Assembly: GCA_017459725.1 (NCBI GenBank)
Contig: JAFUCL010000003.1
Location: 1 to 37,130, forward strand
Length of the DNA stretch: 37,130 bases
Origin: Solobacterium sp.
GTDB lineage: Bacteria; Bacillota_I; Bacilli_A; Erysipelotrichales; Erysipelotrichaceae
Direction: 5' to 3'
Shown: in pieces, positions 1 to 37,130 of the stretch
Numbering within the stretch: the first letter of the stretch is position 1
How the letters are laid out: every line of letters starts with the position of its first letter
The notes under the pieces: model-generated
What the model saw: the letters and a program-made list of their open reading frames with translations, nothing else
The model's database searches: none
Told to the model about the DNA's origin: nothing
Program-made: the position numbers and the translations under genes

Positions 1-62
1 TAGTCAAAGCTACAAATGTAGTTGTTTTAACTGTACTCTATTCACGATTTCAAAGAACATTT

Positions 63-96
63 TCTGAGATCAGCTGGATTTAGAAAAAATCTCAGA
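63..96. terminator. Inverted repeat after the tartrate-type dehydrogenase gene (weak terminator candidate)
   Basis: TCTGAGAT at 63-70 pairs with ATCTCAGA at 89-96 across an 18-base loop. It lies about 50 bases beyond the stop of the minus-strand dehydrogenase gene. No clear T-run follows on the minus strand, while TTTT follows on the plus strand, so it may instead end a gene left of the window. Nothing else is recognisable in 1-146. Confidence 0.3.
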
Positions 97-146
97 TTTT
101 AGTCAAAATCACTTGACTTCCTTATAGTTAAATTCTCCTGTATGTG

Positions 147-1208
147 TTATTTCAGCAGGGATGCCAGGGCTTTGCCGCATTCCTGGGTGGTTGCGGTTCC
201 GCCGAGGTCCGGTGTCAGTGAGATTTTCTCTTCCAGCATCGTTTCAATCGCATCGAGTATTTTCTTTCCCCAGTCCTCATGTCCCAGATGATCCAGCAGC
301 TGAGAGGCTGCCCAGATCGTAGCCAGCGGGTTGGCAATGCCTTTGCCGGCAATGTCGGGAGCGGATCCGTGGATCGGTTCAAACATGGAAGGGAAGGTTC
401 TTTCCGGGTTCAGGTTCGCACCTGCGGCAAGCCCCATACCGCCCGAGATGGCAGCACCCAAATCCGTCAGGATATCCCCGAACAGATTGGAGGCTACGAC
501 TACCTGGAAGCGTTTGGGATCCTTTACCATGAACATGCTTGCCGCATCCACAAGCAGTGTATGGGTTTCCACATCGGGATAGTCTTTGCCTACTTCTTTA
601 AATACCTTGTCCCAGAAGACCATGGAGTAATTTAAGGCATTTCCTTTGGAAATGGAGGTAAGTGTTTTATTCTCTTTTCTTGCCAGTTCGTAGGCATAGC
701 GGATGATACGTTCACATCCTTTGCGGGAGAATACACCGTTCTGGATCACCACTTCCTGCTCCGTATCCGGATACAGCCAGGCACCGCTGCCGGCATATTC
801 ACCTTCGCTGTTCTCACGGATGAAGATCATATCAATGTCTTCTCTGTTAACATCCTTCAGAGGACACGGTGCGCCTTTCAGCAGCTTAACCGGACGTACG
901 TTGACATATTCATCAAAGTCATGGCGTATGCGGAGAAGAAGATCCCGCAGGGAGATATGATCCGGAACACCCGGATAACCGACTGCTCCGAGCAGGATTG
1001 CATCGTAGTGCTTCAGTGTTTCGATACCGTCTTCCGGCATCATTTCTCCGTGTTCGAGATAATACTGACATCCCCACGGATATTCCGTGAAATGAAAGGA
1101 AAAGCTTCCGTCAAGCTCGGCTGCTCTGTTCAGGACACGTACGGCCTCCAGTACCACTTCCGGTCCGATACCGTCTCCCGGGATGAGGGCAATTTTATAT
1201 GTATTCAT
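147..1208 (-). CDS. Tartrate/D-malate dehydrogenase-type NAD-dependent beta-decarboxylating dehydrogenase
   Basis: This is an isocitrate/isopropylmalate dehydrogenase family protein of about 353 residues that should oxidatively decarboxylate a 2-hydroxy dicarboxylic acid (tartrate, D-malate or 3-isopropylmalate type) with NAD. The N-terminus carries KIALIPGDGIGPEV, the centre carries RENSEGEYAGSG, which resembles TtuC/DmlA-type enzymes, and the C-terminal part has EPIHGSAPDIAGKGIANP. The Asp in GSAPDI is the usual NAD-selecting position. An in-frame ATG seven codons upstream (1229) is less likely: AGGAG lies 8 bases before the ATG at 1208 but only 2 bases before the intermediate ATG. A TATAAT box (complement of 1246-1251) lies upstream without a clear -35. 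No leuA, leuC or leuD genes are nearby, which argues against leucine synthesis. The divergent LarA-like gene suggests hydroxy-acid metabolism. The family is firm and the substrate is not. Confidence 0.85.
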   Translation of the reverse strand: MNTYKIALIPGDGIGPEVVLEAVRVLNRAAELDGSFSFHFTEYPWGCQYYLEHGEMMPEDGIETLKHYDAILLGAVGYPGVPDHISLRDLLLRIRHDFDEYVNVRPVKLLKGAPCPLKDVNREDIDMIFIRENSEGEYAGSGAWLYPDTEQEVVIQNGVFSRKGCERIIRYAYELARKENKTLTSISKGNALNYSMVFWDKVFKEVGKDYPDVETHTLLVDAASMFMVKDPKRFQVVVASNLFGDILTDLGAAISGGMGLAAGANLNPERTFPSMFEPIHGSAPDIAGKGIANPLATIWAASQLLDHLGHEDWGKKILDAIETMLEEKISLTPDLGGTATTQECGKALASLLK

Positions 1209-1276
1209 GATCATGACTCCTGTGCACATCTGTGCTGATACTACTATTATAGCGTGTTCAGAGTTGTATGCGCCTG

Positions 1277-1305
1277 TTTACAGTCCGGTATATAACGGGT
1301 ATGAT
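1277..1305 (+). promoter_or_regulatory. Promoter of the LarA-like gene with a possible operator
   Basis: A -35 box TTTACA (1277-1282) is separated by 17 bases from a -10 box TATGAT (1300-1305). The spacer holds the imperfect palindrome CCGGTATATAACGG (1285-1298), well placed for a repressor. Transcription would start near 1312, giving a leader of about 80 bases. Confidence 0.6.
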
Positions 1306-1393
1306 GAACGCAGAAAACCAAATACGGTCCCGGAGCGCAGCCGTACGGTATGGCAAAGAGACCTCTGCTTTTGTGTGAGGAGGTGCTTTGTCT

Positions 1394-2704
1394 ATGAAAA
1401 TCACAAAAGACGGTATTGTTTCACAGCTTCTGAAAGATACACCTATTCCGCGCATGTTCCGGGCTGAACAGTCCTTTTCTCATGAACACATAGAGCCGCA
1501 GGATATTCCCGCGGCTTTACTGCGTGAGCTGGAAAGAGAAGAGATTGCGGAGAAGATACAGCCTGGTATGCGTATTGCCATTACGGCAGGTTCCCGCGGT
1601 ATCCGCAATGTAGATGTCATCACAAAGACAATCGTTGACTATGTTAAGAGCAGGCATGCGTATCCGTTTATCGTACCGGCAATGGGAAGTCATGGCGGTG
1701 CGAGTGCGGAAGGACAGAAGGAAATACTTGCCGGTTACGGTATTACAGAAGAAACCATGGGCTGTGAGATCAGATCCTCCATGGATACGGTGCTGCTGGG
1801 GTATTCCTCCCGCGGCAAAGCTGTGTACATGGACAGGAATGCATATGAAGCAGACGGTATTATTGTGTCCTGCCGTATTAAGCCCCATAATGCCTTCCGC
1901 GGACCGATTGAGAGCGGTATGTGCAAGATGATGACGGTGGGTCTGGGCAAGCAGAAAGGTGCTTCCCTTGTGCACAGTGACGGCATGGATCACATGGCAG
2001 AGAATATACCCACAATGGCAGAGGTGGTTCTGGCATCCGGAAAGATTCTCTTCGGTATACCGTGTCTTGAGAATGCCTATGATGAAACCATGATGTTTGA
2101 GGCCGTGCTTCCCGAACATATTCTTGCAAGAGAACCGGAGCTGCTGAAGACTGCTTTTGCGCATATGCCTTCCATTCTTGTGGGTTCGGCGGATGTGCTG
2201 ATCGTGGATGAAATCGGCAAGAATTACAGCGGCACCGGGGTGGATCCCAATATCACCGGTACTTTCTCCACACCGTATGCCTCCGGAGGTCTGCAGGTGA
2301 AGCGCACATGTTTCCTGAACCTGTCCCCGGAATCACACGGCAACGGTCTTGGTGTGGGACTGGCCTCCGCCATAACCGCCAAGATCTACGATGATCTCGA
2401 TCCTGAGAAGATGTATCCCAACTGCATTACCAGCACGGTGCTGACATCGGCGCTGATTCCTTTTGTGGCTTCCACTGACAAAGAAGCTGTGCAGCTGTGT
2501 CTGAAGACAGCCAACGGTGTGGATCCTGCCCATGCCCGGGTAGTCCGCATACCCAACAGTCTTCATATCGGTGAAATTATGTTATCGGAAAGTTACTATG
2601 AAGATGTGCTGGCGGGGAAGTATCCGGGTCTTCGTGCTCTGGACGAGCCGCAGGAGCTGCTCTTTGATGAAAAGGGGAATCTTGTCACACCGATAACTAA
2701 ATAG
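1394..2704 (+). CDS. LarA-like (DUF2088, lactate racemase domain) protein
   Basis: The protein of about 436 residues resembles the nickel-dependent racemase LarA superfamily (DUF2088 N-terminal domain), whose known member interconverts L- and D-lactate with a nickel-pincer cofactor. Visible conserved stretches are TAGSRGIRN near residue 60, PAMGSHGGAS near residue 95 and IKPHNAFRGPIESG near residue 165; the His-containing motifs sit where metal or cofactor ligands occur in the family. The true substrate may be another 2-hydroxy acid. ATG at 1394 is chosen because AGGAGG (1378-1383) is 10 bases upstream; a TTG two codons earlier is too close. It is divergent from a tartrate-type dehydrogenase, so both may serve one hydroxy-acid pathway. 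No larB, larC or larE genes are in the window, so cofactor supply is unexplained here. Confidence 0.75.
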   Translation: MKITKDGIVSQLLKDTPIPRMFRAEQSFSHEHIEPQDIPAALLRELEREEIAEKIQPGMRIAITAGSRGIRNVDVITKTIVDYVKSRHAYPFIVPAMGSHGGASAEGQKEILAGYGITEETMGCEIRSSMDTVLLGYSSRGKAVYMDRNAYEADGIIVSCRIKPHNAFRGPIESGMCKMMTVGLGKQKGASLVHSDGMDHMAENIPTMAEVVLASGKILFGIPCLENAYDETMMFEAVLPEHILAREPELLKTAFAHMPSILVGSADVLIVDEIGKNYSGTGVDPNITGTFSTPYASGGLQVKRTCFLNLSPESHGNGLGVGLASAITAKIYDDLDPEKMYPNCITSTVLTSALIPFVASTDKEAVQLCLKTANGVDPAHARVVRIPNSLHIGEIMLSESYYEDVLAGKYPGLRALDEPQELLFDEKGNLVTPITK

Positions 2705-2714
2705 GACATAACGA

Positions 2715-2745
2715 ACACAGGATCTGTATTATGCAGATCCTGTGT
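2715..2745. terminator. Bidirectional terminator between convergent genes
   Basis: ACACAGGATCTG (2715-2726) pairs perfectly with CAGATCCTGTGT (2734-2745) around a 7-base loop. It lies between the LarA-like gene and the convergent nagA. T-runs are weak, but the 12-bp stem and position support termination for both strands. Confidence 0.65.
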
Positions 2746-2750
2746 GTGTA

Positions 2751-3899
2751 TTACTGGCGTATGCCTTTGCAGTATACCGCAAGCACTTCGAAGTTCTCAT
2801 CCAGCACGGTGATATCGGCGTCGTATCCTTTGCGGATCATGCCGGTATGATCAAGTCCCAGCAGGGATGCCGGATTGATCGTACATGCATTTAGGGCTTT
2901 GACAAGCGGTACATCTGCCTTTGTGATCAGATTGCGCAGTCCTTCGTTCATCTTCATCGTGCTTCCGGCAAGCGTTCTGTCTGCGGTTTCGTACAGGAAG
3001 GCCGTGCCGTCCGGAGCGATTTCGATATTCTGACCGCCGAACACAAACCGTGTGCCGGCAGGGAATCCCTTGCACATAAGGGAATCGGAGATCATTACTG
3101 CGTGGTTTTTGTCCTTGCAGGTGAAGAAGATATGCAGGGCGTCCGCACTGACGTGTCGCGTGTCACAGATAATCTCACTGTATACATCCGCATGGCGCAG
3201 GGCTGCACCGGCTGTGCCGTTTTCCCTGTGTTTAAACGGAGTCATGGCATTGAAGGTATGGGTAACGGACAATGCCCCGTCGTGTATAGCCTGCTCTGCT
3301 TCGGCAAAGGAAGCACCGGTGTGGCCGATGGAAGGAACGATGCCGTGTTCCCGGCAGTAGCGGATCAGGGCATGTCCGGTGTCTTTCTCGGGTGCCAGGG
3401 TAACGATGCGGATGCGGTTTCCCGAGGCTGTGCAGTATTCTTCGAATTCGCTGATATCCGGTTCCTTGATGGCGGAAATGGGCTGGGCACCGGCATGTTC
3501 CGGATCGATATACGGTCCCTCAAGATGCACACCAAGAATGGCAGCGCCGTCACTGCCCGGATGATGGGTGCTGCAGACATGATCCACATTTCTTAATGCA
3601 TTCAGCAGTGTGTCTCTGTTGTCGGTTACGGTTGTGGCCAGGAAGCCGGTGACACCTTCCGAGGGAATGTTCTTCGCCCAGTTCCTTAAGCCTTCGGGAT
3701 CGGCACTGTTGGTGTCAAACCCATAGGCGCCATGGCAGTGGATATCGATAAAACCCGGAGAAATCAATGCATCCCCGTAGTCACAGTCAATCCCGCCGGT
3801 GTCATACGGAAGGATATCCGTAATTGCAGAACCCTGTATCTCCAGCACCGCCGGTATGAGTTCTTCTTCGATGTAAATTCTTGTACTGCGTATTCTCAT
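2751..3899 (-). CDS. nagA: N-acetylglucosamine-6-phosphate deacetylase
   Basis: This amidohydrolase removes acetate from GlcNAc-6-phosphate in amino-sugar catabolism and cell-wall recycling. The 382-residue length fits the family. Metal-site motifs are clear: HCH in SPGFIDIHCHGAYG (about residues 54-56), the metal-binding Glu in HLEGPYIDPEHAGAQ, the His in GHTGASFAEA, THTFNAMTPF, and the catalytic Asp in VMISDSLM. It is the last gene of a prsW-sseB-nagA operon. Two starts are possible. ATG at 3899 has GGGAAG 8 bases upstream. GTG at 3908 overlaps the upstream stop as GTGA and would couple translation. I list the ATG. No nagB or sugar phosphotransferase gene is adjacent. Confidence 0.92.
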   Translation of the reverse strand: MRIRSTRIYIEEELIPAVLEIQGSAITDILPYDTGGIDCDYGDALISPGFIDIHCHGAYGFDTNSADPEGLRNWAKNIPSEGVTGFLATTVTDNRDTLLNALRNVDHVCSTHHPGSDGAAILGVHLEGPYIDPEHAGAQPISAIKEPDISEFEEYCTASGNRIRIVTLAPEKDTGHALIRYCREHGIVPSIGHTGASFAEAEQAIHDGALSVTHTFNAMTPFKHRENGTAGAALRHADVYSEIICDTRHVSADALHIFFTCKDKNHAVMISDSLMCKGFPAGTRFVFGGQNIEIAPDGTAFLYETADRTLAGSTMKMNEGLRNLITKADVPLVKALNACTINPASLLGLDHTGMIRKGYDADITVLDENFEVLAVYCKGIRQ

Positions 3900-3904
3900 A
3901 TGTT

Positions 3905-4729
3905 TCACTTCCCGAACAGGCTGAATTTTTTCTGATACATTGGTTTGCCGCGGGCTGCTTTGCGTCCGAAGTCGCTGTCATAGGGGACCATGTCAATGTA
4001 CATGCCTTTTTCCAGATGCGGTGTTGCGGCTGCTGCAATGCCGTCAAATACAGCCTGTTTGTCTCCCATGAAATCCACCGTAAACAGCCAGCTCTTTTCG
4101 TTGCCGTTGACCATCAGTTTCAGCCAGATTCTTCTGATGGATTTGTTGCTGAGGGCATAGGCGGCAACTGCCTGTGCCATCTCTTCCGGACATTCCTGCG
4201 GATCACCCAGTTTCACCATTGTGTCTTTGGTTACGGTGACTTCGGTGCGGCCGCTGGTCTGCAGTTCCTTTACCTGTTTCATATGTGCAAGCATGTCCCA
4301 GGACAGTACAAAGCCTTCTGTCTCAGGGTTGATGATGACGCCGTTCTGTTCTTTCTCCGCCAGTGCACAGAGATCATCAAAGGAAACAATCAGTGTCTGT
4401 ACATCGGCTTCCCTGTACTCTTCCCATGTTTTCAGCGCCTTCCAGTCCGTATATACGGGGAAGTATACCTTGCCTTCCGGAGAGGATACCGTCACAAAGG
4501 AAATGACGCTGTCTTTTTGGAAGACGGCAGTGCCGTCGGGGTTATGCTGAATACTGTTTTCATCCACGTGGATTACGGCAAGAAAATGCGCATTGAGTGC
4601 TGTTTCCCTAAGGATGCTGTTGATGAGTTCACTGTTATTCTCTGCCGGTGCTTTTTTCCATTCGGCAAGAAACCCTGCAAGAGCAGGGTTTTCGACCGGC
4701 CTGTTTACGTCAACGGATGAGGCACTCAT
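3905..4729 (-). CDS. SseB family protein
   Basis: The 274-residue protein matches the SseB layout: an N-terminal SseB domain (about residues 15-135, with FPVYTDWKALKTW and GVIINPETEGFVLSWD) and a C-terminal SseB_C domain (about residues 155-265, ending near YDSDFGRKAARGKPMYQK). SseB was named for enhanced serine sensitivity in E. coli; its biochemical role is not established, and related domains occur in secretion-associated and immunity-like contexts. There is no signal peptide or membrane segment. Its ATG overlaps the prsW stop as ATGA, and its stop overlaps a possible GTG start of nagA, so the three genes are probably translated in sequence. Confidence 0.75.
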   Translation of the reverse strand: MSASSVDVNRPVENPALAGFLAEWKKAPAENNSELINSILRETALNAHFLAVIHVDENSIQHNPDGTAVFQKDSVISFVTVSSPEGKVYFPVYTDWKALKTWEEYREADVQTLIVSFDDLCALAEKEQNGVIINPETEGFVLSWDMLAHMKQVKELQTSGRTEVTVTKDTMVKLGDPQECPEEMAQAVAAYALSNKSIRRIWLKLMVNGNEKSWLFTVDFMGDKQAVFDGIAAAATPHLEKGMYIDMVPYDSDFGRKAARGKPMYQKKFSLFGK

Positions 4730-5454
4730 ACGGTTCCTTTATTTCTGTACTGCGGGAGTGTTTCCGTATATGCCGGATTCTTCATGGCTTTGCGGAGGAA
4801 GAAAACCATGTAGATAAACAGAATCAGGGATAACAGTGCCAGGGCTACCGGAACGACCGCGATATTGTCATTTATTGCCATCAGTTCGTCGCTGAGGGTG
4901 AAATCATAGAGAGCATGCCACAGCCAGGGAATCACGAAACAGAGAACATAGTTGATCTTCTTTCCGGTGACAAGTCCCTTTGTGTAAAAGAAGCCCATGA
5001 CAAATGCGAAGACGATATGCATAGCTGTAATGCCGCGGATCAGCATCACCGGTACACCTGCTCCGATGGCATACGGGATGGACTCAATGACTTCGAAACC
5101 GAGACCGACCAGAATCATGCAGATCATGATGGAAAGTCTGGAATGCGGGAACGGATTTTTCTGCAGTCCTCTGCGGAAGACAACAAACTTAACGATTTCT
5201 TCGGCCAGAGCCAGGACACCCATCTTATACAAAGCAAGATACACGATGGGGTGTGATGCTTTTAACCCGGTCAGGGCAATCAGGATATTGAAAATCATGG
5301 ATGTCAGCAACACCGGGAAGACACTCAGAAGACCTGAAACCAGGGCTTTTTTATACACCTGTTTTTCCGCATCCGTCTTTGCGTACCTGAAAAACCAGAT
5401 TACAAGAGCCGCAGCCGGAAGTAAGCTGACAATAAATGCGAGTACAAGAATCAT
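4726..5454 (-). CDS. PrsW-family intramembrane metalloprotease
   Basis: This is a hydrophobic protein of 242 residues with about seven predicted membrane segments. The PrsW/CPBP-like motif set is present: EEIVK (residues 85-89), FEVIE (120-124), H146 in the next helix, and WHALYD with H180 and D184. In Bacillus subtilis PrsW makes the site-1 cut of the anti-sigma factor RsiW; other members have different or unknown substrates. GGAGG lies 8 bases before the ATG. No sigma or anti-sigma gene is in the window, so its substrate cannot be named. It heads the prsW-sseB-nagA operon. Confidence 0.82.
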   Translation of the reverse strand: MILVLAFIVSLLPAAALVIWFFRYAKTDAEKQVYKKALVSGLLSVFPVLLTSMIFNILIALTGLKASHPIVYLALYKMGVLALAEEIVKFVVFRRGLQKNPFPHSRLSIMICMILVGLGFEVIESIPYAIGAGVPVMLIRGITAMHIVFAFVMGFFYTKGLVTGKKINYVLCFVIPWLWHALYDFTLSDELMAINDNIAVVPVALALLSLILFIYMVFFLRKAMKNPAYTETLPQYRNKGTV

Positions 5455-5574
5455 AGTTCATACCTCCGTCGTTTTTCTCTATTAATCATATCATTCCATG
5501 ACCGCATAAAGAGGAAATGTGAAGAATGGAAGTTTCCATGGTATCGTTGTAATATCAGAAGAAACGGAGCATAC

Positions 5575-6156
5575 ATGGAAGAATTGTTTGATATTGTGGA
5601 TTTACAGGGCATACCGACAGGTGAGACGGTCACCCGCAGTGAGGCACATGCCAAAGGAATACCGCACCGTACCGTGCATATCTGGGTTGTCAGGGAACAT
5701 AACGGTTCGATTGAAGTATTGCTGCAGAAGCGGGCAGAGCACAAGGATTCCTATCCCGGCTGCTGGGATACTTCCTCGGCAGGGCATATCACGGCAGGAG
5801 ATGAACCGCTGCCTTCGGCACTGCGCGAACTGAAGGAAGAGCTGGGGATTGCGGCATCTGCGGAAGAGCTGCAGTTCACCGGCATTCATCATGTACTGCA
5901 CAGAAAAGAATTCTACGGCAAACCGTTCATCGACAATGAAATGGTATTCATGTATGTGTATACCGGAAGCGTACATACGGAAGATCTCGTCCTGCAGAAA
6001 GAGGAAGTGCAGGGGGTTGACTGGTTTGAATTAAGCACAGTGCATAAAGCCGCTGAAGAGAATGATCCGCGTTTCTGCGTTCCCGTGCAGGAACTGGATC
6101 TTTTGACTGCGTGGCTGGAAAAGGAGAAACAACATGGAGTATTTCACACTCAATAA
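5575..6156 (+). CDS. Nudix hydrolase (IPP-isomerase-like subgroup)
   Basis: The 193-residue protein carries a complete Nudix box at residues 70-92: G70, E76, then RELKEELGI. The leading segment (FDIVDLQGIPTGETVTRSEA and HRTVHIWVV) is typical of the YfcD/IPP isomerase-like subgroup, which is usually annotated as a diphosphate hydrolase of unknown substrate. It lacks the extra cysteine and glutamate pattern that would make a true type I IPP isomerase call safe. GGAG lies 5 bases before the ATG. The 3' end overlaps the next AKR gene by 23 bases, so the two are co-transcribed. Confidence 0.85.
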   Translation: MEELFDIVDLQGIPTGETVTRSEAHAKGIPHRTVHIWVVREHNGSIEVLLQKRAEHKDSYPGCWDTSSAGHITAGDEPLPSALRELKEELGIAASAEELQFTGIHHVLHRKEFYGKPFIDNEMVFMYVYTGSVHTEDLVLQKEEVQGVDWFELSTVHKAAEENDPRFCVPVQELDLLTAWLEKEKQHGVFHTQ

Positions 6157-6931
6157 CGGTGTCCGCATCCCGGTTACGGGTTCCGGCACCAACACCTTTG
6201 CCAAAACACCTGACCGCGTATATACCGGCGATCTGAAAGACCACCTGTCTGCCATAAAGGCAGGTTACCGGTTCTTTGATACGGCGGAAGGCTACGGCAA
6301 TGAGGAAGCCCTCGGCAATGCAGTAAAGGAAAGCGGCATCCCCCGCAGTGAATTCTTCATCTGCACAAAGATGCGCACCCGCGAACAGGGACATCTCGGC
6401 AGAAAGGAAGCAGAAGCTGCCATTGCCCGCAGTCTTGCAAAGCTGCAGACAGACGTCATCGATCTGTACCTGATCCACCATTACTGGGGCAGTGATGAGG
6501 AAATGATTGAAGTCTGGAAAACCTTTGAGGAATACTGCCGTAAGGGTGTCCTGCGCAGCATCGGGGTATCCAACTTTACACCGGAGAACCTGCAGGTGCT
6601 GATGTCACATGCGGAAATCATGCCGGCAGTCAATCAGGTGAAGATGGCGCCGGGGAACTGGAATCACGAAACGGCTGCGTTCTGCCGTGAACACGGTATG
6701 ATCCCGATGGCATGGGGACCGCTGAAGACAGATGAAGAGGCTGCTGCCAAAGTGCAGATGATCGGCGATGCATACGGTAAGACATGGGCACAGGTTCTGC
6801 TCAGATATCATTACCAGGCAGGGAATATATCAATTCCCAAGTCGCATTCGTATGAACACCAGGTGCAGAATCTCGATATCTTTGACTTTGAGCTGACACC
6901 GGAAGAATGCACAGCAATTGAAGCACTATGA
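6134..6931 (+). CDS. Aldo-keto reductase (short, 265 residues)
   Basis: This NAD(P)H-dependent carbonyl reductase has an (alpha/beta)8 fold. The catalytic tetrad is visible as D49 and Y54 in FFDTAEGYGNEE, K79 in CTKMRT and H115 in YLIHHYWG. The C-terminal ISIPKSHSYEH stretch is the usual cofactor-phosphate loop. It is about 15-20 residues shorter than the four AKRs at 11.5-16.5 kb and less like them. The ATG has AAGGAG 8 bases upstream, inside the Nudix gene. The stop codon lies in a strong terminator hairpin. The natural carbonyl substrate is unknown. Confidence 0.88.
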   Translation: MEYFTLNNGVRIPVTGSGTNTFAKTPDRVYTGDLKDHLSAIKAGYRFFDTAEGYGNEEALGNAVKESGIPRSEFFICTKMRTREQGHLGRKEAEAAIARSLAKLQTDVIDLYLIHHYWGSDEEMIEVWKTFEEYCRKGVLRSIGVSNFTPENLQVLMSHAEIMPAVNQVKMAPGNWNHETAAFCREHGMIPMAWGPLKTDEEAAAKVQMIGDAYGKTWAQVLLRYHYQAGNISIPKSHSYEHQVQNLDIFDFELTPEECTAIEAL

Positions 6932-6957
6932 CAAAAGGCGCATATGCGCCTTTTGTC
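6930..6957. terminator. Strong palindromic terminator after the Nudix-AKR operon
   Basis: GACAAAAGGCGC (6930-6941) pairs perfectly with GCGCCTTTTGTC (6946-6957) around ATAT. The hairpin includes the AKR stop codon. A-runs and T-runs on both sides of the stem allow function on both strands. Confidence 0.8.
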
Positions 6958-7089
6958 TTACTTCTTCTTCAGATGCAGGATGATCTCACCGAGATACGGA
7001 AAGGCGATGACTGCTGCGACTTCTTTTGTCACGTACGGTCCGGGGAATGTTTTACCGGCAGGGCGGGTATTGCAGAAAACAGTTGCTTT
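6958..7089 (-). pseudogene. Possible 3' remnant of an unrecognised gene
   Basis: On the minus strand an open stretch of 43 codons ends in TAA at 6958-6960, directly beside the bidirectional terminator. It reads AGKTFPGPYVTKEVAAVIAF in its middle and ends in LHLKKK. It has no start codon with a ribosome site and is bounded upstream by a TGA at about 7090. The composition is protein-like, and the position of the terminator suggests a convergent gene whose 5' part has been lost. I do not recognise the family. Confidence 0.3.
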
Positions 7090-7091
7090 TC

Positions 7092-7124
7092 ATGCATTAG
7101 TTAGTTAAGACTAATATGTAAACA
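7092..7124 (+). promoter_or_regulatory. Possible promoter/operator of the ATC-hydrolase-like operon
   Basis: The AT-rich stretch holds TTAGTTAAGACTAA, with inverted arms TTAGT and ACTAA, overlapping a TAATAT -10-like box. No good -35 is spaced correctly; TTTCAT 18 bases upstream is the best candidate. The gene starts at 7139 behind a weak AGGCAGGT site. Confidence 0.35.
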
Positions 7125-7138
7125 GGCAGGTAATTGTT

Positions 7139-7780
7139 ATGAAATACAAAGGATTGTGCATCAACCTGTTCAGTGCTCTGCTGAGAAAACCGATGCGGGC
7201 AATGTACGGGAAAGAAGCGGCAGATCAGTATCTGCGTGAAGCAAAACCGATCTACCGGAAGATGCTGGAGGAAACAGAGGATATCGGGGCGGATAATCCG
7301 ATGGCCATGAATATCTACATGGGATATGTCTTTCTGGCGATATGGAAGGCAGCGCAGGGAAACATTACTCCCGCAGCCCTCGGTGTTCTTGCCAAGCGGT
7401 TCATGAACCGGAAAGCCGTACAGATGGTTCTGAGCAGCAGGAATATCAACCGGAAAACAGATCTTGAAAAAACAGCACGGAATCTGCACCGTATGAAAGC
7501 ATGGGCAGATGCCCATCCTGCATACAGGGACAAGACATGGGATTTCAACTTTGACAAGACAAAGCACCGGGATGGTATCTATTACCACTTCACACACTGT
7601 CCCCTTGAGAAGTATGCGCGTGAACACGGCTGCCTGGAGGCACTGCCGGCGGCCTGTTCCATGGACCATATGACCGCAGCTGCCATGCATGGTGTTCTGC
7701 ACAGACAGTACACCCTGGCAACAGGCGGCAAGATCTGCGACTACTGGATCGTGCCGGACGGCATCAGGGATCCGCAGTGA
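7139..7780 (+). CDS. L-2-amino-thiazoline-4-carboxylic acid hydrolase-like protein (ATC hydrolase family)
   Basis: The 213-residue protein resembles the ATC_hydrolase Pfam family, named after the Pseudomonas enzyme that opens 2-amino-thiazoline-4-carboxylate on the way to cysteine. Most members occur beside regulators and exporters and have no shown activity. Visible features are the helical N-terminal half (EAADQYLREAKPIYRKMLEE) and the family-like C-terminal part, FHFTHC-like YYHFTHCPL near residue 145 followed by AACSMDHM and GGKICDYWI. The conserved Cys and His residues there are candidate active-site residues. It is the first gene of a coupled operon: its TGA overlaps the GTG of the next gene. 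The name should be treated as a family label only. Confidence 0.65.
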   Translation: MKYKGLCINLFSALLRKPMRAMYGKEAADQYLREAKPIYRKMLEETEDIGADNPMAMNIYMGYVFLAIWKAAQGNITPAALGVLAKRFMNRKAVQMVLSSRNINRKTDLEKTARNLHRMKAWADAHPAYRDKTWDFNFDKTKHRDGIYYHFTHCPLEKYAREHGCLEALPAACSMDHMTAAAMHGVLHRQYTLATGGKICDYWIVPDGIRDPQ

Positions 7781-8232
7781 GAAGGACAGTGCGCAGAACA
7801 TCGGTGTTTCCGGCAGATATTCATACCGTGTTCGCAAAGCTGCAGAAGCTGGAAACGCTGCAGAAGATTGCCAGTCCGTATGCCTCGTTCACACCCGTAT
7901 CTTCCAATGACAGCGGACAGTGGCAGCCTGACAGTACATCGTCGTACCGGTTCCGGCTGTTCGGTCTGATTCCGTTCGGTATACATACCATTCATGTGAT
8001 CAGTTTTGATGAAGGAGGCATTTATACACATGAAGGCAATGAACATGTGCCGGTATGGAACCACCGGATCATCCTGAAGCCTTTGCCGGAAAAATGCTGT
8101 GAATATACCGATGAAGTGGAAATCGGTGCGGGATGGAAAACACCGTTTATCTATTGGTGGGCATGTGCCTTTTACGCACACCGGCAGCGTAAATGGATCC
8201 GCATGCTTGAAGAGGAGAACAAAGTGATATGA
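7777..8232 (+). CDS. SRPBCC/polyketide-cyclase-like ligand-binding protein
   Basis: The 151-residue soluble protein looks like a START/SRPBCC-fold protein: an N-terminal strand with FPADIHTVFAKLQKLETLQKIA, a central strand-rich region (GIHTIHVISFDEGGIYTHE, then NHRIILKPLPEKCCEYTDEVEI) and a long C-terminal helix (YAHRQRKWIRMLEEE). Such proteins bind hydrophobic ligands in a deep cavity. The GTG start overlaps the previous stop (GTGA), and its own stop overlaps the next ATG (ATGA), so expression is tied to both neighbours. There is no signal peptide. The fold call is based on pattern only. Confidence 0.55.
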   Translation: MRRTVRRTSVFPADIHTVFAKLQKLETLQKIASPYASFTPVSSNDSGQWQPDSTSSYRFRLFGLIPFGIHTIHVISFDEGGIYTHEGNEHVPVWNHRIILKPLPEKCCEYTDEVEIGAGWKTPFIYWWACAFYAHRQRKWIRMLEEENKVI

Positions 8233-8990
8233 ATACAATCGGCATTGATCATAACCTGGACAGAAAGAGAATCCGGAAACTGCTTGTAATCGGACTGGCA
8301 GCTTCCGTTATTACGGGAATCGGTGATTTCCTGCTTGGATATGCGGAGGAAACCCCGGCTGTTAATTTGGCGGCATCGGTGATGTCCTCTGCACCAAATC
8401 TGTCAGATGCACAGATGATTGCCGGAGGCCTGCTCGGTTTCTTCGGTATCTTCCTGGAAGGACTGGCATTCTTTGCGGTATACCGTCTGATGGCGGATGC
8501 GGCGCCGAAGTATGCCCACATATACCGTTCCGGTATATTCGGATATATCTGGCTGGCTCCGGTCGGATGTCATCTGAATATGGGCATTCTCAATATGGCA
8601 TATAAGTATTTGCTGAAGGGGGATGCTGCGACTGCGGCGATTGCGGCGGAACGTCTTTTTTACGGCTTCTCGCTGCCGGTGTATGTTCTGCTGGTGCTGT
8701 TCTGGCTGCCGATGATTATTGTGCAGTTCAAGGCCTTTGCGGAAGGCTGCACACCGTATCCGAAACGGGCTAAGTGGTTTACTCTGCCCATCGGCGCACT
8801 GCCGGCTTTGATCATTTCATTTATCATAGGTCCGTCAACCGCCCTCGGAGCAGCCATCGGTACGATGTTTCTGAGTTTCGGCAATGCCTTTGTGTTCGGC
8901 GGTCTTCTTGCCGCATTGCCTTCCCAGCAGGTATTTGACATGTATGAAAGCAGACTGGCGGAAACCGTCAGAGGAAGCGGCTGCCGGTGA
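8229..8990 (+). CDS. Polytopic membrane protein (DUF6796-like)
   Basis: The 253-residue protein has six to seven hydrophobic segments, beginning at LLVIGLAASVITGIGDFLLG and continuing with MIAGGLLGFFGIFLEGLAFF, a helix around IWLAPVGCHLNMGIL, VYVLLVLFWLPMIIVQF, LPIGALPALIISFIIG and a last segment before LPSQQVFDMY. It resembles a family of uncharacterised membrane proteins common in gut Bacillota. The ATG overlaps the stop of the SRPBCC-like gene. The operon of enzyme-like, ligand-binding and membrane protein suggests handling of a small hydrophobic molecule, but this is inference. Confidence 0.6.
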   Translation: MNTIGIDHNLDRKRIRKLLVIGLAASVITGIGDFLLGYAEETPAVNLAASVMSSAPNLSDAQMIAGGLLGFFGIFLEGLAFFAVYRLMADAAPKYAHIYRSGIFGYIWLAPVGCHLNMGILNMAYKYLLKGDAATAAIAAERLFYGFSLPVYVLLVLFWLPMIIVQFKAFAEGCTPYPKRAKWFTLPIGALPALIISFIIGPSTALGAAIGTMFLSFGNAFVFGGLLAALPSQQVFDMYESRLAETVRGSGCR

Positions 8991-9065
8991 AAACGGCATA
9001 ATTGCATCTCTGTCCGGGAGTGTTTTTCCCGTAAGTGGTAGAATAGATACACGAGGGAAAATACT

Positions 9066-10439
9066 ATGGCGCTTATATCAGGAAAAAAGAGAGATACAGA
9101 TTTTACCAAGGGACCGATTCTGAGCAGTATTGTGGTATTCACACTGCCGATCTTCCTCGGTAATGTTTTTCAGCAGCTGTACAACATGGTCGACAGTATC
9201 GTGGTCGGTAAGTTTGTCGGAGCCAATGCACTTGCGGCAGTCGGATCCAGTGCCACGACATCCATGATTCTTGTCGGTCTGATGCTGGGCTTCCCTGCCG
9301 GAGCCAGTATCATCGCTTCACAGTTTTTAGGGGCAGGCAAACCCGAACGGATCAAGACAACGATATCCACGGCAATGTGGTTCCTGCTGGGACTGGCCGC
9401 TGTCATGACCATACTCGGGGAGACCTTCTCATCGGCAATCATCCGGCTTCTGAATGTGCCGGAGAATATCAGGCCTGATGCACTGCTGTATTTCCGCATC
9501 TATGTGGCAGGCATTGTCTTCATGGCAATGTACAACTTCTTTGCGGCTTTCCTGCGGGCGCTCGGTGACAGCACCACACCGCTGATCTTCCTGATTATCT
9601 CCAGTCTGCTGAATATAGCCGGGGATCTGTTCTTCGTTGTCACCCTGCATATGGGTGTTGCCGGGGTTGCGATTGCCACGGACCTGGCGCAGATGGTGTC
9701 GGTGATCCTGTGCTTCATTTACTGTTCAAGAAAGAATGAGTACTTCCGTTTCAAGAAGGGAGAACTCGTCTTCGATAAATCACTCGTTGCGGATATTGTC
9801 CGTTACGGTCTTCCCAACAGTATCCAGAGCTCCATCAGCGGAATGGGTATGTTAATGGTGCAGGGACTGATCAATTCCTTCGGTTCCGTATCCATGGCCG
9901 CATATACCGCAGCTGCCAAGATGGAACAGCTCTGCAACCTGCCGATGACATCCCTGTCCCTGGCTCTGGCAGTATTTGCCGGACAGAATATCGGTGCACA
10001 AGAATTTGACCGCATCAAAAAAGGACACCGGGTGTCCCTGATCTTTGTCGTATGTGTATCGGCTGCTGCTTCGGCGCTTATATACTTCTTCGGGCAGAAT
10101 CTGATGCTGCTGTTTGTCAATGCGGAGGAGGCAGAGGTTGTCGAAATCGGCAAAACATTCATGCGCAGATGGGCACCGTTCGTATTCCTGCACGGTATGT
10201 CCGCAATCAATACAGCCTTCCTGCGCGGTTTCGGTGATTCCCTGTTTGCTATGATTTCCTCGTTCTCCGATCTCGGTGTAAGAATGCTGACAGCGTTCCT
10301 GTTTGCACTCGGTCTCGGGCTTGGGTTCATGGGTATTGCCTGGGCAATACCGTGCGGCTGGGGCTGCTGTGCGGTTGTCTCCGGTCTGCGTTATCTCAGC
10401 GGCAGATGGAAGAACAAAGCTGTCCGGTCTGCAGCATAA
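9066..10439 (+). CDS. MATE family efflux transporter
   Basis: The 457-residue protein has about twelve membrane segments and the two-fold MATE layout. Family features are FTLPIFLGNVFQQLYNMVDS at the first helix, VGKFVGANALAAVGSS, and a second-half counterpart RYGLPNSIQSSISGMGMLMV. It should exchange cations (Na+ or H+) for organic cations or drugs across the cytoplasmic membrane. AGGGA lies 7 bases before the ATG, and a TAGAAT -10-like box lies about 20 bases further upstream. A terminator follows, so it is probably transcribed alone. No substrate can be inferred. Confidence 0.9.
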   Translation: MALISGKKRDTDFTKGPILSSIVVFTLPIFLGNVFQQLYNMVDSIVVGKFVGANALAAVGSSATTSMILVGLMLGFPAGASIIASQFLGAGKPERIKTTISTAMWFLLGLAAVMTILGETFSSAIIRLLNVPENIRPDALLYFRIYVAGIVFMAMYNFFAAFLRALGDSTTPLIFLIISSLLNIAGDLFFVVTLHMGVAGVAIATDLAQMVSVILCFIYCSRKNEYFRFKKGELVFDKSLVADIVRYGLPNSIQSSISGMGMLMVQGLINSFGSVSMAAYTAAAKMEQLCNLPMTSLSLALAVFAGQNIGAQEFDRIKKGHRVSLIFVVCVSAAASALIYFFGQNLMLLFVNAEEAEVVEIGKTFMRRWAPFVFLHGMSAINTAFLRGFGDSLFAMISSFSDLGVRMLTAFLFALGLGLGFMGIAWAIPCGWGCCAVVSGLRYLSGRWKNKAVRSAA

Positions 10440-10470
10440 TTACATGCCTCCGGTATCACGGAAACAAATG

Positions 10471-10500
10471 AAAGTCTGTCGGTGATGACAGACTTTTTCT
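10471..10500 (+). terminator. Rho-independent terminator after the MATE gene
   Basis: AAAGTCTGTC (10471-10480) pairs with GACAGACTTT (10487-10496) around GGTGAT, followed by TTCTTT. It may also serve the convergent LysR gene. Confidence 0.8.
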
Positions 10501-10530
10501 TTAGAACAGTATACGGATACCGTGACGGGT

Positions 10531-11406
10531 CTAAGATTCCTTTCCGTATCTTTCTTCCAGATAACTGATCCAGCGCTCATATCTTCTGCGGTCCTTTTTC
10601 TTCATTACGCAGTAATAATGCATGGTTGCTTCCGGATCAAGGATTCTGACAAAAATCCGGCCGTTGTTTTCCTGTGAACGGAAAAGACGGATTGTTATAT
10701 CTGAGGCGAATGCAGGCAGGGTGGATGCGTTGATGACAGCACTGAGCGCCTCCAGGGAATCCTGCAGGAAGAATTTTGAGTCCGGCATCATGCGTATGGT
10801 CAGATCATGCCATATACCGACTTCGCCGGCCATAACAAATGTTTCTCCGTTCATCTGACTGAAGGTTAACCCCTGGTCTTTGAACATGACAGCCGGATGA
10901 GCGGGAATCAGGGAAAAGTAAAGGGTCTCAGTTCCGCATGGAATGCAGATTGTATTGTCATCTTCATACGGATGAGTGACAATCACAAAACCGTATTTCC
11001 CGTTCCGCAGTCCCTTCCGCAATGCTTCTTCATCTTCCATTTCGGAAGAGACTTTCATCTTCGGATAAAGCTGAGTCAGATGCAGAGGGAATTCCAGCAT
11101 CGGTCCGGGTGCGCAGTAGCCAACGGATACAGCGTGCAGGGAGGTATCATAGTTCCGCACAGCTGTAATCATATCTTCCTCGGATTCAAGAATTCTTCTT
11201 GCCATCGCCGCCGCCATCTTTCCGGTCTCATTCAAAGCAATCCTGTTCTTTGTTCTGTCAAACAGACTGACCCCGAGCAGGTCCTCCAGTTTCTGCATTG
11301 AACGGCTCAGCGCAGGCTGTGATATGTGCAGATGCTCTGCAGCAGCGGAAAGGCTGCCGTAATCAAACAGGGCACACAGTGCTTCCAGAAGGTATATTTC
11401 AATCAT
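10531..11406 (-). CDS. LysR-type transcriptional regulator
   Basis: The 291-residue protein has the LysR winged helix-turn-helix at residues 1-60 (SLSAAAEHLHISQPALSRSM, then KLEDLLGVSLFDRTKNRIALNETG) and a periplasmic-binding-like effector domain from about residue 90. GGAGG lies 9 bases before the ATG, and a TATAAT box (complement of 11434-11439) lies just upstream. It is divergent from the seven-gene AKR operon with a 111-base gap, the standard arrangement in which a LysR protein activates its divergent target when bound to a pathway metabolite. The effector is unknown and is likely a carbonyl compound or a derivative handled by the AKRs. Confidence 0.92.
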   Translation of the reverse strand: MIEIYLLEALCALFDYGSLSAAAEHLHISQPALSRSMQKLEDLLGVSLFDRTKNRIALNETGKMAAAMARRILESEEDMITAVRNYDTSLHAVSVGYCAPGPMLEFPLHLTQLYPKMKVSSEMEDEEALRKGLRNGKYGFVIVTHPYEDDNTICIPCGTETLYFSLIPAHPAVMFKDQGLTFSQMNGETFVMAGEVGIWHDLTIRMMPDSKFFLQDSLEALSAVINASTLPAFASDITIRLFRSQENNGRIFVRILDPEATMHYYCVMKKKDRRRYERWISYLEERYGKES

Positions 11407-11443
11407 TATGTATTTCCTCCGCTATGCGTTTCAATTATAGCAC

Positions 11444-11489
11444 GGTTAACCAGACGGCATTGTACAGGCGGCGGAATACCACGTATGAT
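11444..11489 (+). promoter_or_regulatory. Promoter and candidate LysR site of the AKR operon
   Basis: TTGTAC (11460-11465), an 18-base spacer and TATGAT (11484-11489) form a good promoter. The start codon at 11518 follows AAGGAG. The palindrome GGTTAACC (11444-11451), just upstream of the -35, is a candidate activator site shared with the divergent LysR gene. Confidence 0.55.
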
Positions 11490-11517
11490 GCAGGTGTAAA
11501 GAAAAGGAGATACAGAT

Positions 11518-12363
11518 ATGGAATACTTAACACTTAATAATGGAAACAAAATGCCGATGGCAGGAATCGGTGTCTTCCTTCTCAATCCTGAAGAAACCGA
11601 GCTTTCCGTTCTCAGTGCACTGGCTGACGGAATCCGTCTCATTGATACTGCAAACGGTTATATGAACGAAAAGGCTGTCGGCCGTGCAATTAAGAAAAGC
11701 GGTGTGGCAAGGGAAGATATCTTCCTCGTAACAAAATTATGGCCGACCGTTTATACGGATGAGAATGCGGTTGATGATACCCTGGCAAGACTCGGCACGG
11801 ATTACGTTGACCTTCTCTTCCTGCATCAGCCTGCCGGTGACTGGAGAACAGGTTATAAGATGATGGAAAAGGCTTATAAGGAAGGCAAGGTCAGAGCGCT
11901 CGGTGTCTCCAACTTTCCGACCGAATGGCTGCAGGAAATCATTGATACAGCTGAAATCAAGCCGCAGATGGTGCAGGTTGAAGCACATCCCTACTATCCG
12001 CAGACAGAGCTGAAAAAGATGCTTGCCGAAACAGGTATGGGCCTGATGGCATGGTATCCGCTGGGACACGGTGATAAGAACCTGATCAATGAACCGGTCT
12101 TCACAAAGCTGGCTGAGAAGTACGGCAAGTCCAATGCCCAGATCATTCTGAGATGGCATGTACAGTCCGGCAATGTCATTTTCCCGGGTTCAAAGAATCC
12201 TGCCCATATCAGAGACAACTTCAATATCTTTGACTTCACGCTGACCGATGAAGAAATGACGGAAATCGCAAAGGTCAACAAGAATGTCCGCTATTACAAC
12301 GCGACGATTGAAGACGCCCAGAAATACGCTCAGATGAAAATTGACTTCAACGCTCAGGAGTAA
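11518..12363 (+). CDS. Aldo-keto reductase A (281 residues)
   Basis: This is a (alpha/beta)8 NAD(P)H-dependent carbonyl reductase. The catalytic tetrad is D43 and Y48 in LIDTANGYMNE, K73 in VTKLWP and H103 in FLHQPAG. VIFPGSKNPAHIRDNFNIFD is the C-terminal cofactor loop and helix. It is the first gene of the LysR-controlled operon. AKR A' at 14768 has the same length and shares DTAN, VDDTL, MEKAYK-like and EAHPYYP/ECHPYYP motifs, so the two look like old duplicates. The WPTVYTDENAVDD loop differs from the WVQDM loop in the B-type AKRs and probably gives a different substrate range. The substrate is unknown. Confidence 0.9.
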   Translation: MEYLTLNNGNKMPMAGIGVFLLNPEETELSVLSALADGIRLIDTANGYMNEKAVGRAIKKSGVAREDIFLVTKLWPTVYTDENAVDDTLARLGTDYVDLLFLHQPAGDWRTGYKMMEKAYKEGKVRALGVSNFPTEWLQEIIDTAEIKPQMVQVEAHPYYPQTELKKMLAETGMGLMAWYPLGHGDKNLINEPVFTKLAEKYGKSNAQIILRWHVQSGNVIFPGSKNPAHIRDNFNIFDFTLTDEEMTEIAKVNKNVRYYNATIEDAQKYAQMKIDFNAQE

Positions 12364-12419
12364 AAAACAGAATCAGCCTTTACAGCAGACAGCGCCTCAG
12401 GCGCACAAGGAGAAAACAC

Positions 12420-13286
12420 ATGGAATATGTCACATTGAATACAGGCGCTAAAATGCCGCAGGTCGGTTTCGGTGTCTTCCAGATTCCGGACGCAGATGAA
12501 TGCAGAAGAGTTGTTCTGGATGCCATCAGAGCAGGATACCGCTCCTTTGATACAGCAGCTTCCTATATGAATGAAGAAGCAGTCGGCGCTGCCATCAAAG
12601 AAGCCATTGAAACGGGTCTTGTCACCAGAGAAGAACTGTTCATCACTTCCAAGATGTGGGTCCAGGACATGAAGAACTATGAGATGGCAAAGAAAGCAAT
12701 CGATACATCTCTTGAAAAGCTTGGTCTTGAATATCTGGATCTGTATCTGCTTCATCAGGCAATGGGCGATTACTTCTCCGCTTACAGAGCAATGGAAGAT
12801 GCATACCGTGAAGGCAAACTGAAGGCAATCGGTGTTTCCAACTTCTTCCCGCATGTTCTGATGAACCTGGTGGAAAATGTTGAGATTACGCCGGCAGTCA
12901 ACCAGATCGAACTGCATCCGTTCTTTGCCCAGACCGCAGCACTGGAAAACATGAAGGAACTCGGCATTCAGCCGGTTGCCTGGGCACCGCTTGCGGAAGG
13001 CAAGCACGGCATCTTCACCGATCCGGAACTGACCGCGATTGGTGAGAAGTACGGCAAGAGCGCAGCCCAGGTGGTTCTGCGATGGAATGTGCAGAGAGGT
13101 GTTGTCATACTGCCGAAGAGCACAAAGCCTGCAAGAATGGCCGAAAACAAGGATCTCTTTGATTTCGCCCTGACCGATGAGGAAATGGCACGGATTACGG
13201 CAAAGAGTCTCGATCATTCCGAAATCATCAACCACTTTGATCCCAAACTTGTTCAGTTCCTGAACAGAAGAAATATCCACGACTGA
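12420..13286 (+). CDS. Aldo-keto reductase B (288 residues)
   Basis: This is an AKR with tetrad D44, Y49 (FDTAASYMNEE), K78 (ITSKMW) and H112 (YLLHQAMGDY). It carries the SKMWVQDM and LHQAMGDY motifs that it shares almost exactly with AKR B' at 15635, which has the same length. The two are clearly closer to each other than to the A-type genes between them. VVILPKSTKPARM is the cofactor loop. AAGGAG lies 7 bases before the ATG. The 56-base gap to the upstream gene holds no terminator, so it belongs to the same operon. It should reduce an aldehyde or ketone in the cytoplasm; the compound is not known. Confidence 0.9.
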   Translation: MEYVTLNTGAKMPQVGFGVFQIPDADECRRVVLDAIRAGYRSFDTAASYMNEEAVGAAIKEAIETGLVTREELFITSKMWVQDMKNYEMAKKAIDTSLEKLGLEYLDLYLLHQAMGDYFSAYRAMEDAYREGKLKAIGVSNFFPHVLMNLVENVEITPAVNQIELHPFFAQTAALENMKELGIQPVAWAPLAEGKHGIFTDPELTAIGEKYGKSAAQVVLRWNVQRGVVILPKSTKPARMAENKDLFDFALTDEEMARITAKSLDHSEIINHFDPKLVQFLNRRNIHD

Positions 13287-13298
13287 GGAGGAACAGCC

Positions 13299-13661
13299 AT
13301 GCAGGAGAAACTGTTTGCACTGTCCGATGCTTTCTGGACAGCCATGATGAACCGGGACGGTGAAAAGATGTACGCAATCGCCGATCCTGCCTGTACATTC
13401 GTACATATAGGTGTCAACGCAAATCTTGAAAAGGAAGTCAGGTATTACACGGACGGTATCTTCCAGCCGACCGAAATCACTGTGCATAACCGTGAGCTGC
13501 ACGCCTTCGGTGATACGGCAATCGTTCTGACGGATGTTGATTACGGTCTGATGCTGGACGGCCATCCGACTACCCATCATTTCATGGTGACCGAGGTTTA
13601 CCAGAATCAGAACGAAGACTGGAAACTCATCCAGTTTACATTCACCGCTCTGGTGCACTGA
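13299..13661 (+). CDS. SnoaL/NTF2-like (DUF4440-type) protein
   Basis: The 120-residue protein fits the NTF2-like cone fold: an N-terminal helix pair (LFALSDAFWTAMMNRDGEKM), then strands with FVHIGVNANLEKEVRYYTDG, TITVHNRELHAFGDTAIVLT-type repeats, and a closing strand pair ending DWKLIQFTFTALV. Relatives act as small isomerases or cyclases or as ligand-binding proteins. It starts 12 bases after AKR B behind AGGAGG. Lying amid six redox genes, it may act on or bind the same small molecule. The fold is likely and the reaction unknown. Confidence 0.7.
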   Translation: MQEKLFALSDAFWTAMMNRDGEKMYAIADPACTFVHIGVNANLEKEVRYYTDGIFQPTEITVHNRELHAFGDTAIVLTDVDYGLMLDGHPTTHHFMVTEVYQNQNEDWKLIQFTFTALVH

Positions 13662-13712
13662 TTCAAGCAGGATCATATTGCCGGCTTTTCACCAAACAGG
13701 AGGAAACAGACA

Positions 13713-14255
13713 ATGAAGAACATACTGATTATTTCCGCATCACCCGCAAAGGACGGCAATACGGATCTTCTGGCAGCGGAATTCAGAAAAGGCGCCGAAG
13801 AAGCAGGAAACCATACGGAACAGGTTTTTCTGCGGCAGAAGAAGATCGGCTACTGTCATGCCTGCAATTACTGCAAGCGTCCTGAGACAATGGGCATCTG
13901 TGCGTTTAAGGATGACATGGCTGAAATCATGGACCAGGTCAGAGCAGCGGATGTCATCGTTCTTGCCACCCCGGTGTATTACTACAATGTCAATGCCCAG
14001 ATGAAAACATTCATTGACCGCACATTCTGTGACTTTATGAATCTCAAAAACAAAGAATTTTACTTCATTCTGGCCTGCACCGATTCCGGCAGAGAAAGCA
14101 TTGACGCTGCCGTGAACGGGCTGAGAGGCTTTACCGTATGTCTGGAAGGCTCTGTGGAAAAAGGTATTGTCTACGGTGTCAATGCCCCGGCCCACGGTTC
14201 CATCAAAGGCGCACAGGCAATGCATGAAGCATATGAAATGGGACGGAATGTCTGA
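13713..14255 (+). CDS. Flavodoxin-fold FMN reductase with a cysteine cluster
   Basis: The 180-residue protein begins with the FMN-phosphate loop SASPAKDGNTD (residues 8-18) and has TPVYYYNVNAQMKTFIDR, typical of NADPH-dependent FMN reductase/iron-sulfur flavoprotein relatives. Cysteines C48, C51, C54 and C63 form Cx2Cx2Cx8C. This resembles the [4Fe-4S] motif of iron-sulfur flavoproteins, whose last gap is normally shorter, so cluster binding is possible but not certain. AGGAGG lies 9 bases before the ATG. It may supply electrons to, or act with, the second flavoprotein and the AKRs in this operon. Confidence 0.82.
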   Translation: MKNILIISASPAKDGNTDLLAAEFRKGAEEAGNHTEQVFLRQKKIGYCHACNYCKRPETMGICAFKDDMAEIMDQVRAADVIVLATPVYYYNVNAQMKTFIDRTFCDFMNLKNKEFYFILACTDSGRESIDAAVNGLRGFTVCLEGSVEKGIVYGVNAPAHGSIKGAQAMHEAYEMGRNV

Positions 14256-14309
14256 AAACGAAGCTGACGCATCCGCCCGCAAACAGCAAACAAACAGGAG
14301 TAAAACAAT

Positions 14310-14762
14310 ATGACAAAAGTATTATTTATCAACGGAAGCCCTGAAAAGCAGGGAAACACCGCAAAACTCGCGGCAGCCCTTCTTAAAGACACCGAAGCAG
14401 AAACGCTGAATCTGACCGATTACCGCATCAATGCCTATGGACAGACGCTGGCGGGCGATCAGTTTGAGGAAGTGCTTGCGAAGATCAAACAGGCAGATGT
14501 ACTGATTGTCGGATCACCGGTTTACTGGCATAACATCTGCGGATCCGTACGCAATCTGCTGGACCGCTTCTACGGACCGGTGGCACCGCGTGAACTCAGC
14601 GGCAGAAAGCTCTGGTTCATTTTCCAGGGAGCTTCACCGGAACCGTGGATGATGGAAGCCGGTGAATACACTATGAAACGCTTTGCCGGTCTCTATGGTA
14701 TGGAATACATGGGAATGATCAGCTCGGTTGAAGAAGCACAGAAACAGACAATCGGAGGATAA
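14310..14762 (+). CDS. Small flavodoxin/NADPH-dependent FMN reductase family protein
   Basis: The 150-residue flavodoxin-fold protein has INGSPEKQGNTAKLA as FMN-phosphate loop and VGSPVYWHNICGSVRNLLDR as the second FMN-contacting segment. Unlike the preceding flavoprotein it lacks the cysteine cluster and is shorter than most family members, but it appears complete with a good AGGAG site. The stop lies within the ribosome site of AKR A' (5-base gap), so the two are tightly coupled. Likely a quinone- or FMN-reducing enzyme; the substrate is unknown. Confidence 0.82.
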   Translation: MTKVLFINGSPEKQGNTAKLAAALLKDTEAETLNLTDYRINAYGQTLAGDQFEEVLAKIKQADVLIVGSPVYWHNICGSVRNLLDRFYGPVAPRELSGRKLWFIFQGASPEPWMMEAGEYTMKRFAGLYGMEYMGMISSVEEAQKQTIGG

Positions 14763-14767
14763 ACAAT

Positions 14768-15613
14768 ATGACTGACAACAGAATCATACTGAACAACGGT
14801 TTTGCCATTCCCCAGCTGGGCTTCGGCACAATCGGCCAGAGCGGAGATCTGATCACGGACAATGTTGCTTTTGCACTGCACCATGGCTATGAGCTGATTG
14901 ATACCGCAAACCGCTACGGCAACGAAACCGAGGTGGGACTGGGACTGAAGAAATCTGGTCTGAAACGGGAGGATTATTTCCTTGAGACAAAACTCGGACC
15001 GACACTCTATGAAAAGGATTCAGCCGTGGATGACACCCTCGTCAGACTGGGTGTGGATTATATCGATGTGATGCTGCTGCATCATCCGGTGAACAATTAC
15101 CTCTATGCCTGGGGTATGCTGGAAAAAGCATATAAACAGGGCAAGATCCGGGCCATCGGTCTCTCCAACTTTGAGGTTGATCAGATTCAGGAAGTGATTG
15201 ATAAAGGCGAAATCAGGCCGATGATCATGCAGGTGGAATGCCATCCGTATTATCCGGCCGAACACAGAAAACCGTACTGCGATGCCAATGATATCCGTCT
15301 GCAGGCATGGTTCCCGCTCGGCCACGGTTCCCCTGAAATGCTCAGTGAACCGGTTCTGGTGCAGATGGCGGAGAAATACGGCAAGAGCACCGTTCAGATT
15401 GTCATCCGCTGGCACATCCAGATGGGCTTCGGCCTGGTGCCGGGATCGAAATCCCACGGCCATATCGAAGAAAATGCAAAGGTGTTTGATTTTGCGCTCA
15501 CTGAAGAAGAAATGGCATTGATTGCTTCCCTTAACAAACACGAACCGTTCTATAAAGTCACTGAAGAATCCCTGCATATGATGGCAGTGACAAAATGCAA
15601 TTTTGAGGAATAA
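14768..15613 (+). CDS. Aldo-keto reductase A' (281 residues)
   Basis: This AKR has tetrad D45 and Y50 (LIDTANRYGNE), K75 (ETKLGP) and H105 (LLHHPVNN). Length, the VDDTL segment, ECHPYYPAEH and GLVPGSKSHGHI tie it to AKR A at 11518, though many positions differ, so any duplication is old. In the catalytic region it reads LHHP where A has LHQP. GGAGG that precedes the upstream stop serves as its ribosome site. It is the sixth gene of the operon. Confidence 0.9.
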   Translation: MTDNRIILNNGFAIPQLGFGTIGQSGDLITDNVAFALHHGYELIDTANRYGNETEVGLGLKKSGLKREDYFLETKLGPTLYEKDSAVDDTLVRLGVDYIDVMLLHHPVNNYLYAWGMLEKAYKQGKIRAIGLSNFEVDQIQEVIDKGEIRPMIMQVECHPYYPAEHRKPYCDANDIRLQAWFPLGHGSPEMLSEPVLVQMAEKYGKSTVQIVIRWHIQMGFGLVPGSKSHGHIEENAKVFDFALTEEEMALIASLNKHEPFYKVTEESLHMMAVTKCNFEE

Positions 15614-15634
15614 ACGCTGAAGAGGAGAATAACC

Positions 15635-16501
15635 ATGGAATACAGAACACTGCACAATGGAGTTGTCATGCCGATGGAAGGCTTCGGTGTTTTCCAAGTC
15701 CGGGACTTTGAAACATGCAAAGAATCAGTTCTCTGCGCAATCAGAGCGGGATATCGCCTGATTGATACCGCAGCTTCCTATGGCAATGAGGACGCTGTCG
15801 GTGCCGCTGTCAGACAGGCAATTGAAGAAGGCATCTGCACAAGGGAAGAGCTCTTCATCACTTCCAAGATGTGGGTGCAGGATATGGTAAATGAGGAAAC
15901 TGCCGCTGCTGCCATTGACGCTTCCATCCGGAAATCCGGTCTGGATTATCTTGATCTCTATCTTCTGCATCAGGCAATGGGAGATTACTTTGCCGCATGG
16001 AGAGCGATGGAAAAGGCATACGAAGACGGCAAACTCAAAGCCATCGGTGTGTCCAATTTCTATCCCAATATACTGACCAACTTCTGTGAAACCGTCAGGA
16101 TCAGGCCGATGGTCAACCAGGTGGAGCTGCATCCGTACTTCACCCAGGAAGGCGCTCTGGAAACCATGAAATACTACGATGTCGCTGCCGAAGCATGGGC
16201 ACCTCTCGGCGGAGGACGCTACAATCCCTTTGAAAACGAGATGCTCAAAGGCATTGCTGCAGATCATGGCAAGACCGTCGGACAGGTAATCCTGAGATGG
16301 AATGTACAGAGAGGTGTTATTGTCATTCCCAAGTCCACGCATGAAGAAAGAATCCGCGAAAACTTTGATATCTGGGATTTTGAGCTGAATGAGGAAGAGA
16401 TGAAGCAGATCAGCTCCCTTGATATGGGATACAGCGGATCAAGAGCCAAGCACTTCGAACCGGACTTTGTCCGTATGTGTGTAGGCAGGGCAATACACTG
16501 A
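15635..16501 (+). CDS. Aldo-keto reductase B' (288 residues)
   Basis: This AKR has tetrad D44 and Y49 (LIDTAASYGNED), K78 (ITSKMW) and H112 (YLLHQAMGDY). It shares the SKMWVQDM and LKAIGVSNF segments and a similar FEPDFV/FDPKLV C-terminal end with AKR B at 12420. It is the last gene of the operon, 21 bases after AKR A' with GAGGAG 7 bases before the ATG, and is followed by a strong hairpin. The operon order A-B-(SnoaL-flavo-flavo)-A'-B' suggests duplication of the A-B pair. Confidence 0.9.
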   Translation: MEYRTLHNGVVMPMEGFGVFQVRDFETCKESVLCAIRAGYRLIDTAASYGNEDAVGAAVRQAIEEGICTREELFITSKMWVQDMVNEETAAAAIDASIRKSGLDYLDLYLLHQAMGDYFAAWRAMEKAYEDGKLKAIGVSNFYPNILTNFCETVRIRPMVNQVELHPYFTQEGALETMKYYDVAAEAWAPLGGGRYNPFENEMLKGIAADHGKTVGQVILRWNVQRGVIVIPKSTHEERIRENFDIWDFELNEEEMKQISSLDMGYSGSRAKHFEPDFVRMCVGRAIH

Positions 16502-16514
16502 GTTCAAACACATA

Positions 16515-16547
16515 CCGGGACAGCTGATACGGTTCATGCTGTCCCGG
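16515..16547 (+). terminator. Terminator of the AKR operon
   Basis: CCGGGACAGC (16515-16524) pairs perfectly with GCTGTCCCGG (16538-16547) 14 bases after the last AKR stop. The following ATTGTTC is a poor T-run, so some readthrough is possible. Confidence 0.65.
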
Positions 16548-16631
16548 ATTGTTCAAAACCGGAACACAGAGCAATAAATACACTGCATGTATTCCTGCCG
16601 GATATATCTGCGTTAAGTATCCGCTGCAGTC

Positions 16632-16673
16632 AAAAAAAGTTCCGTCCTGTCACTTTGACAGTACCGGAACCTT
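16632..16673 (-). terminator. Minus-strand terminator beside the tRNA-Leu fragment (probable original tRNA terminator)
   Basis: AAAGTTCCG (16636-16644) pairs with CGGAACCTT (16665-16673), extended by CTGTC/GACAG around ACTTT. Read on the minus strand it ends in seven T residues. It follows the 3' end of the tRNA-Leu fragment at 16687, exactly where a tRNA terminator belongs. The intact tRNA at 33421 has a separate, partly similar terminator. Confidence 0.75.
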
Positions 16674-16686
16674 ACTGAACGTTTAC

Positions 16687-16738
16687 TGGTGCGCCTGACA
16701 GGACTTGAACCTGCACGCCGTAGGCAATAGATCCTAAA
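16687..16738 (-). repeat. 52-base copy of the tRNA-Leu 3' end (att-like site, outer island end)
   Basis: This stretch is identical to 33421-33472, the 3' part of the tRNA-Leu(UAG) gene from the anticodon loop through the T arm, acceptor strand and CCA. The 5' half of the tRNA is missing, so it cannot be a functional tRNA. Identity stops abruptly at the anticodon loop and unrelated sequence follows. This is the signature of the distal attachment site of an element integrated in a tRNA gene. Confidence 0.85.
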
Positions 16739-16873
16739 ACTCCAGAGTGCGTAAGATCAGTGCCTGAAATAATCTGTTGAATCATGAATGCCGATAACTG
16801 GTGATCTTATGAGATGTCACGCTCTGACACCGCGTAAGGCCTTTTTTGCTTCGACACGTAAGATTATAACATG
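16698..16873. repeat. 176-bp direct repeat, copy 1
   Basis: It matches 17822-17997 with one difference (G16747 versus A17871). The first 41 bases are the tRNA-Leu 3' core; the remaining 135 are element sequence with several CTTACG-type boxes on the minus strand (near 16752, 16830 and 16858), which could be recombinase arm-binding sites. Inverted pieces TGTCA/TGACA and AAGATCA/TGATCTT are inside. A TATAAT box occurs near its right end on the minus strand. Confidence 0.9.
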
Positions 16874-16912
16874 CCGATGCTGTTTTGAACTTCTTTGATT
16901 AACCGGATATTA

Positions 16913-16941
16913 TTGATACGTGAAACGTTACAGGTTACAAT
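16913..16941 (+). promoter_or_regulatory. higBA promoter with overlapping operator
   Basis: TTGATA (16913-16918), a 17-base spacer and TACAAT (16936-16941) form a near-consensus promoter. The spacer holds the near-palindrome TGAAACGTTACA (16921-16932), well placed for HigA autorepression. The expected start point is about 16948, which is the higB ATG itself. Confidence 0.7.
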
Positions 16942-16947
16942 ATATAC

Positions 16948-17226
16948 ATGATCAAATCATTCATACATAAAGGCCTTAAAGAGTTTTATGAAACAGGTTC
17001 AGAAAAGGGGATTCAACCTGGGCATGCGCCTAAGCTTGCACGTATGCTGGATAGACTTGACGCAAGTACATCTCCACAGGATATGAATTTACCCGGATAT
17101 AGACTACATCCATTAAAAGGGGACAAAAGAGAAATGTGGTCTGTAACAGTAAACGGAAACTGGAGGGTAACATTCTACTTTGAAGGCCAGGACGCATACC
17201 TTGTAGATTATCTTGATTACCATTAA
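16948..17226 (+). CDS. higB: HigB-type toxin (RelE superfamily)
   Basis: The 92-residue protein matches HigB killers, ribosome-dependent mRNA interferases. Family features are the FIHKGLKEFYETGSEKGIQP start, LARMLDRLDAS, the LHPLKGDKREMWSVTVNGNW strand and the closing FYFEGQDAYLVDYLDYH. Basic and aromatic residues in these strands normally form the RNase site. There is no Shine-Dalgarno sequence; the ATG sits about 7 bases after the -10 box, so the message is probably leaderless. higA follows 15 bases later, the usual toxin-first order of HigBA. It lies between the two copies of the 176-bp repeat. Confidence 0.88.
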   Translation: MIKSFIHKGLKEFYETGSEKGIQPGHAPKLARMLDRLDASTSPQDMNLPGYRLHPLKGDKREMWSVTVNGNWRVTFYFEGQDAYLVDYLDYH

Positions 17227-17241
17227 AGGAAGGTGAAATAT

Positions 17242-17535
17242 ATGATCAGAAGAAAACCGACACATCCGGGAACAGTGTTTCTTGAAGATGTGATGAAGCC
17301 ACTGGGATTAACCGTAACAGATACTGCACGGATGCTTGGAGTGAGCAGAAAAGCATTGTCTGAGTTTGTTAATGGAAAAGCGGCATTGAGCCCGGAGATG
17401 GCTTTGAGAATCAGTAAAGCAACAAATACATCTGCAGAAAGCTGGATGAATATGCAGCAGAAACTTACACTGTGGAATGCATACCAGCATGAGCCGGAGA
17501 ATGTGACAGTTTTCCCGTTTGAAACAGTATCCTGA
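17242..17535 (+). CDS. higA: HigA-type antitoxin (Xre-family HTH)
   Basis: The roughly 97-residue protein begins RRKPTHPGTVFLEDVMKPLG, the standard HigA N-terminus, with an Xre helix-turn-helix at about residues 27-60 (TARMLGVSRKALSEFVNGKA, then LSPEMALRISKATNTSAESW). It neutralises HigB and should bind the operator in the shared promoter. The ATG at 17242 is chosen because GGAAGG lies 8 bases upstream; a GTG three codons earlier lies inside that site. Higher expression of the antitoxin is expected because it has a good ribosome site whereas higB has none. Confidence 0.9.
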   Translation: MIRRKPTHPGTVFLEDVMKPLGLTVTDTARMLGVSRKALSEFVNGKAALSPEMALRISKATNTSAESWMNMQQKLTLWNAYQHEPENVTVFPFETVS

Positions 17536-17575
17536 ACAGTCTGAGTCTTTCAAATGACTCAATGAAAATGAAAAA

Positions 17576-17620
17576 GAGATTCCGTAAGTTTATCAGACTT
17601 TCGTGAATCTCATTTTCTTT
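17576..17620 (+). terminator. Terminator after higBA
   Basis: GAGATTC (17576-17582) pairs with GAATCTC (17605-17611), with AAGT/ACTT inside and ATTTTCTTTG after it. A-rich sequence before the stem allows function on the minus strand as well. Confidence 0.65.
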
Positions 17621-17756
17621 GTGGTGCGGAAAACGGAAATCGCTCCATAGGGGCTTGATTTCCTTAAGTGCGTAAGATCAATGGCAGAGTAGAGGAGCCG
17701 CTTGAGGGGATCCAGAAATATGGATCAGATGTGTCAGGGGACTGGTGAAAACAAAA

Positions 17757-17797
17757 ATGAGATCCCAGTCTCCTTACTCAGAAGTCCAGGATCTCAT
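17757..17797 (-). terminator. Minus-strand terminator beside repeat copy 2
   Basis: ATGAGATCC (17757-17765) pairs with GGATCTCAT (17789-17797). Read on the minus strand it is followed by TTTTTGTTTT. It sits just past the tRNA-Leu core of repeat copy 2, repeating the tRNA-fragment-plus-terminator layout seen at 16632-16738. Confidence 0.65.
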
Positions 17798-17821
17798 ATT
17801 TGCCCATAAACAGTGAGGATA

Positions 17822-17997
17822 ACAGGACTTGAACCTGCACGCCGTAGGCAATAGATCCTAAAACTCCAGAATGCGTAAGATCAGTGCCTGAAATAATCTG
17901 TTGAATCATGAATGCCGATAACTGGTGATCTTATGAGATGTCACGCTCTGACACCGCGTAAGGCCTTTTTTGCTTCGACACGTAAGATTATAACATG
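17822..17997. repeat. 176-bp direct repeat, copy 2 (contains a 41-base tRNA-Leu core)
   Basis: It is identical to 16698-16873 except for one base. The 41-base core at 17822-17862 equals 33432-33472 in tRNA-Leu. Unlike copy 1, it lacks the last 11 bases of the tRNA (acceptor strand and CCA), so homology with the chromosome ends earlier. The two copies are 1124 bp apart and enclose higBA, as expected for two elements inserted in tandem at one att site, or for duplication of one element end. Confidence 0.9.
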
Positions 17998-18065
17998 ACT
18001 GCATTGTTTTTTTGGCAATGTTCGATTTGCTTCTGGATTGCAGTGTGTATGAAGTGCAGCCTCAT

Positions 18066-19265
18066 TTAGTCTTTTCCATTCTCTCGATACTTTTGAGGGG
18101 TAAGCCCTTCGTATTTTTTGAAAATCTGGGTGAAATAGCTTTGCGAAGGGTAATTAAGGTAATTGGTGATCTGACTCAGCGTACTGTCAGTATGGCGAAG
18201 CAGATATCTGGCTTCCTGCAGTTTTTCGCGGTGGATATATTCGGTAATGCCCATACCCATTTCTGCTTTGAAACGTATGGACAGACTTCGTCCGCACAGA
18301 CCGCAGTAATCGGAAAGGATATCCAGACTGATGGGCTCATGGAGATGGACAGAGATATACCTGAGGCAGGCTTCAATGATTTTGGATGAAGCCGGCTTTC
18401 TGCGGACTTCCCGTACTTTTCCGCAGAAATCCATCAGCATTGTAAAAGTCAGGTTCTGCAGCAGCGGAATTTCCGTGAGCAGATCAGCACGCTGGCAATA
18501 AAGATCACTCAGACTGAAGGCAGTTTCCGGTTCAAGACCGCCGCGGATCGCTGCCCGTGAGCTCAGTACCGCCATGCAGATAAAGGCATATTTCTGCTGT
18601 CGCAGATCATTTGAAGACATATGGCCGATATGGCCCTGAAAGGGAGAAAACAGGGCGCGTTCCAGCAATGCCCGGTTTCCTGATTCAACAGCGCCGCAGA
18701 TCGCTGTTTCAAAATCCTGCGGAACGTGATAATCAGCGGTTTCACGCTGTTCAAAGATCTGCCGGTCCAGCATTGTCATACCCAGTTTCCGGCCGGTTAC
18801 GGTATCGACGAACATAATACTGTCGGGACTGATCACATTTTCGAACAGTCTGCTCAGGATACAGATCAGATCTTTCAATTTTTCAAGAGAAACCAGCGGC
18901 TGCTGCAGAAGCTGGTCACAGAACTGCTGCAGAAAGACAGGCTGAATCGCCTCGCCGATTTTTTCCAGCAACTCCGAACGGGTATGTACATACGGGCTGA
19001 CAATGCCGATCAGCACATAATAACCGCCGTCCAGTTCTATCATGCCGAGAAGCAGTCCGGGATCAAAAAAACTGATCAGCGGATGGGATTGATCACGTCC
19101 ATATACTTTGAAATCATGCAATACGGCATCGGCGGCATTCTCTTTCAGCAGGCCGCTGTCGGCTGGCGGAAAAGACCGCAGAAGACTGCCTTTCTCATCG
19201 ATCAGAGACAGAGGAATGCCGGCAATACTGTGCATACCTTCCAATACTGATAATATTTTCTGCAT
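18066..19265 (-). CDS. AraC-family transcriptional regulator
   Basis: The protein of about 399 residues has a C-terminal AraC DNA-binding region from about residue 295 to 395: first helix-turn-helix near LDILSDYCGLCGRSLSIRFK, second near STLSQITNYLNYPSQSYFTQ, followed by FKKYEGLTPQKYREN. The N-terminal 250 residues form a sensor domain of no familiar type, with GMIELDGGYYVLIGIVSPYV and a helical middle. The start at 19265 is chosen because GGGAGG lies 5 bases upstream; an in-frame ATG 16 codons earlier has no such site. It is divergent from the GPH symporter gene and most likely controls the rhamnosidase locus. It may recognise the perfect palindrome at 19321-19338. Confidence 0.9.
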   Translation of the reverse strand: MQKILSVLEGMHSIAGIPLSLIDEKGSLLRSFPPADSGLLKENAADAVLHDFKVYGRDQSHPLISFFDPGLLLGMIELDGGYYVLIGIVSPYVHTRSELLEKIGEAIQPVFLQQFCDQLLQQPLVSLEKLKDLICILSRLFENVISPDSIMFVDTVTGRKLGMTMLDRQIFEQRETADYHVPQDFETAICGAVESGNRALLERALFSPFQGHIGHMSSNDLRQQKYAFICMAVLSSRAAIRGGLEPETAFSLSDLYCQRADLLTEIPLLQNLTFTMLMDFCGKVREVRRKPASSKIIEACLRYISVHLHEPISLDILSDYCGLCGRSLSIRFKAEMGMGITEYIHREKLQEARYLLRHTDSTLSQITNYLNYPSQSYFTQIFKKYEGLTPQKYRENGKD

Positions 19266-19297
19266 ATTTTCCTCCCAAACATAAGAATATCGTAAAT

Positions 19298-19338
19298 TTG
19301 ACATAAGAATCAATAATTTTATATACCGAACGGTATAT
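19298..19338 (+). promoter_or_regulatory. Promoter and perfect palindromic operator of the glycoside locus
   Basis: TTGACA (19298-19303) is followed after 17-18 bases by ATATAC/TATACC as -10. The -10 lies inside the perfect 18-bp palindrome ATATACCGAACGGTATAT (19321-19338). A protein bound there would block this promoter. AraC proteins usually bind direct repeats, so a second repressor, for example of LacI or TetR type outside the window, is possible. A minus-strand promoter for the AraC gene (TTGATT, 18 bases, TATTCT) lies in the same gap. Confidence 0.6.
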
Positions 19339-19404
19339 CACAAGTATATTGATGATGTGAAAAGGGGGAAGAAAGCCCTTACAGATTCATAAATGGAGGA
19401 AATT

Positions 19405-20808
19405 ATGGCAAAAAAAGAACTCGGTCTTGACAGCATGGGTATTCAGAAAACCATGCGTCTGAAGGACTATCTGGGAGATGGTATCGGCCAGCTTCCGCTG
19501 AACGTTATGTCCTGTCTGGTAGGACAGCTCACGTATTTCTACACAGAGAAAGTCGGTCTTGCGGCAGGTGCCGTGGCAACAATGCTGCTGATCGCAAAGA
19601 TTGCTGATGCTTTCTCAGACCTCATCATGGGAAAGATCATGGATAAAGTGAATTCGCCGAAAGGTAAGTGCCGTCCCTGGTTCCTGTGGATGGCTGCCCC
19701 GACAGTTGCTATCATCGTCCTGATCTTCACAGTACCGCATGCATCAAGCGGACTGCAGATGGCATATGTCCTGATCACAAACATTCTGATTTCCGCAGTG
19801 ATTTATACAGCCATTGCCATCCCTTACGGCTCCATCATGGCTGTCCGTACAGAGAGTATGGAAGAACGCGGAAAGATGGGAATTGCACGTACAGTATTCG
19901 GCTACCTGATCGGTATGGTCATCGCAGTTCTTCTGATCCCGATCACAAACATGCTCGGTCCGAACGGTGTTGCTGACCAGGCTGCATGGATCAAAGTCGG
20001 TGTCGTCTTCGCAATCCTTTCCGGTGCATCACTTCTGGTTCTCTACCGCACTTCCAAGGAAAACTCTGAAATCCAGAAACTCCAGAACACTGAAAAGCAG
20101 GACAGCTTCTTTGAAGAACTGAAACTCCTGTTCAAAAACAAGTACTGGGTTATCATGCTGATTGCCAACCTGTTCGTCAATATCTCCTATGGTCTGAGTT
20201 CCTCAGGCGGAACATACTATGCCAAGTATATCCTCGGCAACGACAACATTGTCGCCCTTCTCGGTGCAATCGGCCTGATCCCGACATTCCTCGGTTTCAT
20301 CCTGGTCGGCCCCATGACAAAGAAATTCGGCATGGCTAAGACCTGCATGATCGGAACAATCCTCGGTGCAGTTGCCTGTGTCGTCCGTGTATTCACACCG
20401 TACAGCTTCTACTCCTGTGTCATCGGCGGTGCATTCCAGACATTTGCAACAATGCCGATCATGTGTGTCAGCGGTGCGCTGGTCAACAACTGTGTAGAAT
20501 ACAACGAATGGAAGTTCGGAAAGCGTCTTCTCGGTATGAGCAACTCCGCAAGTTCATTCGGTGCCAAGGTCGGATCCGGTATCGGCGGATCCCTGATCGG
20601 ATGGCTCCTGGCTGCTGCAGGCTACGTCGCAGGTGCAGCTGCACAGCCCGCTTCAATCAACACGGCAATCTTCTCATTCGCAATCTATATCCCGCTGGCT
20701 CTGTTCGTAATCCTGGCGATCCTGTTCTCCAAGTATGATCTTGAAGGTATCTACCCGAAGATCATGGAAGAACTCCGTGTACGCAGAGCAGAAAAAGAAA
20801 ACGCATAA
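19405..20808 (+). CDS. GPH-family sugar:cation symporter (MelB-like MFS)
   Basis: The 467-residue protein has about twelve membrane segments and the glycoside-pentoside-hexuronide family signature: DYLGDGIGQLPLNV in helix 1, then DAFSDLIMGKIMDK with the conserved Asp pair that binds the coupling cation, followed by GKCRPWFLW. It should import a glycoside, disaccharide or uronide with Na+ or H+. The ATG at 19405 follows GGAGG by 6 bases; an in-frame ATG at 19393 lies within that site. The genes downstream encode rhamnosidases, so rhamnosylated oligosaccharides or glycosides are the likely cargo. All the enzymes lack signal peptides, consistent with import of an intact glycoside before cleavage. 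Confidence 0.9.
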   Translation: MAKKELGLDSMGIQKTMRLKDYLGDGIGQLPLNVMSCLVGQLTYFYTEKVGLAAGAVATMLLIAKIADAFSDLIMGKIMDKVNSPKGKCRPWFLWMAAPTVAIIVLIFTVPHASSGLQMAYVLITNILISAVIYTAIAIPYGSIMAVRTESMEERGKMGIARTVFGYLIGMVIAVLLIPITNMLGPNGVADQAAWIKVGVVFAILSGASLLVLYRTSKENSEIQKLQNTEKQDSFFEELKLLFKNKYWVIMLIANLFVNISYGLSSSGGTYYAKYILGNDNIVALLGAIGLIPTFLGFILVGPMTKKFGMAKTCMIGTILGAVACVVRVFTPYSFYSCVIGGAFQTFATMPIMCVSGALVNNCVEYNEWKFGKRLLGMSNSASSFGAKVGSGIGGSLIGWLLAAAGYVAGAAAQPASINTAIFSFAIYIPLALFVILAILFSKYDLEGIYPKIMEELRVRRAEKENA

Positions 20809-20820
20809 TAAAAATGAAGC

Positions 20821-20854
20821 AAGACCCGTAAGAGCTTCTGACTCTGCGGGTCTT
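20821..20854 (+). terminator. Hairpin between symporter and rhamnosidase genes (attenuating terminator)
   Basis: AAGACCCG (20821-20828) pairs with CGGGTCTT (20847-20854), with AAGAG/CTCT inside. The T-run is short (TTTC), so it probably reduces rather than blocks transcription into the rhamnosidase genes. Confidence 0.6.
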
Positions 20855-20873
20855 TCAGGAAGAGGAGAAAAAC

Positions 20874-23633
20874 ATGCTGAAACTGTATGATCTGACTATT
20901 GAATATAAAACAAACCCGCTCGGTATCGACGAAGTGCAGCCCCGCTTCAGCTGGAAGCTTGAAAGCGATCAGAATAATACAATCCAGACAGCCTATCAGC
21001 TGACAGTATCCAACGGCGAAGTTATGTGGGATACCGGTAAGGTTGAATCAGATCAGAGCATTCTGGTCGAATACATGGGAGCCCTTTTCGAGGCGAAAAC
21101 TGAATACAAATGGGATGTTACCGTATGGGATAATCACGGAGAGAGTGCAGAGGCTTCCGCGGAATTTGAAACAGGCCTGCTTAAAGGCAATGCATTTGAA
21201 GGCAAAGCAAACTGGATCACCCATGGTTTTGCAAAAGAAGAAACAGCAAGTCCCGTCTTCACGAAGACATTCAATATAGCTAAGCCGGTTGTCAAAGCAC
21301 GTCTTTATGCAACAGCACTTGGTGTATATGAAGCAGAGGTCAATGGTATAAAGGCTGATGATACATACTTCGCACCAGGCTGGACAAGCTATCACAAGCG
21401 TCTGCAGTATCAGACTTATGCCATTGACCAGCTCCATGAAGGTAAAAACGAAATCCGCTTCACACTAGGCAAAGGCTGGTATTCCGGTCCGCTCGGCTTC
21501 ACGCCGACACCGAACCACTACGGTGATACCACTGCGCTGCTGGCAATGCTTGTCATTACGTATGAAGACGGTACGGAAGAATTCATCGGCACAGATGAGA
21601 GCTGGAATGTTACCGCAGGCGTCATCCGTTTCTCCGAAATCTATGACGGTGAGACACAGGACTGGACATCTGAAGAGACCCTCACCGGAAAGGCACAGTT
21701 GTTCGATCATGGCTTTGACACATTGATCGCCCAGGAAAACGAGCCTGTCCGCTGCCTGTGCACACTTGTGGCAGCGAAAGAATTCACAGCGCCGAACGGT
21801 GAACATCTCTTTGATTTCGCACAGAATCTGACCGGCTGGGTACAGGTGAGAGTTCATGGCAGAAAAGGCCAGAAGATCACGCTTCGCCATGCAGAGAGCC
21901 TGGATGAAAACGGAAACTTCTACACGGGTAACCTGAGCTTTGCCAAAGCGACAGACACCTACATCCTGAACGGAGAAGAACAGACACTGCGTCCGCATTT
22001 CACATTCCACGGCTTCCGCTATGTATGTCTGGAAGGTCTTGAAGAAGGACAGAACATTGAGCTGACCGCATGCCATCTCTCCAGTGATCTGAAGGAAGCC
22101 GGAAACTTCTCCTGCTCGGATGAACGCATCAACCGTCTGTATCAGAACATCGTCTGGGGCCAGAGGGACAACTATCTCGATGTGCCGACAGACTGCCCGC
22201 AGAGAAGCGAGCGGCTGGGCTGGACGGGAGACGCGACGGCCTTTACGCCGACGGCGGTATTCCATCAGAACATTATGCCGTTCATGCGAAAATGGCTGCG
22301 CGATCTCGCCGCGGATCAGGATCCCGCAACCGGTGCGCCTCAGGTAGTGCCGGACGTGCTTTCCGACGGCGCGACAGGCGGACAGAACGGCGCGGCTTAC
22401 TGGGGCGACGTCACGACTGTCGTACCATGGACACTGTATGAAACATACGGCGACAAGCGAGTTCTTTCCGAACAGTATGAATCGATGAAGATCTGGACAG
22501 AATATGTCCGCCGTCAGTGTGCAGACAGCGGGCTCTGGCAGGATGGCTTCCAGTATGCTGACTGGCTCGGGCTTGACGCTGAGATGAACGGTCTGGCTGA
22601 ACCGCGCAAAGGCGCTACAGATGATTATTTCGTCGCAAATGCCTGCTGGCTCTGGACGCTGCAGATTATGACAGATACCGCAAAAGTACTCGGCAATACG
22701 GAAGATGAGAATACTTACAGAAGCCTGCGTGAAAAAGTCCTCGCTGCTTTCCGCGATGAATACGTTACAAAAACAGGACGTCTTGTCAGCGAGACACAGA
22801 CAGCCATGGTCCTGGCACTTCACTTCGGCCTGGTTGAAGATCAGTTCAGAAAAGCGGTCGCAGACCGGCTTGAAACAAACATCGCCGCACATAAGACACA
22901 TCTGACAACAGGGTTCATCGGAACACCGTATCTGTGTCTGGCTCTGAGCGATAACGGCAAACATGACATTGCCGGAAAGCTTTTTCTGCAGGAAGAGAAT
23001 CCGGGCTGGCTCTATGAAGTAAAAATGGGAGCTACAACGATCTGGGAAAGATGGAACTCCATCATGCCCGACGGCAGTTTCAATCCCGTAAATATGAACA
23101 GCCTGAATCACTACGCATACGGATCGATCGGTTACTGGATGTATACGCGCCTGTGCGGACTGCAGATGCTTGAGCCCGGCTATAAGAAGTTTGCGGTGAG
23201 ACCTGCTTTCATTAAAGGCATTACGCATGCGGAACTGAGTTATGAGAGTGTTTACGGAACGATCAGAACAGCATGGAGATGCGAGAACGGAAAGATCACA
23301 GTGGATCTGACAGTACCCGTCAATACGGCTGTCGAACTGACACTGCCGGAAAGGGAAGAAACAATCACACTCGGAAGCGGTGTGTATCACTATGAATATG
23401 AGACGGAAACACGTCTGGAGCAGGATCGCTATACGATGGAAACACTGCTGCGGGTCATGCTGGATCATCCGGCAGCGCAGCCGATCATCCGTCAGTATAT
23501 GCCCCAGATGCTCGATAATCCCATGATCGAGTATGTCAGGGAAGAACCGATCTCCACGCTGCTGACATATTCGGCAGAAGCAAAACCTTTATATGAAATG
23601 ATCCTGAAAGCAATGAATGAGTCAGGAATTTAA
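20874..23633 (+). CDS. Alpha-L-rhamnosidase 1 (GH78)
   Basis: The 919-residue enzyme should release terminal alpha-L-rhamnose from glycosides. The order is: N-terminal Fn3-like strand domain (1-110), Bac_rhamnosid_N (about 135-290, with YATALGVYEAEVNG and GWTSYHKRLQYQTY), a middle beta domain, the (alpha/alpha)6 barrel (about 420-770) and a C-terminal beta domain. The GH78 signature DVPTDCPQRSERLGWTGDA is present. Acidic residues D563, D568 and E570 in DWLGLDAEMNG and E725 in TTIWERW are at the expected catalytic positions. There is no signal peptide, so it acts in the cytoplasm on imported substrate. A C-terminal extension of about 75 residues (from about 840), helical and rich in Met and Pro, is beyond the usual family end. 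Bases about 22180-22400 are visibly richer in CpG than their surroundings. Confidence 0.93.
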   Translation: MLKLYDLTIEYKTNPLGIDEVQPRFSWKLESDQNNTIQTAYQLTVSNGEVMWDTGKVESDQSILVEYMGALFEAKTEYKWDVTVWDNHGESAEASAEFETGLLKGNAFEGKANWITHGFAKEETASPVFTKTFNIAKPVVKARLYATALGVYEAEVNGIKADDTYFAPGWTSYHKRLQYQTYAIDQLHEGKNEIRFTLGKGWYSGPLGFTPTPNHYGDTTALLAMLVITYEDGTEEFIGTDESWNVTAGVIRFSEIYDGETQDWTSEETLTGKAQLFDHGFDTLIAQENEPVRCLCTLVAAKEFTAPNGEHLFDFAQNLTGWVQVRVHGRKGQKITLRHAESLDENGNFYTGNLSFAKATDTYILNGEEQTLRPHFTFHGFRYVCLEGLEEGQNIELTACHLSSDLKEAGNFSCSDERINRLYQNIVWGQRDNYLDVPTDCPQRSERLGWTGDATAFTPTAVFHQNIMPFMRKWLRDLAADQDPATGAPQVVPDVLSDGATGGQNGAAYWGDVTTVVPWTLYETYGDKRVLSEQYESMKIWTEYVRRQCADSGLWQDGFQYADWLGLDAEMNGLAEPRKGATDDYFVANACWLWTLQIMTDTAKVLGNTEDENTYRSLREKVLAAFRDEYVTKTGRLVSETQTAMVLALHFGLVEDQFRKAVADRLETNIAAHKTHLTTGFIGTPYLCLALSDNGKHDIAGKLFLQEENPGWLYEVKMGATTIWERWNSIMPDGSFNPVNMNSLNHYAYGSIGYWMYTRLCGLQMLEPGYKKFAVRPAFIKGITHAELSYESVYGTIRTAWRCENGKITVDLTVPVNTAVELTLPEREETITLGSGVYHYEYETETRLEQDRYTMETLLRVMLDHPAAQPIIRQYMPQMLDNPMIEYVREEPISTLLTYSAEAKPLYEMILKAMNESGI

Positions 23634-23643
23634 GGAGATGACT

Positions 23644-26600
23644 ATGGATAACAGAGTAAAGGAAACTCTTGCGAAGATGACGTTGGAGGAGAAAATATCT
23701 CTCTGCAACGGTACGGATTTCTGGCACAGCAGGGCATTTGAAAAGTACGGTATTCCTTTCATCACGATGTCGGATGGCCCCCACGGACTTCGTGTGCAGA
23801 AGGGTGACGCGGATATGCTGGGCGTCAATGTATCCGAACCCGCCACATGTTTCCCCACCGCTGTCGCAAGCGGGGCGTCATGGGACCGCGGACTTCTGAA
23901 AGAAGAGGGCAGAGCAATCGGTGAAGAAGGCCTTTCATATGGCGTCGATGTCGTGCTCGGTCCGGGCGTCAATATCAAACGGGATCCGAGATGCGGACGG
24001 AATTTCGAATACTTCTCCGAGGATCCCTTTCTGGCAGGTGAAATGGGAACTGCCTGGGTGCAGGGTGCTGAGAGCACCGGCATCGGTACAAGTCTGAAAC
24101 ATTTCGCAGCCAACAGTCAGGAATTCAAACGCTTCAACGGAAACAGCCAGTTGGATGAGCGCACTCTGCGTGAAATCTATCTGCCTGCTTTCGAAACAAC
24201 TGTGAAAAAAGCGCAGCCTGCCACGGTCATGTGCGCGTATCCCATGCTCAACGGCGTGCACTGCAGCGATAACAAAAAACTGCTGAACGATATCCTCCGT
24301 GATGAATGGGGCTTTGAAGGCCTGGTCGTTACGGACTGGGGAGCGCTTTGCGACCGTGTAAAAGCCATGGAAGCAGGCTGTGATCTTTCCATGCCCGGCG
24401 GCAGTGATTACATGGAAGACCGTGTGGCTGCGGCAGTGCGTGAGGGGACACTTCCCGAAAGTGCAGTGGATGCCTGCGCGGCACGCGTGATCCGTCTTGC
24501 GCTGCGGTCACAGGAAAACAAAAAAGAACAGCCTTTCGATATGGAAGCGCACAATGGGACCGCAGAAAAAGTCGCTGCCGGCGGTGCGGTCCTTCTGAAA
24601 AACGAAGACAATATCCTGCCGCTGAAGAAGGAAGATATCGTCCTGATTGGAGACATGGCGCAGAATATGCGTTATCAGGGCTCCGGGTCGAGCCATATCA
24701 ATCCGACAAAGCTCACAAGCCTCAGAGACGTTCTGCCCGATGTGCCGTTCGCGGCGTGCTGTAGCGCAGACGGTGAAGTAACGGACGAAAGCCTGAGTGA
24801 AGCGGTCCGTCTGGCTGAAAATGCAAAGACAGCCGTCATCTGCGCCGGCCTTCCGGATATCTATGAATCCGAAGGGTTTGACCGTGAAGATCTGCGGATG
24901 CCTGCAGGTCATGTACGCATGATCGAAGCAGTAGCAGCGGTCAATCCGAACACCGTCGTCGTCCTCTTCTGCGGCTGCGCGGTGGAAGTTCCGTGGATCG
25001 ATAAAGTAAAAGCGGTGCTGTATATGGGCCTTCCCGGCCAGTCCGGCGGGCAGGCAGCCGGGGATATCCTGATGGGAAAGGTGAATCCTTCAGGCAAACT
25101 GACGGAAACATGGCCGCTGAAACTTTCCGACGTTCCTTCCTATGAGACATTCGGAAAGAAGTATACGCATTACAGTGAAGGCCTCTATGTCGGTTACCGG
25201 TATTATCAGAAGGCAGGAGTTCCGGTGCGCTTCCCGTTCGGATACGGTCTCAGTTATACATCATTCGAGTACAGTGATTTCAAAGCGGACAAATATCATG
25301 CGGCCGCAAAGATCACCAATACAGGAAATACAGCCGGTGCGGAGATCGTACAGCTGTATGTGAAAGCACCGCAGGACGGTCTTTACCGCCCTGTACGGGA
25401 ACTCAAAGGGTTTGCGAAAGTATTCCTCGAGCCGGGTGAAACAAAAGAAGTCAGTTTTGATCTGAATGAGCGCAGTTACGCGGTATGGACAGACGGATGG
25501 AAAGTTCCTTCCGGCACATACGGGATCGAGATCGGTACTTCCTCGGAGGATATCCGTATGACGGCGGATATCACTGTTGAGGGTGAAGAAATGCCGGTTC
25601 CTTCCTGGCAGCAGGGAAGCTGGTATGAAAAACCGCAGGGCCATCCTTCAGACCGGGACTTTGAAACAATATTTGGCGGTCCGATACAGAAAGAGCCTGA
25701 AATCCGTAAAGGACAGTTCACTATGGAAATGTCCACGATGGAAATGAAGGATACTTCTCCTATTATGAACATGATGTTTAAGATCACGGAGAAGACCATT
25801 GCGAAGGGGTTCGGCGGGAAAGCCGATTACAGCAATCCGACGTTCAAAATGATGGTCATGTCCGGTGCCGACGCACCTCTGCGCGCGACAGTACTGTCAT
25901 CCGGCGGAGTGTTCCCGGCGAATGTTGCGGAAGGCATGCTGGAGATGGCAAACGGTCATATGTCTGAAGGAATCAGGAAATTTGCCGTAAAAAAGCCGGC
26001 GGAGAAAAAGACAAAGACAAGCGCAATGCACAGGTTTCTCTTCAGTGTTCTGATGAAGAACAAACACATCTATGATCCTGAAAATCCGCGGGACTACGCC
26101 GCTGCGAGACAGTCGGAGATCGACAGTGTGAAAATGATCAGGATCCCCAGCAAGATCAGGATATTCCGCTCATATCTCGGAAGAGTTCCCGCGGTATGGA
26201 TCTCAAAGGAGAATAACCCGCTTGACAGGATCGTCCTGTATATCCATGGCGGCGGCTTCGTCACGGGATCCACAGAAGCCCGAAAAGGCTTCACATCCTA
26301 TATTGCGGATAAGCTCGGCCTGAATGTCGTTTCGATCGATTACCGTCTTGCGCCGGAACATCCGTTCCCGGCCGGACCGGATGACTGTTTTGAAGCGTAT
26401 AATGCACTTCGGGAAAAATACAGGGCGGACCGGATCGTCCTGCTTGGCGAAAGCGCCGGCGGAAACCTCATTTTATCACTGCTGCTGCAGATAAAAGACG
26501 CTGGACTGCCTCTGCCCGCAGGGACGTTCGCGATCGCTCCGGCCGTACAGTTTGACAAAGAACTGGACAGCTACAGGGACAATGCGGACACGGACTGCAT

Positions 26601-26955
26601 CGTGGCAAATCTGTCCGGTGAAGTCTTTGACACATATCTCTGTTCACGGGATGAAGCGGTAACAAAAGATCCCAAGGCAGCGCCGTATTACGGTGACTTC
26701 ACAGGCTGCACGCCGGTCGTTCTCTGGGCGTCCGAAACAGAAGTCCTGCTTGACGACAGCCTGATCATGTTTGAAAAGCTGAAGGAACAGGGTGTTGTCA
26801 CGAAGCTGTATCTGCGTGACGGCATGATGCATACATGGATGATCATTCCGAACTTTGCGGAATCAAAGAAGGATCTGGCGATCCTTGGAAAAGATATGCA
26901 TCTTGCACTGAACGGAAAACTCAGTGCTGCGTCTGAACCGGTCAAACTTGACTGA
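23644..26955 (+). CDS. GH3 beta-glycosidase fused to an alpha/beta-hydrolase esterase
   Basis: This 1103-residue protein joins two enzymes. The N-terminal GH3 part has the barrel (1-290, nucleophile D231 in VVTDWGAL), the GH3_C domain (about 300-520) and an Fn3-like domain (about 560-650). A helical linker with GMLEMANGHMSEGIRKFAV follows. Residues about 840-1090 form an HSL-type (abhydrolase_3) domain: oxyanion motif HGGG at 868-871, nucleophile S937 in GESAGG, acid E1033 or D1037 in ETEVLLDD, and H1063. A typical GH3 enzyme of this kind is 700-800 residues, so the esterase is an addition. The pair suggests removal of acyl groups and beta-linked sugars from one substrate. There is no signal peptide. 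ATG at 23644 is chosen for AAGGAG 6 bases upstream, which contains the rhamnosidase stop region; earlier in-frame ATGs lie inside the upstream gene. Confidence 0.92.
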   Translation: MDNRVKETLAKMTLEEKISLCNGTDFWHSRAFEKYGIPFITMSDGPHGLRVQKGDADMLGVNVSEPATCFPTAVASGASWDRGLLKEEGRAIGEEGLSYGVDVVLGPGVNIKRDPRCGRNFEYFSEDPFLAGEMGTAWVQGAESTGIGTSLKHFAANSQEFKRFNGNSQLDERTLREIYLPAFETTVKKAQPATVMCAYPMLNGVHCSDNKKLLNDILRDEWGFEGLVVTDWGALCDRVKAMEAGCDLSMPGGSDYMEDRVAAAVREGTLPESAVDACAARVIRLALRSQENKKEQPFDMEAHNGTAEKVAAGGAVLLKNEDNILPLKKEDIVLIGDMAQNMRYQGSGSSHINPTKLTSLRDVLPDVPFAACCSADGEVTDESLSEAVRLAENAKTAVICAGLPDIYESEGFDREDLRMPAGHVRMIEAVAAVNPNTVVVLFCGCAVEVPWIDKVKAVLYMGLPGQSGGQAAGDILMGKVNPSGKLTETWPLKLSDVPSYETFGKKYTHYSEGLYVGYRYYQKAGVPVRFPFGYGLSYTSFEYSDFKADKYHAAAKITNTGNTAGAEIVQLYVKAPQDGLYRPVRELKGFAKVFLEPGETKEVSFDLNERSYAVWTDGWKVPSGTYGIEIGTSSEDIRMTADITVEGEEMPVPSWQQGSWYEKPQGHPSDRDFETIFGGPIQKEPEIRKGQFTMEMSTMEMKDTSPIMNMMFKITEKTIAKGFGGKADYSNPTFKMMVMSGADAPLRATVLSSGGVFPANVAEGMLEMANGHMSEGIRKFAVKKPAEKKTKTSAMHRFLFSVLMKNKHIYDPENPRDYAAARQSEIDSVKMIRIPSKIRIFRSYLGRVPAVWISKENNPLDRIVLYIHGGGFVTGSTEARKGFTSYIADKLGLNVVSIDYRLAPEHPFPAGPDDCFEAYNALREKYRADRIVLLGESAGGNLILSLLLQIKDAGLPLPAGTFAIAPAVQFDKELDSYRDNADTDCIVANLSGEVFDTYLCSRDEAVTKDPKAAPYYGDFTGCTPVVLWASETEVLLDDSLIMFEKLKEQGVVTKLYLRDGMMHTWMIIPNFAESKKDLAILGKDMHLALNGKLSAASEPVKLD

Positions 26956-26970
26956 GAACTGGAGATCATT

Positions 26971-29502
26971 ATGAAAGCGATTCGTCTTAGAACAGAATAT
27001 CTGAAGGATACCCTCGGGATCGATGTGCAGAAGCCGCGCCTGATGTGGAACTGCGAAGGCGGTATAAAGCAGAAAGCGTATCAGATCGTCACGGATGAAT
27101 GGGACAGCGGAATGATTGAAAGTTCAGCCATGCATGCTGTTTATCCGAAAGAACTGAACGACAGACAGCGCGTGACATGGAAGATCCGCCTCTGGGATGA
27201 AAACAGTGAACCCGGCGAATGGAGCGAAGCATTCTTTGAAACGGGCATCTCCTGCTGGCAGGCGGAATGGATCACGGGAAACTATAAAGTGAACAAGAAG
27301 GAGCGCTATCCAGTCGATTGTTTCAGAAAGTCCTTCTCTCTGGAAAAAACACCTGTGAAAGCACGCCTGTATATCACTGCGTGCGGCCTGTATGAGGCTG
27401 AACTCAACGGCAGTAAAGCCGGTGACTTCTACATGGCGCCGGGCTATACCGACTACCGCAAACGTGTGCAGTATCAGACTTACGACGTGACAGACATGCT
27501 GTGTAAAGGCAGAAATGAACTGACCGTACAGCTGGCTGACGGCTGGTACCGCGGTTCATGCGGCGCCAACGGCATCGAACACCAGTACGGCACCGAGACA
27601 AAACTGCTCGCCCAGCTGGAAATCACGCTTGAAGACGGCACTATGATGACAGTCGTCAGCGATGACAGCTGGGACTGGTCGAACGACGGTCCGATCCGCT
27701 TTGCGGACAACAAAGACGGGGAGATCATCGAGGCTTTCCGGGTACCGCTGTACCGCCAGAAAGCCAAAGTCACAAAACACAATGTGATCCCTTCCGCTTC
27801 GAACAATGTCCCGGTTACGGAACATGAACAGTTCAAGCCGGTGCTTATCACAACACCATCCGGCAAAACAGTCCTTGATTTCGGACAGAATATACAGGGT
27901 CATGCGTCGTTCAGACTGAACGCACATGCGGGTCAGAGGATATTCCTGCGCTTCGGCGAACTGATCGACAAAGACGGGGAATTCACACAGGACAACATCC
28001 AGCTGGCAAACAGGGGAAAACTGACGCCGCTGCAGCAGGTGGAATACTTCACGAAAGAAGGCCTGAATGAATACAGGACACGGTTTGCCGTATTCGGATT
28101 CCGGTATGTCCTGGTTGAAACCGATGTTCCGTTTAAGCCGGAGGACTTTACGGCCCATGCCGTCTATTCCGATCTGGAACGCACAGGCTGGTTCAGCTGT
28201 TCCAAAGAACTGCTGAACCGGTTCTTTGACGCGACAGTCTGGAGTGCAAAAGGCAATCATCTGGACATTCCGACCGACTGTCCGACCCGGGAGCGCCATG
28301 GCTGGACAGGAGATGCGCAGCTGTTCTTTACAACGGCTTCCTATCTCTTCAGTTTTGCGCCGTTTGCCCGGAAATATCTGAACGACATCTATGACTGGCA
28401 GCGGAAAAACGGACGGCTGCCGCACATTGCGCCGGAAGGCGGCTCTGATTTCTACATGTGGACGATGAACGGTTCGGTAGGATGGTCGGATGTCGGGGTA
28501 TTGATACCTTGGCGCTTTGCGCAGATTTTCAATGATGAATCGATTCTGCGTGAATATTATGAAGGCATGGTGAAATATGCCCGCTTCATGGAAAGCCGCA
28601 TCGGCAGAACAACGCCGGTATTCTCTGATCATATAAAGCTTTCCAGAGAAAACCGGAAGTATTTCGTAAATACCGGACAGAGCTATGGCGAATGGGCGGA
28701 GCCTGTTGATGTGGACGGAGGTTTCAGATGGCAGGATTTCGTCAAACCCCATCCGGAGGTTTCGACGGCCTATACAGCCTATATCATGCGTCTGATGAGT
28801 GAGATCGCAGAAAGACTCGGCCATAAGGAGGACGCGGAAGAATTCAGCAGATATGCGGACGGCTGTAAAAAGGCATACCAGGAACTTGTTTCCGGCGGTG
28901 AATATTCACTGGATACCGACCGTCAGGCACAGCTTGTCCGTCCTCTGTACATGGATCTATTAACGGAAGAACAGACGGTATACGCGAAAAAACGTCTGAT
29001 CACGGCACTGGAAAACTACGGATGGCGCCTGGGCACAGGTTTCCTGTCCACACCACTGATCCTGTATGTCCTTTCGTCCTACGATACGGATGCCGCATAC
29101 CGTCTTCTTGAAAACGAGGAGATCCCGGGCTGGCTCTCCATGCCGAAACAGGGGGCGACAACCATCTGGGAAAGCTGGGAAGGCCCCAACGCACAGGGCA
29201 CGGTCGCGTCGCTTAATCATTATTCCAAAGGTGCTGTGGTGGAATGGCTGTTCTCGACTATGTGCGGGATCAATGTCGCGGGAGAGAATCATTTTGTCAT
29301 CAGGCCACTTCCCGGAGGAAGCTTCACATGGGCCGAGGCATCTTACAGAAGTGTTTTCGGAACAGTAAAAGTCCGCTGGGAAAAGAATGACAGAAAGACC
29401 GTGTATACGATCAGTATTCCCGCAAACTGTACAGCAGAGATCCGTTTGCCGGGAGGCATGACAGAAACTGTATGCGCAGGAGAATACATCTTTGAAGAGT
29501 GA
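26971..29502 (+). CDS. Alpha-L-rhamnosidase 2 (GH78)
   Basis: The 843-residue GH78 enzyme has the same domain order as rhamnosidase 1 but without the C-terminal helical extension. Motifs include YITACGLYEAELNG, GYTDYRKRVQYQTYDVT, the signature DIPTDCPTRERHGWTGDA, and the catalytic base E734 in TTIWESW. The two rhamnosidases differ widely outside these motifs, so they are not a recent duplication and probably take different linkages or aglycones. It starts 15 bases after the GH3-esterase stop with a modest GGAG site, and belongs to the same operon. No secretion signal is present. Confidence 0.93.
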   Translation: MKAIRLRTEYLKDTLGIDVQKPRLMWNCEGGIKQKAYQIVTDEWDSGMIESSAMHAVYPKELNDRQRVTWKIRLWDENSEPGEWSEAFFETGISCWQAEWITGNYKVNKKERYPVDCFRKSFSLEKTPVKARLYITACGLYEAELNGSKAGDFYMAPGYTDYRKRVQYQTYDVTDMLCKGRNELTVQLADGWYRGSCGANGIEHQYGTETKLLAQLEITLEDGTMMTVVSDDSWDWSNDGPIRFADNKDGEIIEAFRVPLYRQKAKVTKHNVIPSASNNVPVTEHEQFKPVLITTPSGKTVLDFGQNIQGHASFRLNAHAGQRIFLRFGELIDKDGEFTQDNIQLANRGKLTPLQQVEYFTKEGLNEYRTRFAVFGFRYVLVETDVPFKPEDFTAHAVYSDLERTGWFSCSKELLNRFFDATVWSAKGNHLDIPTDCPTRERHGWTGDAQLFFTTASYLFSFAPFARKYLNDIYDWQRKNGRLPHIAPEGGSDFYMWTMNGSVGWSDVGVLIPWRFAQIFNDESILREYYEGMVKYARFMESRIGRTTPVFSDHIKLSRENRKYFVNTGQSYGEWAEPVDVDGGFRWQDFVKPHPEVSTAYTAYIMRLMSEIAERLGHKEDAEEFSRYADGCKKAYQELVSGGEYSLDTDRQAQLVRPLYMDLLTEEQTVYAKKRLITALENYGWRLGTGFLSTPLILYVLSSYDTDAAYRLLENEEIPGWLSMPKQGATTIWESWEGPNAQGTVASLNHYSKGAVVEWLFSTMCGINVAGENHFVIRPLPGGSFTWAEASYRSVFGTVKVRWEKNDRKTVYTISIPANCTAEIRLPGGMTETVCAGEYIFEE

Positions 29503-29529
29503 GTAGTATTTCTCAAAAAATTCTTATGA

Positions 29530-29937
29530 CGCCGGTCCCTGGCCAAACCGCAAGACAGATCAAAACCCACAGAAACGGTGATACTTTACTCACTCTGGTG
29601 GTGTGTGATCGCGGTCTTCCATGGCAAGACAGGCAGCGGCTATCTGACGCAGTTCTATCCGCCGGTCGGCCCTGTCACATATCTGGGCATTACACAGGAC
29701 AGAGACGGCCACTTCAAATTCGTTGTCGCGGAAGGTGAGAATCAGGAAGGCCTGATCTTCACATTCGGTGACACCAACATGCGTACGAAGTTTTCGATCA
29801 GTGCAAGGGAATTCGTCAACAGATGGTCCGGGGCAGGTCCGAGGCATCACATGGCCGCTGCCGCAGGCAGACACATTGACACGATCCTCAAAGTCACAAA
29901 GATCTTCAATGTACCGGTCGACATCGTCACAAGATAA
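29530..29937 (+). pseudogene. 3' remnant of an L-fucose/L-arabinose isomerase-family gene
   Basis: An open frame bounded upstream by TGA at 29527 encodes about 110 protein-like residues: HGKTGSGYLTQFYPPVGPVT, GHFKFVVAEGENQEG, FTFGDTNMRTKFS and the end segment WSGAGPRHHMAAAAGRHIDT. The AEGE segment, GDTN and the late HH are typical of the C-terminal domain of fucose/arabinose isomerase-type proteins, which are 450-500 residues long. The N-terminal three quarters are missing, and no start codon with a ribosome site is present (a GTG at 29578 is a poor candidate). It is therefore a truncated gene, caught between the rhamnosidase and SDR genes. The original enzyme probably isomerised a sugar released by the neighbouring hydrolases. 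Confidence 0.6.
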
Positions 29938-29966
29938 TGTTTCTGATTACACAAGGAGGAAAACCT

Positions 29967-30980
29967 ATGAAAGTATTCATGATCGGCGGCACCGGACTGC
30001 TGGGCAGTGAGGCCGCCAAAGTCCTGATCGAAAGAGGACATGAAGTATTATCCATCGCTCTGCCGCCGCTGCCGAAAGGCGCGGTACTCCCGGAGAAAAT
30101 GATAATCGAATTCGGCAATTATCTCGAAATGAGTGATGATGAACTGCGTGAAAAACTGGCCGGCTGTGAAGGATTTGTCTTTGCGGCAGGTGTGGATGAA
30201 AGAGTCGAAGGTCCATCACCAATCTATGACCTGTATAAAAAGTACAATATCGATCCGGTCAAAAGACTGCTTGGTTTATGCAAGGAATGCGGTGTAAAGC
30301 ATGCGGTGATCTGCGGTTCTTATTTCTCATACTTTGCCAAGAAATGGCCGGAAAAGCAGCTGACAAAATGGCATCCGTATATCCGCAGCAGAATTGATCA
30401 GGAAAATGAAGCGATGAAGTTCGCGGATGATGGCTTCAGCGTCGCGGTTCTGGAACTGCCGTATATCTTCGGCACACAGCCTGGCAGAAAACCGGTCTGG
30501 GTATTCCTTGTTGAACAGGTCATGTCGATGAAAGGCGTTACGCTTTATCCAAAAGGCGGCACGACCATGGTTACCGTGCATCAGGTCGGCCAGGCCATTG
30601 CCGGCGCCCTGGAAAAAACCGAAGGCGGCAGATGCTGGCCGATCGGCTACTACAACATGACATGGAAGGAAATGCTGAAGATCGTTCATAAATATATGGA
30701 CTGCCCGGAAAGACCTGTCATCACGATTCCCAACTGGATGTATGCGATGGGCGGAAAGCAGATCATCAGGGAACAGCAGGAAAAAGGTATCCAGGGCGGT
30801 CTGGAGATGGTGAAGTTCACCGATATCATGTGCGCCAATACATTCATTTCCAAGACAGAAGGATGTATTCCGCTCGGCGTACAGCCGGATGATATAGAAG
30901 GGGCCATCGGTGACAGCATTCTCCTTTGCCGGGATATCCTGGAAAACAAGACGGAAACGATCGGGATGAAGGGGGAATGA
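29967..30980 (+). CDS. NAD-dependent epimerase/dehydratase-like extended SDR (YxxxR variant)
   Basis: The 337-residue protein has a Rossmann fold with the cofactor motif GGTGLLG (residues 7-13) and family-like LELPYIFGTQPGRKP and TMVTVHQVGQAI segments. The position of the catalytic YxxxK pair reads Y138-IRS-R142, with Arg replacing the usual Lys. The enzyme may therefore act differently or only bind nucleotide. The ATG at 29967 has AAGGAGG 8 bases upstream; an in-frame ATG at 29937 lies at the stop of the isomerase remnant. The next SDR gene overlaps or abuts its stop (ATGA), so the two are likely partners. Possible roles are oxidation or epimerisation of a sugar, or reduction of an aglycone. 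Confidence 0.8.
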   Translation: MKVFMIGGTGLLGSEAAKVLIERGHEVLSIALPPLPKGAVLPEKMIIEFGNYLEMSDDELREKLAGCEGFVFAAGVDERVEGPSPIYDLYKKYNIDPVKRLLGLCKECGVKHAVICGSYFSYFAKKWPEKQLTKWHPYIRSRIDQENEAMKFADDGFSVAVLELPYIFGTQPGRKPVWVFLVEQVMSMKGVTLYPKGGTTMVTVHQVGQAIAGALEKTEGGRCWPIGYYNMTWKEMLKIVHKYMDCPERPVITIPNWMYAMGGKQIIREQQEKGIQGGLEMVKFTDIMCANTFISKTEGCIPLGVQPDDIEGAIGDSILLCRDILENKTETIGMKGE

Positions 30981-30982
30981 TC

Positions 30983-32512
30983 ATGAAAAGAATGCGTGTG
31001 TTCATGACCGGTGCCGGCGGCGGCATGGGTTATGAAAGCTTCAAACAGATGGAAAAGGATCTGGGGGAGCTGTATGATCTGGTGATCCTCGTTCGCGACA
31101 GTGATAAAAACCGCAGACTGTTCGAGCGGTATATCGGCACAAAAGGTTTCACAGTCATCTTCGGTGATCTTCTGAACAAGGATGATGTCATGGAATGCGT
31201 GAGAAGAAGTGATCTGTGTCTGCATATCGCCGCTTTTGTTTCGCCGGCCGCGGATTATCACCCGGATCGGGCGATGAAGAACAACTACGGTTCCACAAAA
31301 AACATCATCGAAGCCGCAAAGGAACTGGGCAAAGAAGACACATACAAATTCGTCTATATCGGCACCGTTGCGGAAACAGGCGACCGCATGCCGCCGATTC
31401 ACTGGGGCAGAGTCGGAGATCCGATCAAACCGAGCATGTTCGATTACTATGCCGTATCCAAAGTCGCCGCTGAACGTTATGTCATTGAGAGCGGCCTGAA
31501 ATACTGGGTATCGCTGCGTCAGACCGGCATCATGGGTCCGGCAATGGCGAAGATCCGCGATGCCATCCAGTTCCATAACTGCATCGACAATGTCCTGGAA
31601 TATGTATCCGACCGAGACAGCGGCAGGGCAATGCGAAACCTGTGCGCCTTTGATGCAGACGGCACCCTGGATCCGTCCTTCTGGGGACACATCTACAATA
31701 TCGGCGGCGGTGAAAGCTGCCGCATTGATACCGGAAAGATGTATGAAATCATGTATGGCAAGCTGGGCTTCACTTCCCTGGATTCCGTAATTGAACCGAA
31801 ATATACTGCCACCCGCAATTTTCACGGCCAGTATTATCTGGATTCCGACAAGCTGGAAAACTATCTGCATTTCCGCTGTGATTCCATGGAGTATTTCTAT
31901 GACGCCTACATGAAGGAACTTGGCGCCGCAAGAGGATTCGGCAATCTGATCAATAAAGTACCAAAGGGCCAGGAACTGATGGGCAGCATCATCCGGAAGA
32001 CATTTGAACCACTGTATCACAGTGAACACGGCACAAAGCATTTTATCGAGGATAATGTGGAAGATCATATCGACGCCTACTGGGGCAGCAGAAAGACCTG
32101 GGAGGAAATACCGGAAAAATACAGCGAGCTGAAACGGTTCACGGACTGGGATACGGTTGTTGAAATCGATCATGGCTATGACGAAACAAAACCGGAAGCA
32201 GAACTGGATCTTGAGGATATGAAGAAGGCCGCTGAATTCCGCGGCGGCGTATGCCTCAGCAATGAAATGGTCAAGGGAGACTGGAAAACAAAGCTGAAGT
32301 TCAGATGTGCCTTCGGCCATGAATTCACAGCCAGCCCCCGTCTTGTTCTGGAAGGAGGCCACTGGTGCGATGAGTGTGAACGTAAGAGCTGGAATTACGG
32401 CAACCGCGCCAAGGTGGATCCGTTCTTTGCCCAGGTATGGAAACCTCTTCATGATGAAGATGAAACCAGGGAATACCCGAAGGCTGTTTCGGAAACGGAC
32501 ATTGACAAATAA
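30983..32512 (+). CDS. Extended SDR with C-terminal zinc-ribbon
   Basis: The 510-residue protein is longer than normal extended SDRs (about 310-350). Residues 1-330 form the SDR: cofactor loop MTGAGGGMG (8-16), HIAAFVSPAADY, TVAETGDR and the catalytic pair Y156-AVS-K160. A linker of about 100 residues, rich in charged and aromatic residues, follows. Residues about 440-470 form a zinc-ribbon-like unit with C442, H446, C462 and C465 (CxxxH...CxxC). ATG at 30983 has GGGGGA 6 bases upstream; an in-frame ATG at 30977 overlaps the previous stop. It is the last gene before a strong terminator. The substrate is unknown; the zinc ribbon could bind nucleic acid, a partner protein or simply stabilise a lid. 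Confidence 0.82.
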   Translation: MKRMRVFMTGAGGGMGYESFKQMEKDLGELYDLVILVRDSDKNRRLFERYIGTKGFTVIFGDLLNKDDVMECVRRSDLCLHIAAFVSPAADYHPDRAMKNNYGSTKNIIEAAKELGKEDTYKFVYIGTVAETGDRMPPIHWGRVGDPIKPSMFDYYAVSKVAAERYVIESGLKYWVSLRQTGIMGPAMAKIRDAIQFHNCIDNVLEYVSDRDSGRAMRNLCAFDADGTLDPSFWGHIYNIGGGESCRIDTGKMYEIMYGKLGFTSLDSVIEPKYTATRNFHGQYYLDSDKLENYLHFRCDSMEYFYDAYMKELGAARGFGNLINKVPKGQELMGSIIRKTFEPLYHSEHGTKHFIEDNVEDHIDAYWGSRKTWEEIPEKYSELKRFTDWDTVVEIDHGYDETKPEAELDLEDMKKAAEFRGGVCLSNEMVKGDWKTKLKFRCAFGHEFTASPRLVLEGGHWCDECERKSWNYGNRAKVDPFFAQVWKPLHDEDETREYPKAVSETDIDK

Positions 32513-32526
32513 TTTACTGTATATAT

Positions 32527-32559
32527 AAAAGAGATTCTGTTCGTTCAGAATCTCTTTTT
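32527..32559. terminator. Strong terminator ending the glycoside locus
   Basis: AAAAGAGATTCTG (32527-32539) pairs perfectly with CAGAATCTCTTTT (32546-32558) around TTCGTT, ending in TTTTT. It can act on both strands and so also ends the minus-strand integrase region. Confidence 0.88.
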
Positions 32560-32669
32560 CAGACGTTAACAGTGCTTCATAACAGCCTGTGAAACCTCCG
32601 AAAAGTTCGTTCCGCAAAGCTGTGAGAGGGGTCATCTCCGTATAGTTCACGTTCATGCATTTGTTCGGA

Positions 32670-33281
32670 TCAGTATTCAATAGCAGCGCGCCATGGGGCA
32701 GGCAGATCACCGTGCCTTCGCTCACGCATGGTGACAGTTTTGCTTTGGAAAAGGCTTTCGGGAAGCTTTACAGTATCTGTTTCTCTTCTGGGGCCTGTCC
32801 CGATTGCCAGGTTAACAAAAACCCAGGTCTCATATTCTACTTCTGTACAGCCTCTATTCGGCTTCTGAAGCAACCTTTCAAGCTCTTCATCTGTATATGT
32901 TTCCGGTATTGTCTTCTGGAATCTTGGGATGATGACTTGAAATGGAGCGATGCAGTTGTTAGCCATCATCCAGTAAAACCAGGCTCTGATACTGCGGCAG
33001 ATTGCCGCTATAGTTATGTCCTTCTTTCCCTGGTTCTGCTGGTCAACGATGAACTGATTGTAATGGATCTTTGTGCATGTCTTATATGCTGGAACGCCAG
33101 AGTTCTGCAATGTCCGCAAATACATGCTGCAGTGGAATCGGTAGACGAGAAGCGTCTGCTCAGACAAGTTTTCTGCCTGTTTTTCGGCTAAGAACCTTGT
33201 CATTAGCTCTTCTGCACTGAAAGATGGATAGATTTCTGTAGATAGTTCAGCTTGATTGATTCTTCCTGTTCTCTTTTTCAT
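32670..33281 (-). pseudogene. Truncated tyrosine recombinase (integrase), N-terminal part
   Basis: The 203-codon frame starts with an N-terminal SAM-like core-binding domain (EELMTRFLAEKQAENLSEQT, then YRFHCSMYLRTLQNSG and AAICRSIRAWFYWMMANNCI) and the beginning of the catalytic domain (YTDEELERLLQK, then VNLAIGTGPRRET, where GxRRxE-like residues hold the first catalytic Arg). Integrases of this type are 290-400 residues long. Everything after the first catalytic Arg region, including HxxR and the nucleophilic Tyr, is missing, and the last 20 residues look unrelated. It lies 140 bases inside the tRNA-Leu gene and reads in the same direction, the usual place for the recombinase of a tRNA-integrated element. 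It should be inactive. Confidence 0.8.
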
Positions 33282-33367
33282 GTTTACCTCCTGTCGAGAA
33301 CCGGTTAAGCGCGATAGATTATTTTGAAATCATCCGTGCCTGCAAAAAGATCTATTACAGGCGAAAA

Positions 33368-33406
33368 AAGGCTCCGATCTTCTCGCTTTTGCAAGATCAG
33401 AACCTT
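33368..33406 (-). terminator. Terminator of tRNA-Leu
   Basis: AAGGCTC at 33368-33374 pairs with GAACCTT at 33400-33406 (one G-T pair), with CGATCTT/AAGATC-type pairing inside and a TTTT loop. Read on the minus strand it ends in a T-run. It follows the tRNA 3' end by about 15 bases. Confidence 0.75.
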
Positions 33407-33420
33407 CAGAAACGGTTTAA

Positions 33421-33504
33421 TGGTGCGCCTGACAGGACTTGAACCTGCACGCCGTAGGCAATAGATCCTAAATCTATCGTGTCTGCCGATTTCACCACAG
33501 GCGC
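33421..33504 (-). tRNA. tRNA-Leu(UAG)
   Basis: The minus strand gives an 84-base tRNA with encoded CCA. The acceptor GCGCCTG pairs with CAGGCGC, the D arm contains GGTGAAATCGGCAGAC, the anticodon stem ATAGA/TCTAT encloses loop TTTAGGA with anticodon TAG, a long class II variable arm (TGCCTACGGCG) is present, and the T arm is GCAGG-TTCAAGT-CCTGT. It reads CUA and probably other CUN leucine codons. A TATAAT box lies about 30 bases upstream. Its 3' 52 bases are duplicated at 16687-16738, marking it as the integration site of the island. Confidence 0.95.
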
Positions 33505-33548
33505 ATATAACCGACAGATGGATTATACCATATGCCGGTCTTCTCAAT

Positions 33549-34301
33549 TTAACAGATATGGCTGAGGAAGTAAGGCAGCTGTTTGCGCCACCATGGCCAG
33601 TCATGAGCCACATCCGGTCCCCAGACATCTACCCAGGCAGGGATGTTCTTGTATCCGAAGAGCTCCTTCATGCGCAGGGTATCCTCCAGCATGGGATGTT
33701 CCCAGGCACCCTGGCCGACACACAGAATGATGTCGCGCTCACGGTACATCTGCACATAGGGATGGTCATACGGCATACCCTCAATGTAGTCCACCGGTGA
33801 ATTCATATAGACCAGTTCATCGAAGTAATCCGGGAAGCAGATTCTGGCGTTGTAGGCACCGGAAAGAGCGATGCAGCCGGAGAAGATATCCGGTCTTCTG
33901 AGCATGAAGTTTGCCGCATGGGTGGCACCCAGCGAGCATCCCGTTGTCAGGATGCCGTCAGGTCTGCCGGCGTTGGCCTGTGCACTGATTTCAAATATAC
34001 GGGGGCACAGTTCATCGGTGATGTAGTGATAGTATTTCTCCTGGTTCTCAATGCGCCAGCGGTTGTCCCAGCTCAGCGAAGACCAGGAATCCTGATCGCG
34101 GGAGTCGCAGCAGAACAGCTGCACACGGCCTGATTCGATGAAGTCGAAGATGGAGGCAACCATCCCGTTGTTCTCAAAATCAAAGAAGCGTCCGTCCTGG
34201 GAAGGGAATACGAGAATCGGTCTGCCGGCATGTCCGTAAACCTTGAATTCCATATCTCTGCCGAGGCAGGCGCTGTATTCTTTGAAGTACTCAGTTTTCA
34301 T
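33549..34301 (-). CDS. Esterase family protein (PF00756-like alpha/beta hydrolase)
   Basis: The 250-residue cytoplasmic protein resembles small esterase-D-like hydrolases. Motifs are RPILVFPSQDGRFFDFEN near residue 27 (oxyanion region), the nucleophile elbow GCSLGA near residue 122, and the catalytic His in VAHDWPWWRKQLPYF at the C-terminal end. Acyl substrates have not been defined for this group. The ribosome site is weak (GCTGGT); an extended -10 (TGCTAGAAT, complement of 34329-34337) lies about 28 bases upstream. It is divergent from the SudB gene and on the chromosome side of the tRNA, outside the island. Confidence 0.8.
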   Translation of the reverse strand: MKTEYFKEYSACLGRDMEFKVYGHAGRPILVFPSQDGRFFDFENNGMVASIFDFIESGRVQLFCCDSRDQDSWSSLSWDNRWRIENQEKYYHYITDELCPRIFEISAQANAGRPDGILTTGCSLGATHAANFMLRRPDIFSGCIALSGAYNARICFPDYFDELVYMNSPVDYIEGMPYDHPYVQMYRERDIILCVGQGAWEHPMLEDTLRMKELFGYKNIPAWVDVWGPDVAHDWPWWRKQLPYFLSHIC

Positions 34302-34381
34302 AATATTTACCAGCTTTCTGTCTAAACAATTCTAGCATAAACAATGATATACAGAAGACGCATTGAACAATGTGTAATCTG

Positions 34382-34410
34382 TTGACAAAACTTAACGCAA
34401 ATGCTGTAAA
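34382..34410 (+). promoter_or_regulatory. Promoter of the SudBA-type operon
   Basis: A perfect TTGACA (34382-34387), a 17-base spacer and TGTAAA (34405-34410) lie before the operon. The start point would be near 34417, leaving a 20-base leader with AAGGAG at 34422-34427. This leader excludes the in-frame ATG at 34419 as the main start. Confidence 0.7.
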
Positions 34411-34436
34411 GTGAATGCATGAAGGAGACACAGCCT

Positions 34437-35300
34437 ATGTATCGGATAATCAGAAAGAAACCTCTGAACCCGACCGTAACACAGATGGAAATTGAAGCAC
34501 CGCTTGTTGCCAGAAAGGCAAAACCGGGGCAGTTTATCATTCTGCGGGTGGACGAAGAAGGAGAACGCATTCCGCTGACCGTGGCAGGCACAAACGCTGA
34601 AGAAGGCTCTGTGAAGATCATCTTCCAGATTGTCGGCGCCACCACGGAGAAACTGAATCACAAAAACGAGGGAGAATATATCCAGGACTTTGTCGGTCCG
34701 CTCGGTACGGCAACCCATACCGAAGGAATCCGTAAAGTATGCATTGTCGGCGGAGGTGTCGGCTGTGCAATTGCCATGCCGGTCGCCCAGGAATTCCACC
34801 GTCTCGGTGCGGAAGTCACCAGCATCATCGGTTTCCGCAGTAAAGATCTGCTTATTCTTGAAGATGAGTTCCGGGCATGTTCAGACCGACTGGAAGTCAT
34901 GACAGATGACGGTTCCTACGGCAGACACGGCAATGTAACCGTACCGCTGAAGGAAATGCTCGATGCGGGTGAGAAGTTTGATATGATCATTACCATCGGC
35001 CCGCTGATCATGATGAAGTTTGTTGTCCTTGCCGCAAAACCGTATGATGTGCCGGTTACCGTATCCATGAATCCGATCATGATTGACGGTACGGGAATGT
35101 GCGGCGGATGCCGCCTGACCCTGCACCGGGACGGCCAGCGGGTAACAAAGTTTGCCTGTGTGGACGGACCTGATTTCAACGGGTATGAAGTGGATTTTGA
35201 TGAAGCGATGTCCCGCAACAGAATCTACATGGATTTTGAAAGACATGCGCATGAAGAAGCCTGCAATCTGTTTAAAAACGCAGCCGGAGGTGCAGAATGA
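34437..35300 (+). CDS. SudB/NfnA-type FAD and [2Fe-2S] subunit of NAD(P)H:ferredoxin or sulfide oxidoreductase
   Basis: The 287-residue protein is a ferredoxin-NADP reductase-fold subunit. It has the FAD-binding barrel (RIPLTVAGT near residue 45), the NAD-binding loop VCIVGGGVGCAIAM near residue 100 and a C-terminal [2Fe-2S] site with GTGMCGGCRLTL and FACVDGPDF. In sulfide dehydrogenase and NfnAB complexes this subunit pairs with the GltA-like subunit encoded next, and moves electrons between NAD(P)H and ferredoxin. ATG at 34437 is chosen because AAGGAG lies 9 bases before it. Its TGA overlaps the next ATG. In a fermenter it probably balances NADPH, NADH and ferredoxin, which would feed the many reductases in this window; that link is inference. 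Confidence 0.88.
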   Translation: MYRIIRKKPLNPTVTQMEIEAPLVARKAKPGQFIILRVDEEGERIPLTVAGTNAEEGSVKIIFQIVGATTEKLNHKNEGEYIQDFVGPLGTATHTEGIRKVCIVGGGVGCAIAMPVAQEFHRLGAEVTSIIGFRSKDLLILEDEFRACSDRLEVMTDDGSYGRHGNVTVPLKEMLDAGEKFDMIITIGPLIMMKFVVLAAKPYDVPVTVSMNPIMIDGTGMCGGCRLTLHRDGQRVTKFACVDGPDFNGYEVDFDEAMSRNRIYMDFERHAHEEACNLFKNAAGGAE

Positions 35301-36706
35301 CCGCAATTATCCAGAAGAAGCATGAAATGCCCACCCAGGCACCTGAGGTAAGAGCACATAATTTCAATGAAGTTGCCCTGGGCTATACGGAAGAGATTGC
35401 TGTACAGGAAGCAGAGAGATGTCTGAACTGCAAAAACAGACCGTGTGTCAGCGGCTGTCCGGTCAATATCAACATTCCCGAATTCATCGCGCATATCAAA
35501 GAACGCGACTATGAAGGCGCATATCAGGAGATTACGAAGTCTTCCTCCCTGCCGGCTGTATGCGGACGCGTATGCCCGCAGGAATCCCAGTGTGAAAGCA
35601 AATGCACACTCGGCATCAAGTTTGAACCGGTCGGCATCGGCAGACTGGAGCGCTTTGTCGCAGACCGGCACAACGCTGAAAATACCGGCACTGTGCAGAA
35701 ACCGGCTTCCAACGGACACAAGGTTGCCATTGTAGGTTCCGGTCCTTCGGGACTGACCTGTGCCGGTGATCTTGTCAAGAAGGGATACCAGGTTACCGTA
35801 TACGAAGCTCTGCATGCGGCAGGCGGCGTACTGGTCTACGGCATTCCCGAATTCCGTCTTCCCAAGGCTATTGTTGCCAGGGAAGTGGAAACACTGAAGG
35901 AACTCGGTGTGGATGTGGAAACCAATGTTGTCATCGGCAAGACCCTGACCATTGATGAACTGTTTGAGATGGGCTTTGAGGCTGTCTTCATCGGTTCCGG
36001 TGCAGGTCTGCCCAACTTCATGAATATTCCCGGTGAGAGTCTAAAGGGTGTCTATTCAGCCAATGAATTCCTGACCCGTTCCAATCTCATGAAAGCATAC
36101 CGTGACAATCCCGATACACCGATCATGAAAGGCGGCAGAGTCGCTGTCGTAGGCGGCGGAAACGTTGCGATGGATGCGGCACGTACGGCACTGCGTCTCG
36201 GTGCGGAACATGTCTCCATTGTCTACAGAAGATCCATGGAGGAACTGCCCGCAAGAAGAGAAGAAGTGGAACATGCGGAAGAGGAAGGCATTGACTTCCA
36301 GCTGCTCAGGAATCCGGTGGAGATCCTCGGCTATGAGAATCCCGAAGATCCCCGTGATCCGAAGAACGGCTTCGTAAGAGGCATGCGGATCATTAAGATG
36401 GAACTCGGTGAACCGGATGAGCGCGGCAGACGCAGACCTGTAGAGATTCCCGGCAGTGAGTACGAGATTGAAGCAGACTGTGTCATCATGGCCATCGGCA
36501 CTTCACCCAACCCGCTGATCAAGAATACGACAGCCGGACTTGAAGTCAACCGCAGAGGCGGCATTATCGTCAATGAAGAGGGACTGACCTCACGCACCGG
36601 TGTATATGCCGGCGGTGATGCAGTAACAGGTGCTGCCACGGTTATCTCCGCTATGGGTGCAGGCAAAACAGCAGCCAAAGCAATCGACGAATATCTCGCA
36701 AAGTAA
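35297..36706 (+). CDS. gltA: GltA/SudA/NfnB-type NADPH-dependent oxidoreductase subunit
   Basis: The 469-residue protein is homologous to the small subunit of glutamate synthase and to SudA/NfnB. The N-terminal ferredoxin-like part holds two [4Fe-4S] sites (CLNCKNRPCVSGCP near residue 42 and CGRVCPQESQCESKC near residue 90). The FAD loop VAIVGSGPSGLTCAG is near residue 143, and the NADPH loop VAVVGGGNVAMDAA is near residue 284. The closing FAD motif VYAGGDAVTGAATV is near residue 435. It overlaps the SudB-type gene by ATGA, forming a two-gene operon with its own promoter and terminator. No large glutamate synthase subunit is present, so a bifurcating or transhydrogenase-like complex is more likely than glutamate synthesis, though the standard database name is gltA. 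Confidence 0.9.
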   Translation: MTAIIQKKHEMPTQAPEVRAHNFNEVALGYTEEIAVQEAERCLNCKNRPCVSGCPVNINIPEFIAHIKERDYEGAYQEITKSSSLPAVCGRVCPQESQCESKCTLGIKFEPVGIGRLERFVADRHNAENTGTVQKPASNGHKVAIVGSGPSGLTCAGDLVKKGYQVTVYEALHAAGGVLVYGIPEFRLPKAIVAREVETLKELGVDVETNVVIGKTLTIDELFEMGFEAVFIGSGAGLPNFMNIPGESLKGVYSANEFLTRSNLMKAYRDNPDTPIMKGGRVAVVGGGNVAMDAARTALRLGAEHVSIVYRRSMEELPARREEVEHAEEEGIDFQLLRNPVEILGYENPEDPRDPKNGFVRGMRIIKMELGEPDERGRRRPVEIPGSEYEIEADCVIMAIGTSPNPLIKNTTAGLEVNRRGGIIVNEEGLTSRTGVYAGGDAVTGAATVISAMGAGKTAAKAIDEYLAK

Positions 36707-36780
36707 ACGAAGAATGCAGGCAGAATGATCCGACTCTTGTCAAGTAGACAAGGAAAATAAATCACTGTACAGACATCACA

Positions 36781-36820
36781 AAAATATGGAGGATAGGGTA
36801 ACCTGTCCTCCATATTTTCT
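36781..36820. terminator. Terminator after the SudBA-type operon
   Basis: AAAATATGGAGGA (36781-36793) pairs with TCCTCCATATTTT (36806-36818), with AGG/CCT inside, and TTTTCTT follows. It stands between the convergent gltA-type and transposase genes and can act on both strands. A separate hairpin CTTGTC/GACAAG lies at about 36735-36751. Confidence 0.85.
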
Positions 36821-36898
36821 TGGTGTCGATTGCGCTTTCTTGTAACATTGCCTGAGTTGAACATTATGAAAACATCTTTGCCTTAGTTTTGTTGTGGT

Positions 36899-37130
36899 TT
36901 AAGCTGCAGTTTGGATCACTGCATCCTGTTTGGATGCGATCTTATCCCAGTATTTCCTGATTCGTTTGTTTTCGGGGATCGGATAGATCTCCGGTGCTTC
37001 TTCAGTTTTCATTGCCTGCAGTGCAGCTTCCCTGATCTGTTTCGGTGTCTGGGCGTTGAACCGTTCCTGCAACCGTTCTTCATTGTAGTAACGGATATAA
37101 TCTGCTATGGCGTTGATCAATGACTCTTCA
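36899..37130 (-). mobile_element. IS3-family transposase OrfB, 3' end (runs off the window)
   Basis: The last 77 or so codons are visible, reading INAIADYIRYYNEERLQERF then NAQTPKQIREAALQ, the usual C-terminal end of the IS3-family DDE integrase (the YIxxYNxxRxQ segment following the catalytic Glu). The frame stays open to the window edge at 37130, so this is a partial gene, not a proven pseudogene. The terminal inverted repeat on this side cannot be fixed without the other end; candidates lie between about 36735 and 36895. Confidence 0.82.

Follow-up and report, generated by a model that had tools for sequence, protein, structure and literature searches.

The window, by which we mean the whole 37,130-nucleotide stretch of Solobacterium sp. 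DNA analysed here, holds a predicted glycoside-processing operon that ends in two SDR genes, with an AraC-family regulator transcribed away from it. Its host is a ruminant-gut bacterium. Gene identities were assigned by Pfam and NCBIfam profile matches, and the locus is composed as follows.

18066 to 19313, minus strand: AraC-family regulator, divergent from the operon (PF12833, 5.5e-17)
19393 to 20808, plus strand: GPH-family glycoside:cation symporter (TIGR00792, 295 bits against a cut-off of 231; PF13347, 1.7e-72)
20874 to 23633, plus strand: predicted GH78 alpha-L-rhamnosidase A, GH78A (five GH78 Pfam domains, 6H domain 7.7e-118; motifs)
23617 to 26955, plus strand: GH3 glycosidase (residues 1 to about 800) fused to an HSL/Abhydrolase_3 esterase (about 840 to 1095) (PF00933, PF01915, PF14310, PF07859; HGGG, GESAGG and TDWG motifs)
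26971 to 29502, plus strand: predicted GH78 alpha-L-rhamnosidase B, GH78B (PF17389, 3.8e-85)
29605 to 29934, plus strand: isomerase scar, a C-terminal fragment (homology to a rhamnose-operon isomerase)
29967 to 30980, plus strand: SDR1, an extended SDR of 337 aa (GGTGLLG; YxxxR in place of YxxxK)
30983 to 32512, plus strand: SDR2, an extended SDR of about 509 aa (TGxxGxxG, YYAVSK)

These matches bear out the gene list of the first-pass annotation, which had named an AraC regulator, a GPH importer, two GH78 enzymes, a GH3-esterase fusion and two SDRs. Its description of the set as free of signal peptides also agrees with inspection of the N-termini, where none is apparent in any protein of the locus. 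The true starts of SDR1 and SDR2 lie near 29967 and 30983, respectively. Genes are spaced by at most 65 bp except around the scar, and all of them other than the isomerase are open frames that keep their motifs. Active-site motifs were confirmed in the GH78 proteins, the GH3 and esterase domains and SDR2, SDR1 being the exception.

GH78A and GH78B share 33% identity. In both, all GH78 Pfam models score above cut-off and the acidic catalytic motifs DCPxR...WTGD and ATTIWExW are present; both are predicted alpha-L-rhamnosidases that would release rhamnose. The fusion protein joins GH3 N and C domains to a hydrolase with HGGG and GxSxG motifs, and homologues consisting of GH3 only stop near its residue 790. 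By profile matches the GH3 part resembles beta-glucosidases and alpha-L-arabinopyranosidase, while the esterase domain also matches BD-FAE, ranking under its Abhydrolase_3 match. The fusion was found only in the window's own genome and in genomes G013 and G039, the last of which carries only the AraC-GPH-GH78A-GH3/esterase half of the locus. Because of this confinement to three genomes, the deacylation step is not general to the gene set.

SDR1 and SDR2 are highly conserved, uncharacterised redox enzymes. SDR1 contains GGTGLLG, and its YxxxR at residues 138 to 142 keeps both Y138 and R142 without exception across 29 sequences; it lacks the usual catalytic lysine of YxxxK and still has the extended-SDR fold. 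In SDR2, TGxxGxxG and YxxxK are invariant in 34 sequences, and an extra C-terminal part of about 190 aa bears an invariant C..GH and C..CE motif. The predicted SDR2 model (pTM 0.87) matches extended SDRs with tied Z values of about 23, in a search that hardly covered those C-terminal residues. In fold searches neither SDR could be placed more narrowly than among generic extended SDRs; most of these are nucleotide-sugar enzymes, and the same tied group includes kavalactone and cinnamoyl-CoA reductases. With its top matches tied in this way, the fold search was set aside as a guide to substrate. An assignment of SDR2 as a 3-beta-HSD was likewise rejected: PF01073 matches (1.2e-13) but is outscored by PF01370, and when solved structures are searched by profile, capsule and nucleotide-sugar enzymes come first, with no 3-beta-HSD at E<=0.001.

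The distribution of the pair is informative. SDR2 homologues with 62-89% identity occur at 58 loci and nearly always adjoin SDR1; they are accompanied by SDR1 in 45, GPH in 32, GH3 in 30, AraC in 26, a GH78B match in 23 and a GH78A match in 11. The GH78B subfamily is the commonest GH78 neighbour of SDR1-SDR2, and in most of those 23 loci its homologue is full-length and 52-70% identical. SDR1-SDR2 accompanies GH78, GPH and GH3 genes in many Clostridia and Butyrivibrio, and in Trichococcus pasteurii a single locus brings SDR2 and an SDR1-like gene together with GPH, two GH78s, GH3 and an esterase; the named source genomes of the relatives are mostly ruminant gut. Cultured carriers include Butyrivibrio sp. 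MB2005 and T. pasteurii. Linkage of GH78B-SDR1-SDR2 or GH78-SDR2 repeats across distant Firmicutes and one Bifidobacterium. The first-pass annotation had proposed co-occurrence in other genomes as the check on its reading of a rhamnosylated-glycoside locus; with this result, the gene content and the motifs, that reading holds.

Rhamnose genes are frequent companions of the pair. In the SDR2 tree, GH78 and/or rhamnose genes lie nearby in 40 of the 46 rows with a usable neighbourhood, and several Clostridia have SDR1-SDR2 inside rhaB/rhaA/rhaD operons. One operon (L062) reads GH3-GPH-GH78B-SDR1-SDR2-RhaB-isomerase-RhaD, another (L038) GH3-GPH-GH78B-RhaB-RhaA-RhaD-SDR1-SDR2. TetR-SDR1-SDR2 units devoid of rhamnoside genes also occur in several genomes. 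The window's copy clusters with Oscillospiraceae/Lachnospiraceae copies, apart from those in its own genus that stand alone. Beyond GH, GPH, AraC/TetR and rha genes, no other aglycone-degrading enzyme recurs beside the pair, and neither does any uronate-active or other pectin enzyme.

Within the locus itself an intact rhamnose pathway was looked for and rejected, as the end of an isomerase gene alone is present. This scar, 330 bp directly before SDR1, corresponds to residues 363-472, the last 110, of the 472-aa sugar isomerase of rhamnose operons. It shares 79% amino acid identity with a relative's isomerase and 75% DNA identity over 308 bp with the host's intact copy, including an identical stop position. 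No isomerase homology was found upstream of it, and the scar is also present in G013. The intact copy lies on host contig C38 (positions 9411-10829 of that contig) in a rhaB-rhaD-isomerase operon that has no SDR. There RhaB scores 586 bits on TIGR02627 against a cut-off of 528, and the aldolase is RhaD-like, at 321 bits on TIGR02624, under the cut-off of 401 (E 5.7e-96), its context suggesting rhamnulose-1-phosphate aldolase function. The statement that no rhamnose catabolic genes are present is thus right for intact genes in the window and wrong for the genome. The argument built on it, that the aim of the locus may be the aglycone or the inner sugar, fails because relatives' operons hold rhaB, isomerase and rhaD, the window holds a scar and the C38 operon is intact. 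The scar is probably the remnant of a rhamnose pathway that the locus once had, loss being preferred to chance capture.

The isomerase of the scar and of C38 is not RhaA, and no PF06134 match to canonical RhaA was found anywhere in the host genome. For a relative's isomerase (L073), TIGR02635 gave no RhaI match, and NCBIfam returned only SftI and AraA. Among the 24 rhaD genomes of the genus, the C38-type isomerase stands beside rhaD in 22 and RhaA takes that place in the other two; the C38-type isomerase is therefore a candidate for a new family of L-rhamnose isomerases.

The locus is framed by features that probably mark an integrated element.

16687 to 16738, plus strand: att-like repeat copy 2, 52 bp, exact (expected by chance 0)
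16948 to 17535, plus strand: toxin-antitoxin pair, a HigB-like toxin with an HTH antitoxin, located between copies 2 and 3 of the repeat (PF05015, 3e-23; PF01381, 1.8e-11)
17822 to 17862, plus strand: att-like repeat copy 3, 41 bp, exact
32670 to 33281, minus strand: truncated tyrosine-recombinase (integrase)-like ORF, adjoining tRNA-Leu (PF02899, 0.0026, under the curated cut-off)
33421 to 33472, plus strand: att-like repeat copy 1, 52 bp, 3' part of tRNA-Leu
33421 to 33504, minus strand: tRNA-Leu, the probable integration site (ARAGORN)

Exact 52-bp direct repeats of the tRNA 3' end thus flank the cargo. The scar, direct repeats, integrase remnant and tRNA-Leu were absent from the earlier account. 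G013 and the window are about 95% identical over 14.8 kb and 73% identical in the right flank, with divergence uneven along the locus, and the island is common to another species. A search of other genus genomes for an empty site returned no locus holding both flanking genes. As one part of the whole explanation given below, horizontal acquisition and integration at tRNA-Leu are reasonably likely.

From the gene content, motifs, scar, C38 operon, island frame and co-occurrence elsewhere, all observed in sequence, we infer a substrate, an order of steps and a role for the SDR pair. The AraC protein would sense substrate or product, and the GPH symporter would import a small glycoside that bears rhamnose and probably acyl groups. 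Acyl groups would be stripped by the esterase domain, alpha-L-rhamnose would be cut at different linkages by the two GH78 enzymes, and arabinose or a beta-linked sugar would be taken off by the GH3 domain. The C38 operon would burn the L-rhamnose set free, the island having lost its own copy of the pathway and kept the isomerase gene end before SDR1. SDR1 and SDR2, as a pair and outside rhamnose catabolism, would modify or detoxify the released aglycone or remnant glycoside by redox. We regard this explanation, a tRNA-Leu island with a rhamnoside-harvesting operon, as somewhat better than an even bet. Because, of 70 genomes of the genus, only 10 have SDR2 (at least 69% identity, three fragments counted), against 24 with a close RhaD, and the C38 operon is free of SDRs, the pair appears dispensable for rhamnose catabolism. 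Since most rhamnose-using relatives lack it and it exists where rhamnose genes do not, its probable substrate is the aglycone or the remnant glycoside rather than rhamnose.

The pair could instead act on sugar, by redox or epimerisation of a deoxy- or methylated sugar, free or bound, or of RhaD-made L-lactaldehyde, with the aglycone discarded and the entire locus serving sugar catabolism. Its place within the rhamnose operons of several Clostridia favours this, as do the best structural matches of SDR2, which are nucleotide-sugar dehydrogenases, dehydratases and epimerases. The fold, however, is common to extended SDRs of all substrates, plant phenolic reductases falling in the same tied group; moreover, the pair is missing from most genomes of the genus that have a rhamnose operon, and the TetR-SDR1-SDR2 units stand alone without nearby sugar genes. 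We consider action on sugar unlikely. Scavenging of pectin (rhamnogalacturonan) oligosaccharides, with the GH78s trimming rhamnose and the esterase clearing acetyl or feruloyl substituents, is rather improbable. GH78 enzymes are generally known to act on pectic fragments too, and the mostly ruminant-gut sources and the lower-ranking BD-FAE match fit this proposal, but the recurrent neighbours include no pectin enzyme and the GH3 part is like small-glycoside enzymes.

The locus might also be a decaying composite of unrelated island modules in which the SDR pair is a chance passenger. The broken isomerase, the half locus in G039 and the patchy divergence from G013 speak for such a composite; the open, motif-bearing remaining genes, their close spacing away from the scar and the linkage of GH78 to the pair in distant Firmicutes and one Bifidobacterium speak against it and make it very improbable. 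A more specific version of the redox step on the aglycone is highly doubtful: the pair would be the aglycone-epimerising or -reducing enzymes of rumen Firmicutes, turning rhamnosylated steroidal saponins into the epi-sapogenins of hepatogenous photosensitisation, for example by C-3 oxidation/reduction, and the isomerase would form a third L-rhamnose isomerase family.

No description of a rhamnosidase-SDR operon was found in the literature searched. On the preferred reading, with the SDRs acting on the aglycone or remnant glycoside, a conserved oxidoreductase pair, found in the company of rhamnosidases chiefly in bacteria of the ruminant gut, would mark a redox reaction of plant glycosides that the papers found do not describe. 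The locus also illustrates that a pathway missing from one window may be encoded elsewhere in the genome or recently lost.

In the rumen, steroidal saponins become epi-sapogenins: rhamnosylated saponins lose their sugars, and their aglycone is saturated and epimerised (PMC5535167). The ruminant setting and a redox pair that may suit saturation and epimerisation recall this conversion by analogy, but SDR1 and SDR2 are not linked to steroids by sequence. By profile or by structure, SDR1 or SDR2 matches, among others, plant phenolic reductases (vestitone, dihydroflavonol, cinnamoyl-CoA and kavalactone), but at 14-20% identity or E about 1e-5, where other extended SDRs are indistinguishable from them, and SDR1 differs in its YxxxR.

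Known bacterial L-rhamnose and rhamnoside regulons combine RhaA or RhaI, RhaB, RhaD or RhaEW and a transporter (Rodionova et al. 2013, PMC3870299). Like them, the window groups rhamnosidases, a transporter and a regulator, and the operon's relatives hold RhaB, RhaA and RhaD. Unlike them, the locus has no rhamnose genes save the isomerase fragment, and it includes two uncharacterised SDRs. The host isomerase differs as well: it is not RhaA and, by the profile tests made, not RhaI either. That isomerase resembles the sulfoquinovose/L-arabinose/L-fucose isomerase superfamily through weak matches to SftI (7e-14), AraA (6e-11) and PF02952, every one under its curated cut-off and the NCBIfam ones far under. 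It differs from that superfamily in standing beside RhaB and RhaD in RhaA's place, a context suggestive of an L-rhamnose isomerase family not recognised so far.

The window constitutes contig C73 of a 2.97-Mb draft genome. The first-pass annotation listed its operon genes correctly: a divergent AraC-type regulator, a GPH symporter, GH78-A, a GH3-esterase fusion, GH78-B and two extended SDRs (SDR1 and SDR2), in that order. GH78-A and GH78-B share 33% identity, with the GH78 motifs retained in both, and the fusion protein has TDWG in its GH3 part and HGGG and GESAGG in its esterase part. SDR2 has normal SDR motifs, and SDR1 carries an invariant YxxxR in place of the expected YxxxK. In the C-terminal ~190 residues of SDR2 (30983-32512), invariant C..GH and C..CE motifs resemble a zinc ribbon or treble clef; such an attachment to an SDR is unusual. 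The GH3-fused esterase was seen only in this genome (G000), its near relative G013 and G039, the last having the operon's front half only. Outside the island the genome has one further GH78 gene, its third (G000:C40, L107, 5833-8364, minus strand).

Intergenic distances in the operon are at most 65 bp, with the sole exception of the 464 bp between GH78-B and SDR1. Within this gap, 110 codons match residues 363-472, the last quarter, of a sugar isomerase 472 residues long; the frame is kept and the stop position is identical, and upstream of 29605 there is no match to the isomerase. G013 carries this scar too (99.6% DNA identity). By sequence, the gap is a scar. The genome's intact isomerase lies on another contig, C38, in the order rhaB-rhaD-isomerase, with a RhaD-like aldolase and a RhaB scoring above the rhamnulokinase cut-off. 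If the lost island genes had this order, we infer that the window's arrangement would result from a single deletion running from just after GH78-B to a point within the isomerase. The intact C38 operon and the scar led us to withdraw the earlier argument from missing rhaA, rhaB and rhaD, while uptake and hydrolysis are kept. What sequence shows directly is the gene content, the motifs, the scar, the C38 operon, the island's frame and the recurring linkage across genomes; the mechanism is inferred. An intact rhamnoside would be imported, deacylated and stripped of rhamnose and of a beta-linked sugar; the released rhamnose would be used through the C38 operon, and SDR1-SDR2 would perform a redox step on the aglycone or on what remains of the glycoside.

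The locus is framed by the following elements:

33421-33472: 3' part of the tRNA-Leu gene (33421-33504, minus strand), first repeat copy
16687-16738: exact repeat of this part, 52 bp
17822-17862: exact repeat of this part, 41 bp
32670-33281, minus strand: truncated integrase-like ORF between SDR2 and tRNA-Leu

No copy of the 24-bp repeat core is expected by chance. G013, another species of the genus, has the block beside a tRNA-Leu; the two copies share about 95% identity across 14.8 kb, many 400-bp bins reaching 99-100%, while identity in the right flank is just 73%. SDR2 is the exception in this otherwise near-identical island, its bins (30400-32512) falling to 77-83% DNA identity; patches of both GH78 genes show 81-84%. 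These drops suggest recombination, and SDR2 may have been replaced in the window or in G013. In the SDR2 tree, the window's copy clusters with those of Oscillospiraceae and Lachnospiraceae rather than with those of its own genus. The repeats, integrase-like ORF, G013 identity pattern and SDR2 grouping together indicate that the locus is a transferred island. Between the two left att-like repeats (16687-17862), a HigB-like toxin and an HTH antitoxin form a small additional element stacked at this tRNA-Leu site; a 51-aa part of the HTH gene recurs at 100% identity near a tRNA-Leu-like repeat in genus genome G041 (L162).

The first-pass annotation proposed checking whether the gene set recurs in other genomes, and it does. 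An SDR2 scan returned 58 loci (62-89% identity) from Clostridia, Erysipelotrichaceae, Butyrivibrio, Paenibacillus, Trichococcus, Evansella and one Bifidobacterium, more than half bearing ruminant-gut names. Their fetched flanks contain SDR1 at 45 loci, GPH at 32, GH3 at 30, AraC at 26, GH78-B matches at 23, GH78-A matches at 11 and rhamnose genes at up to 16, co-occurrence counts that are lower bounds because many contigs end early. Two typical operons and the nearest counterpart of the complete set are:

L062: GH3-GPH-GH78B-SDR1-SDR2-RhaB-isomerase-RhaD
L038: GH3-GPH-GH78B-RhaB-RhaA-RhaD-SDR1-SDR2
L072, Trichococcus pasteurii (nearest counterpart): GPH, GH78, alpha/beta-hydrolase, SDR1-like gene (35%), GH3, SDR2, second GPH, second GH78

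Rhamnose catabolism does not require the pair: of the 70 genomes of the genus, 10 have SDR2 at ≥69% identity, fragments counted, whereas 24 have a close RhaD, and C38 carries no SDR pair. In several genomes the pair follows a TetR regulator as an isolated unit, and none of the set's glycosidases is close by. GH78 and/or rhamnose genes accompany 40 of the 46 SDR2 tree rows with a usable neighbourhood, a somewhat high share since the rule for an empty neighbourhood is stricter than that for linkage. The simplest common factor for the pair would be the non-rhamnose part of a rhamnoside. Predicted models are confident (pTM 0.87 for SDR2, 0.91 for SDR1), but what they match is extended SDRs in general, with no separation between phenolic reductases and nucleotide-sugar enzymes; this comparison adds little on function. 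A more specific version, of low probability, would have the pair carry out C-3 redox of steroidal sapogenins, a conversion known from the rumen (PMC5535167). SDR2 fragments in G041:C107, G019:C26 and G002:C2 (L112-L114), some with in-frame stops, are remnants of the pair in further genus genomes.

The isomerase itself takes the place of RhaA, which was not found across the genome:

G000:C38:9411-10829 (L106), minus strand: fucose/arabinose-isomerase-like, beside rhaB/rhaD in RhaA's place
L073:2474-3889: second example, beside rhaB/rhaD in RhaA's place

Counted from coordinates, no more than about 30 bp separate this isomerase gene from rhaD in 22 of the 24 genus genomes with a close RhaD; the other two have RhaA at that spot, and none has both. 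It gives only weak matches, to sulfoquinovose, L-arabinose and L-fucose isomerase models, and no solved relative was found at E 0.01. Rodionova et al. (PMC3870299) describe two L-rhamnose isomerase types, RhaA and RhaI; compared with these, and judged by genome context alone, the C38-type isomerase looks like a third, a candidate new family of L-rhamnose isomerases.

Follow-up and report, generated by a model that had tools for sequence, protein, structure and literature searches.

In Glutamicibacter halophytocola, a GH2/GH3/GH78 cluster has been described that deglycosylates potato glycoalkaloids (PMC9597252), and a Paenibacillus enzyme hydrolysing sesaminol triglucoside has a plant lignan glucoside as its substrate (PMC3622683). 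Bacterial HSL (bHSL) esterases are described as promiscuous (PMC8293918); one of them, EstD04, is assigned the triad Ser160/Glu253/His283, and the family carries an (E/D)XL motif (PMC10385968). Here we describe a gene of Solobacterium sp. that places a GH3 enzyme and a bHSL esterase in one chain, found in a 37,130-nucleotide stretch of contig JAFUCL010000003.1 (hereafter the window). Both modules come from well-known families and the gene is a variant of the bifunctional glycosidase-esterase kind; the join itself is rare in the sets searched, and searches of an open-access library, preprints being outside its scope, yielded no GH3-bHSL fusion.

One reading frame encodes two complete enzyme modules

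Translation of the gene gives 1103 residues and zero internal stops. Its features are as follows.

23632..23637, + strand: AAGGAG, likely ribosome-binding site, 6 nt 5' of ATG 23644
23644..26955, + strand: predicted GH3 beta-glucosidase/bHSL-type esterase fusion gene, 1103 aa
23644..25986, + strand: GH3 module, residues 1-781 (N and C domains, Fn3-like domain, helical C-terminal extension)
25987..26016, + strand: true linker, Lys-rich, about residues 782-791
26017..26913, + strand: bHSL esterase module, residues 792-1090 (HGGG 868-871, S937, E1033, H1063)

The AAGGAG stands at the usual spacing from ATG 23644 and overlaps the stop codon of the preceding GH78 gene; the frame listing also gives an upstream in-frame ATG at 23617, with an alternative product of 1112 aa. 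Pfam places GH3_N at residues 62-285 (147.8 bits against a cut-off of 27), GH3_C at 316-538 (177.7 against 31), an Fn3-like domain at 567-634 and Abhydrolase_3 at 864-1066. All four exceed their curated cut-offs, and both modules also score far above theirs in a 72%-identical homologue (genome G050). Translation, domains and motifs agree with the initial annotation, which had read a GH3/Fn3 module followed by a complete HGGG/GESAGG hydrolase with its His in a single frame and had proposed the domain search.

Two details of that annotation changed. It had placed a helical linker between the modules. Stand-alone GH3 homologues from the bacterial family align with the fusion as far as residue ~780, so the helical stretch past the Fn3-like domain is part of the GH3 enzyme, and alignment with the bHSL esterase EstD11 begins at residue 12 of the esterase model, residue ~792 of the fusion. 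The linker therefore measures about 10-12 residues, and most of the presumed helical linker is GH3 C-terminal extension and esterase cap. The annotation had also remarked on Glu1033 at the usual Asp position. Glu occupies this position in 32 of 36 aligned esterases (Asp in the other 4) and is thus ordinary; as EstD04 is likewise assigned Glu253 (PMC10385968), we rejected an unusual catalytic acid.

In the GH3 half, the motifs TDW (230) and ESEGFDR (408) are present; D231 is kept in all 19 GH3-containing alignment rows and E410 in 18. From these motifs we take D231 (24334-24336) to be the nucleophile and E410 (24871-24873) the acid/base. The nearest solved structures are beta-glucosidases (7ms2, 8j9f and 5wab), with C. 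thermocellum BglB (7ms2) and Paenibacillus PSTG1 (8j9f) closest. None of the NCBIfam GH3 equivalog models reaches its cut-off on the fusion, the best match being NF041610 (exo-alpha-(1->6)-L-arabinopyranosidase; 722.6 bits, cut-off 1300). Judged by sequence, this half belongs to glycoside hydrolase family 3 and is a predicted beta-glucosidase.

The second half carries Abhydrolase_3 and every family IV landmark: HGGG at 868, GESAG at 935 (matching GXSAG), the acid-site ASETE at 1029 (E1033, of the (E/D)XL motif) and MMHTW at 1061 (H1063), with S937 and H1063 invariant in 36 of 36 aligned esterases. Modelled alone from a 36-row alignment, a selection from the available esterase sequences, it has a mean pLDDT of 94.0 and superposes on EstD11 (Z score 42.2) at 1.5 A across 287 residues within the model range 12-310. 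Its closest solved relatives are Est8, EstD11, EstE5 and E40, and it scores 156.9 bits on the NCBIfam GESAG-motif HSL subfamily NF058651, under the cut-off of 430. A model of the whole protein was good in the GH3 half and poor in the esterase half because stand-alone esterase rows had been aligned to the wrong half. By sequence and fold, the second half belongs to the bacterial HSL (family IV) esterases, N-terminal cap included.

The fusion contains no strongly hydrophobic segment (the best 19-residue mean, 1.81, lies within the GH3 domain), and its N-terminus is not signal-like by eye. Given this lack of hydrophobic segments and the position of the gene behind a symporter, the enzyme is probably cytosolic.

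The join is conserved and rare

An uninterrupted full-length frame also occurs in genomes G024 (99% identity) and G050 (72%). With the window's own genome (G000), these are the only three carriers in surveys of 272 family and 315 order genomes. Between G000 and G050, NG86 gives a dN/dS of 0.157/2.64 over GH3 residues 1-640 and of 0.277/2.37 over esterase residues 831-1085; these ratios are rough, synonymous distances being near saturation. Both halves are thus under purifying selection. Because the same frame recurs in G024 and G050 and dN/dS lies far below 1 in both halves, we rejected an assembly error or frameshift. The initial annotation had named an erroneous join, or an esterase that is always a separate gene, as findings that would count against it; the join is genuine, and the esterase is fused in three genomes and separate but adjacent in six.

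The survey of domain order that it had proposed found the arrangement rare, as a statement on these genome samples. Query P0002, run on 395 class and 392 phylum genomes that overlap the earlier sets and were sampled evenly out of larger groups, returned the window's own gene as the sole fused match, and a scan of 84,980 species genomes showed no GH3 fusion among the best 80 loci listed.

The fused gene sits between rhamnosidase genes

Four neighbouring genes define the setting of the fusion.

18066..19313, - strand: AraC-type regulator, divergent
19393..20808, + strand: GPH-family sugar:cation symporter (TIGR00792 over cut-off)
20874..23633, + strand: GH78 alpha-L-rhamnosidase, 919 aa
26971..29502, + strand: second GH78 alpha-L-rhamnosidase, 843 aa

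The fusion gene thus lies between two GH78 genes, with symporter and regulator upstream. This run recurs in G024; the run in G050 is AraC, GPH, GH78 and fusion. Close behind the second GH78 gene, the window carries two NAD-dependent epimerase/dehydratase (SDR) genes (29937-30980 and 30926-32512, both +), and G024 has frames of equal or near-equal length at the corresponding place. Farther on, a 203-residue frame (32670-33281, -) without a Pfam match resembles, by eye, a truncated tyrosine recombinase N-terminus; it adjoins a tRNA gene (33424-33504, -) and is possibly the remnant of an integrated element.

Relatives with separate genes share this setting. Esterase matches at E <= 1e-40 numbered 18 in the 315 order genomes: 3 fused to GH3, 6 directly behind a GH3 gene and 9 neither, with no GH3 within the 1.5 kb flanks of these nine. 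In the six adjacent cases (G109, G111 contig 37, G114, G115, G118 and G133), the esterase starts 1-3 nt past the GH3 stop. G114, G118, G115 and G133 have the order AraC, GPH, GH78, GH3, esterase and RhaA, and G111 has the part from GH78 through GH3 and esterase to RhaA, up to the contig end. Downstream lie a RhaD-type aldolase and an FGGY-kinase-like gene in G133 and G111, an aldolase in G114 and an FGGY-kinase-like gene in G118, the kinases being assigned by similarity or eye. A Clostridia bacterium from water-buffalo reticulum (isolate RGIG7792, JAFZIH010000088.1; locus L064) has the order AraC, GH3, GPH, esterase, GH78, FGGY kinase, RhaA and class II aldolase. Recurrence of this gene set in another order speaks for a shared pathway.

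Loci of some relatives carry further genes. In G114, a GDSL-type acylhydrolase gene (L041 9496-10239, +) between symporter and GH78 is a second candidate deacylase. A rhamnose aldolase-like gene and GH3 flank a gene for an LCM-type methyltransferase (L152 10834-11655, -; L154 11110-11907, -) in G204 and G206; this enzyme possibly methylates the freed aglycone.

Transporter, rhamnosidase and the RhaA/RhaB/RhaD set are complete in the separate-gene relatives and L064. The window has transporter and rhamnosidase, and the fused-gene genomes retain one or two GH78 genes; none of the three has a RhaA match, nor a RhaI match with a model whose control also scores below cut-off. Rhamnose may be discarded or used via a route other than the isomerase one, or the genes may be missing from these assemblies, which are 90-94% complete. 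Directly 3' of the second GH78 gene, a 119-residue frame (29578-29937, +) shows similarity, below the cut-off, to the L-fucose isomerase C-terminal domain (PF02952, E 6e-6) and is 99% conserved in G024; it looks like a sugar isomerase remnant.

A predicted pathway for acylated rhamnosyl-glucosides

Taken as a whole, these genes lead us to predict a small glycoside that is imported and carries an acyl ester, alpha-L-rhamnose and beta-glucose. The reading we favour, and hold with somewhat better than even confidence, is that the fusion works in the cytosol as a bifunctional enzyme and that its locus serves to import and break down acylated rhamnosyl-glucosides of plant small molecules. The GPH symporter would import the acylated rhamnosyl-glucoside, the esterase half would strip the acyl group, the GH78 enzymes would remove alpha-L-rhamnose, and the GH3 half would act last, releasing glucose from the aglycone. 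Fusion would couple deacylation to deglucosylation in a fixed 1:1 ratio, a presumed benefit.

The initial annotation had predicted a substrate in which an ester and a beta-glycosidic bond occur together. This has become likelier with the linkage of GH3 and esterase in rhamnoglycoside operons of several genomes, as an inference still; the flanking GH78 genes, absent from that annotation, add an alpha-rhamnosyl group. Phenylethanoid glycosides and acylated flavonoid rutinosides fit the predicted chemistry, and verbascoside carries ester, rhamnose and beta-glucose together. Searches of the open-access library gave no specific result on loci for acteoside/verbascoside degradation. Given the promiscuity of bHSL esterases, the natural ester could be something else.

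A bolder version is tentative, and we would sooner doubt than adopt it: Erysipelotrichaceae and Clostridia may share a dedicated type of locus whose substrates are acylated rhamnosyl-glucosides, say acylated flavonoid rutinosides or phenylethanoid glycosides like verbascoside. One lineage would then have fused deacylation to deglucosylation and would hand the deacylated intermediate on directly. Under this version, the fused lineage may discard the rhamnose itself.

Three other readings were weighed against the proposed pathway. The two halves could act on different molecules, the GH3 half on glucosides and the esterase on unrelated or general esters, after a near-neutral boundary loss kept for balanced expression only. 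bHSL promiscuity (PMC8293918), the presence of the fusion in just 3 of 272 family genomes and the unlinked state of GH3 and esterase in several relatives are in keeping with this; we nevertheless judge it unlikely, as the esterase is repeatedly linked to GH3 and GH78/rhamnose genes in differing orders and purifying selection acts on both halves. An improbable reading is that the substrate consists of acetylated cell-wall oligosaccharides such as rhamnogalacturonan fragments, attacked by an acetyl esterase and a GH3 enzyme removing arabinose, xylose or glucose. GH78 is found in pectin systems too, and the top NCBIfam GH3 match is the arabinopyranosidase model, at 723 bits against a cut-off of 1300; however, the window genes scanned include no lyase, GH105 or GH28-type gene, the cluster has two GH78 genes, a single GH3 and a GPH symporter, and beta-glucosidases head the list of solved relatives. 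That the chain yields two proteins, by an internal start at ATG 26026 or by proteolysis at the Lys-rich linker, is very hard to credit: residues 785-859 do fall under pLDDT 50 in the full model, whose esterase half is unreliable, but by eye no good Shine-Dalgarno precedes that ATG at the usual spacing and the G050 junction has no start codon at the corresponding place.

Origin of the join

In G118 and G114, GH3 and esterase are in the same frame, separated by a stop and one further codon, so the loss of one stop would fuse them. This makes simple stop loss within the clade of the six adjacent-gene genomes an attractive candidate origin, but the fused form does not fall inside that clade in the trees. 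The fused GH3 is sister to the GH3 genes of G059, G204, G205 and G206 in a tree with some long-branched rows, and no such esterase lies within 1.5 kb of GH3 in these four genomes. In the esterase tree, built from 53 rows after removal of duplicates and of most sequences below 33% identity, the fused esterase clusters with the esterases of Holdemanella sp. (G163) and the Clostridia MAG L064, outside the adjacent-gene clade; the Holdemanella esterase gene sits on a different contig, surrounded by unrelated genes. Because the fused form falls outside that clade, these trees suggest that the GH3-esterase association either is old and was lost in places, or came about at least twice. The join itself probably arose when the boundary between two genes, translationally coupled within one operon, was lost. 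At a Herbinix locus (L111), a GH3 gene precedes by 0.3 kb the gene of a more distantly related bHSL esterase, which is outside the clade of the fused form; no rhamnosidase was found at that locus, and we left it out of the counts.

Comparison with known systems

The fusion appears to point to the function of this esterase family in gut-type bacteria, namely working with beta-glucosidase and rhamnosidase on one imported plant compound. It offers a testable substrate class, acylated rhamnosyl-glucosides, which bears on the release of plant aglycones by gut microbes. Should one molecule be the target of both halves, the protein would amount to a ready-made deacylating glucosidase working in two steps.

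Among described systems, the G. halophytocola cluster is like the proposed pathway in that GH78 and GH3 together strip a plant small-molecule glycoside; the word 'esterase' is absent from the main text of that paper, and we found no fusion described there (PMC9597252). C. thermocellum BglB (7ms2), Paenibacillus PSTG1 (8j9f) and the B. adolescentis GH3 enzyme (5wab) share with the fusion the catalytic motifs, the arrangement of domains and the length as far as residue ~780, at 41-44% identity in the structure matches, but their chains are without the esterase module that the fusion has. GH3 enzymes like PSTG1 cleave a lignan glucoside (PMC3622683). EstD11, Est8, EstE5 and E40 share with its esterase the N-terminal-cap fold, HGGG, GXSAGG, (E/D)XL and the catalytic His, whereas they are stand-alone enzymes with about 30% identity to it.

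We also observed single frames of ~872-880 aa joining a flavin monooxygenase-like domain to Abhydrolase_3 in Paenibacillus sp., Mesobacillus persicus and Neobacillus citreus (loci L091, L098 and L107). These fusions likewise place a bHSL esterase C-terminal to a partner enzyme, which is a monooxygenase there and a glycosidase in the GH3-esterase gene.
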